From positions 1 to 64,000 of the forward strand of contig JAOZOU010000001.1 in assembly GCA_029933125.1 (NCBI GenBank): DNA of 64,000 nt, in the 5' to 3' direction. This document shows positions 1 through 64,000 of this stretch, piece after piece (within the stretch, counting starts at the first letter, position 1; each line of letters opens with the position of its first letter). This DNA is from a bacterium (GTDB lineage Bacteria; Arandabacterota; Arandabacteria; Arandabacterales; Arandabacteraceae). The notes under the pieces were generated by a model that saw only the letters and a list, made by a program, of their open reading frames with translations, was not told the origin of the DNA and did not search any database. The position numbers were made by a program, and so were the translations under genes.

Positions 1-383
1 ACATTACACTGACCATTGTCATTGGCGCCCCACGCCACTATCGTACCGTCTGCTCGCAAGCCTAAACTGTGGCCACCCCCTCCCGCCATCGCCACAAATC
101 CACTGTTGGGCTCGGGTACATTACACTGACCAGAGTAATTATTCCCCCACGCTACTATCGTTCCATCTTCTCGCAAGCCTAAACTGTGCGACCCTCCTGC
201 CGATATCGTTACCACACCCTCCAACTCTGATGAGGGAACCGAAACCATCTCCCCCCAGCCTACTACAACTCCACCCTCACCCCAACGCTCAGGTCGCACC
301 TCATAGCCAAAACAACTCCCTACAAAACACCACACAATTACTGCCACTCCAACCAACAGCTGAAACCACATATCCCTACGCAT
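1..383 (-). CDS. Secreted RCC1-repeat protein, 5' part (runs off window)
   Basis: Not in the ORF track because its stop lies outside the window. An AGGAGG ribosome site precedes the ATG at 383. The product opens with a signal peptide (MRRDMWFQLLVGVAVIVWCFVGSCFG, cleavage near residue 26). From about residue 60 it shows RCC1/beta-propeller units of about 39 residues: SHSLGLREDGTIVAWGNNYSGQCNV, then GHSLGLRADGTIVAWGANDNGQCNV. RCC1 propellers are normally protein-interaction scaffolds; exported bacterial versions are common and mostly of unknown role. The gene is transcribed away from the DUF1847 gene, which is separated by about 260 bases. I infer a cell-surface or secreted propeller; how many blades it has cannot be seen here. 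Confidence 0.85.
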   Translation of the reverse strand, partial: MRRDMWFQLLVGVAVIVWCFVGSCFGYEVRPERWGEGGVVVGWGEMVSVPSSELEGVVTISAGGSHSLGLREDGTIVAWGNNYSGQCNVPEPNSGFVAMAGGGGHSLGLRADGTIVAWGANDNGQCN

Positions 384-645
384 CGCAACCTCCTTTCACC
401 TTAATACCCCAAAGAAAACCTAACGCAGCTCCTCAGTGTGCAGATAGGGAAGCTACAGCACAAAGCCTAATTGCCAACAAGGTGAGGTAAAGCGTATTCT
501 TGCATACCTGACGAGAACAAAGAATAGTGTAGCCATGCCGCTTATCTGCTCTTGAGCGCTCGCAACAGCCATTTTAGCACATACCCTGCACCAATGCAAC
601 CCGAAAAGCCCATGAACAAGGGAATGGGTGGAGGATGGCTGGTGT
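384..645. other. Intergenic stretch, no gene recognised
   Basis: This 262-base gap lies between the DUF1847 stop and the RCC1-protein start, both on the minus strand. The plus-strand ORF at 230-490 is an antisense shadow of the RCC1 gene. A minus-strand frame ending in ...GAGYVLKWLLRALKSR* crosses part of the gap but has no convincing start or ribosome site. The last bases on the minus strand hold the AGGAGG of the RCC1 gene. I see no clear promoter, hairpin or RNA. Confidence 0.5.
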
Positions 646-1215
646 TCAAGGGTTCAGGCGCCGGAGGTAGTAGTTGGAATAGAGGGCACCACAGGGATTG
701 TGGGCAAGCACCCGATCCTTGACCACAAGCGTTGTGACCGGTGCGGCTGAGGTCTTGGTGAAGATTACGTCGTGCCCCATGCAGAGCCCAACTATTATGT
801 TAAGATCGGTCCCGACCCGATTGAGCACCATCGCCTGGCCAACGGGATTGCACATCGTCTCGTCGGGATCACCTGACACGGGTTTCAAGCTAAACTTACT
901 CTTGGCTATGCCACAGACCTTACAGCAAACCGAGTGAACCTCAAAGTGCTTCTCAAGAATCCGCTGAAGCCTTTCAGCCTCGCTTGATAAACCTATGCAG
1001 AAGGCAATTCCAAGTCGCCGGTATTCCATCATTCTGGCAAACTCTATGAGCTCCTCGAGGCGATTCTTCCGCATGTAGTAGGCTGCTTCAATGTAGGCTG
1101 CGGTTCGGGCAACTTCGAGGGTCTGACCAGTATAGCGAGAGGCAATCCTCGCTGCATCGCCCGTACAATCCTTACCCTCTCGACATTCCTTGGTCTTACA
1201 ATCTGCACAATTCAT
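646..1215 (-). CDS. DUF1847 cysteine-rich metal-binding protein
   Basis: About 189 residues, starting MNCADCKTKECREGKDC. The ORF track starts nine codons earlier (1242), but GGAGG sits six bases before the ATG at 1215, and family members start with this cysteine cluster, so I use 1215. Further cysteines occur in HSVCCKVCGIAK near residue 100, MCNPVGQA near 130 and IIVGLCMGHD near 150, with a conserved tail around LAHNPCGALYS. This is the pattern of the DUF1847 family of anaerobes, predicted to bind zinc or another metal; its function is unknown. It has its own candidate promoter upstream and no obvious functional partner among its neighbours. Confidence 0.9.
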   Translation of the reverse strand: MNCADCKTKECREGKDCTGDAARIASRYTGQTLEVARTAAYIEAAYYMRKNRLEELIEFARMMEYRRLGIAFCIGLSSEAERLQRILEKHFEVHSVCCKVCGIAKSKFSLKPVSGDPDETMCNPVGQAMVLNRVGTDLNIIVGLCMGHDVIFTKTSAAPVTTLVVKDRVLAHNPCGALYSNYYLRRLNP

Positions 1216-1262
1216 CTCAAACCTCCGCACTTGAGCCAACATGCACTTTTCCAGAGTTCAAG

Positions 1263-1289
1263 CCTATACCTACTACGGAAATGTGTCAA
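1263..1289 (-). promoter_or_regulatory. Candidate promoter of the DUF1847 gene
   Basis: On the minus strand TTGACA (1289-1284) is a perfect -35 match, followed after 15 bases by TATAGG. The spacing is shorter than the ideal 17, so the -10 assignment is uncertain. It lies about 50 bases before the start at 1215, in the gap behind the UshA-like gene. Confidence 0.35.
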
Positions 1290-1313
1290 ATGGATAGGCA
1301 GCCAGGCTTGTAA

Positions 1314-1327
1314 TTGAGCAAGCTCAA
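1314..1327 (-). terminator. Possible hairpin after the UshA-like gene
   Basis: TTGAGCAAGCTCAA is a perfect inverted repeat a dozen bases beyond the last stop codon of the long minus-strand operon. The stem is short (five to six pairs) and no T-tract follows, so it is at best a weak or Rho-assisted terminator. Confidence 0.25.
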
Positions 1328-1338
1328 CTCAGGCAGGC

Positions 1339-3015
1339 CTAGTGGGTAAGTTCCTCGAGAGGTTTCATGCGCCGTATGGCACGCTCGAGGACAGGTGAAA
1401 GGGCTCGGTCGTCATCCCTTACGAAGCGCCCTTCAACTTTTGGAGCAAGTGGTGAATGGTGCCTTATGTAGTCAATAACAGCCTGCTTTACACTCACATC
1501 TGTCCGGTGGACATATTGGGGATCAATCTGAGTAAGGATTTGAAGACCAATATTGCCACTTGCAATAAAATCAGTTGTAGCAACCCGGTAGATGCGATCG
1601 GGATCCCAGGGCTCACCATTGACGTAAAGCTCAACAATGCGATCGAAGTCAGGTCGCTTTCTGCTATAGACAAGCTTTATACCTGAAACATAGACACCCT
1701 GGCGCATGCCCTTTACGCGCCATTCAAGCACATGTTTAAGAAAAGAGCCTGTCATATCGAAATAAACAATTCTGTTGTCAAAGGGGACAGCTCTAAAAAC
1801 GTCCCTCGGTGTTATCACACCCATACCAATATTGGCTCTTATGCCTCCTAAGTTTGTGAAAGCAACATCGGCATCGACCGCCTCACGCATGGCATCTGTA
1901 ACAAGATCACCAAGCGGAGATTCACCGACGCCGACCCTGGTTATATCAACAAGGGCTCTCCCGATGGGCTCGTCCATCCCGACCTCAGCACTATCAACCC
2001 ATTCCCCTATGAACTGAGCCATGGAAGAATCAGGCCAGAATTCATCTTCATAGAGCGTTACTATAGAACCATTCCACTCAGGCAGCTCATAGCCCACTAT
2101 CTTGCGAGTATGCCGATCAACTAGGATCTCATAGATACCAACTCCCGTTCCTCTTCCATAGGTCTGAAGGCAAATCGTATGGGTCACTGGATCCTCCCAA
2201 CCCCCTTCATACCCAACATGGATGTGCCCACAGATCATAAGATCAATGCCTCTGACATGGTGGACGAGCTCCATGGCATTCATGCCATACCTTATCCTCT
2301 TTTCCACCCCGGTTTCGACCATCTCACGGTAGGCTGACCACACATCATAGGGAATCCCGAGATGGCCAATGACAAATATGAGATCGACTTTATCCTTAAG
2401 CTCGGCAATGTAATGCTCAGTGACCTCCTTGACATCGAGAAACCTAAGACGCTGGGCGGTCTCGGGAGGTGAATAATAGACCGTCTCTTCAGTTATGAGC
2501 CCGATTATGCCTATCTTAATCCCAGCAACCTCTTTTATGATGTAGGGCTTAAGGGGTGGAGGAATTTGACCTGTTTCAGCATCCACAAGATTCGCCCCAA
2601 GGACAGGGAATTTCGCCATATTCATGAGCTTGAAAGCATTGTCAACGCCAGCATCAAACTCGTGGTTGCCAGGGACCCAGAGATCGTAGCCCAGGCGATT
2701 CATGAACTCTATTACTACCTCTCCGCCTTTGTAGTTACCAACTGGCGTTCCCTGCCAAATGTCACCGGTGTCGATCAAGAGAAAGCCTTTGCCCTCTCGA
2801 TGTGCCTCTTTCCGCATTTTCTTAGCCAGTGTCGTAAGGGAAGCACCTCCACCAAGCTGTGGAGGAAATTCCTCATCCATAAAGGTTGCTCCCTCCCTGT
2901 CGATTCCACCATGAACATCATTTGTATGCATGATGATTATATGGATGGGTTCCTCTTTGCCATATCCAATTGAGGCAATAGCAATAACGACCAATGCGAA
3001 AAGCAACTTCTTCAT
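1339..3015 (-). CDS. UshA-like 5'-nucleotidase / 2',3'-cyclic phosphodiesterase, exported
   Basis: 558 residues, with a signal peptide (MKKLLFALVVIAIASIGYG). The N-terminal calcineurin-like metallophosphoesterase half carries all the metal motifs: MHTNDVHGG near residue 30, DTGD near 83, GNHEFD at about 116-121 and GHIHVG near 265. The C-terminal half is a 5'-nucleotidase substrate-binding domain (NLGGIRANI, YRVATTDFIASGN). The family hydrolyses nucleoside monophosphates, cyclic nucleotides or UDP-sugars outside the inner membrane. It is the last gene of the long minus-strand operon, ten bases behind the upstream barrel gene. Its position beside OB-fold, LTD and HHH proteins suggests nucleotide scavenging (inference). 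Exact substrate is not determinable. Confidence 0.9.
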   Translation of the reverse strand: MKKLLFALVVIAIASIGYGKEEPIHIIIMHTNDVHGGIDREGATFMDEEFPPQLGGGASLTTLAKKMRKEAHREGKGFLLIDTGDIWQGTPVGNYKGGEVVIEFMNRLGYDLWVPGNHEFDAGVDNAFKLMNMAKFPVLGANLVDAETGQIPPPLKPYIIKEVAGIKIGIIGLITEETVYYSPPETAQRLRFLDVKEVTEHYIAELKDKVDLIFVIGHLGIPYDVWSAYREMVETGVEKRIRYGMNAMELVHHVRGIDLMICGHIHVGYEGGWEDPVTHTICLQTYGRGTGVGIYEILVDRHTRKIVGYELPEWNGSIVTLYEDEFWPDSSMAQFIGEWVDSAEVGMDEPIGRALVDITRVGVGESPLGDLVTDAMREAVDADVAFTNLGGIRANIGMGVITPRDVFRAVPFDNRIVYFDMTGSFLKHVLEWRVKGMRQGVYVSGIKLVYSRKRPDFDRIVELYVNGEPWDPDRIYRVATTDFIASGNIGLQILTQIDPQYVHRTDVSVKQAVIDYIRHHSPLAPKVEGRFVRDDDRALSPVLERAIRRMKPLEELTH

Positions 3016-3024
3016 CCCAGCCCC

Positions 3025-4326
3025 CTAGAATCTACGACTTATGGTCACGAGTCCACTCAGCGAAGTCTCTTCAACCTTATCGGTGAAATCCCGTGAACGC
3101 GCACAGAAGATCGAATCATCGAAGAGATCGAAGTAGCGATAATCTCGCCAGCCAACCTTTCCGGCAAACTCCACTTTGAAACTGCCAACCATAAAGCCAC
3201 TACCTGCTGTGACAGCAGCTTCGCTTGTCTCACTATCGAGGGGGGATTGCCTGTAGAAAAATCCGAATCTCACAGGCCGCCCACTATAGAAGACATGCTC
3301 CACCCCAACATTAAACTCATAGGTATCCTCAAGGTTAAGTCCTGAAAGGGCGCTGTTGCCAGCATCTGACCAGTTGGTGAAGCAAGCGTTGAGCTCAACA
3401 ACCGTTAAGAGCTCATTACGGGGTCTAAAGGTGAAACCCAACCTAAAGGATGAGGGATAGGTTAGCTTGATGTCCCCCTCGCTTGCCCTGCGTGGAAGAT
3501 AATAGAGCAAGCCACCGAGTGAGGTGGCATTGTAGTCCCCTTTAATCTCTGTCTTGCCAACAGCCACAAAACCCACATCGAGTCTCTTGTTCACCCTGTA
3601 GGTTGCTCCAACTCTCAATCTCGTTCCCTTTAGTTTAGATGCTTTGAAATCGTCATGGGTACGCGTGGTAGTGTCATCCCAGCAAGACATCTTGGTAACA
3701 TCGATATTGGACAAGCGGCTTGTTATGTCAAAATCGCCGAAGAGATATTCGAGACCCACTCCAACCCCAATGTCATGAGTGAACTGCTTGCCCAGGCCAA
3801 AGGCAAGTGAGTAGATCGAACCTGTAGCATCGACCAAAGCATCTGCAATAGGCTTATCGCTTGGAACCGAGGTTGTGCTCCTGTCCCTTACCTCTTCGTG
3901 AAAATCATAGGTGAAGTCATAGACCTCTGCGAAGCTCACTCCCAGCGAGACCCCTTTCAGGTTCTCGAGCGGTCCCGTCGCTACGCCGCCGCTCAGACCG
4001 TTGTAGAGATTGGAGTTTCGCGAATAGCAGGTGTAGCCAAGCAGAGCATCAAAGCTATCGTAGGTTGGAAGCGACCACTTATCTTCGAAGGAGACAAAAC
4101 GGTAGGAGCCACTTGCTTCCCAACCCTTAAGCTTGCCGAGTAAAGCCGGATTGAGACCAGCTGCCTGAGGCGATTGTTCACAAAGCACACCAACCTCTCC
4201 CATCCCAAGACACCTTGCAGAACCAGGAAAGACCTGCGAGCCAACTGCCATTTCAAGGAAACTATATGCAAAAGCCATAGATGCCATCGCGAGAACTAGA
4301 GCAAGTACAAGCCCGATTTTGCTCAT
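3025..4326 (-). CDS. Outer-membrane beta-barrel protein (PorV/FadL-like)
   Basis: 433 residues with signal peptide MSKIGLVLALVLAMASMAFA. The mature start (GSARCLGMGEVGVLCEQSPQAAGLNPALLG) is the pattern of PorV/UPF0164/OmpP1-type barrels, where a short N-terminal plug with a paired 'A..NPA' motif precedes an amphipathic-strand barrel. Alternating aromatic strands run to the C-terminal phenylalanine (VTISRRF), a typical barrel-closing residue. The gene sits between the UshA-like gene and the HHH-barrel gene with 9 to 15 base gaps, so it is co-transcribed with them. Candidate roles are a channel, or a PorV-like shuttle for type IX-like cargo; neither is proved. Confidence 0.75.
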   Translation of the reverse strand: MSKIGLVLALVLAMASMAFAYSFLEMAVGSQVFPGSARCLGMGEVGVLCEQSPQAAGLNPALLGKLKGWEASGSYRFVSFEDKWSLPTYDSFDALLGYTCYSRNSNLYNGLSGGVATGPLENLKGVSLGVSFAEVYDFTYDFHEEVRDRSTTSVPSDKPIADALVDATGSIYSLAFGLGKQFTHDIGVGVGLEYLFGDFDITSRLSNIDVTKMSCWDDTTTRTHDDFKASKLKGTRLRVGATYRVNKRLDVGFVAVGKTEIKGDYNATSLGGLLYYLPRRASEGDIKLTYPSSFRLGFTFRPRNELLTVVELNACFTNWSDAGNSALSGLNLEDTYEFNVGVEHVFYSGRPVRFGFFYRQSPLDSETSEAAVTAGSGFMVGSFKVEFAGKVGWRDYRYFDLFDDSIFCARSRDFTDKVEETSLSGLVTISRRF

Positions 4327-4341
4327 GACAGTTGACCCCCT

Positions 4342-6783
4342 TTACCACATGTAATCAATCTGAATACGGAAGTATCTTTCCCTGTTAATTATGTTGGGCG
4401 CATCGATATTTAGACCATATTGCTGATTGTAGCGCCTCACATCGGTATTGGTTATTGGTAAGCCCCGATCATAGGTAGCCTTGAGCTCAAGCCAGAACCT
4501 TTCAGAAATACGATCTTGAACACTTATCCAGTAGCGTGTGGAGTTGCGATTGTCCACAGCAACAAAGTCGTTCTCCTCAAAGAACCAGATGAAACCATTA
4601 TAGGCAAGTGCCCCGATGCTTAGGCTCAAGCGGTCAGTGAAGTTGTGAATGGCATGCAGCAGCAATGCCTCCGATGGCTGAAAGGCTTGACCTGATGCTG
4701 GATGATCACCGTCGGGATCAACATCGCCAACAAGCCTCGGACGCGGTGGCCACTCGGTTCCGCCTCGCAAGTATGTGAACTCAACCATGTCGTATCTTGA
4801 GAGACGCATCTCAAGCTCCAAGCGAGTCTCATTGAGACCATAACTCGTAGGAGTAAGGCGGTCACCTCGATTTCTACCCTGAAATTGCTGCCTGACCTTA
4901 AATCTCAAGGGATAGAGAAGCCTCACTTCAAGATTACCAACAAAACGGTAGTAAGTTGCACCATCGGCAACCCGTGTCCAGCGATCATATTCGAATCGAG
5001 GAATTATGCTCTGAGTGATACGATAACGTGATGAGAAATATATCCCTCGCTCAGCCTGGGGAGTAACTGAATTGTCGAAAATGAGACCATAGAGAGGGTC
5101 TGTCAAGTAGTATTGATCCTCAAGGATCGTTCCCTTGAAGCGCTCGTAATTGGAGTAACCCCTGCAATAAGGGTTGTCAAACCCAAGATCATAGTCACGA
5201 TAGAGGCACAGGAAATTGAGATTGTTGTACTGTGCCCAGAGCGATGCAACGAGGGCCTTAGGATCATCTCCGAGCTTAAGTGTACTGCCGTCTTCATCCA
5301 GCTCGGCATATTCTGCCTGGAGGCAGTAATTCTTAAATACACTCTGGAATTCGACTCCTAAAACCCGGCGGAATTTACCTGGGCTACGATACGACGCAAA
5401 GATCTCATTGTCAGCCTCGCTGACATGATCAAACCTTTCGATTACAGTCTCCCCACCTCGGGGATTGAAATAGCGATTGTAATGGCTTTCATAGCCTGAG
5501 ATTCCAATATGAGTTCCCGGGGTGATTATGTATCTGAGATTACCACCGAAGAGGCGCTCATCAAGAGCATCTTTCATCGGGGGAAGACCATAGCGGGTAA
5601 GAACCTTATTATCAATCGTTGGCGTTAGCAGAATGTAACTGAGGACCGAACCGTCCTCATTAAGAACTGCATCTTTCTTATCATCTGAATAGAAACCAAG
5701 CAACTTCCATTTCTTCCATTCAGCCTGAAGGGCGATTCCCCTGAGGCGATACTCGTCGCTCCTCGATATATCACCGAGGATGCCATAGTAGCGCTTGTCC
5801 CAGGAATAACCGGTTTTCCTTGGCTTGAAATAGTCGCTATTCTCCATCACAAGTCCCTGCCCGAAGCCGACCAGATAGTCACCAACGTAGATCTTTTCTA
5901 CTCTTACGGGCCCAAGTCTTAGTCCTTCAAGTCCCACAAAGCCTTTAAGGTGTTCATCGAATCGCTGTTCACCAGCACCTCGCCACGAAAGCAACCCACC
6001 TCTTACAGTGAGGCTATCGTTAAGATAGTACTTGAGGTAAAGCTTCTGAGTTACCTCAGGTCTTGTCTTGTCAAGATTGAGCCTCTCGTACCACGAATCA
6101 TAGACGCCAGAAGCCGAGAATACATCTTCCCTGAGGAGCTCATCGAGATCACCATCGTAGAAGGCACTTCTCGCTCGCAATTGATAGCGGCCATGAAGTT
6201 CACCCTTCTGCTCCCTGTCCTTGTATCTCACAAGTGATCTGGCGTTCATATACCCCCAGCCAGATAGGCCCGGAGTATATCTGAGGTCTCTTCTTCCACG
6301 ATAAGAACCTATAGCCTTGCGATGCTTTACAATTGCAACAGCATCCACAGGTGAAACATTCTGAAGATTCATAAGATCGTAAACACTTGCGGTGTTAATG
6401 TTGGGGGGATCCTTGGCAATATCTATCCAGAGATCGATAAGCCCCTCATTGCTACCCTCAGATGCTCCCCACATTCTCACGTTGCGCTGGGCAACCTGCA
6501 TACGCTGCGCAAGGTAGTCGGCTTCCACAGGCTCAATGCGCACCAAGGGTTTGAGAATTTCGAGCTCCTCAGCATCTATCCCAGGCACCTTCATGAGATC
6601 GTAAACACTTTTGAAATACGACCTATATTCACGATATTCATAGATTGCCTTTGCATGCTCAGGCGGAATGGGAAGTTGCATGATCTCTTCGAGGGTGGCT
6701 GAGTTAAGATCTATGGGGAACTCCGCTGCTCTAAGCATGGTCGCAGCAAGAGCAATAATGACAAGGACGAGCACCTTCTTCAT
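4342..6783 (-). CDS. ComEA-like helix-hairpin-helix domain fused to outer-membrane barrel (copy 1)
   Basis: 813 residues with signal peptide MKKVLVLVIIALAATMLRA. Two ComEA-type helix-hairpin-helix repeats follow: IDLNSATLEEIMQLPIPPEHAKAI...VPGIDAEEL (about 25-80) and INTASVYDLMNLQNVSPVDAVAIVKHRKAIGSYRGRRDL (about 130-185). The remaining 600 residues are aromatic-rich beta strands ending in YFRIQIDYMW, as in a large outer-membrane barrel. HHH domains of this class bind DNA or proteins without sequence specificity; their fusion to a barrel is seen in FCB genomes but has no assigned role that I know of. A shorter paralogue lies at 51728-53572. GGGGGAG precedes the ATG. It is in the middle of the long minus-strand operon. 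Confidence 0.8.
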   Translation of the reverse strand: MKKVLVLVIIALAATMLRAAEFPIDLNSATLEEIMQLPIPPEHAKAIYEYREYRSYFKSVYDLMKVPGIDAEELEILKPLVRIEPVEADYLAQRMQVAQRNVRMWGASEGSNEGLIDLWIDIAKDPPNINTASVYDLMNLQNVSPVDAVAIVKHRKAIGSYRGRRDLRYTPGLSGWGYMNARSLVRYKDREQKGELHGRYQLRARSAFYDGDLDELLREDVFSASGVYDSWYERLNLDKTRPEVTQKLYLKYYLNDSLTVRGGLLSWRGAGEQRFDEHLKGFVGLEGLRLGPVRVEKIYVGDYLVGFGQGLVMENSDYFKPRKTGYSWDKRYYGILGDISRSDEYRLRGIALQAEWKKWKLLGFYSDDKKDAVLNEDGSVLSYILLTPTIDNKVLTRYGLPPMKDALDERLFGGNLRYIITPGTHIGISGYESHYNRYFNPRGGETVIERFDHVSEADNEIFASYRSPGKFRRVLGVEFQSVFKNYCLQAEYAELDEDGSTLKLGDDPKALVASLWAQYNNLNFLCLYRDYDLGFDNPYCRGYSNYERFKGTILEDQYYLTDPLYGLIFDNSVTPQAERGIYFSSRYRITQSIIPRFEYDRWTRVADGATYYRFVGNLEVRLLYPLRFKVRQQFQGRNRGDRLTPTSYGLNETRLELEMRLSRYDMVEFTYLRGGTEWPPRPRLVGDVDPDGDHPASGQAFQPSEALLLHAIHNFTDRLSLSIGALAYNGFIWFFEENDFVAVDNRNSTRYWISVQDRISERFWLELKATYDRGLPITNTDVRRYNQQYGLNIDAPNIINRERYFRIQIDYMW

Positions 6784-6794
6784 ACTTTCTCCCC

Positions 6795-7664
6795 CTAGAA
6801 AGTCCCCCTCAGAGCAATGTGATGCGTACCAGGAAGCACAGGATGAGTCGAATAGGAGTAATCAAGGTTAAAACCCATATGGCCAACGCTAAAGCCCCCA
6901 CAAAGCGAGTTGGGCTCTGTCTGAAATCCAAATCTCACATTAAGGAAGTCAGTCACCATGAACTGCATCCCCATGTGCACCTCAACCTTCTCACCACGAA
7001 GGGCCCTCAGGTCGAGCTCGGTTACCACACCATAATAGGGCTGATATGCGACACCAGCAGTTACCCATTGGGGCAGGGGCTCGCTTGTAGTCGCCCCTAC
7101 AGAGGGCTCATTTATGTTTTTGAGCAGGAACCCAACACGTGTCCGGTCACGCAGAATACCCAGCACTCCGACATCAAGCCCAAAGGTTGTCTCGCTACCA
7201 AGATCACCTGCCGCCGTGCTGCCAAAATCGAGGGTATAGAGGTTGAATGCACCACCTAGATAGAGCGAAGAGTGAATATCTTCCATTACTGAAATAGCAT
7301 AGCCCAGGCTCAATGTCCACTCGTCCATGAGGCTCACACCTTCATAGTCAACACCAAAACTCCTGAAACTCACACTTGCCCGCTGGTCATTCCCGATTGG
7401 CATAGCATAGGAGAAGAAAGTGAGAGTCTCAAAGGATTGAGAATTGGGTCGAAACATGGAAGCATAGACATTGGGTGACTCCGAAAGGATAAGACAAGCC
7501 GGATTGTAGAAAACTGCAGAAGCATCATCCCCACTTGCAACCCATGCAGCTCCCATGCCTCTCGCCTTACTGCTTACGTCTATCGAGTCGAAAACATAAC
7601 CCCATGCAGAGCTCGCTATCAACCCGAGGCACAAAAGCAAAACACCCACCTTGCTTTTAGCCAC
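6795..7664 (-). CDS. PorV/PorQ-like outer-membrane protein
   Basis: 289 residues. The start is GTG (7664) with AGGAGGGATAGAG just upstream, overlapping the region right after the previous stop codon. Signal peptide VAKSKVGVLLLCLGLIASSAWG. The mature N-terminus FDSIDVSSKARGMGAAWVASGDDASAVFYNPACL is the hallmark of PorV/PorQ-type barrels, and the C-terminus HHIALRGTF closes a barrel. In type IX secretion PorV carries cargo proteins with C-terminal sorting domains to the sortase. The gene is directly downstream of two secreted proteins with FlgD-like C-termini, consistent with a cargo-carrier pairing (inference). The rest of a type IX apparatus is not in the window. Confidence 0.75.
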   Translation of the reverse strand: MAKSKVGVLLLCLGLIASSAWGYVFDSIDVSSKARGMGAAWVASGDDASAVFYNPACLILSESPNVYASMFRPNSQSFETLTFFSYAMPIGNDQRASVSFRSFGVDYEGVSLMDEWTLSLGYAISVMEDIHSSLYLGGAFNLYTLDFGSTAAGDLGSETTFGLDVGVLGILRDRTRVGFLLKNINEPSVGATTSEPLPQWVTAGVAYQPYYGVVTELDLRALRGEKVEVHMGMQFMVTDFLNVRFGFQTEPNSLCGGFSVGHMGFNLDYSYSTHPVLPGTHHIALRGTF

Positions 7665-7675
7665 CTCTATCCCTC

Positions 7676-10567
7676 CTATCTGAGTTGCGTACCAACGACA
7701 ATAGGCATGCTCTTTGTGGAAATCCTGCCCGTGCCGTGCTCAACAATCTCAATGAAGCAGACGTAGAGTCCAGGCGGCACAGGCTTACCATCATCACCAG
7801 TTCCATCCCAGAGGACCTCAGATCTGCCAACAGATTCTCCACTGTAAAGCGTCCTCACGAGTCGGCCAGCTGCGTCAAAGACGCGTATGACGACCTGGCT
7901 TGAAGCCTTGGCACCAAAGCTTATCCGATAAGTCTCATCACCACACGATGGGCAAAAAACGTAGGCATCACCCTTGAGCACAACATCCTCTGGAAAGGCA
8001 TCTTCAATGATTGTGATATCACTTTCAAAGCGGGGAACAAGTTCGTAGCCTTCGAGGAAAGGCTTGGTGTAGTCATATTGAAGCAGCACACCCTTCACCC
8101 GCACATACATGCCAACCTTGTAACGACTGAAATCGATCGAAGTAAAGTTCTGGTAGATCTGGATGCCACCCGAACCATCATCAATGTAGAAGTCGTGATC
8201 GGAAGCACTGACGATAGCACCCTGAGTCTCTATCAGCCGTCCTTCATTCTCCTCCGCTCCAACCTCGCCTGTCTTGAGAACAAGTGCATCTGGCTCGGGA
8301 TAATGCCGTGAAAGGATGGTCAAAGCTGCTGGATTGCTCATATAGATCTCAGTGGTGCTCCCCGCTGATGTACCAATGTATTCTTCAACCTCACCCGTGA
8401 CCAGAACCAGATCGCCAAGCTCAGGGCGGGGTGATGGCACATCGTAGGAGAAGACATTCACGCCACAACCGTCGAGGGCCTGAACGTAAATTGATGAATA
8501 GCTTGGCTGGAAGATACCAGGCGGAACCGTTATGAAACCTATCATGCTCACATTATGACCGTTGAGCGGCGAGAAACCACGCTCGTCAAAAGCCTGAACC
8601 TCGCAGCCATCACTGCACCCGATAGAGGTCAGATAGAAGGTTATGGTGGTATCGAGGGTGGCTTCGAGATCAATGCCAGCAGCTCCTGAGATCTCGAGCG
8701 TTGCATTGCCGCCAGGCTGATTAGAACTGAAAAGCAAAACCTTCTCACCTGAAAGCGATTGGTAGATTCGAATCATACGGGTTCCGTTGAGGAGGAAGTT
8801 ATCAGCACTTACCGATCTTAAGGGCTCACTGAAAATCAGTTCAGTCACATCATTTGAATGACTTATAACCTCAACCACCCTTGCCTTGAGGTAGCCGATC
8901 TCGTTGGGCTCGCCCGGTGTGGGTATGGCTGTCAGGGTGGCTTCATAATCAGACCAGGGTTCATGTGAGACGTGATTAATGAGTCCGTAACCAATGGGAG
9001 GAATCATGGGAAAGGCTGGCAGGGGGAATTCATCACACATGTCCCCTGCACAAACAAGCGTGTCTCCATACTCAACATAGTCAACAAGAATCGAAAGGCT
9101 TGGCTCACGCCAGAGTGATATGGCTTCATGGCGCTGCTCGCCATCGCAAACTATTCCATCGCCTCCGAGTCTCCCAAGGGGTGCGATGGGAGCTTCAACA
9201 TCAGGCTCGAAACCAAAGCGTGCTGTGAATCCATATCTCGAATTGGCAATCACGAAGTAGCCACCGGGTGGAATGGTGTCTGAAGAACCAAACCTATACC
9301 TTATCGCAACCTCACACCGCTCCTCCCCTGTGACCTCGCAGAGCACAGCCCCCTCGAGCGTTGCCCTCTCAGAGCCTGCATTGTAAAGCTCGATAAAGGC
9401 ATCGCTCGAAGAGGTGAAGCCATCATTTGGATAGACCTCACTTATGACAACTGGACCAAGAGCATAGATTGCCCTGAGAGTGGGCAGGTGCTCGATGAGA
9501 TCAAAAGTCGTCCCATCAACTGAGGTCCTGACCGCAATCTCTGAGACAATTGCCTGATCGGGTGGTACGATGCCCTTGAGCACAACCTCACCATAGGTTG
9601 CCTCATCTGTGATACTCGCCGATCGCACAATCACCCGATTCCCCACAATCTCAAAAGTGGCTCCGCTCAGTCCCGGACCTCCGATCTCAGCAAGTGGCTC
9701 ATCCCAGCCCCATTCGTCAGCCACTGGCACTTCAACTTCAAGTGCAGTGATGGTATCAATCTCATTGCCAAAGACCTTTATCTTGAGATCAAACTCACCT
9801 GAACCAACTTCCGCAAGCGCAGGCTCGGCAACTGCCGTTCCGCAACCGGCACCCATCCTGATAAAGTCACCTCGCGAGCGAGGCCAGAGGGTATACTCAC
9901 TCAGATAGGGCTTGGACGGATCGTTCTGGACGACAACTCCGACAACGATCACCGGAGTCTTGGGAACATCGGATCCGATTATGTCCGTATCAGCATCAAT
10001 ATGAATTATAAAGGTGGTATCGCCATCGGTGGCTTCGATATCGAAATCGCCGGAAGCCTGACTCCAGAGCGTCGAATCAAAAGTGACTTTGGCAACCTTG
10101 ACAAGCCTGCCCTCATAGGGCTCATTGGGTGGGCTGACCTCACGCCTCAGATCCAGTCCCCTTATCAGGACGGGCCCAGGCACGGTGCCTTTTCCAACAA
10201 CCACCACGTCATTGGTGCTCAGGGGAACAAGCTTAGTATTGCCACTATAAGGCCAGCTGAGCTCATCCACGTCAATCCGGCCTGTCACGGTGACCGAATC
10301 ACCGACCTCGACAGATATGAAGCCAGCTCGCCGCTTACTTATGCGGATTCCACCTGTTCTGTCCTGAAGATAGAAGTCAATGCCACTCGTGGCAAAATTC
10401 CTATTGGCAACTGTGACAACCCCTGAGACAGTTACAATCTCACCGGAAAGATAGTAGATGGGGATGCCATTCTTGTCGATCTCCTTGACATCAGCAATCG
10501 GCAACGCTCTAGCTATACCTGCAAGAGCAACCACGAGCACAAGAGCTGATACAACTTGCTTCCTCAC
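7676..10567 (-). CDS. Secreted OB-fold / lamin-tail-domain protein with FlgD-like C-terminus
   Basis: 963 residues. GTG start overlapping the previous stop (GTGA), with GGAGAAGG upstream; signal peptide to about residue 21. Domains in order: OB-fold (about 40-235, GIDFYLQDRTGGIRI...VTVTGRIDV), a beta-rich spacer, a lamin-tail domain (about 370-540, VVISEVYPNDGFTSSSDAFIELYN), another spacer, two OB-folds (about 645-880), and a FlgD Ig-like C-terminal domain (VVIRVFDAAGRLVRTL...WDGTGDDGKPVPPGLY). The C-terminal third is paralogous to the whole of the next gene upstream. LTD and YhcR-type OB-folds are common on secreted nucleases, but no nuclease motif was found. Likely surface-attached or secreted; function unknown. 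Confidence 0.8.
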   Translation of the reverse strand: MRKQVVSALVLVVALAGIARALPIADVKEIDKNGIPIYYLSGEIVTVSGVVTVANRNFATSGIDFYLQDRTGGIRISKRRAGFISVEVGDSVTVTGRIDVDELSWPYSGNTKLVPLSTNDVVVVGKGTVPGPVLIRGLDLRREVSPPNEPYEGRLVKVAKVTFDSTLWSQASGDFDIEATDGDTTFIIHIDADTDIIGSDVPKTPVIVVGVVVQNDPSKPYLSEYTLWPRSRGDFIRMGAGCGTAVAEPALAEVGSGEFDLKIKVFGNEIDTITALEVEVPVADEWGWDEPLAEIGGPGLSGATFEIVGNRVIVRSASITDEATYGEVVLKGIVPPDQAIVSEIAVRTSVDGTTFDLIEHLPTLRAIYALGPVVISEVYPNDGFTSSSDAFIELYNAGSERATLEGAVLCEVTGEERCEVAIRYRFGSSDTIPPGGYFVIANSRYGFTARFGFEPDVEAPIAPLGRLGGDGIVCDGEQRHEAISLWREPSLSILVDYVEYGDTLVCAGDMCDEFPLPAFPMIPPIGYGLINHVSHEPWSDYEATLTAIPTPGEPNEIGYLKARVVEVISHSNDVTELIFSEPLRSVSADNFLLNGTRMIRIYQSLSGEKVLLFSSNQPGGNATLEISGAAGIDLEATLDTTITFYLTSIGCSDGCEVQAFDERGFSPLNGHNVSMIGFITVPPGIFQPSYSSIYVQALDGCGVNVFSYDVPSPRPELGDLVLVTGEVEEYIGTSAGSTTEIYMSNPAALTILSRHYPEPDALVLKTGEVGAEENEGRLIETQGAIVSASDHDFYIDDGSGGIQIYQNFTSIDFSRYKVGMYVRVKGVLLQYDYTKPFLEGYELVPRFESDITIIEDAFPEDVVLKGDAYVFCPSCGDETYRISFGAKASSQVVIRVFDAAGRLVRTLYSGESVGRSEVLWDGTGDDGKPVPPGLYVCFIEIVEHGTGRISTKSMPIVVGTQLR

Positions 10568-11640
10568 TTGAGCCTTCTCCCAATAACAATGGGCAATGTT
10601 CTGGTTGTTACCTCACCATTGAGGGGATTTTCTGCGGTCACAGCAATGTGGTAAAGTCCTATAGGAAGTGCTTCCATCAGTTCATTGCGACCATCCCATT
10701 CGAGCTCGGTTCTACCACAGCGTGTCAGATGATCCTCAAGTGTAGCAACAAGCCTGCCATAGTCATCATATATCCTGAGCTCAACCCTTCCAAGATGAGG
10801 ACCAGCGAAGCGGATATAGACTTTCTCGCCGCACTCAGGGCAAAAGATTCTTACGTTCTCACCGCTTTGATTTGTGATCTCGAGCATGGCACTGCTTATG
10901 GTCGTATCAGGAGTACAAACAGGAACTGCAACATCTCCATATTCAGGGCTTCGTGGCCAGATGCGATAGTCGCTCGTATAAGGAGGAGTCGCATCACTCT
11001 GAGCCACGACACCTGTAACCGTCACCACGTCGCCCAGAAAGAGATCCTGCCAGACAGGATCTGCACTGAAATTGCCACTCTGATCTCTAACCACTATGGG
11101 ACCTGTTCCATCATCTATGGTAAACTCACGTGTGGATTCCTTGATGACAACTCTCCCAGTTGCTCTCACGAATTTGCCTTCATTCTCCTCTCTGCCTATA
11201 TCACCGGTCGCCATGGTGATAGGTTCAGGTGCTGGCCCCTTACCGAGGACAACTACATTTGAGATGCTCGAGAAGACAATTTCAGTCGTTGCACCAAAAT
11301 TCGCTATATACTCCTCAACCGTACCCGTCACCCTTATGGTGTCACCAAGAGTGGAGCTGTCGTGAGGAGCGAGTCCGGGAATGGGATCGAACCCGAAGAC
11401 ATTGATGCCACAGTCATCATCTCCCACTCCACGAATATATATAGAAGTGTATTGAGGGACGAAAATACCTGGAGGGACTGTCACGATTCCCTTTATGGTT
11501 ACAACCTGGCCATTGAGAGGCGAGAGTCCCTGCGGATCAGATGCCTGAACATCACAGATTGTGGTAGCGTACAGGCCAGGGGCAATCACCAGTACAAGAA
11601 GGGTAAGTATTGGAAGAAAGATTGGAGGTAATAATTTCAC
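10564..11640 (-). CDS. Secreted OB-fold protein with FlgD-like C-terminus
   Basis: The ORF track begins at a TTG (11694), but AAGGAAGG precedes an in-frame GTG at 11640, and that start gives a clean signal peptide (VKLLPPIFLPILTLLVLVIAPGLYA). The product is about 358 residues: two OB-fold modules (GLSPLNGQVVTIKGIVTVPPGIF..., then EENEGKFVRATGRVV...IDDGTGPIVV) and a FlgD Ig-like end (VELRIYDDYGRLVATL...WDGRNELMEALPIGLY...PIVIGRRLK). It closely parallels the C-terminal third of the 963-residue neighbour, so the pair probably arose by duplication. Its stop overlaps the neighbour's GTG start, implying coupled translation. No catalytic motif is visible. Confidence 0.8.
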   Translation of the reverse strand: MKLLPPIFLPILTLLVLVIAPGLYATTICDVQASDPQGLSPLNGQVVTIKGIVTVPPGIFVPQYTSIYIRGVGDDDCGINVFGFDPIPGLAPHDSSTLGDTIRVTGTVEEYIANFGATTEIVFSSISNVVVLGKGPAPEPITMATGDIGREENEGKFVRATGRVVIKESTREFTIDDGTGPIVVRDQSGNFSADPVWQDLFLGDVVTVTGVVAQSDATPPYTSDYRIWPRSPEYGDVAVPVCTPDTTISSAMLEITNQSGENVRIFCPECGEKVYIRFAGPHLGRVELRIYDDYGRLVATLEDHLTRCGRTELEWDGRNELMEALPIGLYHIAVTAENPLNGEVTTRTLPIVIGRRLK

Positions 11641-11690
11641 ATCAAGCCTTCCTTTGAATTGGCTTATTTTAACTAAATGCCGGCTTAAGG

Positions 11691-13025
11691 TCAACCCTTC
11701 TTAACCAGTCCAAGCTTCTCCCTCAAGCGCTTGAGGCGCTTTATCTCGGCATTCGCCTTAGCTGCTGCCATATCCAGAGCTTGCTTTATGTCTGCGTCAC
11801 CCCTTAAGACAGCTTCAATTGAACGCTCTGCAAGATACCTTCTGCCCGCGTACCATCCAGCAATCTTGGGTTCAAAGGTCGCATAGTTGAGCTGATTGAA
11901 AGCATCTTCTAATCCGGGGAATTCCTCAAAACGCTTGCGCAATATCTCTGAATCGAAAGCACTCCTTCTTACAGGAACATAGAAAGTGCCAGCTGCCCAG
12001 CGAGCTGTCTGCTCGGTATCGGTAAACCATTTTATGAATTCCCAGGCGGCTTCCTGCTCCTCCTTGCTTGCCTTGGCAAAGATTACAACATTCGTACCAG
12101 CAATTGTCACACCAGGCCGCTTACCCATCGGGATGGGGGCAATTCCGAGATCAAAGTCATACTTGCCTTTTATGAAAGCCAGAGAAACCGTTGAGCCTTC
12201 CATCATGCCAACCTTACCCGCCAGGAAGTCATTCTGATATTCAAAGCCTGAAGCAACAAAGCCAACACTGTCGGCGAGCAACTTCTTCATGAAAGCCAGA
12301 GCTTCAACTCCTTCGGGGCTGTTGAATGCAACCTCCTGACCATTGGGAGCAAGAAACTCTCCTCCATTCTGGATGAGAAGATTACCAAACATCCATACAT
12401 TGACCTGACCTGCAGTTCCCCATATCTCAGGATGGCCATCACCATCGACATCTTTTGTAAGGCGGCGAGCGTAGCTGAGATATTCCTGCCATGTCCTCGG
12501 TGGATGATCGGGATCCAGCCCAACCTCTCTGAAGAGATCCTTGTTGTAGAACAACGCTCGCACACTTTTGTTAAAAGGAAATGACCAGATGACGTCATCC
12601 CACATATTGTTCTCGATAAAAACAGGAAGGATATCTGCCAAACTCTCCTCGGAAAGCCCATTTGGACCATGAATGAATTTCTCAATTGGAACTATGCTTC
12701 CACTTATTATGAGCTCAACCGTCCAGTTCTCGTAGGCCTGCGCCATTGTTGGGGGTTTGCCAGCAGCAACAGCCGCCATAATCTTCTGGCTAAGTGCTGT
12801 ATAGCGACCCATGGAGACTGAGACTACATGGATATTGGGATGAGTGGCATTGAATTCATCTATAAGGCTTGTGAGCACCCTACCAAGCGGCCCACCCATT
12901 GCATGCCAGAAGGTAATCTCCACCCCACCTTTGTGCTTTCTACCACCAGAACACATCAAACTGAGAGTGATTCCGACAACGAGCAAGATCTTAGCAAGCC
13001 TAGCCCTTGATACCACTACGTGCAT
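11691..13025 (-). CDS. Sugar ABC transporter substrate-binding lipoprotein (family 1)
   Basis: 444 residues. Lipoprotein signal near residues 15-26 (LVVGITLSLMCSGG, lipid-modified Cys about 25). The fold is that of MalE/UgpB-type binding proteins: VEITFWHAMGGPLGRVLTSLIDEFNATHPNI, then a dense set of family motifs such as VDGDGHPEIWGTAG and AAWEFIKWFTDTEQTARWAAGTFYVPVR. It overlaps the upstream permease by 26 bases and is immediately followed by the OB-fold gene. Substrate is probably an oligosaccharide or glycerophosphodiester, but cannot be fixed by eye. No ATP-binding subunit for this importer is encoded nearby. Confidence 0.92.
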   Translation of the reverse strand: MHVVVSRARLAKILLVVGITLSLMCSGGRKHKGGVEITFWHAMGGPLGRVLTSLIDEFNATHPNIHVVSVSMGRYTALSQKIMAAVAAGKPPTMAQAYENWTVELIISGSIVPIEKFIHGPNGLSEESLADILPVFIENNMWDDVIWSFPFNKSVRALFYNKDLFREVGLDPDHPPRTWQEYLSYARRLTKDVDGDGHPEIWGTAGQVNVWMFGNLLIQNGGEFLAPNGQEVAFNSPEGVEALAFMKKLLADSVGFVASGFEYQNDFLAGKVGMMEGSTVSLAFIKGKYDFDLGIAPIPMGKRPGVTIAGTNVVIFAKASKEEQEAAWEFIKWFTDTEQTARWAAGTFYVPVRRSAFDSEILRKRFEEFPGLEDAFNQLNYATFEPKIAGWYAGRRYLAERSIEAVLRGDADIKQALDMAAAKANAEIKRLKRLREKLGLVKKG

Positions 13026-13836
13026 AGCTTTCGATCACCTGCTTCTGAGCAATGAAATAGATTATGACGATGGGAGCGACACAGAATGTGGCGGCAGCCA
13101 TCATAAGTCCATATTCAGTTCCCTGTTCCTGTGCAAAATAGGAAAGTCCAACCTGGATGGGTCTGAGTTTATCACTGTTTGTCATGATCAAGGGCCAGAT
13201 AAACGTATTCCAGCTTCCAAGAAGTGAGAAAAGTCCAATTGTAACCAGTGTTGGCTTGGAAAGTGGTACAAGAATCCGCCAGAGAAATCCCATGCGACTA
13301 CATCCGTCTATAAGAGCTGCATCGTAGTAATCATTTGGAATTGTTCTGAACTGCTGTCTTAAGAGAAATATGCTAAAGATCTGAGCCAGCCATGGCACAA
13401 TGAGAGCAAGATAAGTATCCACCCAGCCAAGCTTGGAGAGAATGATAAAGGAGGGAACAAGATAGACTGCCTGCGGAACTATCATCATGCTAAGGAAAAA
13501 CACAAAGAGAGGCTCACGCCCTGGAAAATCGAACCTGGCAAACGCATAGGCTGCCAGACATGAGGTTATGAGAACCCCGGAGACCGTACAGATGGCAATG
13601 AAAACCGTATTTAGGAAATACCGGGGAAATGGAACCTCGTTCCAGGCTTCAACGTAGTTTGAGAATATCACCTTCTCAGGTATCCATGTTGGACGCAAAT
13701 GAAAGAAGTCAGGGGGAATAAAAGTCTCCTGGGGAGTTTTAAGGGAGGTTGAGACCATCCAGATAAACGGCAAAACCATTGTTATTGCACCGATTGTGAG
13801 CAGCACATGTATCGGTATTCGCCGAAGCAACCTCAA
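13000..13836 (-). CDS. Sugar ABC transporter permease (MalG/UgpE type)
   Basis: 278 residues with six predicted membrane helices and the cytoplasmic EAA loop NDYYDAALIDGCSRMGFLWRILVPLSKPTL near residues 185-215. It is the usual second permease of family-1 carbohydrate importers. Start is TTG with AGGAGG eight bases upstream. It lies between the MalF-type permease (12-base gap) and the binding lipoprotein (26-base overlap). The ATPase is expected elsewhere in the genome, as for systems that share an MsmK/UgpC-type subunit. Confidence 0.93.
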   Translation of the reverse strand: MRLLRRIPIHVLLTIGAITMVLPFIWMVSTSLKTPQETFIPPDFFHLRPTWIPEKVIFSNYVEAWNEVPFPRYFLNTVFIAICTVSGVLITSCLAAYAFARFDFPGREPLFVFFLSMMIVPQAVYLVPSFIILSKLGWVDTYLALIVPWLAQIFSIFLLRQQFRTIPNDYYDAALIDGCSRMGFLWRILVPLSKPTLVTIGLFSLLGSWNTFIWPLIMTNSDKLRPIQVGLSYFAQEQGTEYGLMMAAATFCVAPIVIIYFIAQKQVIESYARSGIKG

Positions 13837-13848
13837 CTCCTAAGCCTC

Positions 13849-14838
13849 CTAATAATAGTGGACACGCCGCTCAATGAGCCGCCTCTGGATGAGTGTCAAC
13901 CCGAGAACGATTACGAAGAGCACAAGAGCAACGCAAGAGGCATAGCCCATATCTCCGCCGGACTCGAAGCCCTTTTCAAATATGTAGTAAACAAGAACCT
14001 TGGTTGTCCCAAGAGGTCCACCAACAGGTGTCCCTGTCATGAGATAGACAAGGGTGAACACCTGGAACGAGACAATCGTTGTCATAATGACAACATAGAA
14101 GGTTGTTGGAGATATCAGCGGCCAGGTTATCTTCCAGAATGTCTGGAACCTGTTGGCTCCATCTATTCTTGCAGCTTCGTAATATTCATTCGGAATATTC
14201 TGTAGGCCTGCAAGGAAAATCACGATGTTGTAACCTATGCCTCTCCAGAGATTGGTAATAATGATAGCAACAAGTGCAAGACTGGGACCAGCCATCCACG
14301 TAGGAAGCTCGATACCCATCCTTGCTGCAAGCATAGCAAACACACCCCGCGGCTCCTCGAGCCACATAAGATGATTGAAACCGATGGATTCAAGGAAGGA
14401 GTTAAACAGACCAAGTCGCGGATGAAATATCCACTTCCAGACAATTGCAACTGCCACGAGCGAAGTCACGACAGGAAGGAAGTAGATGGTTCTGTAGATG
14501 CTTAGCGCTTTTATCTTCTGATTGAGAAGGACAGCTATGAAAAGTGAAACAAAGAGACTCACAGGAACTGTACCGACAACGAAATAACTTGTGTTTCGCA
14601 GAGCATTCCAGAACTCACTATCCGATAGCAACATGAGGTACTGGCTTAAGCCAGCAAATCCAACAATCTTCCCCATTATTACGTAGTAGAAACTGACCCC
14701 GAAGGCAGCGATTATTGGCAGGACACGGAAAACGAGGATGATGATGGCTGCTGGTGAAATATATAAAAGAGCTCTCAAGAGCTCCTTATATCTCTTACGA
14801 CGCCTTCTGATTTCAATTGGGATGGCGTGCTCAGTCAT
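13849..14838 (-). CDS. Sugar ABC transporter permease (MalF/UgpA type)
   Basis: 329 residues. A cytosolic N-terminus rich in arginine and lysine is followed by six or more membrane helices. The EAA loop is NEYYEAARIDGANRFQTFWKITWPLISPTTFY near residues 215-245. GAGGAT precedes the ATG. The insert between helices (residues about 150-195) is longer than in the shortest homologues. It is the first transporter gene behind the MBL-fold lipoprotein gene (30-base gap). Pairs with the MalG-type permease to form the channel of the importer. Confidence 0.93.
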   Translation of the reverse strand: MTEHAIPIEIRRRRKRYKELLRALLYISPAAIIILVFRVLPIIAAFGVSFYYVIMGKIVGFAGLSQYLMLLSDSEFWNALRNTSYFVVGTVPVSLFVSLFIAVLLNQKIKALSIYRTIYFLPVVTSLVAVAIVWKWIFHPRLGLFNSFLESIGFNHLMWLEEPRGVFAMLAARMGIELPTWMAGPSLALVAIIITNLWRGIGYNIVIFLAGLQNIPNEYYEAARIDGANRFQTFWKITWPLISPTTFYVVIMTTIVSFQVFTLVYLMTGTPVGGPLGTTKVLVYYIFEKGFESGGDMGYASCVALVLFVIVLGLTLIQRRLIERRVHYY

Positions 14839-14868
14839 ATCCTCGGCTCAACATAGCCAGCCGTTCTC

Positions 14869-16110
14869 TTAGTTCCAAACGTGCACGACATAGGATTCCC
14901 CATCAGTGGTAACTGAGATATTGCCGTGCAACACCTGGTCATATCTTCCCGCATTGGGATAGGCTCTATCAGTAGTATAGTAGTCAACATCATAAGCACG
15001 CAGAAGATTGAGAACACTTTGATCAAAGACACCATCATTCTCGGCGAGCGAATTGGAAATCAGCCCGATCCTTGGAGTAACAATACGTAAGAATTCTTCT
15101 GAAGTTGCATCGCTGTTGCCATGATGTCCAACCTTAAGAATATCACTATCAAGGAGGGCACCGTATGACTTTATCATACGCTGCTCGACAAAATCCTCAG
15201 CATCACCAGTCAGAAGAATATCTACCTCGCCAAAGGTCACTTTCAAGACTATCGAATCCGAATTTAGCCTGTCGTCATCGGTGCCTGTTAGGTAGTACTT
15301 CCCTGCTCCGGCACTCAGAACCTCCACTGTGACCCCATCCTCGTTGTCCCATGCAAGCACAGACTTATTGAGGTTCGTATCACCCTCAGCCAGACTATCG
15401 CGAGGTACATTGAACTCATCAAGCTTTGCCCCGACCGATGCCCAAACACTCGAATACGGCTCGGCTGGAGCCATAAAGACTGTCTCACTGTAGAGGGGAA
15501 TAAGATCGAGAAAGCCACCGTAATGGTCACCGTGGTTGTGTGTAGCAATCATATAAGCGATCCCATCAGGTGGACTTATGCCTCTGGCATTGAGAAATTC
15601 AAAAAGATCACTGGCATGCTCAAACTCACCCAGACTCCCATAGCCAGCATCGATCATGACATTGGTCCCATTGGGAAACTCAAGAAAGTTGCAATCTCCC
15701 CAGCCAACATCGACCACCGTATAGACGAGCAAATTTCCAGTCTGCGGCTCGTCAATCAGGAAATCAACTTCGTCGGTTGTCGTCATGTTACCACTGATAT
15801 CACGTGCGAGAATTCGGAAATAGTAGGTTCCTGAATCAGCGTCAACTAATCGAACGAAGTGATCCGTGCCACCATCGGAGACATTGTAGCCATAGTGATC
15901 ATAGATCCCGGGACGCTCGCCATAGTGGAGAACACATGTAGCGGGCTCATCCGTATGCCAAGACACAACTCCCTCATTGAAAGATATGGAGTTCACCTGG
16001 GGAGGTGTCAGATCCGGCTGGAAAACGCTCCTATCCTTCTCTGCACAACCATAAAGCAGAACAATTGAAACAATGGCGACTGCTGCAATCCTTGCTTGAT
16101 CCCGTACCAT
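14869..16110 (-). CDS. Metallo-beta-lactamase-fold lipoprotein (ComEC C-domain-like)
   Basis: The ORF track starts at 16164, but GGGGAGAG lies just before the in-frame ATG at 16110, giving MVRDQARIAAVAIVSIVLLYGC, a standard lipobox. Residues about 35-130 form a fibronectin-III-like domain (NSISFNEGVVSWHTDEPATCVLHYG...YYFRILARDISGN). The rest is an MBL fold like that behind ComEC: VDVGWGDCNFLEFPNGTNVMIDAG, then the metal motif ATHNHGDHYGG, LLTGDAE and KVGHHGNSDAT. Homologues hydrolyse phosphodiesters or nucleotides; some in ComEC are proposed to degrade the non-transported DNA strand. It is the first gene of the long operon and faces the divergent M16 peptidase gene. Confidence 0.85.
   Translation of the reverse strand: MVRDQARIAAVAIVSIVLLYGCAEKDRSVFQPDLTPPQVNSISFNEGVVSWHTDEPATCVLHYGERPGIYDHYGYNVSDGGTDHFVRLVDADSGTYYFRILARDISGNMTTTDEVDFLIDEPQTGNLLVYTVVDVGWGDCNFLEFPNGTNVMIDAGYGSLGEFEHASDLFEFLNARGISPPDGIAYMIATHNHGDHYGGFLDLIPLYSETVFMAPAEPYSSVWASVGAKLDEFNVPRDSLAEGDTNLNKSVLAWDNEDGVTVEVLSAGAGKYYLTGTDDDRLNSDSIVLKVTFGEVDILLTGDAEDFVEQRMIKSYGALLDSDILKVGHHGNSDATSEEFLRIVTPRIGLISNSLAENDGVFDQSVLNLLRAYDVDYYTTDRAYPNAGRYDQVLHGNISVTTDGESYVVHVWN
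16059..16064 (-). promoter_or_regulatory. Alternative -35-like hexamer position check for minus-strand operon
   Basis: Listed only to record that this position, inside the MBL gene, has no usable signal. The supported minus-strand candidate is given separately at 16136-16164. Confidence 0.05.
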
Positions 16111-16132
16111 TTTCTCTCCCCTGTTATCTCCC

Positions 16133-16161
16133 TTGACTATCACCCATTGCCACTCTAAAAT
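16133..16161 (+). promoter_or_regulatory. Candidate sigma-70 promoter of the M16 peptidase gene
   Basis: TTGACT (16133-16138) and TAAAAT (16156-16161) are spaced by exactly 17 bases, each matching consensus at five of six positions. The predicted transcript would start near 16168, about 55 bases before the ATG, with GGAGGATG as ribosome site. It overlaps the opposing candidate promoter, so the two transcription units may compete. Confidence 0.55.
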
Positions 16162-16164
16162 CAA
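16136..16164 (-). promoter_or_regulatory. Candidate promoter for the ten-gene minus-strand operon
   Basis: On the minus strand TTGATT (16164-16159) and GATAGT (16141-16136) are separated by 17 bases; each matches the sigma-70 consensus at four of six positions. It lies about 25 bases before the ATG at 16110 and overlaps the better plus-strand promoter of the M16 gene. Confidence 0.35.
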
Positions 16165-16224
16165 TCGAAAATTTGGATGCTCTGCCGCATGCTTTGTCCC
16201 TAGCTCAATTCGGAGGATGATTCA

Positions 16225-18903
16225 ATGCGATACCAAATTGGCGTAACCTTAGCAATATGCCTCTGCTTAACCGTTGGAGCATCTTCAAGTCTTGCCACAA
16301 CCTCGACTGTGCTAGAAAATGGCTTAGTCGTGATAGCTGAGAAATCGACGGTCTCACCCCTTGTGGCTATCTCAGTTGTCTATAAGGTAGGCTCTCGCAA
16401 TGAGGTCGTTGGCAAAACAGGTGCATCGCACTTCGTGGAACACATGCTCTTCAACGGAACCAAGAAGTATCCAGGAGATAGTGCCACAAAGGAGATTCTC
16501 AAGAACGGTGGCATACCCAATGGTGAAACCTATTGGGACTTCACCCACTTCGGCGGCGTTTTGCCGAGCGATAAGCTTGATGTAATCCTCGACATCGAAG
16601 CAGATCGTATGGCAAATGCAATCGTTGACTCAACAGGTGTTGAAGAGGAAAGGGACATCATTCTAGAAGAACTAGCGATGAGAGGTGAGTCACCTATAGT
16701 CGTTCTCATCGAGGATCTTTTCGCGACAGCCTACAAAGTTCATCCCTATCATCACTGGTATCCAGGTGGCTATTTCAGCGATGTTGTTAATCTCGAGCCT
16801 AGCTATGTACGTCAATTCTATGAGAAATATTATCAACCAGCGAATGCAATCATTACTGTGGTTGGCAATGTTGAGGAAAGCGAAGCTATCGCAAAGGTCA
16901 AGAACTACTTTGGGAAAATAGAGGCTAAGCCTTTGCCTCCAGACATCATGCCTGAGGAACCCCCTCAGGCTGGGCTGAGAAGAGTAACGGTTCGGGGCGA
17001 TGCACTTGAGGCAAGGATAATGATTTTCTTCAAAGGACCCAAGTATCCCAGTCGTGATTGGGAAATCGCAAGTGTAATGAGTCAAATGCTTGCAAACGGG
17101 AAGTCGACCTTCCTCAACAGAAGACTCGTGGACAAGGGTCTGGCAAGCCAGGTCAATCTTATGCTTATTCCGACAATCGATCCCTTTGGATTTCTCTTCA
17201 TGGTCTCGGTTCCAAAGGATCAAGATCTCAAACGGTGCGAAAGAGCTATCTTCGATGCGCTCAAGGAATTCAAAGGGACTGTGCCAAAACAAGAAGATGT
17301 GGAGCGAGCCAAGACACGCATTGAGGGACTCACAATTCTGCAGCGACAGACGGTTCGCCAGAGAGCTCTCGAACTTGCAAGTGCACAGATTCTGGGCGAT
17401 TGGCGCTATACAGATGAATATCTTGACAATATGAAATCGGTTACACCGCAGGAAGTCCACTCCATCGCCCAACAATATCTCGACTGGGAAAGTGCAACAA
17501 TCGGCTGGCTTATCCCCAAGGATAGCGAAATCACGGATAGGGACCTTATTGGAATGGCCAGGCAGGAGCAACTCATATGCAGTCTTCTTCCCGCATCATT
17601 TGAGGCTGGAAGTGCAGCAACTACCTTAAGTGATGCTCACTTTGAGACTCTACCGAATGGACTGACCATCATACTCAAGGAGGATCACAACCTACCGATA
17701 GTTGCCGTAAATGCCTACCTGCTTGCTGGCGCTTCCTATGAGCCACAAGAAAAGTCAGGATTGGCAAGGCTCACAGTAAGAAGTGTTGCCATGGGATCAA
17801 GGAATTATCCATATGAGGATCTCTATGCGAGAATCGAGGCGCTGGGAAGCGATCTTGAAGCAACTTCAGACCTGGAGCGTGCCTACTTATCGCTTACAGT
17901 TTTATCCAACCACTGGAATGAAGCTGTTGATATCGTGTCTGACCTTATGACTTCACCTTCATTTTCACAAAAGGACTTTAGGCGAGCCCGGCACGAGGTG
18001 CTTTCGGAGATATCTCAAGCAGAGGAGGACGCCAGGCAGATTGCCTTCGATGAATTCCGGAAAGCCTTTTACCATGGACATCCTTACGCACGACGAGAAA
18101 CCGGCAATTATGAAATTGTCAAGAATCTGAGCCTCAGAGATGTGAAGAAGTTTTATGATGCAACCTGGACACCTGCTGGTGCTGTAATTGCTGTTGTTGG
18201 TGATTTCGATGAGGACACAATGCTCAAGCACCTCAAGCAAGAACTTGGTAAGTGGAAGCATGAGCGTACCACCCCCACTGATTTGCAACCACCACCTGAG
18301 GCTAAAGGCTTTAGACAGATTGTAAGGACTTTGCCAGAGAAAAGACAGGTGAAGCTTTTCTGGGGGATGAAGCGTCCTGACCTCGGATCTCCCGACTATG
18401 AATCATTCCAGGTTATGAATTTTATCTTTGGTGGCCAGGTTTTTGGATCAAGGCTCTTTGATAGAATTCGCGAGAAAGAATCCCTCGCCTACGTCGTCAA
18501 TTCACAGCCTGACCTTACGCGCAAGCCCGGGGCTTTCTATATCCATCTTGGTACGCGACCTCGAAATATTATCAAGGCTATTGAGGCTGTGAAAGAGGAA
18601 ATCGAGCGCATGAAATCCGAACCTATCACCGATGAGGAAACAGAGATAACAAAGAACTTCCTCATTTCGGTGCAACCATTCATCACCCAGACCTACTCCA
18701 GTATAGCTCGAAGGCTCGGGGACATCGTCTTCTACGATGTCCCCCACGATTATTTCGATACCTACCCTCAGCGCATCTCCAAAGTGACACGCGAAGATGT
18801 GGCACAGGCAGCAAAGCGCTATCTTGATCCAGACAATTCCGTACTTGTGATAGTTGGTGCAGTCGATGAGAATCTCAATCCCGTTAGGCCACCGAGAAAG
18901 TAG
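16225..18903 (+). CDS. M16-family (insulinase/pitrilysin-type) zinc peptidase, double-length
   Basis: 892 residues with signal peptide to about residue 24. The N-terminal half holds the inverted zinc motif HFVEH (about 69-73) and the downstream acidic residues in EERDIILEELAMRGE. The C-terminal half repeats the M16 fold (GLARLTVRSVAMGSRNYPYEDL) without HxxEH, as in most two-domain members where the second half is structural. It ends with a conserved FGGQVFGSRLFDRIREKESLAYVV segment. The enzyme is expected in the periplasm, degrading peptides. GGAGGATG precedes the ATG. It heads a plus-strand unit with the outer-membrane lipoprotein and YbjQ genes. Confidence 0.93.
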   Translation: MRYQIGVTLAICLCLTVGASSSLATTSTVLENGLVVIAEKSTVSPLVAISVVYKVGSRNEVVGKTGASHFVEHMLFNGTKKYPGDSATKEILKNGGIPNGETYWDFTHFGGVLPSDKLDVILDIEADRMANAIVDSTGVEEERDIILEELAMRGESPIVVLIEDLFATAYKVHPYHHWYPGGYFSDVVNLEPSYVRQFYEKYYQPANAIITVVGNVEESEAIAKVKNYFGKIEAKPLPPDIMPEEPPQAGLRRVTVRGDALEARIMIFFKGPKYPSRDWEIASVMSQMLANGKSTFLNRRLVDKGLASQVNLMLIPTIDPFGFLFMVSVPKDQDLKRCERAIFDALKEFKGTVPKQEDVERAKTRIEGLTILQRQTVRQRALELASAQILGDWRYTDEYLDNMKSVTPQEVHSIAQQYLDWESATIGWLIPKDSEITDRDLIGMARQEQLICSLLPASFEAGSAATTLSDAHFETLPNGLTIILKEDHNLPIVAVNAYLLAGASYEPQEKSGLARLTVRSVAMGSRNYPYEDLYARIEALGSDLEATSDLERAYLSLTVLSNHWNEAVDIVSDLMTSPSFSQKDFRRARHEVLSEISQAEEDARQIAFDEFRKAFYHGHPYARRETGNYEIVKNLSLRDVKKFYDATWTPAGAVIAVVGDFDEDTMLKHLKQELGKWKHERTTPTDLQPPPEAKGFRQIVRTLPEKRQVKLFWGMKRPDLGSPDYESFQVMNFIFGGQVFGSRLFDRIREKESLAYVVNSQPDLTRKPGAFYIHLGTRPRNIIKAIEAVKEEIERMKSEPITDEETEITKNFLISVQPFITQTYSSIARRLGDIVFYDVPHDYFDTYPQRISKVTREDVAQAAKRYLDPDNSVLVIVGAVDENLNPVRPPRK

Positions 18904-18921
18904 GGACAAGGATGTTATGCA

Positions 18922-19674
18922 ATGCATTTTTGCGCTTATGGGTTTGATGCACGCGTAAGCCATGCCTTTCACGTTAGAGCCGTGAAAGTGATTACGAGTG
19001 TGCTAGCTTTTGCCCTCATAACCCAGATTGGCTGTAACTCAGCGATGTTTCAAAAAGCAGACATCGCCGATGGCTCTCAAGCCACACTTGGTGTAACGCG
19101 TGTCGAGGATGGAGAGCAAACAGATGTATCTGACTATTCTGTATTCCTGAAGGGTTCAATTGGTAGGCGAGCATCAAGAAGTAGCATAGGTTATGAGATT
19201 GGCCTTACCTTCATAGCTCCTCTGCGTAACAAGAATGACCAGGCAATCTCCCCTGATGAAGCAAGAGCTGGAACATTTCCCAATCAGTGGGCAGGTGTAT
19301 TTCCTGAGTTCAAACTTCAGGTGCCACGTCGCCTGCCCATCGATGTCGCACTCGATCTGAGGCTAATGACGTATCTACCCGAACGGATTGCCATCATCGC
19401 AAGTAAAGATATCTCTGATAAAGTGTCAATCTATGGGAGCTATGCTTATGCCACCTCAATGGGAGGGATAGCAACTTTGGGAACTGAGATAACACTCCGG
19501 AGAAGGTTCGCATTCTATCTTGAGCATACCAGGTGGCTAAATAGGCATCACTATCCAGACAGCTACAAGGGGTCTCCCCTGGAACATCCCTATTCTTTTG
19601 GCATAGCCTTCAAGTACTTCTGGCCTGCCCCACCGAGGCCAATCAATCCAATGACAGCAATGGCAAAAAAGTAG
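18922..19674 (+). CDS. Small outer-membrane lipoprotein / barrel, unknown function
   Basis: 250 residues. AAGGA stands nine bases before the ATG. The N-terminus is unusually long before a hydrophobic segment ([16 protein letters not shown]); Cys at about 38 could be lipidated, although the residue at -3 is atypical. A GTG at 18982 would give a tidier signal but lacks a ribosome site. The mature part has alternating strands ([47 protein letters not shown]), suggesting an eight-stranded barrel. It follows the M16 gene by 18 bases. I do not recognise a family. Confidence 0.65.
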
Positions 19675-19687
19675 GAGGGAATGGGAA

Positions 19688-20023
19688 ATGATAGTAACCT
19701 CAACACCTTCAATCGAAGGGCACAGAATAGTGAAGTATTTGGGAATGGTTAGCGGTGAGGCAATAATGGGCGCGAATATCTTTAAGGACCTATTTGCCTC
19801 TATCCGGGATATCGTCGGAGGCAGATCAGCCGCTTACGAGAATGAACTCCGTAAGGCGAAGGATGTGGCAATGGAAGAGATGATTGAGAAAGCAAAGGAG
19901 CTTGGTGCAAACGCCATCGTCGGGGTTGATCTCGATTACGAAACAATCGGGATTGGTGGCATGGGATCGGGTGGCAGTATGCTAATGGTGAGCGCAAGTG
20001 GAACGGCAGTGATTTATGAGTAG
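19688..20023 (+). CDS. YbjQ/UPF0145 heavy-metal-binding-domain family protein
   Basis: 111 residues. Family features: [51 protein letters not shown] at the start, then a helix [33 protein letters not shown] and a glycine-rich strand ending [11 protein letters not shown]. YbjQ proteins form small pentameric rings; a metal-binding role was proposed from sequence but the biological function is not settled. GGAGGGAATGGGAA precedes the ATG. It is the last gene before a strong hairpin, so it closes the M16 unit. Confidence 0.92.
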
Positions 20024-20052
20024 GAGATGCCTCAAGGCCTTGGGCATTTCCT
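20022..20052 (+). terminator. Stem-loop after the YbjQ gene
   Basis: Immediately after the stop codon, GGAGATGCC can pair with GGCATTTCC (nine pairs including one G-T), with CAAGG/CCTTG allowing extension inside the loop. Only a short T-run (TTT) is present in the distal arm, so this is a probable but not canonical intrinsic terminator separating the M16 unit from the cupin-EIIA unit. Confidence 0.45.
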
Positions 20053-20076
20053 CGAATAAAGTCAAACATCATGGTA

Positions 20077-20105
20077 TTGACTTCTCAGAGCGGAATCGAT
20101 ACATT
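20077..20105 (+). promoter_or_regulatory. Candidate promoter of the cupin-EIIA unit
   Basis: TTGACT (20077-20082) and TACATT (20100-20105) are separated by 17 bases, matching consensus at five and four positions. It lies just past the stem-loop and 32 bases before the cupin ATG, whose ribosome site is GGAGGGAAAG. Confidence 0.5.
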
Positions 20106-20137
20106 GGAGTTTCGGATCATCATATGGAGGGAAAGAC

Positions 20138-20482
20138 ATGTATGTCGATAAGGATAGCAGGGTTGCTAATGCAGAGATAGGTGAGCAGGGTTTATCAGGA
20201 GTCACTATGAAGGTTCTTATCGGACACGACCAGGGTGCACCCAATTTCGTGATGCGTATATTTGAGATTGCCCCTAAGGGACACACAGCTTACCACACCC
20301 ATCCGTGGGAACATGAGGTATATGTGATTGAGGGCAACGGTGCAGTCAAGCAGAAGGGCAAAGAGTACATGATTGAGAAAGGCTCTTTCGTGCTTGTCAA
20401 ACCCGATGAGGAGCACCAGTTCATAAACAAGGGAGATTCCCCCCTAAAATTCATCTGTGTCGTGCCTAAGATGGAGACATGA
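20138..20482 (+). CDS. Single-domain cupin protein
   Basis: 114 residues forming one cupin barrel. Motif 1 is TAYHTHPWEHEVYVIEGNG (metal ligands His, His, Glu near residues 50-60) and motif 2 is VKPDEEHQFINKGDSPLKFICVVP (His near 93). Such proteins act as small metal-dependent enzymes or ligand sensors; substrate cannot be predicted. The stop codon overlaps the EIIA start by four bases (ATGA), so the two are translationally coupled, which suggests a shared role in metabolite sensing (inference). Confidence 0.9.
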   Translation: MYVDKDSRVANAEIGEQGLSGVTMKVLIGHDQGAPNFVMRIFEIAPKGHTAYHTHPWEHEVYVIEGNGAVKQKGKEYMIEKGSFVLVKPDEEHQFINKGDSPLKFICVVPKMET

Positions 20483-20940
20483 AACAGGATACAAGAATCT
20501 CTGATCTTCTATCACCTGACCGCATAATTGACCTCAAGTGCAGGACAAAGAATGAGGTACTGCGGGAGCTTTTCCGTGTCATCGAGAGATCCCCTAGCAT
20601 AAAAAATGGTAAGGCATTTGAGAAGTCACTGATAGAGCGAGAAAACATCCTTACAACAGGTATAGGAAATGAAATAGCAATTCCCCATGTTCAAACCAAC
20701 GTTGTCGACAGCATGGTTATGGCTATAGGAAGGTGCGAGGATGGAATTGACTTCGACTCCCTCGATGGCAAGCCTGTAAAGATTGTCGTAATGATAGCAT
20801 CTTCAGACAAGCAGCCACGCAATGAATTCCTCAGGGTTCTGGCTAGGGTGGTCAAGCTCTTCAAGGATGAAGCATTCAGAAGAAAGGTTCTAAGAGCCAG
20901 GACACCACAGGATGTGATGAAGCTTCTCGAGGGACACTGA
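20479..20940 (+). CDS. PTS EIIA domain protein (fructose/PtsN type), copy 1
   Basis: 153 residues of the mannitol/fructose/nitrogen EIIA fold. The phosphorylatable histidine is in GNEIAIPHVQT near residue 70, followed by GIDFDSLDGKPVKIVVMIAS. No EI, HPr, EIIB or EIIC gene occurs in the window, so a regulatory role is more likely than sugar transport. It is paralogous to the EIIA at 24561-25022. Its stop codon lies one base from the stop of the opposing nucleoside permease gene, with no room for a terminator. Confidence 0.9.
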   Translation: MKQDTRISDLLSPDRIIDLKCRTKNEVLRELFRVIERSPSIKNGKAFEKSLIERENILTTGIGNEIAIPHVQTNVVDSMVMAIGRCEDGIDFDSLDGKPVKIVVMIASSDKQPRNEFLRVLARVVKLFKDEAFRRKVLRARTPQDVMKLLEGH

Positions 20941-20941
20941 T

Positions 20942-21841
20942 CTAGATTTCAGGTTGCTCCCTCTCATAATGCTTCCCTATAGCACCTGGCGGAATAGACC
21001 TGCCTATCACCCCAGCAAGGGCCACCATGGTCACAACATATGGCACAACTTGCAAAGCCTGAGCCGGAAGATGAGCTCTTCCCTGCAGTGTTTCCTGAAG
21101 TGCATCAGCAAATCCAAAAAGAAGTGAGGCACCAAGGGCACCTATGGGATTCCATTTCCCAAAAATGAGGGCTGCAAGAGCTATGAAACCCTGACCAGCA
21201 GTCATATTCTTCGCAAATGATCCCGAGAACATAGGAAGATATGCCCCACCCAAACCTGCACAGATTCCACTTGCAACCACACCCATAAAGCGAATCCTGT
21301 TCACCTTTATGCCCTGGGTGTCAGCCGCTCTAGGATGTTCACCAACAGCTCGCAACCTCAATCCACCGACGGTGTAGTAGGAGAAAATAGCTGCACCAAT
21401 AGCAAGAATGAAAGCAATATAAGTCAGCGGTATGAAGGGCCCAAGTGATGGTAGCCTATCGCCCTGCCCAAGCGAGAAGGATCTTTCACCGTGAATGAAC
21501 ACTTGGCAGAGAAAGATCGTGGCGCCAGTTCCAAGCAAGTTAATTGCCACACCTGAGATTATCTGATTTGCTCTTAAGCCTATAGTTACAAAAGCATGCA
21601 AACTTCCAATGAGTCCACCGATGAAAGCAGCCCCAAGCACGCCTAACCATGCATTATGGGTGAAAAAAGCGACTATGGCACCACTGAAGGCGCCGAAGAG
21701 CATCATGCCTTCAAGTCCAATATTTATGACGCCCGATCGCTCGCTAAAGAAACCCCCTGTGCTCGCAAAGATAAGAGGAACAGCTTTACGCACCGTGGCA
21801 AGCAATAAGGAGATACTAATTACAGTTGTCACGTCATTCAT
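20942..21841 (-). CDS. nupQ: Nucleoside-type ABC importer permease (BMP family, NupQ-like)
   Basis: 299 residues with eight or more membrane helices. The N-terminal region APLIFASTGGFFSERSGVINIGLEGMMLFGAFSGA is the signature of the second permease of BMP-dependent nucleoside/purine importers (NupQ/YufQ). It overlaps the first permease gene by eight bases and ends next to the convergent EIIA gene. With NupP-like and NupO-like subunits below and the BMP lipoprotein at 30534-31541 it would form a complete importer, although the binding protein is coded six kilobases away. Confidence 0.92.
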   Translation of the reverse strand: MNDVTTVISISLLLATVRKAVPLIFASTGGFFSERSGVINIGLEGMMLFGAFSGAIVAFFTHNAWLGVLGAAFIGGLIGSLHAFVTIGLRANQIISGVAINLLGTGATIFLCQVFIHGERSFSLGQGDRLPSLGPFIPLTYIAFILAIGAAIFSYYTVGGLRLRAVGEHPRAADTQGIKVNRIRFMGVVASGICAGLGGAYLPMFSGSFAKNMTAGQGFIALAALIFGKWNPIGALGASLLFGFADALQETLQGRAHLPAQALQVVPYVVTMVALAGVIGRSIPPGAIGKHYEREQPEI

Positions 21842-22892
21842 CTTTGAGAACCCTCATCCTGGGTCTGTATCTACTAAAAAGATACTCACATGCTATGAAG
21901 AGAATTATGATCGCTTGAATTACAGTTACGAGCTCCCGTGGAATGCTTGTGACCATGTCAACCTGAGCTCCACCGCTTGCAAGTGCTCCAAAAAATATCG
22001 CCGTTACAACAACTCCGAATGGATTGTTTCTGGCAAGCAAAGCCACAGCAATCCCTCCGAAGCCATAACCAAAGGGAAATGGGCTAACAAAGTGTTTATG
22101 AACTCCAAGAACTCTTTCAGCCCCGGCAACTCCGGCAAGAAAGCCGCCAATCGACATTGCCAGTATCATGCTGCGTACTACCGATATAGCGCCTACCCTG
22201 CTGGCAACCGGATTGTGTCCAACACAGCGAATCTCAAAGCCGAAACTTGTTTTGGACAGCACAATCCAAATTAGTAAAGCAGCCCCAATTGCTACGAACA
22301 GTCCAGCATTCAGGCGAGTATAATTATAAACGAAGGTCAATCTGGGGATCTCAGCACTCGGAGCCACATCAAAAGTCTGGGGTATCTGACCAGGTTTCTT
22401 GAAATAGGGAAGATTTACCAGGTAATTCGTGGAAATAAAGGCAACATAGTTGAGCATAATTGTATTGATAACCTCGTGCGCTCCAAGCTTTGCCCTTAGG
22501 ATGCCAGCGATGCCTGCCCAGATCGCACCTCCAATTCCAGCAGCTACAAGACAGAGAGCAACGTGCAAGCCAGCATTGGAAACTGGAACTTTGACCCCCA
22601 GCCACGCAGCTATGAAGGCTCCAACAACGAGCTGCCCTTCTCCACCAATATTGAAAAGACCACTTTGCATACCTATCGCCACGCACAATCCTGTGAGAAT
22701 AAGAGGGGTAGCTTCCTCAAGGGTATTTGCCAGGCTCCTTAAACTCCCAAGTGAGCCTGACAACATGACAGAAGCTATGTGAAAAGGGTCTTCACCAAGG
22801 AGAGCAACTATGACGGTCGCGATCACCATTGCAAAGGCGAGTGCAAGTGCTGGAGCAAGCAATCTCTCAAGCAATTTTTGAGTTGGCATCAT
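21834..22892 (-). CDS. nupP: Nucleoside-type ABC importer permease (BMP family, NupP-like)
   Basis: 352 residues, polytopic. Family motifs: SLRSLANTLEEATPLILTGLCVAIGMQSGLFNIGGEGQLVVGA near residues 50-95, and GAHEVINTIMLNYVAF near 155. These match the first permease of BMP-dependent importers. Start overlaps the ATPase stop by four bases. It partners the NupQ-like permease downstream. Confidence 0.93.
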   Translation of the reverse strand: MMPTQKLLERLLAPALALAFAMVIATVIVALLGEDPFHIASVMLSGSLGSLRSLANTLEEATPLILTGLCVAIGMQSGLFNIGGEGQLVVGAFIAAWLGVKVPVSNAGLHVALCLVAAGIGGAIWAGIAGILRAKLGAHEVINTIMLNYVAFISTNYLVNLPYFKKPGQIPQTFDVAPSAEIPRLTFVYNYTRLNAGLFVAIGAALLIWIVLSKTSFGFEIRCVGHNPVASRVGAISVVRSMILAMSIGGFLAGVAGAERVLGVHKHFVSPFPFGYGFGGIAVALLARNNPFGVVVTAIFFGALASGGAQVDMVTSIPRELVTVIQAIIILFIACEYLFSRYRPRMRVLKDE

Positions 22893-24433
22893 TGTGCAAA
22901 CCCCAGCATCAGGAGCCCAAGCTTCTCTTCATCTGCCTCTTTACGTTCGAGGATACTCAAGATACGACCCTTGTACATGACACCTATGCGATCTGAAAGC
23001 TCCACAATCTCAGAGAGATCGGCTGATATAAGAAGTACGCCCCCACCTGCTTCGGCATGCTTCACCAATGAATCATGGATGAGTCTTGTCGCCATAATGT
23101 CAAGACCACGTGCGGGTTGCGAAGCTATGAGTAAACTTGGCTCACGACTCAGCTCTCTTGCAACTATGACCTTCTGCTGATTGCCACCGGAGAGAGTTCC
23201 AATCTCAGCATCTGGCAGGGGAGGATTTATACCAAAGGTTTTGAGTAACCTCTGAGTAAGATTGGTGATAGCATCCTCTTTTAGGAAGAAAGTTCCAGAT
23301 AGCCCTGGTTCTCTCTGCCTTCCAAGGAGCATGTTCTCCTTAACACTCATCCCTGCAACGATACCCATTGTGACTCTGTCGGGTGGGATATAAGCAATGC
23401 CAAGTGCACGCCGCTTTGCCGTTGAAAGATGTGTTATATCCTTGCCACGGAAGAGGATCCTGCCAGATGATGGCTTTTGTAGACCAATGGCGACATCAAA
23501 GAGCTCATCCTGCCCATTGCCTTCGACTCCGCAGATCCCAAATATCTCACCCTTCCTTACTTCGAAGTCGATCGACGAGAGGAGCACAATGTCTCTCGAA
23601 GAGCGCAGGCTTACATCATGAAGACTGAGCAAAGATTCCATGCTTACTGCATGCTTGCTTCTTCTCGGAGCTTCGATCTTCTTCCCAACCATCATTATCG
23701 CCAGCTCCTCTGGGTCAACCTCATCAATTCGCCTCGTCCTGACCACCCTGCCCCGCCGCAGCACAGTAACGCGGTCTGCAATTTCCATGACCTCTTCGAG
23801 CTTATGGGTTATGAAGATTATTGTGTGAGAACTGTCCACAAGCATCCTTATAGTTTCGAAGAGCTTCTTGATTTCCTGTGGGGTGAGTACAGCAGTGGGT
23901 TCATCCATTATTATGATCCGCGAATTCCGGTAAAGGGCTTTGAGAATTTCAACACGCTGCTCCTCACCCACACTGAGTTCCTCAACTCTTCGATCGAGCG
24001 GAACCTCTATGCCGTAGCGTTGCATGATATCCTCAACCTTTCGTACTGCAGCTCGAAGGTCAAGGAAGCCCCCTCTGCTCGGCTCAAATCCGAGTATGAT
24101 GTTCTCGAGAACAGTGAAACGCTTTACAAGCATGAAGTGCTGATGAATCATCCCGAGCCCGTAGTCTGTTCCAAGAAAACCTCTTTCTACAGGCAAGCGC
24201 ATATCGTCGACCGTAATAGTCCCAGCATCCGGTTTTACGAGACCGTAAAGGATGTTCATCAGCGTTGTTTTGCCCGCTCCATTCTCTCCTACCAGGGCAT
24301 GCACCTCACCTCGATAGACAGTCAGATTGATACCATCATTGGCCACTATCTCGCCAAAGCGTTTCGAAATCGCATCCATTCTAACGGCTATCTCGCCTTC
24401 GCCCTGAGACTTACCCTTTCTCGAGGAAACCAT
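22889..24433 (-). CDS. nupO: Nucleoside-type ABC importer ATPase, two-domain (NupO-like)
   Basis: The ORF track starts at 24562, over the divergent promoter and the EIIA start. A better start is the ATG at 24433 (MVSSRKGKSQGEG) with GGAG ten bases upstream, giving 514 residues. The first domain has an intact Walker A (GENGAGKT), signature LSVGEEQRVEILKALYR and Walker B IIIMDEPTAVLTP. The second has a degenerate Walker A (GVEGNGQDELFD) and signature LSGGNQQKVIVARELSREPSLLIASQPARGLD, the usual asymmetry of RbsA/NupO-type ATPases. It is the promoter-proximal gene of the importer operon. Confidence 0.93.
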   Translation of the reverse strand: MVSSRKGKSQGEGEIAVRMDAISKRFGEIVANDGINLTVYRGEVHALVGENGAGKTTLMNILYGLVKPDAGTITVDDMRLPVERGFLGTDYGLGMIHQHFMLVKRFTVLENIILGFEPSRGGFLDLRAAVRKVEDIMQRYGIEVPLDRRVEELSVGEEQRVEILKALYRNSRIIIMDEPTAVLTPQEIKKLFETIRMLVDSSHTIIFITHKLEEVMEIADRVTVLRRGRVVRTRRIDEVDPEELAIMMVGKKIEAPRRSKHAVSMESLLSLHDVSLRSSRDIVLLSSIDFEVRKGEIFGICGVEGNGQDELFDVAIGLQKPSSGRILFRGKDITHLSTAKRRALGIAYIPPDRVTMGIVAGMSVKENMLLGRQREPGLSGTFFLKEDAITNLTQRLLKTFGINPPLPDAEIGTLSGGNQQKVIVARELSREPSLLIASQPARGLDIMATRLIHDSLVKHAEAGGGVLLISADLSEIVELSDRIGVMYKGRILSILERKEADEEKLGLLMLGFAQ

Positions 24434-24461
24434 TTCAAAGGCTCCAAGCTTTTCTTCTGCT

Positions 24462-24504
24462 GTGATATTGACACACCATGCGCTTAGGCATAATATCACG
24501 GTGT
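24462..24504. promoter_or_regulatory. Divergent control region with inverted repeat over a promoter
   Basis: In the 127-base divergent gap, plus-strand TTGACA (24468-24473) is a perfect -35, with TAATAT (24491-24496) 17 bases on; CATAAT two bases earlier is an alternative -10. Perfect arms GTGATATT (24462-24469) and AATATCAC (24492-24499) flank the spacer with centres 30 bases apart, about three helical turns. On the minus strand TTTACC and TATTAT, 17 bases apart, could serve the ABC operon. The arms would place a dimeric regulator over both promoters; no regulator gene is adjacent. Confidence 0.5.
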
Positions 24505-24560
24505 CCAAAATCGGTAAACTCGGAATATGCCCGGAAAAAGATGAAAACGGAGGCTCAGCC

Positions 24561-25022
24561 ATGGAGATCAGTAACTATCTCAAGCCTGAACAGATCAAAC
24601 TTGACCTCAAGGGTAAGACCAAGCGGGATGTAATAATCGAACTCTCAGAGCTTTTGAAATCTCATCCTGATGTTAAGGATCTCAAGACCTTCATGGATGA
24701 GACATTCAAACGCGAACACTTCAACACGACCGGAATCGGTCACGAAATAGGAATCCCCCATGCACGGACTGATGCTGTCTCTGACATCGTTATCGCTGTC
24801 GGAAGAAATCCTGACGGCATCGATTTCGAGTCCCTCGATGGCAAGCCAGTTAAGCTTGTCTTCCTTATAGGCACTCCAAAATCCAAGCATCTTAGTACCT
24901 ACCTGAGCGTCCTAGCACACCTGACAAGACTCCTTGACCGCGAGAGCTTCAGAAACCAGTTGCTTGAAGCAAAGTCGCCCCAAGAGATAATCGACGCATT
25001 TCGCAAGGCAGAGGAAGCCTAA
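24561..25022 (+). CDS. PTS EIIA domain protein (fructose/PtsN type), copy 2
   Basis: The ORF track starts at 24462, but GGAGG precedes the ATG at 24561 and the family begins there (MEISNYLKPEQIKLDLKGKTKRDVI), giving 153 residues. Active-site histidine is in GHEIGIPHARTDAV near 70, followed by GIDFESLDGKPVKLVFLIG. It is a paralogue of the EIIA at 20479. The stop codon abuts the antiporter ATG with no gap (TAAATG), and a PII-like gene follows, so I infer phosphorylation-dependent control of cation exchange rather than sugar uptake. Confidence 0.92.
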   Translation: MEISNYLKPEQIKLDLKGKTKRDVIIELSELLKSHPDVKDLKTFMDETFKREHFNTTGIGHEIGIPHARTDAVSDIVIAVGRNPDGIDFESLDGKPVKLVFLIGTPKSKHLSTYLSVLAHLTRLLDRESFRNQLLEAKSPQEIIDAFRKAEEA

Positions 25023-26219
25023 ATGGACATATTCTTGATTCTTGGCATTTTGCTCTTTGCTGGCTTTGGCGGGGGATCACTCTTCAGGAAGTTGAGAATT
25101 CCACAGGTTGTCGCTTATGTTCTCGTCGGCACAATTGTTGGCATTTCAGGATTTCACGTTATTACCGAGAAGACATTGGATTCCCTTTCGCCCATCAACA
25201 CGGCTGCGCTTGGCTTCATCGGCTTCATGATTGGAAGTGAATTAAGATTCTCTACGCTGCGCAAACTCGGCAAATACATTACTTCCATTCTGCTTTGCGA
25301 AGCCCTCGGGGCATACATCTTGGTAGCTCTTGTCTCATACGTTCTCACCCGTGAAGTTTTCTTAGCCCTGCTTCTCGGAGCTCTTGCTTCTGCAACAGCT
25401 CCGGCTGCAACCGTCGATGTTCTGTGGGAATACAAAGCCAAGGGTGTTTTGACAACTACACTACTCGCCATAGTTGGCCTCGATGATGCAGTTGCACTTA
25501 TCCTCTATGGTTTCTCCCTCGCAGTAGCTAAGGCAAGCCTTCTTCATACTAAACTCTCCTTCGATATTATTCTGAAGAAACCCGCGATTGAAATAGGTCT
25601 GGCTATTGCCATTGGGGTCATCCTTGCTATCCTTTTGAGCCTGCTTCTACGATTTTTTAGAGCTGACAATCAGGTTCTCATCCTTACAATTGCAGCGATC
25701 TTTGTAGCAGCTGGAATAGCAAGGACACATCATTTCTCACCAATTCTCACATGTATGTTTGTTGGACTAACACTTGGCAACATATCTCCACGAGTTACAG
25801 GACATGCTTACCGTATTCTTGAGAATTTCACACCCCCTGTATATGTCCTATTTTTCATCCTCGTTGGATCAAGGCTGGATGTGAAGCTTCTGCCTTCCAT
25901 GGGTGTTCTGGGTTTGCTCTATGTTGCTGCACGAACAGTCGGCAAGATCTCCGGGGCAAGCTTAGGTGCAACAATATCAGGAGCACCAGCCGTTTTGCGC
26001 AAATATCTTGGCCTTACCCTTTTCTCTCAGGCTGGAGTGGCAATTGGAATCGCCTTCAGCATCTATGAAGAATTCTCCCGCCTGGGAGCTCAGGGGCAGC
26101 AGCTGGGACTTGAGATAATCAGTTTGATAACAGCCACGACATTCATTCTCCAGATCATTGGTCCACCCTTTGTTAAGCTTGCAATTACCAAGGCAGGCGA
26201 AGTCGGGAAAGGTGCCTGA
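25023..26219 (+). CDS. Cation:proton antiporter (CPA2/Kef type, membrane domain only)
   Basis: 398 residues with about twelve membrane helices. Typical CPA2 elements: VVAYVLVGTIVGISGFHV (helix 2), GFIGFMIGSELRFSTLRKLGK, ALLLGALASATAPAATVDVLWEYKAKG and VGLDDAVALILYGFSLAVAKA, which contains the paired acidic residues of the transport core. The usual C-terminal TrkA-N/NAD-binding domain of KefB/KefC is absent. Regulation may instead come from the flanking EIIA and PII-like proteins. Ion (K+ or Na+) cannot be decided from sequence by eye. Confidence 0.92.
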   Translation: MDIFLILGILLFAGFGGGSLFRKLRIPQVVAYVLVGTIVGISGFHVITEKTLDSLSPINTAALGFIGFMIGSELRFSTLRKLGKYITSILLCEALGAYILVALVSYVLTREVFLALLLGALASATAPAATVDVLWEYKAKGVLTTTLLAIVGLDDAVALILYGFSLAVAKASLLHTKLSFDIILKKPAIEIGLAIAIGVILAILLSLLLRFFRADNQVLILTIAAIFVAAGIARTHHFSPILTCMFVGLTLGNISPRVTGHAYRILENFTPPVYVLFFILVGSRLDVKLLPSMGVLGLLYVAARTVGKISGASLGATISGAPAVLRKYLGLTLFSQAGVAIGIAFSIYEEFSRLGAQGQQLGLEIISLITATTFILQIIGPPFVKLAITKAGEVGKGA

Positions 26220-26233
26220 GCGAGGAGGTTGCT

Positions 26234-26566
26234 ATGGAGTTACTCATCATATTCCTCTATGCAAGACATCACCTTGAGAAAATAGCCTCACTCCTTGTTG
26301 AGGTTGGTGTTACCGAAGCAACAATTACAGAAGGACAGGCACTTGGCCAATTCCTTGCTTTTGAGATTCCAATCTTTGCAGGTCTGAGGCAGCTGGTCGG
26401 CGAGAAGCGTCGCCATGCAACTACGATATTGGCTGTTGTTGAAAGCCCCGATGCTATTGAAAGCTTCATTAAGCTTCTGAGAGACGAAGGCATAGATTTT
26501 GGCGAAGCCGGAGTCGGAGTTTTGCTCTCGGTTCCCTTGAGCAAAGCCATACTGCCACAGGAATAA
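26234..26566 (+). CDS. PII-like signalling protein linked to the antiporter
   Basis: 110 residues, GAGGAGG-type ribosome site. The pattern MELLIIFLYARHHLEKIASLLVEVGVTEATITEGQALGQFLAFEIPIF...TTILAVVESPDAIESFIKLLRDEGIDFGEAGVGVLLSVPLSKA fits the ferredoxin-like alpha/beta fold of PII-like proteins (two beta-alpha-beta units around a variable T-loop region). No classical GlnB uridylylation tyrosine motif is seen. Position directly after the antiporter, 14 bases on, suggests an effector-binding subunit controlling it. Fold assignment is by pattern, not by search. Confidence 0.65.
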   Translation: MELLIIFLYARHHLEKIASLLVEVGVTEATITEGQALGQFLAFEIPIFAGLRQLVGEKRRHATTILAVVESPDAIESFIKLLRDEGIDFGEAGVGVLLSVPLSKAILPQE

Positions 26567-26588
26567 ACGTAAGGCAGTTTGCCACATC

Positions 26589-26608
26589 AACCTTCCTGGA
26601 TCAAGGTT
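26589..26608. terminator. Short hairpin between convergent genes
   Basis: AACCTT (26589-26594) and AAGGTT (26603-26608) form a six-pair stem with an eight-base loop in the 43-base gap between the convergent PII-like and DJ-1/PfpI genes. No T-tract is present on either strand, so bidirectional termination is only possible, not shown. Confidence 0.25.
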
Positions 26609-26609
26609 C

Positions 26610-27119
26610 TCACTTACTCTTTCCAACTTCTATAATGGTTTTTACAAAAGCCGGCAGATCATCCGGCATTCTCGATGTCACAAGATTGCCATCAACGACG
26701 ACCTCACTATCCTCGAAGTTCGCACCTGCATTCACAAGATCATCCCTGATAGCAAAGAATGACGTAACTCTTTTCCCACGCACTATCCCAGCGGAGATCA
26801 AAACCCAGCCACCGTGACAGATTGATCCAACCACACCTCCGGATTCATAGATCTCCCTTACAAACGAGTTTACTCTCGGATATCTTCTCAGAAAATCTGG
26901 TGCATAGCCGCCGGGAATCACAACGCCATCGAATTCACTTGCTTTAACATCTTCAACCGACACATCTTCTTCAATTGGATAACCGTACTTCCCCTTGTAA
27001 GATCCCTTACCCGTTCCAACCACAACAACCTCTATGCCCTCTTCCCTCAATCTTAGAATTGGATACCACACCTCCAGATCCTGATAGAGATCCTCAACCA
27101 GTACAGCAACCCGCTTCAT
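26610..27119 (-). CDS. DJ-1/PfpI family protein (class I glutamine amidotransferase-like)
   Basis: The ORF track starts at 27167; the ATG at 27119 (MKRVAVLVEDLYQDLEVWYPILRLREEG) has a GGGGGGAA ribosome site and is the normal family start, giving 169 residues. The nucleophile elbow VGSICHGGW carries Cys near 107, and the upstream glutamate is in the LVEDLYQDLEVWYP segment. PfpI-like members are reported as proteases or as deglycases/hydratases; which applies here is open. It is the last gene before the convergent junction, 103 bases behind the tricorn gene. Confidence 0.92.
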   Translation of the reverse strand: MKRVAVLVEDLYQDLEVWYPILRLREEGIEVVVVGTGKGSYKGKYGYPIEEDVSVEDVKASEFDGVVIPGGYAPDFLRRYPRVNSFVREIYESGGVVGSICHGGWVLISAGIVRGKRVTSFFAIRDDLVNAGANFEDSEVVVDGNLVTSRMPDDLPAFVKTIIEVGKSK

Positions 27120-27199
27120 TCCAATTCCCCCCTGATGAGAAGCCCAAAACTCGCGACAAACACTCACGCTCGCCTCGCCAAACCCAGCTGCCCTCCGCT

Positions 27200-27222
27200 A
27201 TCCCATTTTTGGCTCCAACCCT
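27200..27222 (-). repeat. Solitary diverged copy of the RAYT-associated repeat
   Basis: Directly after the tricorn stop codon the minus strand reads AGGGTTGGAGCCAAAAAT. This matches the repeat core GGGTCGGAGCCAAAAAT at 58218-58202 in 16 of 17 positions. The distal half of the 36-base unit is not recognisable. Both copies lie immediately behind a stop codon. Confidence 0.5.
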
Positions 27223-30200
27223 CTATTTGTGACTTTTATCAGGATAAGGCGGTAAGGGTGGCTCTTCGAGAGGTTCCTTTTCAAGCAGGCTGTTAAGATA
27301 GGCAACAGCTTTTTCCAGCTGGGTATCATGCCCCCTGATAACATCGCCGGGAAGATTGTCAACCTCAACGTCAGGCACAGCTCCCCAATTCTCAAGTGTC
27401 CAACCCCCCTCTGCTTCCCACCAGGCAAACTCTGGTATGGTCATCATTCCACCATCGACGAATGGCTTGTCCATGCGGATGCCGACGACACCTCCCCAGG
27501 TGCGCGTGCCAATTACGGTTCCGAGGTTAGCAAGCTTGAAGGCTCGCGTGAAGATGTCGCCATCAGAACCTGCATGAGCGTTACAAAGAGCTACCATGTG
27601 AGCTCTCATACCCTCCTCGGGGTAAGGGTAGGGTTTACCCTTGCGGGCCTTACCATAGGCGAGCACTTCGATCGAAATACGTTCGAGAATAAGTTCGGAG
27701 ACAAAACCGCCACCATTGTAGCGAACATCAATTATCAAGCCTGGCTTTTCGATCTGGGGATAGAAGGTGCGTTGAAATTCAACCAATCCAGCTGTTCCCA
27801 TGTTTGGAAGATGGATGTAGCCTATCTTTCCACCGCTTGCTTCATCTACAAAGCGCCGATTTCCCCTAACCCAATCGAGATATCTGAGGTCGGCTTCGTC
27901 GTCAATGGTTTTCACAATAAGGTCCCTCGCTCCAGTCATTGTCGGCCTGTCATTGACGGTCAGCAAGACCTCCTCATCAGCTAGATTGACAAACGCCGAA
28001 TAGAAATTGGTCGCTGTATCAAGGGGAGTTCCGTTTACTGCAAGGATGTAATCTCCCTTCTTAACCCCTACATGGCTCAATGTAAGAGGTGAATAGGCTT
28101 CAGGGCTTGAAGATTCCTCTTCATAGATCTTGGCTATGCGATAACGTCCAGTGCTTTCCTCCGCAACAACGTCGATGCCCAGCAAACCGACAGGTGTTCT
28201 TTCGGGGCGACCAAGGTCACCACCCCAGATGTAAGTATGGGAGGTGGCTAGCTCCCCGATCATCTGGCCAATCAAATCATGGAGTTCATAGCGCGTTGCA
28301 ATCTTGGGAAAGATCTTCTCATACTTAGCCTTTACTCCAGCCCAATCCATCTTCGCCATGTCAGGTGCCCAGTAGAAGTCTCTCTGAAGCCGCCATGCTT
28401 CGTTGAAAATCTGACGCCATTCCTCCCTCGGCTTAAGACGGATGTGCCATCTAGAAAGATCAATCTTCTCCTTCTCATCATTCTCAGTCGCTTTCTTTCC
28501 GGCATCGACTACATAGAAGTTATCTCTCCTGCGGTAGAGAATCTTCTTACCATCAGCTGAGAGGCGATAGGAATTGATTCCTGAAAGAATCACTTCGTCT
28601 TTTTTCCCTTCAAGGTCAAACATGTGAACACTGTGCATTGGCTTGCGCTCACTGCCCCTTCGCCCACCTTCCTTCATTCCGATAGAAGGACGCGATCTGT
28701 AATATATCTTTCCCTTGGCTGCCGTAAGCAGGTCGTAGTGGCCAGCCTCAACCGGAAATTCAACAACTCTATCGGAAAGCCCTTCAAAATCTATCTTAAC
28801 CTCAACCTTCTCTTGCTCGGTTTCCTCTTCCTTCTTCTCTGACTCCATCTCCTCGGGTTCCTTAGGGAAGAATGGGGATTTGACTCCCTTCTGAAGCATT
28901 ACAAGATAGGGCTTTGTGGTCTTATCTATTATTGCTGTGAAAGCGATCCGGCCAAGAAGAGGATTGATCGTTCTGTCGGATAGGAAATAGAGATACTTAC
29001 CCTCAGGATCCCAAACAGGATTTGTATCATTGGTGAAATGGTCGGTCACACGATGGACTCGACCAGTAACGGTGTCATAGATAAAGATTGAATTGAAGTG
29101 GTGATCATCGGGTTTGTCGTAGGCAAGGTAACGACTATCCGGCGACCATGAATACCTCCTTATCTCCCAGTAGTCACTGCTGTCTGCTCGAGTGATCTTT
29201 CCAGTTTCACGATCCACGATGTAGATCGTCTGTGAGCCATCTGAATAAGCGATCTTCTTGCCATCAGGTGACCAGACAGGCGGATATTTCCAGCCCTGTG
29301 TTCCACGGGTGATCTGCTCTGGCTTCTTCTTGAAAATATCTACAACATAGATTTCATCCTCACCTGTTGCATCTGAGACGAAAAGTACAGATTTCCCATC
29401 GGGAGCCCATTTAGGAAATTTCTCACGGACACCAGAACGTGTTGTAAGGTAGATCAACCTGCCTTCCTTTGATGGGAAAAGGGCAAGCTCACCTCTTGCG
29501 CAGAAAGCAACCCTCCTGCCCTTGGGTGAGATTTCAAAATCCGTCAGATACTTAACCGGATCGACAAATCTTTCTCGTTCCTCCTGTCTGTCTGAAGGAA
29601 CGATTATGTCAACGTTATGATAGTTGCCCGATGCTATGTCAAAGAGCCATATATCTCCAGCATGATGATATACGATTCTTCCACCACCGATAGATGGCCA
29701 TCTGACATCATAATCATCATGGAAAGTATGTTGCTTAAGATCGCTTCCATCCGGTTTCATGCTGAAAATGTTCATTGTGCCTGTGCGGTCTGAAATGAAA
29801 TAGATGCGACCGTCATACCACATTGGGAAAGCATCCGTTCCCTCAAAGTCGGTGAGCTTGTTAAATTCCAGAGTCTTAAGATCGCCAAACCAGATATCCT
29901 GTGCCAAACCGCCCTTATATCTTTTCCACGTTCGGAATTCCCTTGAATATCGATTAAAGGCAATGTGCCTGCCATCGGGTACGAAGCTTATCAAGGAAAC
30001 CTCACCAAGATTAAGATCCCTGGGGAAGCCACCATCTTTGGATACAGCAAAGACCTTGTAGGTGTAATTTGGAGAAGTGCGCGCCGATCTAAAGATGATG
30101 CTATCACCATCAGCAGACCAGGCGAGCACATAGTCGGACCATGGATGGTAGGTTAGGCGTTTTACCTCACCACCAGATGCTGGAATTACATAAACATCAT

Positions 30201-30447
30201 TACCTCCCTTGTCATATTCACCGGTGAAAGCCACATACTCACCATCAGGTGAGAACTTAGCCATATATTCAAGTCCTTTAGCGGCTGTCAATTTTGTGGC
30301 AACGCCTCCTTGCGCAGGAACTGTCCAGAGATCACCTTCGCAAGTGAAGACAATTGTATTCCCATTTATGTCAGGGAAGTTGAGATACTCTGCATGAGCA
30401 GCAGTGACAAGAGACGCTAAGGCCAAAAAGACAAACAGCAAGCGCAT
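27223..30447 (-). CDS. Tricorn-type protease (S41), exported
   Basis: 1074 residues with signal peptide MRLLFVFLALASLVTAAHA. Two WD40/TolB-like propellers occupy about residues 20-560 (repeats such as YMAKFSPDGEYVAFTG, PPVWSPDGKKIAYSDG). A charged linker (EEMESEKKEEETEQEKVEV) separates them from the C1 domain, PDZ domain (LLGIDVVAEESTGRYRIAKIYEEESS...VKKGDYILAVNG) and S41 core with catalytic serine in CNAHAGSDGDIFTRAFK. Members are large oligomeric peptidases that trim peptides; secreted bacterial homologues have poorly known substrates. AAGGAGGACC precedes the ATG. Confidence 0.95.
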   Translation of the reverse strand: MRLLFVFLALASLVTAAHAEYLNFPDINGNTIVFTCEGDLWTVPAQGGVATKLTAAKGLEYMAKFSPDGEYVAFTGEYDKGGNDVYVIPASGGEVKRLTYHPWSDYVLAWSADGDSIIFRSARTSPNYTYKVFAVSKDGGFPRDLNLGEVSLISFVPDGRHIAFNRYSREFRTWKRYKGGLAQDIWFGDLKTLEFNKLTDFEGTDAFPMWYDGRIYFISDRTGTMNIFSMKPDGSDLKQHTFHDDYDVRWPSIGGGRIVYHHAGDIWLFDIASGNYHNVDIIVPSDRQEERERFVDPVKYLTDFEISPKGRRVAFCARGELALFPSKEGRLIYLTTRSGVREKFPKWAPDGKSVLFVSDATGEDEIYVVDIFKKKPEQITRGTQGWKYPPVWSPDGKKIAYSDGSQTIYIVDRETGKITRADSSDYWEIRRYSWSPDSRYLAYDKPDDHHFNSIFIYDTVTGRVHRVTDHFTNDTNPVWDPEGKYLYFLSDRTINPLLGRIAFTAIIDKTTKPYLVMLQKGVKSPFFPKEPEEMESEKKEEETEQEKVEVKIDFEGLSDRVVEFPVEAGHYDLLTAAKGKIYYRSRPSIGMKEGGRRGSERKPMHSVHMFDLEGKKDEVILSGINSYRLSADGKKILYRRRDNFYVVDAGKKATENDEKEKIDLSRWHIRLKPREEWRQIFNEAWRLQRDFYWAPDMAKMDWAGVKAKYEKIFPKIATRYELHDLIGQMIGELATSHTYIWGGDLGRPERTPVGLLGIDVVAEESTGRYRIAKIYEEESSSPEAYSPLTLSHVGVKKGDYILAVNGTPLDTATNFYSAFVNLADEEVLLTVNDRPTMTGARDLIVKTIDDEADLRYLDWVRGNRRFVDEASGGKIGYIHLPNMGTAGLVEFQRTFYPQIEKPGLIIDVRYNGGGFVSELILERISIEVLAYGKARKGKPYPYPEEGMRAHMVALCNAHAGSDGDIFTRAFKLANLGTVIGTRTWGGVVGIRMDKPFVDGGMMTIPEFAWWEAEGGWTLENWGAVPDVEVDNLPGDVIRGHDTQLEKAVAYLNSLLEKEPLEEPPLPPYPDKSHK

Positions 30448-30497
30448 TCTGGTCCTCCTTTCCTAGATCGAGATTTCCATGATCCTTCCTCTTAGCG

Positions 30498-30526
30498 ATC
30501 ATACAGGGGAAAACCGCACCTGGTAA
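30498..30526 (-). promoter_or_regulatory. Candidate promoter of the tricorn gene
   Basis: On the minus strand TTACCA (30526-30521) and TATGAT (30503-30498) are 17 bases apart, matching consensus at four and five positions, in the 86-base gap behind the BMP lipoprotein gene. Confidence 0.35.
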
Positions 30527-30533
30527 GGCATGT

Positions 30534-31550
30534 CTAGTGAGTGGCCGTATAATCAGTCACCCTAATCTTGCCGGCTACAATATCCTTCTTTATCTTCTCA
30601 ATGCGTTCGATGACACTCTTAGGTATCAAATCCTTATTGTATTCGTCAAGAGCATATCCCACTCCATTGACATCAAGCCCATAGACGTGTATACCGCCAG
30701 AAAACTTACCCTCGACGACATCCTTTATTATCTCATAAACAGCAACGTCTACACGCTTGAGCATACTTGTAAGAACATGACCAGGTGCCATGTAGTTCTG
30801 ATTGGCATCCACACCTATTGCATAGAGACCGCGTTCCTGTGCCGCATCTATAACTCCATTTCCTGTTGAGCCCGCTGCCTGAAAGATTATGTCGGCTCCG
30901 CGATCGAATTGACTCAAAGCAAGGCTCTTGCCTCTGACAGGATCGTGGAACGCCTCAGGACCTGAACCTGCATATGCTACGATGACGTCAGCATCCGGAT
31001 TGACATAATGAACCCCTTCAGTGTATCCGACCTCGAATTTGTGAATCAGGGGGATGTCCATGCCTCCGATGAAACCAACCTTACCGGTCTTGGTCATGAG
31101 TCCTGCTATCGCACCCACAAGAAATGAACCCTCATGTTCCTTGAAAACAAGCGATGCAACATTAGGGCGTTCAACCACCGCATCTATTATCGCAAACTTG
31201 GTATTTGGGAATTCCTTGGCAACGCGGTCGAGAGCATCCCTCATTAAAAAACCAACGGCGATAACAAGATCGAAACCCTGCTCAGCATATTGTCTGAGAT
31301 ATTTCTCATCCTCAGCCATCTGTTCAGGCTGACCATAGATAGGCTGGATCTTGAGCTCATCCTTCGCTCGCATAAGCCCCCTGTAAGCTGAATCATTGAA
31401 AGATTTATCGCCCAGTCCACCAACGGAAAGCACAAGTCCAACCCTTATCGAGGAAGTCTGAGGAGGCTTTTCCTTCCTAGAGCAGCCACCCAGCGCAATT
31501 ACAAAGGCAAGAAACAAGATACTCGCTCTGAGCAAGGCCATCCACCTCAC
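30534..31550 (-). CDS. BMP-family (PnrA/Med) nucleoside-binding lipoprotein
   Basis: 338 residues from a GTG that overlaps the adenine deaminase stop (GTGA); an ATG three codons on (31541) is an alternative start. Lipobox IALGGCSRKE near residue 22. Motifs: VGLVLSVGGLGDKSFNDSAYRGLMRAKDEL, NTKFAIIDAVVERPNVASLVFKEHEGSFLVGAIAGLMTKTGKVGFIGGMDIPLIHKFEVGYTEGV, and DIIFQAAGSTGNGVIDAAQE. PnrA-type proteins bind purine nucleosides for ABC import. It is the likely binding protein for the NupOPQ-like importer at 20942-24433 and is coupled to adenine deaminase, which supports a purine substrate. Confidence 0.93.
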   Translation of the reverse strand: MRWMALLRASILFLAFVIALGGCSRKEKPPQTSSIRVGLVLSVGGLGDKSFNDSAYRGLMRAKDELKIQPIYGQPEQMAEDEKYLRQYAEQGFDLVIAVGFLMRDALDRVAKEFPNTKFAIIDAVVERPNVASLVFKEHEGSFLVGAIAGLMTKTGKVGFIGGMDIPLIHKFEVGYTEGVHYVNPDADVIVAYAGSGPEAFHDPVRGKSLALSQFDRGADIIFQAAGSTGNGVIDAAQERGLYAIGVDANQNYMAPGHVLTSMLKRVDVAVYEIIKDVVEGKFSGGIHVYGLDVNGVGYALDEYNKDLIPKSVIERIEKIKKDIVAGKIRVTDYTATH

Positions 31551-33259
31551 TTTACGAAAACATCAACAAACTTGAATTCACGAACGTCGAATAGTCCAAG
31601 ATCAGTGAGTTTGATGTCGGGAACAACTGCTAAAGTAACAAACGAAAGTGCCATGAATGGATCACTTATCGTCACACCGAGGCTATGCGCAACATCATCT
31701 AGCTTTTCCAGATCATCCTTGACCTTACTCATTGGCTCTTCTGACATCAAACCTGCGACCGGAAGAGGAACCCGAGCCATGACTTTACCATCACAAACAA
31801 TCGTAAGACCACCCTTCATACGACATATGTCGATGACCGCTTCGAGCATATCCTCATCATTCGTTCCAGCAACAACGATGTTGTGGGAATCATGTGAAAC
31901 ACTCGATGCCATAGCCCCTCGCTTAAGCCCCAACCCCTTGAGAAAGCCCTTTCCGATGTTATCTGAAGCATGATGTCTTTCAACCACTGCGACTTTGATG
32001 AGATCTCTCTCTGGGTCACTAACCGCTAAGCCACCAGCAACCTTCGCCTCAGCCACAACCTCCTTTGTCTTTATCTGCTTGGGTTGAATTTCAATTGCCC
32101 TGATCTTGCTTCCTTTCGCAGGGATTTTGAAATCATCAAGAGTGAGAAACTTCACATTGACCGAACTCCTCAAGTTTATCTTTGGTGGAGTAACCTCCAG
32201 CGGCAGGAGCTCGCCATCCTTGGCAACCAGCTTGCCTCGCTTAAACACCATCTCGACTTTAAAGTCATCGAGATTGTCAAGTACCAGGATATCTGCAATG
32301 AAGCCCGGCGCAATTGCCCCAAGATTGTCGAGCTTGAAGTATTCAGCACAATTCACAGTTGCCAGTCTTATGGCTGAGACGGGTTTGATACCATTGGCAA
32401 TCGTTGTGCGCACCATAAAGTCGATGTGACCCTCTTCGAGGATATCCTTCGGATGGCGGTCGTCAGTTACAAAAAAGCACCTGTGAATGTTGTCAGGGGT
32501 GATGATGGGCAAAAGGTCGCGTAGATTCTTGGTTAGCGAACCTTCCCGCAACATAACATACATCCCGAGTCTAAGCTTCTCTCTGGCCTCATCCACACTT
32601 GTCGCCTCGTGATCGCTCTTGACCCCTGCCGCTACATATGCACAAAGATCACGTCCTGTGAGATCAGGAGCATGCCCATCAACCCTCTTCTCGTTTGCCA
32701 TAGTGATTTTATCCAGAAGGTCCTGATCAAGTCCAAGCACACCGGGATAATTCATAACTTCCCCGATGCCGAGGACCCACTTCTCGGTAAGGAGGGGATA
32801 AAGATCAAATCCCTTAAGACTCGAACCGCTGGTTTCAAACTCAGTGGCTGGCACACAAGAGGGAAGCATGAGGAAGACATTTAAGGGATTGAATTTGCTC
32901 GATCTCAGCATGTACTGTATTCCCTCAAGACCGAAGACGTTGGCTATCTCGTGAGGATCAATAACTACAGACGTAGTACCTCTGGGCACAACAGCTCGGG
33001 CAAACTCCCGCACCTCCACCATTGAGCTCTCTATATGCACATGACCATCTATAAAGCCCGGTGATAGGAATTTACCGCTGAGGTCAATCTCCTCCTTGCC
33101 TCGATAGTCACCAATCCCGACGACCAGACCGCCAAAGATAGCCACATCAGCGGGATAGATCTCGCCTGAAAGGACATTGACAAGTTGAGCTCCTTTAAGA
33201 ACGAGATCACAAGGTTTCCTGCCCCTCGCAACTTCAATTATCTCTCCAAGCCCAGCCAT
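31547..33259 (-). CDS. ade: Adenine deaminase
   Basis: 570 residues, the usual length. Amidohydrolase metal motif SPGFIDGHVHIESSMVEVREFARAVVPRGTTSVVIDPHEIANVFG (about 65-115), then NEKRVDGHAPDLTGRDLCAYVAAGVKSDHEAT and FVTDDRHPKDILEEGHID. C-terminal part has the conserved RHHASDNIGKGFLKGLGLKRGAMASSVSHDSHNIVVAGTN block. It converts adenine to hypoxanthine plus ammonia in the cytosol, the entry step to the hypoxanthine/xanthine pathway served by the molybdenum hydroxylase genes upstream. AGGAGCG precedes the ATG; the BMP lipoprotein gene overlaps its stop. Confidence 0.97.
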   Translation of the reverse strand: MAGLGEIIEVARGRKPCDLVLKGAQLVNVLSGEIYPADVAIFGGLVVGIGDYRGKEEIDLSGKFLSPGFIDGHVHIESSMVEVREFARAVVPRGTTSVVIDPHEIANVFGLEGIQYMLRSSKFNPLNVFLMLPSCVPATEFETSGSSLKGFDLYPLLTEKWVLGIGEVMNYPGVLGLDQDLLDKITMANEKRVDGHAPDLTGRDLCAYVAAGVKSDHEATSVDEAREKLRLGMYVMLREGSLTKNLRDLLPIITPDNIHRCFFVTDDRHPKDILEEGHIDFMVRTTIANGIKPVSAIRLATVNCAEYFKLDNLGAIAPGFIADILVLDNLDDFKVEMVFKRGKLVAKDGELLPLEVTPPKINLRSSVNVKFLTLDDFKIPAKGSKIRAIEIQPKQIKTKEVVAEAKVAGGLAVSDPERDLIKVAVVERHHASDNIGKGFLKGLGLKRGAMASSVSHDSHNIVVAGTNDEDMLEAVIDICRMKGGLTIVCDGKVMARVPLPVAGLMSEEPMSKVKDDLEKLDDVAHSLGVTISDPFMALSFVTLAVVPDIKLTDLGLFDVREFKFVDVFVK

Positions 33260-33274
33260 CGAACGCTCCTTAGT

Positions 33275-34231
33275 TTAGGCTACCAGGCGTGTGCATCTTC
33301 TTCCCTGAACAGCCTCATAGAGGAGATGCGGAAGGGTTATAATCACCTCTTCACCACCATTCTCGAGGAATTCAATTGCAGCCTCTATTTTTGGTCCCAT
33401 GCTGCCAGGTGGGAACTGCCCTTCGGCAAGGTAGCGTTTGGCTTCCTCTATCGTCAATTTGTCAAGATCCTTCTGGTTTGGCTTGCCATAATTGAGAGCA
33501 ACCTTCTCAACCTGCGTGAGGATAACAAGTACCTGAGCCCTGAGCTGGCGTGCAAGCACACTCGAGGCTCTATCCTTGTCGATGACTGCTTCGACACCTC
33601 TCAGGTCGCCACTCTTATCCCTCACAACCGGGATGCCACCCCCGCCAACAGCAATCACAATCGCCCCGGAATCAATTGCCTTCTCTATCCCTCGCCACTC
33701 AACGATCTCAAGAGGTTTGGGTGAAGGAACAACCCGCCGGTAACCACGTCCACAATCCTCTATTATCACCCAGCCCTTTTCCCTCGAAATTCTTTCTGCC
33801 TCATCACGTGTATAGAAGGGACCGATGGGTTTGGTTGGATTCTCAAAAGCTGGATCATTCTCATCCACAACAACCTGGGTGATTATTGTGAAGACATCTT
33901 TGTCAATTTTCATCTGCCTGAGCTGGTTCTGGAGGACCTGCTGTATCATGTAGCCTATTCCTCCTTCAGAATCAGCACCGCAGATGTCAAGAGGCATGGG
34001 AGGAATGATATCTTTTGCCATTTCATTCCTTATAAAGATGTTACCAACGACGGGCCCATTTCCATGAGTTATTGCAATCAGATGCCCCTCCTCGATAAGC
34101 TTCGCAACATGGACCATCGTTGATTTGGTTAGTTCATATTGCTCCTCAATTGTTCCTTGTTTGTTAACCGGAATGATAGAATTACCGCCAAGTGCAATTA
34201 CCATAGTCTTTGTACGCTGTTGCGATGTCAC
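33275..34231 (-). CDS. arcC: Carbamate kinase
   Basis: 318 residues. GTG start overlaps the RarA stop (GTGA) and has AGGAGGAAG eight bases upstream. Motifs: VIALGGNSIIP, AITHGNGPVVGNI, PLDICGADSEGGIGYMIQQ, VVPSPKPLEIVEW and VIAVGGGGIPVV. It transfers phosphate from carbamoyl phosphate to ADP, giving ATP, ammonia and CO2. In purine- or hydantoin-fermenting clusters it harvests energy from ring carbamoyl groups. No carbamoyltransferase gene (YgeW or ArcB type) is in the window to supply carbamoyl phosphate. Confidence 0.96.
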   Translation of the reverse strand: MTSQQRTKTMVIALGGNSIIPVNKQGTIEEQYELTKSTMVHVAKLIEEGHLIAITHGNGPVVGNIFIRNEMAKDIIPPMPLDICGADSEGGIGYMIQQVLQNQLRQMKIDKDVFTIITQVVVDENDPAFENPTKPIGPFYTRDEAERISREKGWVIIEDCGRGYRRVVPSPKPLEIVEWRGIEKAIDSGAIVIAVGGGGIPVVRDKSGDLRGVEAVIDKDRASSVLARQLRAQVLVILTQVEKVALNYGKPNQKDLDKLTIEEAKRYLAEGQFPPGSMGPKIEAAIEFLENGGEEVIITLPHLLYEAVQGRRCTRLVA

Positions 34232-35574
34232 TTGCTCTTCCTCCTTCGCTCAGCCAACATAGCCCGCCACCGATCCAGACGAGCCTTTATCTTCGCTTCG
34301 TAGCCTCTGTTGGTAGGCTCATAGTATACCCTATCTTTAAGAGCCGCAGGTAGGTAGTCCTGATCAACAAGAGCATCCTTATATTCATGTGGATACCTAT
34401 AACCAGCACCAAAACCGAGTTCTTTCATCAAGCGGGTTGGGGCATTCCTTATATGAAGAGGCACAGAGGGAGTGGGTTGTGAAATAACATCCTGCCGGGC
34501 CTTCTCATATGCTTTGTAAACCGCATTGCTTTTGGGAGCAGTAGCGAGATAGATAGCCGCCTGCGCAAGTGCAAGGTCGCCTTCGGGCATACCTATGAGT
34601 TTGACAGCCTCGGTGGCAGCAACAGCAACGACTAGTGCCTGGGGGTCAGCATTACCAATATCTTCAGAAGCAAATCTCACCATACGTCTCGCAATGTAAA
34701 GCGGATCTTCCCCAGCCTCCAGCATCCTCGCGAGCCAGTAAAGAGCTGCATCAGGATCGCTTCCCCTGAGGCTCTTATGCAAAGCTGATATTATATTGTA
34801 ATGTTCTTCACCCGTCTTGTCATAAAGAAGTGCCTTCTTCTGAAGTGCTCCTTCAATCGTCTCAAGGTCGATCCTGCGCAGCCCGTCTTCATCAGGTGTG
34901 GTGGCTGCAGCGGCCAGCTCAAGTGCATTGAGGACAACCCTGGCATCACCGTCAGCTTGGCGAATGGCATGGTTAAGAGCTTCATCTGAGATAACTACCT
35001 TCAATTTCCCAAGTCCTCTTTGCTCATCCCCAAGCGCTCGCATTGCTATCTTCTTGAGGTCGGCCTCCGAAAGTTTCTCAAGTGTCACAACACGTGAACG
35101 TGAAAGTAGAGCCGAGTTGACCTCAAATGAAGGATTCTCAGTTGTTGCGCCAATCAATATTATTGCTCCCCTCTCCACATGTGGTAGGAAGGCATCCTGC
35201 TGCGCTTTGTTGAAACGGTGAATCTCATCGACAAAAAGGATTGTCCGCTTCCCGTGGACCCTCATGTTCATCTCGGCTCGAGCAACAACTTCCCTTATCT
35301 CCTTGACACCAGATGTCACGGCACTGAAAGCGATAAAATCTGAGCCTGTAGATTTTGCAATCAGATGGGCAAGCGTTGTCTTGCCTGTACCGGGTGGCCC
35401 CCAGAAAATGATTGAATGAACCTCTCCCTTCTCAATAGCCCTGCGCAGAACAGAACCCTCTCCAACAATATGCTCCTGTCCGACAAATTCGTTGAAATCC
35501 CTTGGCCGCATACGGTCAGCAAGGGGCCTCTGGGGTGGATGTGCGGATTCCGAGTTAAAAAGATCTTCAGACAT
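34228..35574 (-). CDS. rarA: Replication-associated recombination ATPase RarA/MgsA
   Basis: 448 residues. N-terminal PLADRMRPRDFNEFVGQEHIVGEGSVLRRAIEKGEVHSIIFWGPPGTGKTTLA contains Walker A; Walker B and sensor are ILFVDEIHRFNKAQQDAFLPHVE and LIGATTENPSFEVNSALLSR. The C-terminal tetramerisation domain has RGSDPDAALYWLARMLEAGEDPLYIARRMVRFASEDIGNADP. It acts at stalled replication forks. It is a housekeeping gene embedded between YgeY and carbamate kinase, and is translationally coupled to the latter. Confidence 0.96.
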   Translation of the reverse strand: MSEDLFNSESAHPPQRPLADRMRPRDFNEFVGQEHIVGEGSVLRRAIEKGEVHSIIFWGPPGTGKTTLAHLIAKSTGSDFIAFSAVTSGVKEIREVVARAEMNMRVHGKRTILFVDEIHRFNKAQQDAFLPHVERGAIILIGATTENPSFEVNSALLSRSRVVTLEKLSEADLKKIAMRALGDEQRGLGKLKVVISDEALNHAIRQADGDARVVLNALELAAAATTPDEDGLRRIDLETIEGALQKKALLYDKTGEEHYNIISALHKSLRGSDPDAALYWLARMLEAGEDPLYIARRMVRFASEDIGNADPQALVVAVAATEAVKLIGMPEGDLALAQAAIYLATAPKSNAVYKAYEKARQDVISQPTPSVPLHIRNAPTRLMKELGFGAGYRYPHEYKDALVDQDYLPAALKDRVYYEPTNRGYEAKIKARLDRWRAMLAERRRKSK

Positions 35575-35623
35575 TTCTAATTCTTGGCCTCATTCCCAAA
35601 AACCACCTTGAGTCGCACGAAAC

Positions 35624-36820
35624 CTACATAGTGCAATATACATAAGGAAAAGCGGTATAGAAAGCTGTAGCACGCCACAGGTGATCAATTGGTATAGTTT
35701 CATTGGCAACATGAGCAAGTGCCTGCTCGCCGGGTCCAAAGCCAACTGTCGGAATTCCTGCCACGCCCCGTGAGTAGTTACCATCTGTTGAGAAAAGCCA
35801 CCTATCCACCCTGGGCTCATCGAAAAGACAGCTGAATGTCCTGACGGCCGCTTGCACCACCGCATCATCCTCCGGTGTAGACCAAGCAGGGAAGAATTTC
35901 TCCCTGCTTGCCACAAGGCCTGTATAGCTTTCGCCCTGGTAATGGGTGATGCTCACTGTAGCATCAGCAAATCTAGCTATCTCCTCGAGCTCGCGAATAA
36001 TGCTCTCTGAACTATCACCAGGAACGGTTCTTCGATCAACGAAGATTCTACAAACATCTGGTACGGTATTACGCGACGGCGACTTGGATTCGATCGATGT
36101 CACCACGGCCGAGCCTCTGCCTAAAAATGGATCACTTCGAAACCTCTCCTGCATCCACTCTATACTTCGAACTATCCGAGCCATTTTGTAGACAGCATTC
36201 TCCCCAGCCTCTGGCATGCTTCCGTGTGAAGCTCTGCCATGCGTCACAACTTCGATCTCAGCCCTTCCTCTATGGCCTCGCATGATGCAAAGGTCACTCG
36301 GCTCACCTATGAGGACACAATCAGGTCTTATGTTGTTTGACTTGAGAAAATGCTCAAGGGCGAGTCCTTCGCAGTCTTCCTCCTGCACACTTAAGAGAAC
36401 ATAAAGGGTGAAGGGCTTGGATTCGTCAAGTTCCGCGAGCAGCTTAAGCGCACCAATCATGCAAGCTGCACAGCCCTTATCATCCGAAGCTCCTCTACCA
36501 AAGATTCTGCCGCCATCAATACGACCTGAGAAAGGATCGAACTTCCAGACCAATGGATTGCCAATGCCCACGGTATCAAGATGGGAGTCATAAACGATAA
36601 CCTTTGCCCCATTCCCGCATCTGGCAACCACACTTCCCATCGAATCCAGACCAACCCCTTCAATTCCTATAGCCTGAAGCTCGCTCTCAACAAACTTGGC
36701 AATCTCCCCCTCCTGCCTACTCATGCTCGGAATCTGAATGAGGTGCTGAAGCAGGGATACTACATATTGTTGTTCCTCCTTAGCTTTTTCTAGCACACCT
36801 GAAGCAATGTTCTCATTCAT
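35624..36820 (-). CDS. ygeY: YgeY-type M20 metallohydrolase (selenium-metabolism-linked)
   Basis: 398 residues of the M20 dinuclear-zinc family. Ligands are in VIVYDSHLDTVGIGNP (about 75-90), FGRGASDDKGCAACM (about 110) and LLSVQEEDCEGLALEHFL (about 145); DGNYSRGVAGIPTVGFGPG is the late conserved block. YgeY proteins co-occur with selenium-dependent molybdenum hydroxylase genes and are implicated in cleaving carbamoyl or diaminopropionate-type intermediates of purine breakdown; the exact reaction here is uncertain. The ATG overlaps the FAD-subunit stop (ATGA). Confidence 0.9.
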   Translation of the reverse strand: MNENIASGVLEKAKEEQQYVVSLLQHLIQIPSMSRQEGEIAKFVESELQAIGIEGVGLDSMGSVVARCGNGAKVIVYDSHLDTVGIGNPLVWKFDPFSGRIDGGRIFGRGASDDKGCAACMIGALKLLAELDESKPFTLYVLLSVQEEDCEGLALEHFLKSNNIRPDCVLIGEPSDLCIMRGHRGRAEIEVVTHGRASHGSMPEAGENAVYKMARIVRSIEWMQERFRSDPFLGRGSAVVTSIESKSPSRNTVPDVCRIFVDRRTVPGDSSESIIRELEEIARFADATVSITHYQGESYTGLVASREKFFPAWSTPEDDAVVQAAVRTFSCLFDEPRVDRWLFSTDGNYSRGVAGIPTVGFGPGEQALAHVANETIPIDHLWRATAFYTAFPYVYCTM

Positions 36821-37812
36821 TGCGCCTGTTCCCCAAAAAAGCGTCCACCTCGCTCGGCAGCATCTTCAATGAGACGCGAGACTATGACGCTAGTTACATG
36901 ACGGCGGTAGGTACGTGTAGCTCTTATGTCTGAGATAGGATCACACTCCTTGCTTGCGATTTCGCCTGCCTCTCTTGCGAGCTGGCGCGACGGGCTCTGA
37001 CCGATAAGCAGATTTTCTACTTCTCGCATCCTTATTGGAGTTGGAGCAACGGCACCGCAAGCAACCCTTACAGTCTTAAATTTGCCTCCATCGAAGGTTG
37101 CAAAGACAGCCGCACTCGCAACTGAAATAGCAAGGGAGTTCCGCAATCCGATCTTGATGTAGCTAGAGTAGAAAGGTAGAGAAGGAATTTCAAAAGTAAC
37201 ACTTGTGAGAATCTCATAGGGCTCGAGAAGAGTTGAGCCAGGTCCCCTGGGCAGGTCTTCAACAGCGATCTCTCTTACACCTCGATGTGAGACCAATGTG
37301 GCTGTGGCGCCGAGTGCGATCAGAGGCGGATAAAGATCTGCTGCCGGCGATGCATTGGCAAGGTTCCCACCGATCGTCCCCATATTGCGTATCTGAGGTG
37401 ACCCAATTGATGAAGCCCCCCTTATCAGGCATTCGAAGCCCTTGAGCAAAGGTGAAGTAGCTATAGCACTGTGGGTGTGGGTTGAACCAAGGGTTACCTT
37501 AGGTGCGCCGTTACCTTCCTTGGCAAGCTCACGCCACTCCTTGAGCTTCTCAAAAATCACATCAGCCTGGCTATCGATGCCAAGTCTCGTCGGGCTTGCA
37601 GTACCAGGAAGGGTAATAGTAAAGACCTTGAGATCAGAGATGGAACTTATGTCGAGGAGGTACTTTATGTGCTTCCTCATGCCAGTCTTAAGAAGTACAA
37701 CGAGATCTGTCCCACCAGCGAGAGGAGCGCAATCACCTGAATACTTGGCAAGCGATGAAAGACAGTCATCGATGTCAGCTGGAATCAAAACCTCAATCTT
37801 CTTTGCGATCAT
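36817..37812 (-). CDS. Molybdenum hydroxylase FAD-binding subunit (XdhB/YgfM-like)
   Basis: 331 residues. The FAD-binding type-2 region shows LAKYSGDCAPLAGGTDLVVLLKTG (about 20-40) and GASSIGSPQIRNMGTIGGNLANASPAADLYPPLIALGA (about 125-165), followed by a CO-dehydrogenase flavoprotein C-terminal domain (YIKIGLRNSLAISVASAAVF). It passes electrons from the iron-sulfur subunit to NAD or another acceptor. The start overlaps the YqeB gene by 20 bases. The iron-sulfur partner is five kilobases upstream, and the molybdenum-binding subunit is not in the window. Confidence 0.93.
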   Translation of the reverse strand: MIAKKIEVLIPADIDDCLSSLAKYSGDCAPLAGGTDLVVLLKTGMRKHIKYLLDISSISDLKVFTITLPGTASPTRLGIDSQADVIFEKLKEWRELAKEGNGAPKVTLGSTHTHSAIATSPLLKGFECLIRGASSIGSPQIRNMGTIGGNLANASPAADLYPPLIALGATATLVSHRGVREIAVEDLPRGPGSTLLEPYEILTSVTFEIPSLPFYSSYIKIGLRNSLAISVASAAVFATFDGGKFKTVRVACGAVAPTPIRMREVENLLIGQSPSRQLAREAGEIASKECDPISDIRATRTYRRHVTSVIVSRLIEDAAERGGRFFGEQAQ

Positions 37813-38605
37813 ACCAGTACCACCTCAAGATTGCTTCCAAGACACCACCTGAAATAGCTCTACCCTTGTCAGAAATAGTGTCAGCCCTTATGGACCTACC
37901 TCTGGGATCGATATCTCCAATCTTCTGATTCCTCTCGACCATGACGCCATCGGCCACGAGACCCCGCACGAGACCCCCAATTGGAGCCTCTACCTTATGG
38001 AAATCATCAATCATGCCAATTATTGCTCCCTTCGCTACAATATCACCTATTCTCGCACTTGCTTTGAAAACTCCTTGAGCCGGAGCTCTAACAACTCTCT
38101 CCTTGCCGAATCCCATAACGGGAGCTGGTTGGCCTGTGGCCGCTTCAGCCTCACCATCTTCAATCACTCTACCCAGATTGTGTCCCCGGTTAGTCTCAAT
38201 AACAACATCAACATTGAAACCAGCCACAAATCCGGGTCCGAGTCCAATAACAAGAGGAGCAAGATCCCTCGATATATCGGACTCCCTCTTGAGCATGCGA
38301 GCATCCACAATCACATCGGGCCTCATTCTTAAGGCGATCCCACGGAAATCCTCGGCTATTACAGGAATTTCTCCAGCAGCAGCAATGTCGGCAGCCTCAT
38401 CGAGTGAAGATCTTCGAGCCTTCATCCCTTCAACACTGATATCCTCCCCGTAGCACGCAGATGCGAAGCAGACAAGCCTCCTTATACATTTAGGTTTTTC
38501 AATCTCTGCTATCCACACCTCAAAACCAAGCCGCCTCAATCTATGAGCAACTGCCGAACCCATCTCACCCCCACCAATAACAAGCACACGAGGTAAAGCT
38601 GTCAT
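37793..38605 (-). CDS. yqeB: YqeB/EF2563 selenium-dependent molybdenum hydroxylase maturation protein
   Basis: 270 residues. N-terminal Rossmann segment VLVIGGGEMGSAVAHRLRRLGFEVWIAEIEKPKCIRRLVCFASACY, then VDARMLKRESDISRDLAPLVIGLGPGFVAGFNVDVVIETNRGHNLGRVI, and a C-terminal biotinyl-like fold (GVFKASARIGDIVAKGAIIGMIDDFHKVEAPIGGLVRGL). This layout is specific to the EF2563/YqeB family, a genomic marker of selenium-dependent molybdenum hydroxylases. Its molecular activity is unknown. It overlaps XdhC-like (four bases) and the FAD subunit. Confidence 0.93.
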   Translation of the reverse strand: MTALPRVLVIGGGEMGSAVAHRLRRLGFEVWIAEIEKPKCIRRLVCFASACYGEDISVEGMKARRSSLDEAADIAAAGEIPVIAEDFRGIALRMRPDVIVDARMLKRESDISRDLAPLVIGLGPGFVAGFNVDVVIETNRGHNLGRVIEDGEAEAATGQPAPVMGFGKERVVRAPAQGVFKASARIGDIVAKGAIIGMIDDFHKVEAPIGGLVRGLVADGVMVERNQKIGDIDPRGRSIRADTISDKGRAISGGVLEAILRWYWYDRKED

Positions 38606-39393
38606 TGCGAATCCCCACTGCCCTTGCGAGTTTCGTTTATGAGCTCCGCAACAATGCTTACAGCTATCTCTTCAGGAGTCACAGCCTTTATATCGATCCC
38701 AACTGGAATGTGCACCTTTTCGAGCAGATCTCTGTCAAAGCCTTTTGCTTGAAGATCTTTTAGGATCACTCTGGCCTTGTTGCGACTCCCAAGCATCCCA
38801 ATGTAGCGCGGCCTAAAGGGTAGTACAGCTGCCAGAAAAGCCTCATCGAGACTGTGACTCCTGCTGCAGATAACGACAAAACTGCTCATATCAATCTTGA
38901 CGCTCTTTGGTACCTCATCAGGTGTAGCAGCAACGAGGCGAATAGTTTTGGTCGCTATTTTGCTAAAGATATCACTTCGGGTGTCAACAACTGTAACTGC
39001 AAAACCAACACGATCAGCGAGCTCGGCAACAGCTCTTCCCACATGCCCACCTCCAATAACCACAAGCCTCTTGCTTGTTCCGATGGGTTCGAGCAAAACG
39101 CTTACCCTACCACCGCAGAAGGCATCGATTTCAGGCTGTTTGCCGCTAAGATCAAACTCGAGCAGACGAGGGGTACCTGATTCAAGAACCTCACCTGTGA
39201 TTTTTCCGACTTCATACTCGACTGCTCCACCACCGATTGAACCGAATGTTTCACCATCCTCACAGAAGATCATCTTAGAACCAACGGATCTTGGTCCTGA
39301 TCCTTCCTTCTTGATAATTGTAGCAATGCAAATCCTGCGACCATGCTGCAAGAGCTCAGCTGCCTTGAGCATTACCTGCTTTGCTTCATCCAT
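38602..39393 (-). CDS. xdhC: XdhC-family molybdenum hydroxylase maturation factor
   Basis: 263 residues. N-terminal XdhC/CoxI segment RRICIATIIKKEGSGPRSVGSKMIFCEDGETFGSIGGGAVEYEV, then a Rossmann domain (RLVVIGGGHVGRAVAELADRVGFAVTVVDTR) and the conserved end RPRYIGMLGSRNKARVILKDLQAKGFD...VHIPVGIDIKAVTPEEIAVSIVAELI. XdhC proteins bind molybdenum cofactor and assist its sulfuration and insertion into the apoenzyme. The stop overlaps YqeB and the start overlaps the MocA-like gene by eight bases. Confidence 0.94.
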   Translation of the reverse strand: MDEAKQVMLKAAELLQHGRRICIATIIKKEGSGPRSVGSKMIFCEDGETFGSIGGGAVEYEVGKITGEVLESGTPRLLEFDLSGKQPEIDAFCGGRVSVLLEPIGTSKRLVVIGGGHVGRAVAELADRVGFAVTVVDTRSDIFSKIATKTIRLVAATPDEVPKSVKIDMSSFVVICSRSHSLDEAFLAAVLPFRPRYIGMLGSRNKARVILKDLQAKGFDRDLLEKVHIPVGIDIKAVTPEEIAVSIVAELINETRKGSGDSQ

Positions 39394-40000
39394 TGCTCAT
39401 CAACCTTATTTTGAGATTCTCAAGATCCTGCTCATTATCAACATCGAAGATAACACCATCATCATTCACATCAACCCTCTTGAGTGAAATGTGCTTTCTT
39501 TCAGCAAGCTGGCGTGCCCCAACATCGCCACTCAGTTTCATGATTTCCTCCGTGAGATCACAGCTGATGACCACAGGATGCCCTCGCATGTTCTTATAAA
39601 AAGGGATGCACATTTCGCTCTCACTCGCTGTGTAAGCATCTATGAGAAGGTTTATAAGATAGGGCCTTATAAGGGGCATATCCGCTAGTGAGATCATTAT
39701 CGCGTCAACATCCGTATTTTCAACAAGCCACCCCCATCCCCGTTTGAGCGATTCACTCATAGGACACGGCTCCCTGATCGTAAGGATGTGGAGCCTATCA
39801 GACTCCATGCCTCCGAGTATTGAATCAAACCTCCCATCCCAACCTGGTACAACAACGCAAAGGTAAGACAGGCGGCTCGCCAGATGATTCTCAACCGACA
39901 TCTCGAGAATTGTCCTTCCACCAAGCGTCAATAAGAGCTTGGGCTTTCCCATGCGAATTGAACTACCAGCTGCAAGCACAAGCCCACCAACTCGATTCAT
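39386..40000 (-). CDS. mocA: MobA-like molybdenum cofactor nucleotidyltransferase (MocA/YgfJ)
   Basis: 204 residues. Nucleotide-binding loop GLVLAAGSSIRMGKPKLLLTLGGRTILE (about 6-33), then ISLADMPLIRPYLINLLIDAY near 105 and GHPVVIS. MocA transfers CMP to molybdopterin to form the cytosine-dinucleotide cofactor used by xanthine-dehydrogenase-family enzymes. The cluster position between YqeC and XdhC matches the selenium-linked molybdenum hydroxylase loci of enterobacteria and clostridia. Confidence 0.9.
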   Translation of the reverse strand: MNRVGGLVLAAGSSIRMGKPKLLLTLGGRTILEMSVENHLASRLSYLCVVVPGWDGRFDSILGGMESDRLHILTIREPCPMSESLKRGWGWLVENTDVDAIMISLADMPLIRPYLINLLIDAYTASESEMCIPFYKNMRGHPVVISCDLTEEIMKLSGDVGARQLAERKHISLKRVDVNDDGVIFDVDNEQDLENLKIRLMSNG

Positions 40001-40004
40001 AACT

Positions 40005-40802
40005 TTACTTGATTACAAAGGTAGCGCATGTTTCGCGTCTTCCGAGTGATCCTAGAAGAACACGGTCGATGCGATGATCACCTTTGATGCAATGGGCATA
40101 GGCCAGAATCGATGAACCACCTCGATTACATTCACACCGAAGTGCTGGATCTTCAAACTTATTGATGAAGACACACATCCTCGCATCCCGTGGCTTCTTC
40201 GCGATGTAACCCCTCTCTGAAAATAGTGCACCCATAACAACAGTCTGGCTAACGTCTGATTCAATGTCTACCCCGAGGCTCGCTGCCACATGTCGGGGTT
40301 TGAAAACATAGTCAGAGGCAATTGGCTTGGAGAAACTGTCGGCACCTATCACGATGAGGTAAATCGATGTGAGTGAGGCAACTGGAGGCTCATGTTCACC
40401 AGGAACCTTGAAGGATTTGCCTCTCGCACCGTCGCTCTCGACCACAGCCACACAGCCAAGCTTTGAAAAAAGGTGATCAATGAACTCCGGGCTGAAGCCT
40501 ATCACCTTAGGGCCATCCCTTCTTCTGCCGACCAGAACAGGGTTGGAGCTTTCAAGAGCCTTTTGGACACGCTTAACTGTGGCTGGGGATTCCTCTCCCA
40601 GGATAACCGTGGCAACCTTGCCTGCCTCTGGATACATTATGCGAGTTGTTGTCGAAAGCAAAGCTTTCGAGCCCTTGATAGCGAGTTCACTTGCAAGCCT
40701 GTACATGAGGGATGTCTTGCCACCGGCTCCAACAATACTCACAAGCTCATACTTCCCCAACCCGAGGCTATCACACAGAGAGTTCCTGACTTCGATCCTC
40801 AC
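40005..40802 (-). CDS. yqeC: YqeC selenium-linked cofactor protein (P-loop)
   Basis: 265 residues from a GTG overlapping the aminotransferase stop. Walker A is YELVSIVGAGGKTSLMYRLASEL near residue 20-40, then LLSTTTRIMYP, VAVVESDGARGKSFKVPGEHEPPV and LIVIGADSFSKPI. This is the YqeC family (putative selenium-dependent hydroxylase accessory protein), possibly acting in selenium insertion into the molybdenum cofactor; biochemical proof is limited. Its neighbours MocA-like, XdhC-like and YqeB are the expected companions. Confidence 0.93.
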   Translation of the reverse strand: MRIEVRNSLCDSLGLGKYELVSIVGAGGKTSLMYRLASELAIKGSKALLSTTTRIMYPEAGKVATVILGEESPATVKRVQKALESSNPVLVGRRRDGPKVIGFSPEFIDHLFSKLGCVAVVESDGARGKSFKVPGEHEPPVASLTSIYLIVIGADSFSKPIASDYVFKPRHVAASLGVDIESDVSQTVVMGALFSERGYIAKKPRDARMCVFINKFEDPALRCECNRGGSSILAYAHCIKGDHRIDRVLLGSLGRRETCATFVIK

Positions 40803-41971
40803 TTCTTCACTCGAGCAAGCACCTTCTCAATACGGTCGAGAGCCTTTCTTATGTTTTCAACTGAGTTAGCATAGGAAAGTCTGAGGTAGCCCTCACCAAA
40901 CTTCCCAAAGGCTGTTCCAGGAAGAACAGCGACACCAGCCTCATTTAGCAAGAGGTCAGAAAGCTCCGAAGAATTCAAGCCTGTACCCTGTATGTTGGGG
41001 AAGACATAGAAAGCCCCCTTGGGATTCAGACACTTGATGCCAGGTATATTGTTTAGACCCTCAACGATTACATCACGTCTGCGCCTGAATTCCTCAACCA
41101 TCTTTTGGGCTGCAGACTGATCACCCGTAATACCCTCTATACCAGCAACCTGCGTGAAGCTACACGTACACGATGTGGCATTTATCTGCAGTTGAGTCAG
41201 AGCTGCAGCTAGTTCCTTGGGCATGATACCGAATCCAAGCCGCCAGCCAGTCATGGCATATGTCTTGGAATAACCATCGAGAACTATCGTATGCTCACGC
41301 ATACCGGGCAGCGATGCTATGCTGACATGCTGGCCTTCATAAAGAATCTTTGAATAGACCTCGTCAGACAAGACCCAGATATTGTGTTTCCTCGCCACCT
41401 CAGCAATGGCCTCAAGATCCTTAAGCGATAGCACACCGCCAGTGGGATTCTGTGGGGAGTTGATTATTATCATCTTGGTCTTGGGTGTGACAAGCTTGAG
41501 CAGCTCCTGAGCGTCGAAACGGAATTCTCTCTCCTCTTCGAGTTTGAGAGAAACAGCCTTTGCACCCAGGAATTCGATAACAGACTCATAGATTGGAAAG
41601 CCAGGATTGGGATAGATCACCTCATCGCCCTCATCAACCAGGGCAAGCATTGCAAAGAACATTATGGGCTTTGCACCTGGGGTGACAACAACTTCATCAG
41701 GGCTGACTTCTATGCCTTTCTCCTTGCCAACGACACGAGCAATGGCTTCACGCAGCTCTGGCAAGCCCTGAGCCGGGCCATAATGGGTGTAGCCATCCCA
41801 GATAGCTTTGACAGCTGCTTCCCTTATGTTATCCGGTGTGTCAAAATCAGGCTCACCTATCTCAAGGTGAATAACCTCTTTGCCTTGAGCTTCCAGTGCC
41901 TTCGCCCTGGCCAAAACCTCAAAAGCACTCTCAGTACCAAGCCTCGACATCCGCTTTGCAAACTTCACCAT
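40799..41971 (-). CDS. PLP-dependent aminotransferase, class I (aspartate aminotransferase-like)
   Basis: 390 residues. Family sequence is clear: FEVLARAKALEAQGKEVIHLEIGEPDFDTPDNIREAAVKAI, the NSPQNPTGGVLS segment near 170-180, and the PLP lysine in VLDGYSKTYAMTGWRLGFG near residue 233. GGAGG precedes the ATG. It may run amino-group transfer from purine-derived glycine or alanine, but class-I enzymes have broad specificity, so the substrate is open. It sits between the PPC-domain gene and YqeC, overlapping the latter by four bases. Confidence 0.95.
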   Translation of the reverse strand: MVKFAKRMSRLGTESAFEVLARAKALEAQGKEVIHLEIGEPDFDTPDNIREAAVKAIWDGYTHYGPAQGLPELREAIARVVGKEKGIEVSPDEVVVTPGAKPIMFFAMLALVDEGDEVIYPNPGFPIYESVIEFLGAKAVSLKLEEEREFRFDAQELLKLVTPKTKMIIINSPQNPTGGVLSLKDLEAIAEVARKHNIWVLSDEVYSKILYEGQHVSIASLPGMREHTIVLDGYSKTYAMTGWRLGFGIMPKELAAALTQLQINATSCTCSFTQVAGIEGITGDQSAAQKMVEEFRRRRDVIVEGLNNIPGIKCLNPKGAFYVFPNIQGTGLNSSELSDLLLNEAGVAVLPGTAFGKFGEGYLRLSYANSVENIRKALDRIEKVLARVKK

Positions 41972-41985
41972 ATCCTCAGCCTCCT

Positions 41986-42408
41986 TTATCCAAAAGTTAA
42001 GGTGCGAAGCCCAGTCTCTGGGTCCTGTTTCCTCACCAATTTCTGTGGTGCCACAAGAATGGCTATCTCTGCTGTCATATTCACTATAGCTGAAGAAAGG
42101 TGGCCAGCTAGAGCGTTGCCACCAGGTCTACCTACCACCGCATGGAGATGGATCACGAGGTCATCCCCGTGTTTTGAAATATTGCCATTGAGCGAGCACA
42201 GCTCCGACTCTGTGGCAAGGGGTACCGTCTCATACTCTCCACGTCCCCTGTAGAACGACAAACCCGCATTCCTGATCATGCCAACACCGCCAAGCACAAT
42301 GGCAGACGTAATACCCTCCTCAGCAAGTGCTTGCTTCATAGCCCCGAGCATGTCCTCACCATTTGAGAGGCGAATGACAAGGAGATCTCCTTCTCGCTTC
42401 TTTTCCAC
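41986..42408 (-). CDS. PPC/DUF296 domain protein
   Basis: The ORF track begins at 42456 inside the upstream gene. GGAGGACGGTAAA followed by GTG at 42408 is the better start: the ribosome site overlaps the stop region of the iron-sulfur gene. This gives about 140 residues (VEKKREGDLLVIRLSNGEDMLGAMKQALAEEGITSAIVLGGVGMIRNAGLSFY). The signature histidines are in DLVIHLHAVVGRPGGNALAGHLSSAIVN. PPC domains trimerise, occur with AT-hooks in plants and stand alone in bacteria, where function is unknown. Its location inside a molybdenum hydroxylase operon suggests a role in that pathway (inference). Confidence 0.88.
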   Translation of the reverse strand: MEKKREGDLLVIRLSNGEDMLGAMKQALAEEGITSAIVLGGVGMIRNAGLSFYRGRGEYETVPLATESELCSLNGNISKHGDDLVIHLHAVVGRPGGNALAGHLSSAIVNMTAEIAILVAPQKLVRKQDPETGLRTLTFG

Positions 42409-42409
42409 T

Positions 42410-42889
42410 TTACCGTCCTCCTGCTTCTTGCTTCGAGGCAATCTCAATGGCATCAACTATCTTCTTGTAGCCGGTACACCGGCAAAGAACACCTGAGATT
42501 GCCTCGCGAATCTTTTGCCTTGAAGGCCGCGGATCACTATCAAGCAATGCCTTGGCAACGAGAATCATAGCAGGTGTGCAAAAGCCGCACTGAATAGCAC
42601 CTTCATCAACAAAAGCGCGTTGCAATATACTGAGTTTGTCATTTTCACTGATGCCTTCAATCGTTGTTATTGAGCAACCATCAACCTGGAAAGCCATCTT
42701 TATGCATGAAAGAATTGGTTTGCCATCAACAAGCACTGTACATGTTCCGCAGTCACCTCGACCACAGCCCTGCTTTGTCCCAAGCAGACCCAGGCGATCG
42801 CGGAGGAGCTCAAGAAGCGTAAGATTGGGCTCGACAACTACGCTTACTGGTTTGCCATTTACCTCAAACTTTATTCTTACACTATCCAT
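42410..42889 (-). CDS. Molybdenum hydroxylase [2Fe-2S] subunit (CoxS/XdhC-small-subunit type)
   Basis: 159 residues. First plant-ferredoxin-type cluster: GCGRGDCGTCTVLVDGKPILSC (about 41-62). Second cluster, in the helical domain: GAIQCGFCTPAMILVAKALLD (about 98-118) and GVLCRCTGYKKIVDAI (about 133-148). All eight cysteines are present. It relays electrons between the molybdenum centre and FAD in xanthine-dehydrogenase-family enzymes. It overlaps the threonine synthase gene by eight bases; the FAD subunit gene is 4.6 kb downstream and the large subunit is absent. Confidence 0.95.
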   Translation of the reverse strand: MDSVRIKFEVNGKPVSVVVEPNLTLLELLRDRLGLLGTKQGCGRGDCGTCTVLVDGKPILSCIKMAFQVDGCSITTIEGISENDKLSILQRAFVDEGAIQCGFCTPAMILVAKALLDSDPRPSRQKIREAISGVLCRCTGYKKIVDAIEIASKQEAGGR

Positions 42890-44111
42890 TTGAACTCAGA
42901 TATTGCTCAATATTCTCGGAAGTTGCTATGTCAATCACTTCGATGCTGCCCTCAAGGCTCGTAGGATCCTTTAGTCCGCTGCCCGTTACGATGACGACAA
43001 CACATTCATCTCGCTTTATTATACCCTCTTTGCGTGCCTTTAGAAACCCCGCAAATCCTGCTGCTCCAGCAGGCTCAGCAAAGACACCACTCTCGTGTCC
43101 AAGCAATATCATACTTTCCACTATCTCCTCATCGCTTACCTTGATGGCCGCTCCCTGAGATTCCCGCAAAGCCCGTAGAGCCTTCCTCCAATTGCGTGGT
43201 TTCCCGACTCTTATGCTATCAGCGATAGTTTTAGCCCTTGCTGGAACAACCTCCGTCGATGAATTGAAAGCATCGACAATGGGGGATGCACCTTCAGCCT
43301 GAACACCGAGCAATCTAGGGATCCGAGAGATCTCTCCGAGATCCCTAAGCTCCTTAAAGGCTTTGTACTGGCCACTGATTATGCAGCCATCTCCGACTGA
43401 TACAACAAGCCAGTCAGGAACCTTGTATCCGAGCTGTTCATAAATTTCCAACGAACACGTCTTTTTCCCTTCAACCAAATAGGGGTTTATTGCACAGTTT
43501 CGGTTGAACCACTTCCATCTGGCAATGGCATCAGTTGCAACATCAAAAGCATCCTCGTAGGTACCCTTGACTCTGAAGACGCGGGTCGCACAGGCACCAA
43601 TTTGATAGAGTTTTGCCGCCGGTATGTTCTCTGGAACAAAAATGTAGCAGCTGAGTCCAGGTGAGGCTGAGAGAACTGCAAGCGATGAAGCAGCATTTCC
43701 AGTTGAAGCACAAGCGATTGCTGACCGCCCTTCCGCGACAGCCATGGCAATACCAATAGCACTTGCCCTATCCTTGAGTGAACCGCTCGGATTTACCGTG
43801 TCATCCTTAAGGTAAAGATCAGGTTGGTCTGTAGTTTTGCTCAAGCGATCGAATCTATAAAGTGGAGTCCAGCCTACCTTTAGCATATCCTGAGGAAGGT
43901 CATCTAGCGGGAGAATTTCAAGATACCGAAACATGCTGAGTTCTTGTCTCGTATCGAGGGGAGATTTTTCCAAACTCCTTCTTGCCTCTTCGTAATCGAA
44001 TTCAACATCGAGGATTCCCTCGAGTCCACATTCAGGGCACGTTATGAACCTCCCCGGTTGGTACTCTGCGCCACACTTCATGCATACCAGTCTCGCTACC
44101 TTCCCCATCAC
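42882..44111 (-). CDS. thrC: Threonine synthase (zinc-ribbon type), PLP-dependent
   Basis: 409 residues. N-terminal zinc ribbon LVCMKCGAEYQPGRFITCPECG, then the fold-type-II core with PLP lysine in LKDDTVNPSGSLKDRASAIG near residue 110, CASTGNAASSLA phosphate loop and VVSVGDGCIISGQYKAF. It closely fits threonine synthase (O-phosphohomoserine to threonine). In related selenium/purine loci this slot is held by YgeX, diaminopropionate ammonia-lyase, another fold-type-II enzyme; the zinc ribbon argues for true threonine synthase. No other threonine-pathway gene is adjacent. Confidence 0.85.
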   Translation of the reverse strand: MMGKVARLVCMKCGAEYQPGRFITCPECGLEGILDVEFDYEEARRSLEKSPLDTRQELSMFRYLEILPLDDLPQDMLKVGWTPLYRFDRLSKTTDQPDLYLKDDTVNPSGSLKDRASAIGIAMAVAEGRSAIACASTGNAASSLAVLSASPGLSCYIFVPENIPAAKLYQIGACATRVFRVKGTYEDAFDVATDAIARWKWFNRNCAINPYLVEGKKTCSLEIYEQLGYKVPDWLVVSVGDGCIISGQYKAFKELRDLGEISRIPRLLGVQAEGASPIVDAFNSSTEVVPARAKTIADSIRVGKPRNWRKALRALRESQGAAIKVSDEEIVESMILLGHESGVFAEPAGAAGFAGFLKARKEGIIKRDECVVVIVTGSGLKDPTSLEGSIEVIDIATSENIEQYLSSNG

Positions 44112-45448
44112 ACCCGCTCCCAGAGTTTGCGAGCTAATTCTCTTGCCCTGGCAAAAACCTTATCCTCATCGACCAGGCATGCCTTACCGTCTCTTATTAC
44201 CTGTTTGCCATCAACCAACACACTTTCCACCTTCAACTCTCCACTCATTAGATGCGCCCAGAGATTGTCTCCATTTAAAGGTGTTGGGGACTCATAAGCA
44301 AATATAGCAATGTCTGCAAGGCACCCCTTATCCAACAGGCCAACAGGCTTTCCCAGAATAGAACTCGCTATGAGCTGGTTGTTGTGGAGCAAGACGACCT
44401 CAGTTTCAATAAACCCAGCTGTAGGCGAGCGTTCAATAAGCCGCCAGCTGAGTATGCCGATGTAAGCATCGTCAAGAATATTTGCACCGAAGCCATCACT
44501 TCCAAGCCCAACCCTCACCCCACGCCTGAACATCTTGGCAACAGGAGCAACTCCAACAGCATTTGAGAGATTGGAGCGAGGACAGTGCACAACATTTGTG
44601 CGTGTCTCATTAAGAAGCGTTATTTCAGGGTCAGTCACATGAACGCAGTGAATTGCAAGGGTCCTATCTGAGAGAATCCCGGCTTCAGACAATCTCCTAA
44701 CTACACGCCGGCGATAGCGCTTTTGACTATCAATCACGTCATGGGCATCTTCAGCAACGTGGATGTGGAAACCAAGATTGTTAGCAGCTGCTGCCTCAGT
44801 TGCTTTAAGAAGGGTGGGCTGACTCAAAGTGAAAGATGCGTGAAGTCCCATGAGTGACGCGATACGGGATGTGTTCTCGGAAGCAATTCTCGCAAAACGT
44901 ACATTCTCTTCTATCCCGATGTTGGCTCGCTCCTGTCCATCACGATCTGAGACCTCATAGCAAACCGACCCGCGAATACCTGCCTCACTCATACCAGCTG
45001 CTATAGCATCAAGGCTTTGAGTGATAGCATAAGGACTTGAATGATGATCCAGGATTGTAGTAACACCGGCCTTTAGGCTCAGGAGACTCCCGACAAGCGC
45101 ACTCCAATAGCAATCTTCATAGGTCAAAGCCTTATCAAGCCGCCACCAGAGTGTCTCGAGGCGTTCAACAAAATTGCGTGCCGAGCCACCGAGGGCAACT
45201 CCTCTTGCAAGTGTGCTGTAAAGATGGGTATGACAGTTTATGAGACCTGGGGTGACAAGCTTGCCATTCGCATCTATCGTCTTGATCTTATAGCCTGTCG
45301 TATGCTTGGTATAGTCACCCTTGCCGACTTTAAGTATCTTGTTGTCCTTTATGAGGATCCACCCATCCTCTATCAAAGGTTGCTTGACCTTCCCCGTGAA
45401 AATCATCCCACCCTTTATCAAAGTCAGTTGCCTGGCATTTCGCTTCAA
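44108..45448 (-). CDS. ssnA: SsnA-type aminohydrolase
   Basis: 446 residues, amidohydrolase superfamily. Metal site: VTPGLINCHTHLYSTLARGVALGGSARNFVERLETLWWRLDKALT (about 67-110), HVAEDAHDVIDSQKRYRRRVVRRL (about 225), LAIHCVHV and LGSDGFGANILDDAY (about 310). The GGSARNFVERLE-LWW block is typical of SsnA, found in selenium-dependent molybdenum hydroxylase clusters and probably a purine-intermediate aminohydrolase. Start overlaps the hydantoinase stop by four bases. Confidence 0.93.
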   Translation of the reverse strand: MKRNARQLTLIKGGMIFTGKVKQPLIEDGWILIKDNKILKVGKGDYTKHTTGYKIKTIDANGKLVTPGLINCHTHLYSTLARGVALGGSARNFVERLETLWWRLDKALTYEDCYWSALVGSLLSLKAGVTTILDHHSSPYAITQSLDAIAAGMSEAGIRGSVCYEVSDRDGQERANIGIEENVRFARIASENTSRIASLMGLHASFTLSQPTLLKATEAAAANNLGFHIHVAEDAHDVIDSQKRYRRRVVRRLSEAGILSDRTLAIHCVHVTDPEITLLNETRTNVVHCPRSNLSNAVGVAPVAKMFRRGVRVGLGSDGFGANILDDAYIGILSWRLIERSPTAGFIETEVVLLHNNQLIASSILGKPVGLLDKGCLADIAIFAYESPTPLNGDNLWAHLMSGELKVESVLVDGKQVIRDGKACLVDEDKVFARARELARKLWERV

Positions 45449-46833
45449 AACGCTACCTCCGGATTTCGCTTTATGAAAATCCCATCACCCTGATCACCGA
45501 GGAATTCGCCATCCTTCTGGATGACTCTTCCGCGCAGCACGGTAAGGCCTGGAAAGCCTCTCAACTTCCATCCATCATACGGAGAGTAATCGCAGCGCAT
45601 ATGAAGACGCTGGGGCTTTATGGTAACTTCACGCTCAGGATCTATGACAATGATATCAGCATCACTACCAACTCTGATCGTACCCTTGCGCGGATAGAGA
45701 CCAAAAATCATAGCAGGGTTTGCACAAAGAGACCTTACAAAGGTCGTCTCGTCGATTCTTCCGGCCATCAATCCGTGCGTAAAAACGATGGGTAGGAGCG
45801 TTTCAATGCCCGGAAGTCCAAAAAGCATCTTCCTGAAATCACCTTGCCATGTATCTTTTTGCTTTCTCGTAAATGAGCAGTGGTCAGTTGCAAGTGTCTG
45901 CACAGACCCCATCTCAAGCGCTTCCCAAAGATATTCGTTATCATCATGACTTCTCAAGGGTGGGCATGTGGCATAGCGATGTCCGTAGCGTCCTTTGAGC
46001 AATGAATCAGTCAAAGTGAGAAACTGAGGACATGTCTCCGCTGTGGCTGGATAGCCTTGACTTTGCCACTCTTCGACAATGGCGCAACCTTCAGCTGTCG
46101 AAAGGTGGAAGATATGGACCCTTGCATCCCACAGCGAGGCGAGATATATAGCCCTCTGGACTGCCTCGGCTTCGGTGAAGTCGGGACGAGTAAGTGCATG
46201 CTGGATGGCTCCTTTCTTTCTGGTTACAACTGCTCTTCGAACGAGCGTTGATATGATATGAGGATTCTCAGCATGTAGGCCAATCACAGCACCAAGCTTT
46301 GAGGCTTGCTCGAAGCACTCAAAGAGCATCCCATCATCAGCCATCCATCCTCTCTCAGCATAGATCATATATAGTTTAAAGCTGCTAATACCCTGCCTCA
46401 CAACTTTGGTCATCTCTTTTCGCACGCGGTCATTCCAGTGAGTGATTGCGCAGTGAAGGCTAAAGTCAACAGCGGACTTGGCTTGCGCCACACCCCTCCG
46501 CTCTGCTATAGCCTCAAGTAGAGATCCACCTCTTTTCTGAGTTGCAAAATCGATTAGGGTTGTTACTCCTCCAAAGGCGGCAGCAACTGAGCCAGAGGCA
46601 AAATCATCACATGAGACTGTCCTTCCAACCGGGAGTTCAAGATGTACATGACTGTCAATGACCCCTGGCATAACAATTTTGTTGGAGGCATCTATGATCT
46701 CCTCAGCAGGAGGTAAGGCTCTCGAATCACCGATGAAGGCGATCTTTCCTGCCTTTACACCAATCGAGGCATGCATCGAACCTGTCTCGGTCAATATCCT
46801 CCCATTGGTTATCATTAGATCCAGTCTTGCCAC
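45445..46833 (-). CDS. hydA: Dihydropyrimidinase / hydantoinase
   Basis: 462 residues. Cyclic-amidase family: VMPGVIDSHVHLELPVGRTVSCDDFASGSVAAAFGGVTTLIDFA (about 55-97), carboxylated lysine in GISSFKLYMIYAERGWMADDG near 150, then VIGLHAENPHII, IFHLSTAEGCAIVEEW and QTLATDHCSFTRKQKD. It opens dihydropyrimidine or hydantoin rings reversibly. With PreA/PreT upstream this makes a dihydrouracil pathway possible; in purine loci the homologue (YgeZ/HyuA) acts on purine-derived ring intermediates. Coupled to SsnA downstream. Confidence 0.94.
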   Translation of the reverse strand: MARLDLMITNGRILTETGSMHASIGVKAGKIAFIGDSRALPPAEEIIDASNKIVMPGVIDSHVHLELPVGRTVSCDDFASGSVAAAFGGVTTLIDFATQKRGGSLLEAIAERRGVAQAKSAVDFSLHCAITHWNDRVRKEMTKVVRQGISSFKLYMIYAERGWMADDGMLFECFEQASKLGAVIGLHAENPHIISTLVRRAVVTRKKGAIQHALTRPDFTEAEAVQRAIYLASLWDARVHIFHLSTAEGCAIVEEWQSQGYPATAETCPQFLTLTDSLLKGRYGHRYATCPPLRSHDDNEYLWEALEMGSVQTLATDHCSFTRKQKDTWQGDFRKMLFGLPGIETLLPIVFTHGLMAGRIDETTFVRSLCANPAMIFGLYPRKGTIRVGSDADIIVIDPEREVTIKPQRLHMRCDYSPYDGWKLRGFPGLTVLRGRVIQKDGEFLGDQGDGIFIKRNPEVAF

Positions 46834-46872
46834 TTTCGCCTCCTGAGTCAGCCTGGATTAGAAAGGTGCGAG

Positions 46873-47097
46873 CTAGCCTCCACTCACCGGGGCGATAAGT
46901 TCAACTGTGGAGCCATCATTCAGTTGGGTATCAAAATCACCGAGAGTCCCATCAACAACCACCAGCATAACGAGGTCACTACTTATGCCAAGAGCATCAA
47001 GGAGATCACTAACCCTGGATGCTTCCTCCAAAGTAACCTTACCAGAAGCCGGTATCGCTGGGGATAGATGTGAGCTTGCCCTTATACCAACTTCCAC
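46873..47097 (-). CDS. MoaD/ThiS-like ubiquitin-fold sulfur carrier
   Basis: 74 residues from a GTG with GGAGGG seven bases upstream. It has the beta-grasp pattern and ends in the required double glycine (VELIAPVSGG), the site of adenylation and thiocarboxylation. It could be the small subunit of molybdopterin synthase, fitting the molybdenum enzyme operon it heads, or a ThiS-like carrier. No MoaE or MoeB gene is in the window. Confidence 0.85.
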   Translation of the reverse strand: MEVGIRASSHLSPAIPASGKVTLEEASRVSDLLDALGISSDLVMLVVVDGTLGDFDTQLNDGSTVELIAPVSGG

Positions 47098-47120
47098 CTG
47101 CTAACCCTCCATAACCAAGA

Positions 47121-47149
47121 ATGCTATCATGCGACAGTAATTGAGTCAA
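47121..47149 (-). promoter_or_regulatory. Candidate promoter of the MoaD-hydantoinase operon
   Basis: On the minus strand TTGACT (47149-47144) and TAGCAT (47126-47121) are 17 bases apart, matching consensus at five and four positions. It lies in the 61-base gap behind the M28 peptidase gene and about 25 bases before the MoaD-like GTG, and would drive the long overlapping gene series down to the adenine deaminase region. Confidence 0.4.
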
Positions 47150-47158
47150 TCAGGTGAG

Positions 47159-49255
47159 CTAGCGGTCAACAGCAAAAAGGGTCTGCTCCACTGCTCGATC
47201 GGACTCGCCGATTATCCTGGCTCTTGCGACTAAGAGATATATCCCCGGGGCAAGATCGCCATCAAAGATAAAATCGCTAAGATCGATATTTGCGTTATAG
47301 CCAATTTCGAAATCTTTGAAAACATTGGTGAGCTTGAGCTTTCCCTCACCTATCATTCTACCTGTGATATCGAACACCGAAATCTCCAGAACTGCAATGG
47401 GATCGGTCTCACGATAGAGAATCTCAAAGGCAAGCTTTGCTGATCTAACATCGGTGAGGGGATTGGGATACACATGGAGCTTATCGAAGACGAGATGCTC
47501 AGGCATGACAGTCTGCTCCACATGTGTTTCATTGTTTCCAAGATCGGATTCGATACCTTCGACAATCGGAAGAAGTACGAAGGTTAAGGTCAGATCCCCA
47601 TAGAATCCCTCGGCGAGCTGCCATGAGGCTACAAGATCGCTGCTCATACCCTTTGCCAGAAAGATCTCGAGAGTATCATCGTAGACCAGTCTGCCAGATT
47701 GTCTTTCCCCTTCCCATATCTCGAGGCTATAGGGCACAGGCTCGCGCATGGAGCCTCCCAGATTGGTGGCACGTATTTTGGCAGTAACCTCACTTCCTTC
47801 AACCAGGGGTTCACCCCAGTCACGCCCTGGCCAGTTCAGCTCTATGCTCGAGGGCGAAAGTGCGATATCGCTTAAGGAATCCTCACCAACGGTGGCGAAT
47901 TGACTCATAAAATCGGTTACCAATCTGATCACATCGCAGACCTGACCGATGTCCACATTGCCAAGGGTATCGGATGTTGTGTGATAGTAGGGATAGGCAG
48001 GTACCCCACTCTCCTCAGTACGATCATTAAGCATAATCCCGGGAATTCCTTGTGCCCAGAAGGATGCATGATCACTGTTGTAAATGCCAGTACGATTCTT
48101 CCCCACGAGTGGAAGGCTGAAAGAAGAATCGGCACAAGAAGTTAGAAGCGCGGCAAGCCAAGCAGATTTCCAATCATAGGTTATCTCGATCAATTTAGAA
48201 GGTTGAGCATACCCCAGCATATCAAAATTGATAACGCCGATTATGGAGTCTGCCTGAGACAGATGGTTGACATAGTAAGAACTTCCAAGAAGTCCCTGCT
48301 CTTCGCCCGAGAAGGCGATGAACTTGAGACCTACATCAAGATCAACATTGGCAAGCAGACGGGCGCATTCAAGAACCGCGACCACGCCGCTACCATTATC
48401 ATCCGATCCAGGTGCAGGATCGGTTTGCCAATCCCAGTCGGCCTCACGATAAGCTGTTGCGTCGTAGTGAGCACAGATGACATAGCTAGCACTGGTTCGC
48501 CTGCCCGGTCTCGAAGCTATTATGTTTACAAGATGCTTTCCATGAGGGCAGAGCGATATCTCAAAGTGCATCGTATCAACTGACCATGCAGGATCACTGA
48601 GATAGGTCCGCAAAAGATTGGTGAGAAAAGGAACAACCTCATCGTAGGTTTCACTTCGGCAGGAGTATCGCGTCTTGTAGGTCTGGCTCGAGGAGTCAAA
48701 GCAGAGGAAAGTGAGATTCTCGAGGACGTTTAAGGTATCAACCTCTGCAATCTGCGGCTCTGCCAATCTCTCTGGAAGCCGTTCTTTCCTCGAAAGAAGC
48801 TTCCTCGATAAGACCTCACCGAAGGATGGCTCAAGTAAACGTTTAAGGGGAGTCCACTGAATAGGCGAAACAATCAAGCCCTCCCTCCTCATATCCTCAA
48901 CAGCATCGGTTTTCGCTGCAAGCACCCAGGTTCCCGGTCTCGAAAAGTAGATTACCACATTGGATCTTGTGTCAAGGCTCTGCTTGCTCACACCATGTGC
49001 AATCCACATGGGAACGTCAGGCTTATCTCCAACTATACGCAACTCACGCCGAAGGCTGCCTTTGCTATCAGAGGGGACCACCACAAGAACTGACTCAGCA
49101 CTTACAATAAAAGCTGGAAAATCCCCAAGTTCGGCACTCTCATCCGTGACAATTCCAACAACAGCAAGCACTGAGTCCCTGTCAGTGCCTGCGCAATGGA
49201 CAATAGCTGGAAAGAGCAGGACATAACACGCAATAACGAAAACAAGTTTTCTCAT
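47159..49255 (-). CDS. M28 aminopeptidase, secreted, with C-terminal sorting-type domain
   Basis: The start at 49255 (MRKLVFVIACYVLLFPAIVHCAG) overlaps the PreA stop (ATGA) and follows GAGGGAAAG; the track's 49276 start lies deeper in PreA. About 698 residues. The zinc peptidase core has VICAHYDATAYREADWDWQTDPAPGSDDNGSGVVAVLECARLL and FIAFSGEEQGLLGSSYY near 265-330, and FDMLGYAQPSK. A CARDB-like region follows, then an end domain VYPNPLTDVRSAKLAFEI...ISVFDITGRMI...GIYLLVARA typical of type IX-like sorting or FlgD-like tails. An exported peptidase coupled to a cytosolic dehydrogenase gene is odd. Confidence 0.9.
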   Translation of the reverse strand: MRKLVFVIACYVLLFPAIVHCAGTDRDSVLAVVGIVTDESAELGDFPAFIVSAESVLVVVPSDSKGSLRRELRIVGDKPDVPMWIAHGVSKQSLDTRSNVVIYFSRPGTWVLAAKTDAVEDMRREGLIVSPIQWTPLKRLLEPSFGEVLSRKLLSRKERLPERLAEPQIAEVDTLNVLENLTFLCFDSSSQTYKTRYSCRSETYDEVVPFLTNLLRTYLSDPAWSVDTMHFEISLCPHGKHLVNIIASRPGRRTSASYVICAHYDATAYREADWDWQTDPAPGSDDNGSGVVAVLECARLLANVDLDVGLKFIAFSGEEQGLLGSSYYVNHLSQADSIIGVINFDMLGYAQPSKLIEITYDWKSAWLAALLTSCADSSFSLPLVGKNRTGIYNSDHASFWAQGIPGIMLNDRTEESGVPAYPYYHTTSDTLGNVDIGQVCDVIRLVTDFMSQFATVGEDSLSDIALSPSSIELNWPGRDWGEPLVEGSEVTAKIRATNLGGSMREPVPYSLEIWEGERQSGRLVYDDTLEIFLAKGMSSDLVASWQLAEGFYGDLTLTFVLLPIVEGIESDLGNNETHVEQTVMPEHLVFDKLHVYPNPLTDVRSAKLAFEILYRETDPIAVLEISVFDITGRMIGEGKLKLTNVFKDFEIGYNANIDLSDFIFDGDLAPGIYLLVARARIIGESDRAVEQTLFAVDR

Positions 49256-50439
49256 CTTTCCCTCAATGTTAAGCATCCCCTAACTGGACAAACGCTGACA
49301 CAAAGACCGCAACCAACGCATCTATCTTCATCGATATGGGGCAATCTGTCTTCAGAGACCTTTATAGCCTGATGTCCACCATCTCTGCAAGCAACATAGC
49401 ACCGCCCGTCCCGGAGACAAATCTCCTCATCAATGTGGGCAACAACCCTGTAATCCCTCGAAAGCTCCTCATGCCTGGTAATGTTGGGAAGGCTTTTACC
49501 TACAAGTCCTTCGGGAGATGTCATGCCTTTGGATTCGAGATAATAGGAAAGACCATCAATAAGATCTTCGATTATCGAATAACCCCACTTCATGACAGCT
49601 GTACACAACTGAACATTGCGTGCACCGGCAAGCATGAACTCAACAGCGTCCTGCCAGGTTGTCACCCCCCCAACACCTGAGATGTCTATCTCCACATTTT
49701 TCGCAATCTCAGCCACGCACTTCAGAGCAATTGGTTTTATGGGTGGCCCAGAATATCCTCCATAGGTTGAGAGCCCGGCAACTGAAGGAATAACCTTCAT
49801 AGTCTCAATGTCGATTCCGACTAAAGCCTTTACAGTATTTATCGCGCATACTCCATCGGCACCGCTCCTCTTGACAGCTCTGGCGATATCGACAATATCT
49901 GTGACGTTGGGAGTCAACTTGATAACAACCGGAATCTTCACAGCTTGCTTCACCCAGCTAGCAGTCCTCTCAGTAAGCTCGGCATTCTGGCCGATGACCG
50001 AGCCCATACCTCTCTCAGGCATACCATGGGGACAGCTGAAGCTGCATTCAATCATGTCTGCTCCTGCCCCTTCAACACGGCGAGCTGCTTCCTGCCAGTC
50101 TTCCTTCGACGATGCCATTATGCTGGCTATGACCACATTCTTAGGATAGCGCTTCTTGAGCCTTTCTATATCCTGTTCCCATTCCTTTAGTGGACGGTCC
50201 GAAATCAGGTCGATGTTTTCCATTCCAAGCAGGCGTTCACCTTCATGGTCGAGACCAACAATCATCGGATAGACAAGGTTGACCTCTTCACGTTCAACAG
50301 CCATGGTCTTAAGAACAGCAGAAGACCATCCTGCATCGAAAGCTCGTTCGACCATCTCACCTGTTCCAGTAGATGGGCTAGCCGCCAGCGTGAAAGGATC
50401 CGGAAACTCAACTCCACAGAAGCTTAATCTCAGATCCAT
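49252..50439 (-). CDS. preA: NAD-dependent dihydropyrimidine dehydrogenase subunit PreA
   Basis: 395 residues. FMN-barrel domain: VEFPDPFTLAASPSTGTGEMVERAFDAGWSSAVLKT, catalytic-cysteine loop IECSFSCPHGMPERGMGSVIGQN near 125-150, IPVVIKLTPNVTDIVDIARAVKRSGADGVCAINTV, and ISGVGGVTTWQDAVEFMLAGARNVQLCTAVM. C-terminal ferredoxin domain has CVGCGLCVSVCPVRGC and a second Cys set (EEICLRDGRCYVACRDGG). It interconverts uracil/thymine and their dihydro forms. The ATG overlaps the PreT stop by one base. Confidence 0.95.
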   Translation of the reverse strand: MDLRLSFCGVEFPDPFTLAASPSTGTGEMVERAFDAGWSSAVLKTMAVEREEVNLVYPMIVGLDHEGERLLGMENIDLISDRPLKEWEQDIERLKKRYPKNVVIASIMASSKEDWQEAARRVEGAGADMIECSFSCPHGMPERGMGSVIGQNAELTERTASWVKQAVKIPVVIKLTPNVTDIVDIARAVKRSGADGVCAINTVKALVGIDIETMKVIPSVAGLSTYGGYSGPPIKPIALKCVAEIAKNVEIDISGVGGVTTWQDAVEFMLAGARNVQLCTAVMKWGYSIIEDLIDGLSYYLESKGMTSPEGLVGKSLPNITRHEELSRDYRVVAHIDEEICLRDGRCYVACRDGGHQAIKVSEDRLPHIDEDRCVGCGLCVSVCPVRGCLTLRER

Positions 50440-51731
50440 TATGCCTGCCTCATAAGGAACATGGAAATAGCCCTTGCAGCTTTGAGACCATCAGCCACTG
50501 CTTCAACAACAAGTCCCTTTGGGCGAACAAGATCACCACCAGCAAAAATCCCTTCCTCAGCAGTCATCATTGTATTCTCATCAATCCTAAGCCTTCCGCC
50601 ATCAAGTGTGAGGTTGAAATTTGCTTTCAGCCAGGAGGCATCAGGCATTCGCCCGATTGCCAGAACGATGTGGTCAAAATCGATGCTGAATTCGCTTCCC
50701 GATACGGGAAGAGGTTTTGGCCTACCCGATTCATCCACAGGACCTGGTCGAGTTCTTACGAGCAGGAGCCTCTTTCGATCCTCCCGGGATAAGATCCGCA
50801 AAGGAGCCACATTGAATTCAAACTTCACTCCACCGATCAGGGCTTCCTCAACCTGATGCTCAAAAGCTGGCATCTCTTCACGTCCACGCCTGTAGAGGAC
50901 GGTTACATCACTTTCGGTATGAAGCTTCAGCGAAAGAGCAACGTCACAGGCGGTATTACCTCCTCCTATCACCCCGATTTTCCCCTTGAGTCCACCCAAG
51001 CTCTCATCACCATGAGCGAGGTCGGAGAGTAATTTGAAACCATCAACTGCTGCATCGCTACCTTCCAAGGGAATTGTTGTTGGCTGCCAGAGACCTGTTG
51101 CAAGAAATATTGCAGCGAATCCGTCGGAATGAAGTCGAGTCTTGCTGAGATGGGCTGGATCGATTTTCTTGCGAACCTCGATACCGCTCAGGGCATAGTC
51201 GAGCTCAGCCTCAACGATATCTCTATCTACCCTGTGAGGTGGAATTGCAGATGTGAGAAGACCACCCGCTTGATTTCCCCTCTCGAAGACAACAGCACAA
51301 ACATCAGCACGCTTGAGATAGTAGGCGCAGGCAATGCCAGCTGGCCCCGAGCCAATGATTGCAACCTTGGTTTGAGGCGATGGTTCTTTCACCTTGGGGA
51401 ATGCATGGCTTCCGAAGACGAATGCTGAAAGTTGCAAATCCCGTATCCTTATTCCAGCACCTACCCTATTTAGCACACATGCTTCTTCACACAGCTTGCC
51501 CCTGGGACATGTCATGCCGCATGTACCAGCAAGAACATTGTTCGCAACTATCTTTCTGAGTGCTCCAGCAAAGTCGCCAAAGCGTATGCGCCTTATGAAA
51601 GTGGCAACACGCACACCCGCAGGACAGGCTCTCTCACAGGGAGCTTCGTAACATGCAAGGCATCTCGAGGCTTCGATTATCGCCTGATCTTTGCTGGACG
51701 TGCGTAGTGCAAGTGAATGGCCTGGTTTCAT
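50439..51731 (-). CDS. preT: Dihydropyrimidine dehydrogenase subunit PreT (FAD/NAD, Fe-S)
   Basis: 430 residues. N-terminal Fe-S region RCLACYEAPCERACPAGVRVATFIRRIRFGDFAGALRKIVANNVLAGTCGMTCPRGKLCEEACV; FAD-binding GSGPAGIACAYYLKRADVCAVVFERGNQAGGLL near 130; NAD-binding VIGGGNTACDVALSLKLHTESDVTVLYRRGREEMPAF near 255; ends GIFAGGDLVRPKGLVVEAVADGLKAA. It feeds electrons to PreA. YgfK and glutamate synthase small chains share this fold, but the adjacent PreA gene decides the call. Start overlaps the HHH-barrel stop by four bases. Confidence 0.92.
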   Translation of the reverse strand: MKPGHSLALRTSSKDQAIIEASRCLACYEAPCERACPAGVRVATFIRRIRFGDFAGALRKIVANNVLAGTCGMTCPRGKLCEEACVLNRVGAGIRIRDLQLSAFVFGSHAFPKVKEPSPQTKVAIIGSGPAGIACAYYLKRADVCAVVFERGNQAGGLLTSAIPPHRVDRDIVEAELDYALSGIEVRKKIDPAHLSKTRLHSDGFAAIFLATGLWQPTTIPLEGSDAAVDGFKLLSDLAHGDESLGGLKGKIGVIGGGNTACDVALSLKLHTESDVTVLYRRGREEMPAFEHQVEEALIGGVKFEFNVAPLRILSREDRKRLLLVRTRPGPVDESGRPKPLPVSGSEFSIDFDHIVLAIGRMPDASWLKANFNLTLDGGRLRIDENTMMTAEEGIFAGGDLVRPKGLVVEAVADGLKAARAISMFLMRQA

Positions 51732-53572
51732 TTTAGCCCATAGTAGAAAAGCAAGTTCTTGGTTTCGGAACTCTCCTCATAAGATGTCCTGTCGAATTTC
51801 AATGCAAACCGACCTATCCTTTGATGCCGATAGGATAATCTAACATACCATCTCGAGCCATCGCTTCGCAAGACCTGCATTGTTGGATAGTAGGGAAGGC
51901 CAGGTTCGAACTGGTAAATACGAGCCGCATAGTCTTCAACCGTAAAGGCATAAATCCCCGTCTGTATTCTCAAGTCTCCTTTTTCAAAGGTGAAATCAAA
52001 TCTTAGAAGCTCACTCTGTGAGCTTGTGCGGGCTGGCTCTTCCTCACTCGCTCCTATATGCTCATATCTCACCCTCATCTCAAACCCTGACCTTGGTCTA
52101 TAGGCAAGCTCAATACGGCTGCGTAGTCTCTCAGTATGCGAGGCTTCATCGCTTCGTTTGAGCTTCTCATCAAGACAAAGCACCAGCCTTTGGGTGTCAA
52201 ATCTAACATTGACAAAGGATTCAGAACCTGAGCGCTTTAAGGCTTGGGGGCGACTCTGGCTGTGAACATCGTTACCGATACGAAGAAGAGCTTTTGCATA
52301 GGGCTCAAAAGAGAAAAGCATGAAGAGCCCGGTCTCGCCATCACCGATGTTTGAATAGTAGGCAAAAGATCCTTGATGCCTGTTGAAGAAACCGTTCTCG
52401 TAATGTCTTGCTATTGCGAACGCTTCGGTTGTCTTACCTCTGACCAGCAAGCCACCGAGGTACGCTTTCTTGCCAGTGCCTGACGTCGCGAACTCGCCAA
52501 AAAAACTGTTCGAACGCGTTCCATAGGCAAAGTCGATGCCACCCATAATATGGTTTGTTCGAGAAACCTTGCCCGACCATGCGGGAGCGAAGTCATGGTC
52601 ATAGTGTGCTAGCGAGAGATTGCCTTGAAGGCGAAATTTCGAACGCTCAAGTTGAATAACCGCCCCCAAGAGATTTTCACGAACCGCATCCTTTGCTGTG
52701 AGATCGGATTGTGATGTATGATTTCCTGAAATTGGAAAAGACGTGATGTTTCCATTCTCGTCAAGCCTAGCATCGACTTTGGCTGAAGATGCAACAATGC
52801 AAACTTTTCCCATGTGGAGTGACCTCGAAAAAGCTAGCCCACGAAGCATGAGATTCTCTTGGGTCGATGTATAGGGTTTAAGCCTCGCAGTGCTGCTTGT
52901 ATAGCGCCAGGGTGCTACGAAGCTCGGTGAGTATCCATATGGACCACCAAAGACTAGTCCGTGCCCTGAAACCAAAAGGAAATCACCCAAAATTACGTTT
53001 GTGCCGCTGTGGTTTAAGGTAATGTGATATGATTGAAAATCGTTTAGACTCTTCTCTCCACTATCCTTCTCAAGGGTGAAGCCAGTTGTGAAAAATCGTC
53101 CATCGATCTCGCCTCTAAGATAGGTCTTTACCTGATTGCGATTCTCAAGCGGAAGATTTGCCGAAAGCCTCATCCGTGCGGCTGGGGAGATGGCTGGCTT
53201 CGCCTTCTTGGGCTTCTCGAAAATAACAAAGGGGCTGAGTAAGGCAATGGTTCTTGGACTAAGTTCTTTGATCTTTCGCAGGTCAGCAAAGCAATGGAGC
53301 TCGCCCTTGCTTCTCAGGCTAACTATCTCACTGGCTACCTGAGGGCTAATCCAGGGAAGCGAAGCTATCTCTTCCTCGTCAGCCACGAGCAGATTGACTG
53401 GCTGTCTCGCTGTGACATCGAGGAGTGAGAGAACTTGAAGGTAGGAATTCTCATCCTCAACGTCGCCAAGGATTTCCTCATAGCTGGTAGAAGGATTGCC
53501 TGCGAATGCACTGCCCGCGATGAGAAGCATAGCAGCAAAGACAGGCTTCTTGAGATCTAGCAGCCCAAACAT
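51728..53572 (-). CDS. ComEA-like helix-hairpin-helix domain fused to outer-membrane barrel (copy 2)
   Basis: 614 residues with signal peptide to about residue 24. Helix-hairpin-helix segment PVNLLVADEEEIASLPWISPQVASEIVSLRSKGELHCFADLRKIKELSPRTIALLSPFVIF occupies about 55-118. The rest is beta-rich, with blocks paralogous to the 813-residue copy (ILGDFLLVSGHGLVFGG against YVGDYLVGFGQGLVM; SAKVDARLDENGNITSF against SDDKKDAVLNEDGSVLSY), ending in LLFYYGLK. Nine bases follow the phosphoesterase gene and PreT overlaps its stop. Unknown function. Confidence 0.75.
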   Translation of the reverse strand: MFGLLDLKKPVFAAMLLIAGSAFAGNPSTSYEEILGDVEDENSYLQVLSLLDVTARQPVNLLVADEEEIASLPWISPQVASEIVSLRSKGELHCFADLRKIKELSPRTIALLSPFVIFEKPKKAKPAISPAARMRLSANLPLENRNQVKTYLRGEIDGRFFTTGFTLEKDSGEKSLNDFQSYHITLNHSGTNVILGDFLLVSGHGLVFGGPYGYSPSFVAPWRYTSSTARLKPYTSTQENLMLRGLAFSRSLHMGKVCIVASSAKVDARLDENGNITSFPISGNHTSQSDLTAKDAVRENLLGAVIQLERSKFRLQGNLSLAHYDHDFAPAWSGKVSRTNHIMGGIDFAYGTRSNSFFGEFATSGTGKKAYLGGLLVRGKTTEAFAIARHYENGFFNRHQGSFAYYSNIGDGETGLFMLFSFEPYAKALLRIGNDVHSQSRPQALKRSGSESFVNVRFDTQRLVLCLDEKLKRSDEASHTERLRSRIELAYRPRSGFEMRVRYEHIGASEEEPARTSSQSELLRFDFTFEKGDLRIQTGIYAFTVEDYAARIYQFEPGLPYYPTMQVLRSDGSRWYVRLSYRHQRIGRFALKFDRTSYEESSETKNLLFYYGLK

Positions 53573-53580
53573 GCTTCAAA

Positions 53581-54384
53581 TCAGCCCTGCCTTCTAAGGT
53601 GATAGACACAAACCTCAGGATAGCAGAGAAATCTCAATGGGAAAATATTTGTTCCTACGCCTCGGGTAACGCTCAGAAAAAAGTGGTCAGGTCGATAGAG
53701 TCCCCCTATGTACCTACTGCGGTATGCGTATGGGAATACATTGACAATTTGGCGCAATCCAAACTGTCCTCCGTGTGTGTGGCCAGAGAATACCATAGCG
53801 ACTCTTTTTTCCTCAAGTTCCCAAAGCAGGCTGTCAGGGTGGAAATGGGTAAGTACAAGAATCGGTTTGGTACCTTCAACACCTTTGAAAGCAAGGTCCA
53901 GATCTTCCCTGTGGGTGACTGGATCGTCAAGCCCAACAAGGATGAAGTCGCCACAGTCAACACTCTCATTGATGAGGAAGGTATAATTGGGCGCTATCTT
54001 TTCAATGTCGCCATTATGAAGTTGGTTAAGTATTTCGAAATCAGCATTTCCGAGCACAACATAGATACCCTGCTTTGCTCTTAGACCGCAAAGCAGACGA
54101 AGACAGGTTTCGACATCTCTGTCACGCTTGAGGAGATCACCTGTGACAAAGACAAAGTCGGGGTTATAGCGAGAAACTATGTCAACCACTTTTCTTTCGC
54201 GCAGCCCATAGCGGACGGTATGAAAGTCAGCAACATGAATAATAGTTAAGTCGTGGTGAAGACCTCCAAGCGTTAGAGTACGCTCGCTAACCCTCACAAT
54301 GTGAGGCTCAATGAGCCCTGAGTAGAAAAGAAAAATTGCAATGCCAGCGACAAGAAATCGCTTTTTTCTTCCCAAAGGAGTCAT
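53581..54384 (-). CDS. Calcineurin-like metallophosphoesterase, membrane-anchored (YkuE/YaeI-like)
   Basis: 267 residues. N-terminal membrane anchor RFLVAGIAIFLFYSGLI. Metal motifs in order: HVADFHTVRYGLRERK near 50 (D..H), VTGDLLKRDRDVE near 77-80, LGNADFEIL near 107-110 (the usual GNHD with His replaced by Ala), THFHPDSLLWEL near 182 and SGHTHGGQFGL near 203-208. YkuE/YaeI homologues remove pyrophosphate-linked groups from UDP-lipids or cleave phosphodiesters. The GNHD change to GNAD removes a residue normally involved in catalysis, so activity may be altered. It precedes the HHH-barrel gene by eight bases. Confidence 0.88.
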   Translation of the reverse strand: MTPLGRKKRFLVAGIAIFLFYSGLIEPHIVRVSERTLTLGGLHHDLTIIHVADFHTVRYGLRERKVVDIVSRYNPDFVFVTGDLLKRDRDVETCLRLLCGLRAKQGIYVVLGNADFEILNQLHNGDIEKIAPNYTFLINESVDCGDFILVGLDDPVTHREDLDLAFKGVEGTKPILVLTHFHPDSLLWELEEKRVAMVFSGHTHGGQFGLRQIVNVFPYAYRSRYIGGLYRPDHFFLSVTRGVGTNIFPLRFLCYPEVCVYHLRRQG

Positions 54385-54406
54385 TTCCAGGGCAAGCTAA
54401 CACAGC

Positions 54407-54430
54407 AAGCCCTGTGGGTCAACAGGGCTT
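54407..54430. repeat. Strong stem-loop upstream of the phosphoesterase gene
   Basis: AAGCCCTGT (54407-54415) and ACAGGGCTT (54422-54430) form a perfect nine-pair stem, extendable by one C-G pair, around loop GGGTCA. It lies in the 226-base gap between the barrel gene and the phosphoesterase gene, 23 bases before the latter's ATG on the minus strand. No T-tract follows. It may terminate or attenuate transcription between the genes, or occlude the weak ribosome site. Confidence 0.5.
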
Positions 54431-54610
54431 GGTCACTAACTCTGTAGCACAAGTGGGATAGGGTGAGTAGAAGCTTAAGGCGCTGGAGTCTCCCACCCAC
54501 CCAATCGCATCCCTCTCGCGTCATCGGTCTTCAACTTGGGTGCGAAGTCAATTCGCTTGATGTCTGAATGGCGCAAAATAACAGTTTGCATTCCCGATGT
54601 CGATGTAGCA

Positions 54611-55519
54611 TTACCATTGGTATGTGCATCCAATTTCATGTGTTGTACCGATATCCGGCTCAAGGCTTGAGCCAATGTTGAAACCGAATCTTGCGTAGGA
54701 GATTCCAATACCTCCAGCGAATTCGGTGGGAGCCGACTTTGCTCCGCACCTCAGGAATATATGGCTACCCAGACCTAACTCGAGCCCACTTGATACCGAG
54801 GTTGCCTCACCCGCAACCTTGCCGACTTCAAAGCCGAAGGCGAGGCTGGGATTGAGCTTTATTCCGAGTCCGAGCCTCATGGCAACAGGGCACTCATCCA
54901 ATCCCAGAGTGTGCAATCCGAGGGGATTTCTTGCCTCGAGGAAGAGCCTGAGATCTGAGGGGAGGTTCACAACGAGCATCACATCGGGAAGAACAATGCC
55001 CCCGAGATACTCCCCGTCAAACCTCACACTACCCAAACGTATGGTGGGCCAGAAGGCAAGTTCCCCAAAATCGAAACAATATTTGATTTCTATCGTATCC
55101 TCACTGTAGCCGAGGGCAGCTAGACGGTAGTAGCACAGTCCCAATCTTGTTCTTGCACTCTTGAGATAGAGCCAAAGCCCTGAGAAAGAGATCTCACTGA
55201 TTCCGAAGGGCTTGTATGTGAAAATACCTACGCAGCTCGTGGAGGAATCACAGCCCACCTCTGGATGGAGTGCACTTGCCTTGGTGCTTATGAACCCAAT
55301 GCATGCAGTCGTAAGTGAGCCTCGCATTGAAGCATCAAAGGGAATGATCTCAAAACTGGCTTGGGCACTTGGGACAAAGCATGAAAAGATCAAAAGAAAG
55401 ATTAGAAGCAAGAATAGTGCAAACAACCAATGGGTGGAAATGGGGACGTGATGGCTTGAGCCAGTTGACTTTGCCATGCCGATTTTTTTGTATAGGGACT
55501 CACCCATGCACCAGGCCAT
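54611..55519 (-). CDS. Outer-membrane protein, PorV-like barrel
   Basis: The track's start (55576) lies inside the LTD gene. AGGTGA, which is also the LTD stop region, precedes the ATG at 55519, giving about 302 residues (MAWCMGESLYKKIGMAKSTGS...). The hydrophobic signal is displaced to about residues 30-53 (WLFALFLLLIFLLIFSCFVPSAQA), so a later start such as ATG 55477 is possible. The mature part (FDASMRGSLTTACIGFISTKASALHPEVG) resembles the N-terminal plug of PorV-like barrels and ends DIGTTHEIGCTYQW, aromatic as barrels do. It accompanies the LTD, phosphoesterase and HHH-barrel genes. Confidence 0.7.
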   Translation of the reverse strand: MAWCMGESLYKKIGMAKSTGSSHHVPISTHWLFALFLLLIFLLIFSCFVPSAQASFEIIPFDASMRGSLTTACIGFISTKASALHPEVGCDSSTSCVGIFTYKPFGISEISFSGLWLYLKSARTRLGLCYYRLAALGYSEDTIEIKYCFDFGELAFWPTIRLGSVRFDGEYLGGIVLPDVMLVVNLPSDLRLFLEARNPLGLHTLGLDECPVAMRLGLGIKLNPSLAFGFEVGKVAGEATSVSSGLELGLGSHIFLRCGAKSAPTEFAGGIGISYARFGFNIGSSLEPDIGTTHEIGCTYQW

Positions 55520-55523
55520 GGCT

Positions 55524-57239
55524 TCACCTTCGAATGACAACGACCGGCAATTTTGCCCCATAAGCTTTCCCGTCACGCCTTCCCTTTGCTCTTAGCACAA
55601 CAAGATACACACCGCTTCGCACGGCATTGCCATCGGAGTCGCGACCATCCCAGAAGGTCGTCCGGCCTGCTTCGATTGATGCATCGCGCAGGAGAGTGGC
55701 AACGTGAATGCCCCTTAGGTCATAAACCCTGAGTTCGACGTCGCATAATTGAGGAAGGTCAATTCGAATCGCAAGAACATCATCTTTTCCATCGCCGTTA
55801 GGGCTTATCACCCTTGGATTGAGTTTGAGAAAGCCCAATCTTTCAAATGAGAATATGCTTACGCTATTGGGCTCGCCGGGGCTGCCTGTACCCTGTCCGT
55901 AGTGGGGTGACCAATTGCTGGCAAGTGTGGAATGGCTATCGGGATCAATCCTTTCAATCGAGCAGCCACACTCAGTCCATTCTTGAGCATAGGCTATAGA
56001 ATCAATTGCTGTACCAAATGTGTCCCTGATAATGACTCTATCTGCAAATTCTAAAGCATTGTTGGTATCATTTAGAGATAACCATCCGCCAGCCGGCCGA
56101 AGAATCTTATTGGTTGCCACATCAGGATGCTTGGTTTTGAAGATCTCTTCGTCTTCAACGAGAACGAGGTAGTCACCTCTGGCTAATTGAAGATGGTCTC
56201 GGGAGATTGCGATCGGTTTGCCGTGGCTATCCTCGAGCGTCCAAAATGTCAGATCAACTTCGTCACGGCAGTAGAGCTCAATCCATTCACAATCTTTCCC
56301 AGAAGGGCAAAACAGAATCTCGTTTATGACCAGTGGCGGAGGTTCCACTACGAAAGTCGTTGTGAGTGAGTCGTTGTGGTGATTGAGGTCATCGGCGTTT
56401 TCAATCCAAACAGTCACAAGGTGAAGCCCTGAACCCGGATTGGGAAAGCGATTCACGAAGTGCATATCACAACCAGGCTCGATATCAGTCTCGACGAAAC
56501 TACTCACTACAAAAGCCTCACCACTTGCCACGATTCGTGAGCCCCCGCCAAAGGGCCTAAGACCCGTGTTTGAGATAAGGCAGACGAGATCAAGATTGGC
56601 ACTGGTGGGAGATGAGTATCGGGATAGGCACGCTTTCTTGAGAAAAAGATCGAGAGGTGGATGATTGTATCTGGCGGGTGTCGGACAGCGCAGGACAACA
56701 AAGTCGTCACCATTGCAATCGGTATCCACGCCGTCTGGATCCCTGGCAAGGCTTGAGCCTGAAGGTGCACAAGTAGCTGGCTCACCTTCGAAATAGCAAG
56801 CGAATTCATGGTCACCCCATCCAATGACATCCATTTGTCCGTCAGGACCAACAATGCGGCAGGCGTCAGGGCCATTCTGCAGGTCAAGATCACAGATGAC
56901 ATCGGGAGGGGGCACGACGTTTGCCTCACCGATGACGAAGAATCCACCCGGTGCCAGTGTGTCAGAAGGACTCCCCTCCCACTCTGTCCTCCAGCGATCC
57001 TCATAGGCTCCGTTACCCGTCTCGAGGCGCCAGCCATCAAGGCAGATTTCCTCATGCGTCGTGTTCATGATCTCAACGAACTCACTACCCCGATCGCTCC
57101 CCACAGGATCATACAAAACCTCATTCACCACCACCGGGGTCGGAGCTAAAAATCCCCAAATCACCCAAAATGGGGTCGGAGCTAAAAATCTCCAAATCAC
57201 CCTAATTGGGGTCGGAGCTAAAAATTTGCATCTCTGCAT
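55524..57239 (-). CDS. LTD/FlgD secreted-type protein with repeat-derived chimeric N-terminus
   Basis: 571 residues. Two lamin-tail domains: PVVVNEVLYDPVGSDRGSEFVEIMNTT (about 35-165) and LVINEILFCPSGKDCEWIELYC (about 300-445), a CARDB-like region between, and a FlgD Ig-like end (VELRVYDLRGIHVATLL...WDGRDSDGNAVRSGVYLVVLRA). The first 35 residues (MQRCKFLAPTPIRVIWRFLAPTPFWVIWG...) are encoded by the RAYT-associated 36-base repeats, read in frame as 12-residue units, so the native signal peptide appears lost. The ATG directly follows the transposase TAG and AGGAGTAGG. Either a truncated gene rescued by the element or a non-exported remnant. Confidence 0.75.
   Translation of the reverse strand: MQRCKFLAPTPIRVIWRFLAPTPFWVIWGFLAPTPVVVNEVLYDPVGSDRGSEFVEIMNTTHEEICLDGWRLETGNGAYEDRWRTEWEGSPSDTLAPGGFFVIGEANVVPPPDVICDLDLQNGPDACRIVGPDGQMDVIGWGDHEFACYFEGEPATCAPSGSSLARDPDGVDTDCNGDDFVVLRCPTPARYNHPPLDLFLKKACLSRYSSPTSANLDLVCLISNTGLRPFGGGSRIVASGEAFVVSSFVETDIEPGCDMHFVNRFPNPGSGLHLVTVWIENADDLNHHNDSLTTTFVVEPPPLVINEILFCPSGKDCEWIELYCRDEVDLTFWTLEDSHGKPIAISRDHLQLARGDYLVLVEDEEIFKTKHPDVATNKILRPAGGWLSLNDTNNALEFADRVIIRDTFGTAIDSIAYAQEWTECGCSIERIDPDSHSTLASNWSPHYGQGTGSPGEPNSVSIFSFERLGFLKLNPRVISPNGDGKDDVLAIRIDLPQLCDVELRVYDLRGIHVATLLRDASIEAGRTTFWDGRDSDGNAVRSGVYLVVLRAKGRRDGKAYGAKLPVVVIRR
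57136..57237 (+). repeat. Left 36-bp REP-like array
   Basis: Units begin at 57136, 57172 and 57208, each with GGGGTCGGAGCTAAAAAT. The first two are 36 bases with CCAAATCACCC in the distal half; the third ends TTGCATCTCTGC and abuts the transposase stop region. Exactly 36-base spacing keeps one reading frame open through the array on the minus strand (FLAPTP..VIW.). Confidence 0.9.
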
Positions 57240-58115
57240 CTACCTACTCCTTAGATGCCTTAGCAAGCGCGCAACCTTGGAGGGAGTAATGCCAAGGTGA
57301 TAGGCTATCTCCTTAATCGTATACCCATGTTCTTCGATGGCGGCCTTAATCTTCTCGGGATCAACGTCCGGACGCGGGCTGACCTCCAAAACCTCGGTAA
57401 GCGACGGGCGGGTAGCAAAGCGCTGAATCTTGGGAAAGCGCTTGCTATAACGTCGCTTTGTAACCTTTCTAAACAGTGGTGACAGTTTTTTGACAAATTT
57501 GACGCTGCCGAGAATGAGTTCATTGCGTACCTCGAGCATAGGGCTCATACTCCCTACGCCATCTTGTAGAAATGTCATGAACGCTTTCCTGGCCCTAGCT
57601 CGATCGCTACCAAAGTAGTCCAGAACTGTCGCTGTGCCCAACGCTGTAGCGAAGGGTCCTTTGTCCAGGGTTGCCTTCAAACTTGACCACTTCCATTTAT
57701 CTGGTGACGTGACTAATCCCGCACGAACGGGATTAAGGAGTACGTAGCGGATTACCTCAAGCAGATACGTCTCTTTTTCCACAAGTATCGCATGGAATCT
57801 GCCCTGGAGAACGTGTCCTGTCCGTCCGTGGCGTCGGTTAAATGCCTGACAGTAGGAGCTGTTGAGATAGCGCATCCCTTTCGACAGATTTGCATCCCTC
57901 GTCTCCAGGAGGAGGTGGTAGTGGTTAGGCATGAGACAATAGGCATAGATGATCCATCTGTATCTTCTTACTGTTTCGCCAAGATACTCAAGAAGGAGGG
58001 AATAGTCGCTTGAGTCCTGGAAAATTTCTTGCTGAGAGTTACCACGAGATGTGATGTGGTAAATTGCTCCGGGAAATTCTATTCTTAGCGCCCTACCCAT
58101 ACCCATCATCGCCAC
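57240..58115 (-). CDS. REP-associated tyrosine transposase (RAYT, Y1/HUH family)
   Basis: 291 residues from GTG at 58115; ATG codons at 58109 or 58100 are equally possible. The conserved start MGRALRIEFPGAIYHITSRGN leads to the HUH metal motif YCLMPNHYHLLLETRD near 65-80 and the nucleophile tyrosine in NSSYCQAFNRRHGRTGHVLQGRF near 90. C-terminal part has HTH sequence GYTIKEIAYHLGITPSKVARLLRHL, as in many RAYTs. RAYTs cut and mobilise REP sequences; here matching repeats flank the gene on both sides in inverse orientation. The reading frame is intact. Confidence 0.93.
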   Translation of the reverse strand: MAMMGMGRALRIEFPGAIYHITSRGNSQQEIFQDSSDYSLLLEYLGETVRRYRWIIYAYCLMPNHYHLLLETRDANLSKGMRYLNSSYCQAFNRRHGRTGHVLQGRFHAILVEKETYLLEVIRYVLLNPVRAGLVTSPDKWKWSSLKATLDKGPFATALGTATVLDYFGSDRARARKAFMTFLQDGVGSMSPMLEVRNELILGSVKFVKKLSPLFRKVTKRRYSKRFPKIQRFATRPSLTEVLEVSPRPDVDPEKIKAAIEEHGYTIKEIAYHLGITPSKVARLLRHLRSR

Positions 58116-58152
58116 ACATTCGCGTTAGCTTAGCAAGAATCATGCCGGGGGA

Positions 58153-58218
58153 GCAGAAATGCAGATTTTTAGCTCCGACCCCAAAATGGGTGATTTGGAG
58201 ATTTTTGGCTCCGACCCC
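58153..58218 (-). repeat. Right 36-bp REP-like array
   Basis: On the minus strand one full unit (GGGGTCGGAGCCAAAAATCT..., 58218-58183) and one terminal unit ending TCTGCATTTCTGC (58182-58153). The full unit starts one base beyond the TAG stop of the radical SAM gene. Confidence 0.9.
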
Positions 58219-58219
58219 C

Positions 58220-59245
58220 CTAAAAGGTGCCGGCGATTTTTTGGCCGCAGTACTTGCAGGCGCCGCCCACGATGTTGTTGGCAATGATTGAGAAGTGGTA
58301 GCGACCTATTACAACTCTGGAACACTTGGGACAGTAAGTGTTTTCGGCGGGATGGCCAGTCACATTACCGATGTAGACGTAGAGAAGTCCAACATCAAGC
58401 CCAATCTGGCGAGCACGTTCGAGGGTTTCGACGGGTGTGCATGGGATGTGCGAGAGGTCAAGATAGGGAACAAAGCGTGTGACATGCCATGGCGTGCGCT
58501 TACCCAGCCGCGTAGCGATCCATGTGGCAAGCCTTCCTAGCTGAACCTCGCTATCATTGTAGCCTGGGATGATGTTGGTGACGACTTCCACGTGCATATG
58601 CCATTTGCTTTTTGCCCTGAGAGCATTCTCAAGAATTGGTTCGAAGTCAGCAAGATTGGCAATGCGCCTGTAGAAATTGCTCGAGAAACCCTTTATGTCA
58701 ACACGATATACATCGAGAAAGGGACCAATCCTATCAAGAGCCGCTTTTGTCATATATCCATTTGTAACATAGCTAGTATGGAGCCCTGCCTTCTTAGCTA
58801 GCTCACTTACCTTGATTGTATACTCAAGCCACATAGTGGGCTCATTATAAGTCCAGGAGATACCAATGCAGCCAGCTTCAAGTGCAAGTCTTATCACCTC
58901 TTTTGGTTCAATCCAGCGCGTCTTCGTCTGTGGGACATCGCAAGGCTGCTCATGGGCTATTTCCCAATTCTGGCATCCAATGCATCTCAGATTACATCCG
59001 ACGCTGCCAAGCGAGAGCCATTTAGACCCCGGCAGATAATGGAAGACAGGCTTAGCCTCAATCGGAGCGATGTTATTTACCGCAACCTCACCGTAGGTGA
59101 CACTATAGATCCTGCCATTGCGATTCCTGCGAGTATGGCAATAGCCCCACCCACCCTCGGGAATGACACACCTCCGCTCACAAATGTAACAGCGTGCACT
59201 TCCATCCTGTAGGGTTTCATAAAGAAGAGACTCAATTTCCGGCAT
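58220..59245 (-). CDS. AmmeMemoRadiSam-type radical SAM enzyme (PflA-like)
   Basis: The best start is ATG 59245 (MPEIESLLYETLQDGSARCYICERRCVIPEGGWGYC), with GGAG seven bases upstream, inside the end of the methyltransferase gene; the track starts eight codons earlier. 341 residues. The SAM cluster motif is GSVGCNLRCIGCQNWEIAHEQ near 80-95, and the C-terminal zinc-like Cys set is TYCPKCSRVVIGRY...GACKYCGQKIAGTF. Relatives occur beside AMMECR1 and MEMO genes and have no firm substrate. Neither partner is in the window. The stop codon abuts the RAYT element. Confidence 0.92.
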   Translation of the reverse strand: MPEIESLLYETLQDGSARCYICERRCVIPEGGWGYCHTRRNRNGRIYSVTYGEVAVNNIAPIEAKPVFHYLPGSKWLSLGSVGCNLRCIGCQNWEIAHEQPCDVPQTKTRWIEPKEVIRLALEAGCIGISWTYNEPTMWLEYTIKVSELAKKAGLHTSYVTNGYMTKAALDRIGPFLDVYRVDIKGFSSNFYRRIANLADFEPILENALRAKSKWHMHVEVVTNIIPGYNDSEVQLGRLATWIATRLGKRTPWHVTRFVPYLDLSHIPCTPVETLERARQIGLDVGLLYVYIGNVTGHPAENTYCPKCSRVVIGRYHFSIIANNIVGGACKYCGQKIAGTF

Positions 59246-59804
59246 CAGGCGCTCCATTGAGAACCACAACCCGGTACAACCCCAAATAAAAATCCTGAAC
59301 GCTGGCCTTCCCCAGTTTCGCTAGAGCCACAAAATCAACGTCACGCGAGCCAAATATGATTGAACCAATTCCACACACAATCCACCTCCAAAGGCGTACC
59401 GGCATTCCCTTTGGCCGATTGTAGTCAATCACTATGACCTCCTTCGAGGCCCGTAGTGCCTGACGAACTGCCTCAAGCGGTTGCCTGAGTCCAGCAAGAC
59501 AGTAGCAAAATAAGGCTACATCAAAGCTTTTCCCCTTGAAAGGTAAGATGTGGGCATCACCAAGAACAAGCCGAGTCGTTGACCTTTTCTTCAGAAAATC
59601 CAACATCGCCTCCGACCTATCCAGACCGACCACGAACTCTGCTCCAATATAATTAAGGCACTTTCCTGTTCCTACACCTATCTCCAGCAACGAACCCACA
59701 ATCCTTTTCTCTAAGACTTTCCGCCTCACCCTATCCGCAAGTGATAGTGAGACCACGCTATCAAGAAGGCTATATAGGCGAGGATGTTGATATATCCATT
59801 TCAT
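59232..59804 (-). CDS. Class I SAM-dependent methyltransferase
   Basis: The track's ORF starts at 59978 within the GNAT gene. The ATG at 59804 (MKWIYQHPRLYSLLDSVVSLSLADRVRRKVLEK) lies ten bases after the GNAT stop and begins with typical methyltransferase sequence, giving 190 residues. The SAM site is GSLLEIGVGTGKCLNYI (about 38-52), then VVGLDRSEAMLDFLKKR and LVLGDAHILPFKGKSFDVALFCYCLAGL. Substrate unknown; UbiE/MenG-like small molecules are possible. The upstream ribosome site is weak, suggesting coupling with GNAT. Confidence 0.85.
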   Translation of the reverse strand: MKWIYQHPRLYSLLDSVVSLSLADRVRRKVLEKRIVGSLLEIGVGTGKCLNYIGAEFVVGLDRSEAMLDFLKKRSTTRLVLGDAHILPFKGKSFDVALFCYCLAGLRQPLEAVRQALRASKEVIVIDYNRPKGMPVRLWRWIVCGIGSIIFGSRDVDFVALAKLGKASVQDFYLGLYRVVVLNGAPDAGN

Positions 59805-59814
59805 TGTTGGAGCT

Positions 59815-60687
59815 TCACACGAGGGCCTTTCCTCGGTATTCCATAACCACCTGGCCAGCGCTTTCCTTGCGTTTGTAGCCGGCTTCCTCAATGAGCTTCG
59901 GGAAAAATCGACTGGGAACAACAACCGAGCAATAATCCTTCCCACATTGAAAACCAAGATACATGCAATTACGCGCAAGTATCTTTATGGCTCGTTCGTC
60001 GCCATCGACAAAACCGAGCGTTATCCCGTTCTCGCTTTTTTCAAGCGGATATATGGCAACCCCCCTGATTTCCGCGTCTCCCCTCATGACAAGAACCTTA
60101 CCAGCCTTGATGTAATTCCTCAGGAGCCTCCGCGAGAACTCCCTGAAAACCCAACCTTCGGCAATGAGTCCTGAAGCGAGCTTAATGAATCTGGACGAAG
60201 TGACAAAATCGTATACAGCTGGCAGATCAGTAAGTGTTGCAATCTCACCTTTCACCTTTCCTTTTCGCGTTCTTTGCCAGTAGTATCTGAAGCGAGCTAT
60301 TGCTTCAAAACCGTAAGATCGGCCAATCCTCCGGCTTGCCCTGTTTGTTTGCCCCGTGCAGAAGCGAACACGTCGTGGTTTGATTCTCCTAAGAGTTCTT
60401 AAGACTTCCTTATTTATCGCCCCAGCTACTCCCTTTCGCCGATACCTTCGGTCAACTCGCAACCCTTCCAGCCATATTTCGCCATTTCCAAAATCCGTGA
60501 TCTTGGCAATACCAATCGGACGACCCTTTAGCTCTGCAACTATGAGGCGCCCTCTGCGCTGGCGTATCCACTCATCCCAAACATGTGGTATGAAATCACC
60601 ATAGTCCCGCCATGTGTTCTTGCAAAAATCGAGAACCGCCTGCTTATCGGTTCTTCTGGCGTCCCGAAGTTTCAGACCACGTAGCAT
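59815..60687 (-). CDS. GNAT-family N-acetyltransferase
   Basis: 290 residues. The N-terminal GNAT core has LIVAELKGRPIGIAKITDFGNGEIWLEGLRVDRRYRRKGVAGAINKEVLR (about 50-100), including the acetyl-CoA loop RRKGVA. The C-terminal half (residues 150-290) is a second, poorly conserved domain that may also be GNAT-like. Substrate cannot be predicted. It is followed by glutaredoxin upstream (12-base gap) and the methyltransferase downstream. Confidence 0.9.
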   Translation of the reverse strand: MLRGLKLRDARRTDKQAVLDFCKNTWRDYGDFIPHVWDEWIRQRRGRLIVAELKGRPIGIAKITDFGNGEIWLEGLRVDRRYRRKGVAGAINKEVLRTLRRIKPRRVRFCTGQTNRASRRIGRSYGFEAIARFRYYWQRTRKGKVKGEIATLTDLPAVYDFVTSSRFIKLASGLIAEGWVFREFSRRLLRNYIKAGKVLVMRGDAEIRGVAIYPLEKSENGITLGFVDGDERAIKILARNCMYLGFQCGKDYCSVVVPSRFFPKLIEEAGYKRKESAGQVVMEYRGKALV

Positions 60688-60699
60688 AAAGCCTCACAC

Positions 60700-60936
60700 T
60701 CACTTGGAATCAGCGAGCAAAGCATCGAGCCTCTCTTTGTCAAAACCGATAACGATATTCCCGTTGATATCGATTACAGGTACCCCCATCTGTCCGGATT
60801 TCTTAATCATCTCATCCCTTGCAGCAACATCTCTTGAAACATCGAAATCCTCAAAGGCTACACCCTTTTGCTCAAGATATGCCTTTGCCATCTTGCAGAA
60901 AGGACATGTTAGGGTTGAATAGACCTTGCACTCCAT
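60700..60936 (-). CDS. Glutaredoxin-like protein (NrdH/Grx type)
   Basis: 78 residues. Redox motif CPFC near residues 11-14 (YSTLTCPFCKMAKAYLEQKGVAFEDFDVSRD), cis-proline segment GQMGVPVIDINGNIVIGFDKERLDALL. GGAGG precedes the ATG. It would reduce disulfides with thioredoxin reductase or glutathione; many anaerobes use such small proteins with no glutathione. Two bases separate it from the rsmI stop. Confidence 0.93.
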   Translation of the reverse strand: MECKVYSTLTCPFCKMAKAYLEQKGVAFEDFDVSRDVAARDEMIKKSGQMGVPVIDINGNIVIGFDKERLDALLADSK

Positions 60937-60938
60937 AA

Positions 60939-61781
60939 CTACCTCCGCACTTTCGAAACCAATTCACGATAAATATCACTCGAATGCAACCCGTAGAGAG
61001 ATGCTATAGCCTTAGCAGCCTCACGAGGCTTAAGACCTTGCTCCACGAGCCGTCTTGCCTGATCGATAACATCCTTCGCCTGAATGCGTCTGTGTTCCGT
61101 CGAACCCTCACAGACAATTACGAACTCACCCCTCGGTTCCACCTTTGTGAAATGTTCAATCAAACCAGAGATGTCCTCCCTTATTATCTCCTCATGCATT
61201 TTTGTCAATTCCCTTGCTATGACGCATCTCCTATCGCCAAGCACCTCACGCATATCCTTTAGACATTCAATTAGCCGATGAGGTGCCTCAAAAAAGACAA
61301 TCTGAGATGTCAATGTGGCAAGCTCTCTCAAGCGCTTGACACGCCTGGATCTTGCTCTTGGCAAGAATCCTTCGAAGAAAAATCTCCTCTCACTGCTTCC
61401 TGATACACTCAGTGCAGCAATCACAGAGCTTGGGCCAGGCACGGGTACAACACGATAGCCTGCCTTGAGAGCCGCATCAACAAGCTTTCTTCCCGGGTCC
61501 GATATGCCAGGTGTCCCTGCCTCGGCTACAAGAGCCACGCTTGTGCCTTCATCAAGCATCTTGATGATCCTGGGAATCATACGATGCGCATTGCTTTCAC
61601 GATAGCTTTCGAGACGCTTTTTGATTCCATAGTGAGCAAGGAGCTGCCTGGTCCTGGTAACAGCCTCCGAAAGTATTACGTCTACATTCTTAAGCGTATC
61701 AAGAGCCCGAAGGGTAATATCGGCAAGATTACCAATAGGGGTGGCAACAACGAATAAGCAAGTTTCCACTGGGCGAGACAT
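60939..61781 (-). CDS. rsmI: 16S rRNA (cytidine1402-2'-O)-methyltransferase RsmI
   Basis: 280 residues. Motifs: LFVVATPIGNLADITLRALDTLKNVDVILSEA (8-40), HYGIKKRLESYRESNAHRMIPRIIKMLDEGTSVALVAEAGTPGISDPG, VVPVPGPSSVIAALSVSGSSERRFFFEGFLPR and VFFEAPHRLIECLKDM; C-terminal HTH GLKPREAAKAIASLYGLHSSDIYRELV. It methylates the ribose of C1402 in the decoding centre. The EDTR segment after the first helix is EAVTR here, a deviation noted under findings. 15 bases separate it from the 67-residue gene. Confidence 0.95.
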   Translation of the reverse strand: MSRPVETCLFVVATPIGNLADITLRALDTLKNVDVILSEAVTRTRQLLAHYGIKKRLESYRESNAHRMIPRIIKMLDEGTSVALVAEAGTPGISDPGRKLVDAALKAGYRVVPVPGPSSVIAALSVSGSSERRFFFEGFLPRARSRRVKRLRELATLTSQIVFFEAPHRLIECLKDMREVLGDRRCVIARELTKMHEEIIREDISGLIEHFTKVEPRGEFVIVCEGSTEHRRIQAKDVIDQARRLVEQGLKPREAAKAIASLYGLHSSDIYRELVSKVRR

Positions 61782-61796
61782 CCGATCTAGTGGCGC

Positions 61797-62000
61797 CTAG
61801 CTGCCGTAGTGGTCAAGCATCAAATGCTCAAGAAGCCGCTCCTGCTCTTCAGCAAGCTGCTTAGCAGCAACAAAGTCACCTTTCTCGAGTGCAGCTTGCA
61901 TCTTTGTGTCTATCCTCTCAATCTTGCGGGCGAGCGATCTGTCAGGCCTAGTGTTGGTCTTCTTTTGCTTCGCTCTTCTTACTGACTTGGCATTACCCAT
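61797..62000 (-). CDS. Small charged protein with UVR-like helix pair
   Basis: 67 residues. The first 30 are highly basic (MGNAKSVRRAKQKKTNTRPDRSLARKIERI). The second half, MQAALEKGDFVAAKQLAEEQERLLEHLML, resembles the antiparallel helix pair of UVR motifs. ATG lies 9 bases after the RecJ stop, with GGAAGTGAG upstream. I do not recognise a named family. Its place between recJ and rsmI suggests a nucleic-acid or ribosome-associated role, but this is inference. Confidence 0.7.
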   Translation of the reverse strand: MGNAKSVRRAKQKKTNTRPDRSLARKIERIDTKMQAALEKGDFVAAKQLAEEQERLLEHLMLDHYGS

Positions 62001-62009
62001 TTTGGCAGC

Positions 62010-63689
62010 TCACTTCCTCCTTCCCTGTGCTTCCTTTTTCCAGTCAAGGACTTCAACAACTCTTATGCTCCCATCTCCAAACGGGCTGATGACCAGGCTT
62101 ATCCTATCATCAGCATCCCAACCGACCTGATCAGCATAATTCCCAATTGAGAGGGTCAAGTCGTTCAGTCTCCAGGTTCCATCAACTTCTTTAAGCACAT
62201 CTCCATGCAAAGATTCAAGCAGAAAAATCGGTCGTGGATTTTCCTCACCAAAAGGCTCAAGGCAAAGAAGTGATTTAAGATTTTCGATATTGAGATGACT
62301 TGGATCAAGCCTATCGTCGATCACTATTTGCTTTCTTACCACAGACGGATCTATTCTGGGCTCGAGATAGTCAATGATCGCTTTCATAAAGTCATCGATT
62401 TTGGATCTCTTGATTGAAAAACCAGCGGCTTGTTTGTGTCCCCCGTAACTGATGAAGAAATCCTTGTTAGCACCCAATGCATCCACAAGATCAACGCCCT
62501 TGGGTCCTCTGGCCTCTCCGATGCCTTCGTCACCCTTCATAGAAATAATCACGACCGGTTTGTGGAGGCTGTCAGCAAGCCTTGCTGCACAGAACCCAAC
62601 TGTCTTGGTAGGTAATCTTTCGACTTTGAGCACAATCACCTTGGAAGAATCAACATCGATCTTAGAAAGCTCCTTCTTAACAATCTCAAGAGCTTTGTAT
62701 GCCCTTTCACGACGTGCCTCGGATTCCATGATAAGACTCGAAAGAATCTCCTCGGCATCTTCCTCTTCGGTGGACAGTAGAAGCTCGCAACCAAGATTGC
62801 CCCCCTCATGCGATCTTGAGGCTCCGATAAGAGGAACTATTTTTGAGAGAATCTCTGTCATTGTTGAATCGTCATCAACCCAGATATGCGACCTGAGTGT
62901 GACAAAGGGTATCCAGCGCCTCGAAAGAATCTCCTTTACACCATTTGCAACAATGATCCTGTTTTCGCCGAGCAGGGGAACACGATCAGCAAAACTGCCG
63001 AGTGCAGCCATTCCAAGCATACCATCAAGCGATGGTGGATTCGCAATCTTGCGATAGCGCTCACAGAAAGCTTGCATAAATCTATAGGCGACACCACAGC
63101 CTGCTAGATCCCGGAATCCGTATTTTGAATCGTGCCTCTTGGGATTGACAACTCCAACTGCATCTGGAAGTCTGGGAGGTGGCTCGTGATGATCTGTAAC
63201 TATTGTGTCTATTCCCATCGAGCGTGCATATTCAATCTCTTTCCAGCAGCTTACTCCGCAGTCAACAGTAACAATCAGCGAGACGCCGGCTTTTTTGAAA
63301 CGATCAACAAGGTTGCGCGAAAGGCCAATGCCTTCAGTGGGTGAGTCGGGAATATAGTAAGACACGTCAGCACCTATTTGCTTAAGCGATCCAAAGACTA
63401 TTGTCGTTGACGTTATGCCATCAACATCATCGTGTCCGACAATCATGATGTGATCGTAGTTTTCAGTTGCCCCAATAAGGCGCTCAATTGCAGGCCCCAC
63501 ATCAGGCAGAAGCATCGGATCACCCAAGTTTTCTAGCGAAGGGTTAAGAAATCTCCTGGCATCGTCCTCAGCAACAAAACCTCTCGCAGCCAGAACCCTC
63601 GCAGCCAAGCTTGATATATTCAAACCATATTCTAGCCTGCGTGCACAAGATTTATCTATGGGTGAGAACTTCCACTCAGCGTTTCCCAT
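62010..63689 (-). CDS. recJ: Single-stranded-DNA-specific exonuclease RecJ
   Basis: 559 residues, near normal size. DHH phosphoesterase motifs: IMIVGHDDVDGITSTTIVFGSL (about 80-100), SLIVTVDCGVSCWKEIEYARSMGIDTIVTDHHEPPPRLPDAVGVVNPKRHDSKYGFRDLAGCGVAYR. DHHA1 motif FFISYGGHKQAAGFSIKRSKIDDF near 435, then an OB-like end. It degrades single-stranded DNA 5' to 3' in repair. Three bases separate it from the threonine aldolase stop. Confidence 0.96.
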   Translation of the reverse strand: MGNAEWKFSPIDKSCARRLEYGLNISSLAARVLAARGFVAEDDARRFLNPSLENLGDPMLLPDVGPAIERLIGATENYDHIMIVGHDDVDGITSTTIVFGSLKQIGADVSYYIPDSPTEGIGLSRNLVDRFKKAGVSLIVTVDCGVSCWKEIEYARSMGIDTIVTDHHEPPPRLPDAVGVVNPKRHDSKYGFRDLAGCGVAYRFMQAFCERYRKIANPPSLDGMLGMAALGSFADRVPLLGENRIIVANGVKEILSRRWIPFVTLRSHIWVDDDSTMTEILSKIVPLIGASRSHEGGNLGCELLLSTEEEDAEEILSSLIMESEARRERAYKALEIVKKELSKIDVDSSKVIVLKVERLPTKTVGFCAARLADSLHKPVVIISMKGDEGIGEARGPKGVDLVDALGANKDFFISYGGHKQAAGFSIKRSKIDDFMKAIIDYLEPRIDPSVVRKQIVIDDRLDPSHLNIENLKSLLCLEPFGEENPRPIFLLESLHGDVLKEVDGTWRLNDLTLSIGNYADQVGWDADDRISLVISPFGDGSIRVVEVLDWKKEAQGRRK

Positions 63690-63691
63690 AT

Positions 63692-64000
63692 TTATCCGAC
63701 TGCTTGCGAAAAAACTTCTCTGAAAACTGCCACCGCTCTTTCAATATCCTCGTCGTCAACGTCCAGGTGAGTCACAGCCCTCACCGTTGTCCGCCCGAAA
63801 GGTACCACAAGTACTCCATTGCGCTCAAGAAGTAATACCACATCATCAACCGTCAGTCCGCTGTCAGCAACGTCTATGACAACTATATTGGTCTCAATTT
63901 CCTCGGGTTCCAGTCGAATACCAGGCATATCGGAAAGAGCCTCTGCAAGTTTTCTAGCTCTGCGATGGTCCTCAGCGAGGCGCTCGATGTTGTGTTTGAG
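63692..64000 (-). CDS. ltaE: Low-specificity L-threonine aldolase, C-terminal part
   Basis: The upstream part lies beyond the window edge; the track's 78-residue ORF begins at an internal Met. In frame, the edge reads LKHNIERLAEDHRRARKLAEALSDMPGIRLEPEEIETNIVVIDV and the end VPFGRTTVRAVTHLDVDDEDIERAVAVFREVF, which are typical threonine aldolase C-terminal blocks. The enzyme cleaves threonine to glycine and acetaldehyde using PLP; the PLP lysine is in the missing part. It precedes recJ by two bases. Confidence 0.88.
   Translation of the reverse strand, partial: LKHNIERLAEDHRRARKLAEALSDMPGIRLEPEEIETNIVVIDVADSGLTVDDVVLLLERNGVLVVPFGRTTVRAVTHLDVDDEDIERAVAVFREVFSQAVG

Follow-up and report, generated by a model that had tools for sequence, protein, structure and literature searches.

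Two gene clusters in the 64,000-nucleotide stretch of bacterial DNA analysed here (the window) are two copies of a real outer-membrane module, and the first of them, cluster 1, represents an operon that is conserved in other genomes. The module is so far undescribed within the literature searched: searches for papers that combine HHH with PorV or with type IX secretion found nothing there, which agrees with the first-pass annotation, whose author knew of no system of such composition. The reading favoured here, to which a probability of about 0.4 is assigned, is that the module is an outer-membrane complex, assisted by the type IX secretion system (T9SS), that captures extracellular DNA and brings it in.

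The genes that the first-pass annotation had assigned to the two clusters are all present where it placed them and all lie on the minus strand. Transcription of cluster 1 starts with a surface protein of two OB-like domains and a C-terminal FlgD-like (FlgD_ig) domain, recognised by Pfam and fold matches (10564-11694). A further surface protein follows, in which Pfam finds DUF5689/OB, LTD and OB domains and again a FlgD-like (FlgD_ig) C-terminus (7676-10567). The next gene, the partner gene of the module, encodes a PorV/PorQ-like barrel (6795-7664; PorV_fam, 3.5e-16). It precedes the HHH-barrel (4342-6783), here called type 1, which consists of a signal peptide, two degenerate HHH_3 domains (8e-23 and 8.9e-07 in Pfam) and a barrel of about 24 strands. 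A FadL-type outer-membrane barrel related to BamG (3025-4326) comes next, and a UshA-like two-domain phosphoesterase with a signal peptide (1339-3015; Metallophos 2.4e-11, 5_nucleotid_C 5.2e-37) is the last gene of the operon. Upstream, at a distance of about 8 kb and also on the minus strand, there is a gene for a ComEC-type metallo-beta-lactamase protein (14869-16164), which is conserved at this place in the clade of the window; its membership in the module is uncertain.

The association of these families, seen in the window by the first-pass annotation, recurs in many other genomes. Searching named genomes with the type-1 HHH-barrel gave 164 relatives. The best 80 of these 164 were used to compare neighbourhoods, and they come from about ten FCB phyla (Eisenbacteria, Zixibacteria, KSB1, Calditrichota, Krumholzibacteriota, Gemmatimonadota, Fibrobacter, Latescibacterota, Neomarinimicrobiota, Cloacimonadota and others). 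Clustering the neighbouring genes without supervision recovers a constant set of five families, with order and strand preserved. When only loci with sufficient flanking sequence are counted, the PorV-like gene lies directly upstream of the type-1 HHH-barrel in 66 of 68 relatives and the OB/LTD/FlgD surface protein upstream in 49 of 52, while the BamG-like barrel and the UshA-like gene are found downstream in 63 of 70 and 53 of 60, respectively. The operon families nearly vanish at distances of more than 6 kb from the HHH-barrel; there are, for example, 70 PorV-like matches in 721 kb of near flank and 4 in 336 kb of the more distant flanks. Such an association greatly exceeds what chance would produce.

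Neither Pfam nor NCBIfam names the HHH-barrel as a family, and only its HHH domain is recognised there. The barrel that had been described behind this domain is present in the AlphaFold model built with 49 relatives (pLDDT 81, pTM 0.76), in which the HHH helices are followed by a barrel with 24 strands of at least 9 residues, as counted from the listed elements. A sequence search of the PDB with the HHH-barrel profile matched HHH domains only, and Foldseek with the barrel returned only generic outer-membrane barrels at a TM-score of about 0.3 and no close solved relative. Because the matches are of this generic kind, a functional analogy of the barrel to ushers is not claimed. The short blocks reported to be shared by the two HHH-barrels of the window turn out to be part of a more extensive relationship: with the HHH domains excluded, the barrels are homologous over 435 columns (hhalign, 99.1%). 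Clusters 1 and 2 thus hold ancient paralogues, named type 1 and type 2.

Cluster 2, which is also on the minus strand, is transcribed from a surface protein with two LTD domains and a CHU_C/FlgD domain (55524-57239; Pfam LTD 1.9e-21, CHU_C 6.5e-08). A PorV-like barrel follows (54611-55576), which has no direct library match and is homologous to PorV-like relatives. The next gene encodes an LpxG/YaeI-like calcineurin-type phosphoesterase (53581-54384; LpxG 2.4e-26), and the last the type-2 HHH-barrel (51728-53572), in which HHH_3 is joined to a barrel that hhalign identifies as a paralogue of 4342-6783. The phosphoesterases of the two clusters are of different kinds (two-domain UshA-like and LpxG/YaeI-like), and a phosphoesterase as an element common to both clusters is rejected. 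Among the loci compared, the LpxG/YaeI-like enzyme adjoins an HHH-barrel only in the window's own family, so that it is local to that family and probably not a core part. It perhaps has a role in lipid A metabolism. An M28 peptidase gene lies directly downstream of the type-2 HHH-barrel at four other loci (L059, L061, L063, L064), and in the window such a gene (47159-49276) is found two genes away. A Y1_Tnp (IS200-like) transposase gene adjoins cluster 2 in the window (57240-58115) and at L061 and L062, in varying orientation.

The type-2 HHH-barrel is found as a single copy in 76 of 90 Bacteroidia-like genomes. These form the class around G069, which is taken as Bacteroidia because SprA matches among its members reach about 2,800 bits. 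A PorV-like gene is positioned directly upstream of it at 32 of the 42 Bacteroidia-like loci examined and at 17 of 32 loci outside this class. The minimal core of the module is therefore the pair of PorV-like barrel and HHH-barrel. Two type-2 loci (L209 and L213) carry a mini-operon of surface protein, PorV-like barrel and HHH-barrel with further barrel or PorV-like genes, an arrangement intermediate between the two types. In a small genome without detected SprA (G101, locus L176), several HHH-barrel pieces lie beside PorV-OB-OB-HHH and MBL-LTD-FlgD fusions.

The first-pass annotation had proposed that the module binds and processes extracellular nucleic acid or nucleotides and feeds the purine catabolic genes of the window. 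In a reading of this kind, the module would scavenge extracellular nucleotides or nucleic acid for nutrition, with catalysis mainly by the UshA-like protein and with purine catabolism as the subsequent step. The UshA-like gene is indeed present in 53 of 60 operons; all 12 checked metal, catalytic and substrate-binding residues are intact in the window protein, and the catalytic residues are intact in most other operons checked. The window also contains adenine deaminase and other purine-type genes: the ranges 31547-46833 and 49252-51731 hold adenine deaminase, two amidohydrolases, a PALP lyase, XdhC, YqeC and MobA-like genes, together with FAD- and 2Fe-2S-binding subunits, an M20 peptidase and PreA/PreT-like genes, a cluster which we take to resemble the yge/yqe purine cluster of E. 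coli. Cluster 2 adjoins part of a purine-type gene cluster in one further genome (G003) as well. However, in 12 operons, nearly all from Neomarinimicrobiota, the UshA-like protein has lost most of these residues and is catalytically dead, and the gene is kept at an unchanged position in the operon (L110, L112, L114, L117, L120, L121, L122, L132, L133, L136, L154, L155). Nucleotide hydrolysis therefore cannot be the purpose common to all operons. Furthermore, the UshA-like gene is missing from nearly all type-2 loci, the second phosphoesterase of the window is unrelated, and none of the 30 surface proteins examined has a nuclease domain. The proposed feeding of purine catabolism has support from synteny inside the window's own family only, since purine genes do not reappear next to the module among the neighbours of the best 80 relatives, and a link of the module to the purine genes was not retained. 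Nutritional scavenging is accordingly an improbable explanation, and it is unlikely that nucleotide feeding is what the module chiefly does.

The barrel encoded at 3025-4326 raises another possibility, namely that the module is an accessory arm of a BAM machinery of the Bacteroidota type, in which the BamG-like barrel and the surface proteins stand in for BamG and BamH. These two proteins are core BAM parts in Bacteroidota, and conservation extends to most of the FCB phyla (PMC12611786). Like BamG, the operon protein is a FadL-family barrel, and its top match in the PDB, the closest solved relative, is a BamG (9hiv_F, 5.8e-21). It differs from BamG proper in that it reaches only 72 bits (4.8e-20) against the NCBIfam BamG model, for which the cut-off is 250. 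In genome G000 the operon barrel is the best BamG candidate, but five others (G014, G147, G162, G217, G052) have a separate, better one elsewhere. With a score so far under the cut-off and better candidates elsewhere, identity with BamG was rejected and 3025-4326 is treated, on sequence grounds, as a probable BamG paralogue. As a BamG-like gene is absent from many type-2 loci and some SprA-positive genomes lack the operon altogether, a role as a BAM arm is very improbable.

The PorV-like barrel and the surface proteins invite comparison with type IX secretion. In that system, PorV and the PorP/SprF shuttles work with cargo carrying a C-terminal sorting domain, and PorU, PorV, PorQ and PorZ form an attachment complex. 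The module similarly links a PorV-family barrel to a surface protein whose tail is Ig-like: the C-terminal domains match FlgD_ig/CHU_C in Pfam, and the fold matches of the surface protein 10564-11694 include PorZ and PorU, at low TM-scores, besides FlgD and OB-folds. There are differences, however. The barrel at 6795-7664 scores 59.7 bits against PorV_fam (cut-off 90) and 14 bits against PorQ (cut-off 220) and does not match the PorV equivalog model (cut-off 250), so that it fails the equivalog cut-offs for PorV and PorQ proper, and the PorV-like barrels of the module are far below those for PorV, PorQ and PorV2. The tails are FlgD_ig/CHU_C-like, and neither the type A nor the type B T9SS sorting model matches the surface proteins of the window. 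The module adds the HHH-barrel, the BamG-like barrel and the UshA-like protein, and its operon has no PorU or sortase.

The main rival to the DNA-uptake reading, possible though doubtful, is that the module is simply a surface-anchoring device of the T9SS type with no special link to DNA, in which the OB/LTD proteins are the cargo, the PorV-like barrel is both their dedicated shuttle and their anchor, and the HHH-barrel and the BamG-like barrel complete the assembly. The FlgD-type C-terminal domain and the PorZ and PorU fold matches are consistent with such a device, as is the rule in F. johnsoniae that genes for type B cargo pair with dedicated shuttle barrels (PMC12618676). SprA was present in all 14 genomes first tested (G000 and 13 others), and among 290 genomes it occurs in all 35 with a type-1 HHH-barrel and in 63 of the 67 with any HHH-barrel, a correlation that is, however, confounded by common ancestry. 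Some Bacteroidia-like genomes that lack SprA (G069, G322, G359 and, at 95% completeness, G346), in contrast, retain the type-2 HHH-barrel, and strict dependence on T9SS is therefore rejected for type 2. In three of these genomes (G069, G322 and G359) the PorV-like neighbour is gone as well. The T9SS thus probably serves the side of the surface protein and the PorV-like barrel and not the HHH-barrel, and the retention of the latter in these genomes supports the DNA-uptake reading. Plain anchoring also leaves unexplained the ComEA-type fusions and the ComEC linkage described below, and the DNA-uptake reading is favoured over it.

The DNA-uptake reading does not rest on the HHH domains of the HHH-barrels themselves, which the first-pass annotation had taken as DNA-binding. 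These proteins resemble ComEA in having the HHH_3 fold at their N-terminus, but they differ in that this domain continues into a barrel of about 24 strands and its hairpins lack the G-h-G motif. This motif, through which such hairpins contact the DNA backbone, is absent from 68 of 69 type-1 units, 13 of 14 type-2 units and 16 of 17 Bacteroidia-like type-2 units. Among 13 stand-alone ComEA proteins taken as controls, 12 carry the motif in both hairpins, one of them being the ComEA encoded by the window's own genome. The HHH units of the HHH-barrels are mostly acidic, with mean net charges of -4.0 for type 1, +0.4 for type 2 and -3.8 for Bacteroidia-like type 2. Judging from these sequence features, the known mode of DNA binding is improbable for these domains, and canonical binding by them is rejected. 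The degenerate hairpins speak for plain anchoring.

Com-type genes are linked or fused to the module in some relatives and not in the window itself. In seven lineages, the PorV-like partner carries ComEA-type HHH domains at its C-terminus. The G-h-G hairpins are intact in six of these fusions (L164, L171, L174, L176, L207, L208), and in the seventh (L209) one hairpin is intact and one is lost. Six of the seven adjoin an HHH-barrel, where L208 is counted by a separately placed type-2 match, and L207 is 10 kb from one; the L176 fusion also carries two OB-folds. ComEC lies downstream on the same strand at 5 of 168 HHH-barrel loci, in four lineages, where about 0.14 would be expected by chance (assuming one ComEC per approximately 3 Mb and a 5 kb flank per locus, and ignoring truncated contigs). 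It overlaps or is 4 bp away in L169 and L231, which belong to one family, and is at 149 bp in L174, 2.4 kb in L175 and 4.4 kb in L092. ComEC-type MBL genes occur within the operon at three loci (L113, L126, L138). These fusions and the presence of ComEC next to HHH-barrels are the reason why a link to nucleic acid, the part of the earlier functional proposal that survives, is still favoured. The loss of G-h-G, the low frequency of ComEC linkage (only 5 of 168) and a mismatch between HHH-barrel and ComEC in Bacteroidia-like genomes weaken the DNA-uptake reading: two such genomes have an HHH-barrel and no ComEC (G350, 100% complete, and G348), and 13 have ComEC and no HHH-barrel. A ComEC match is found in 34 of 34 type-1 genomes, which is weakly informative by itself because ComEC is widespread.

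The surface proteins add to the support for DNA uptake. DUF5689 is present in 7 of the 30 examined, and the OB-fold matches of the surface protein model include POT1 and SSB. Transformation of Riemerella anatipestifer needs a DUF5689 surface protein, an outer-membrane barrel and an HHH protein, and the screen that found them reported no homologues of known outer-membrane uptake parts (PMC8459023). These Riemerella genes (RA0C_RS04920, RS04915 and RS02645) are among the closest known parallels to the module; compared by description only, however, the Riemerella barrel is carboxypeptidase-regulatory/TonB-receptor-like and its HHH protein is periplasmic.

By combining these observations, we infer the export route, the formation of the complex and the passage of DNA as follows. 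The OB/LTD proteins would leave the cell by type IX secretion, through its SprA channel, as is suggested by the resemblance of their C-terminal domain to T9SS sorting domains. The PorV-like barrel would then receive them and retain them at the surface, by analogy with the dedicated shuttles of Flavobacterium, and their OB-folds would bind DNA. The 24-strand HHH-barrel may provide the passage, and its acidic HHH domain would serve as a dock for a periplasmic partner and not for DNA. ComEA-type HHH domains would pull the DNA in and pass it on to ComEC; these domains are fused to the periplasmic end of the PorV-like barrel in the seven lineages, and elsewhere, as in the window's genome, a separate ComEA would take their place. 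The UshA-like protein would be an accessory to this DNA-uptake complex.

The HHH-barrel is a large outer-membrane protein found in 76 of 90 Bacteroidia-like genomes and in about ten further phyla, for which no paper was found within the literature searched. The pair of PorV-like barrel and HHH-barrel is a concrete candidate for the route of DNA over the outer membrane in transformable Bacteroidota. Tentatively, this pair may be the port by which DNA passes the outer membrane of FCB bacteria; it would be present in nearly all Bacteroidia, and in type 1 it would have been elaborated with DNA-catching proteins delivered by the T9SS. If this is true, the port would supply the missing outer-membrane step of natural transformation in Bacteroidia. 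If the substrate is not DNA, the module is still a conserved one of the PorV family that is needed in any account of the FCB outer membrane.
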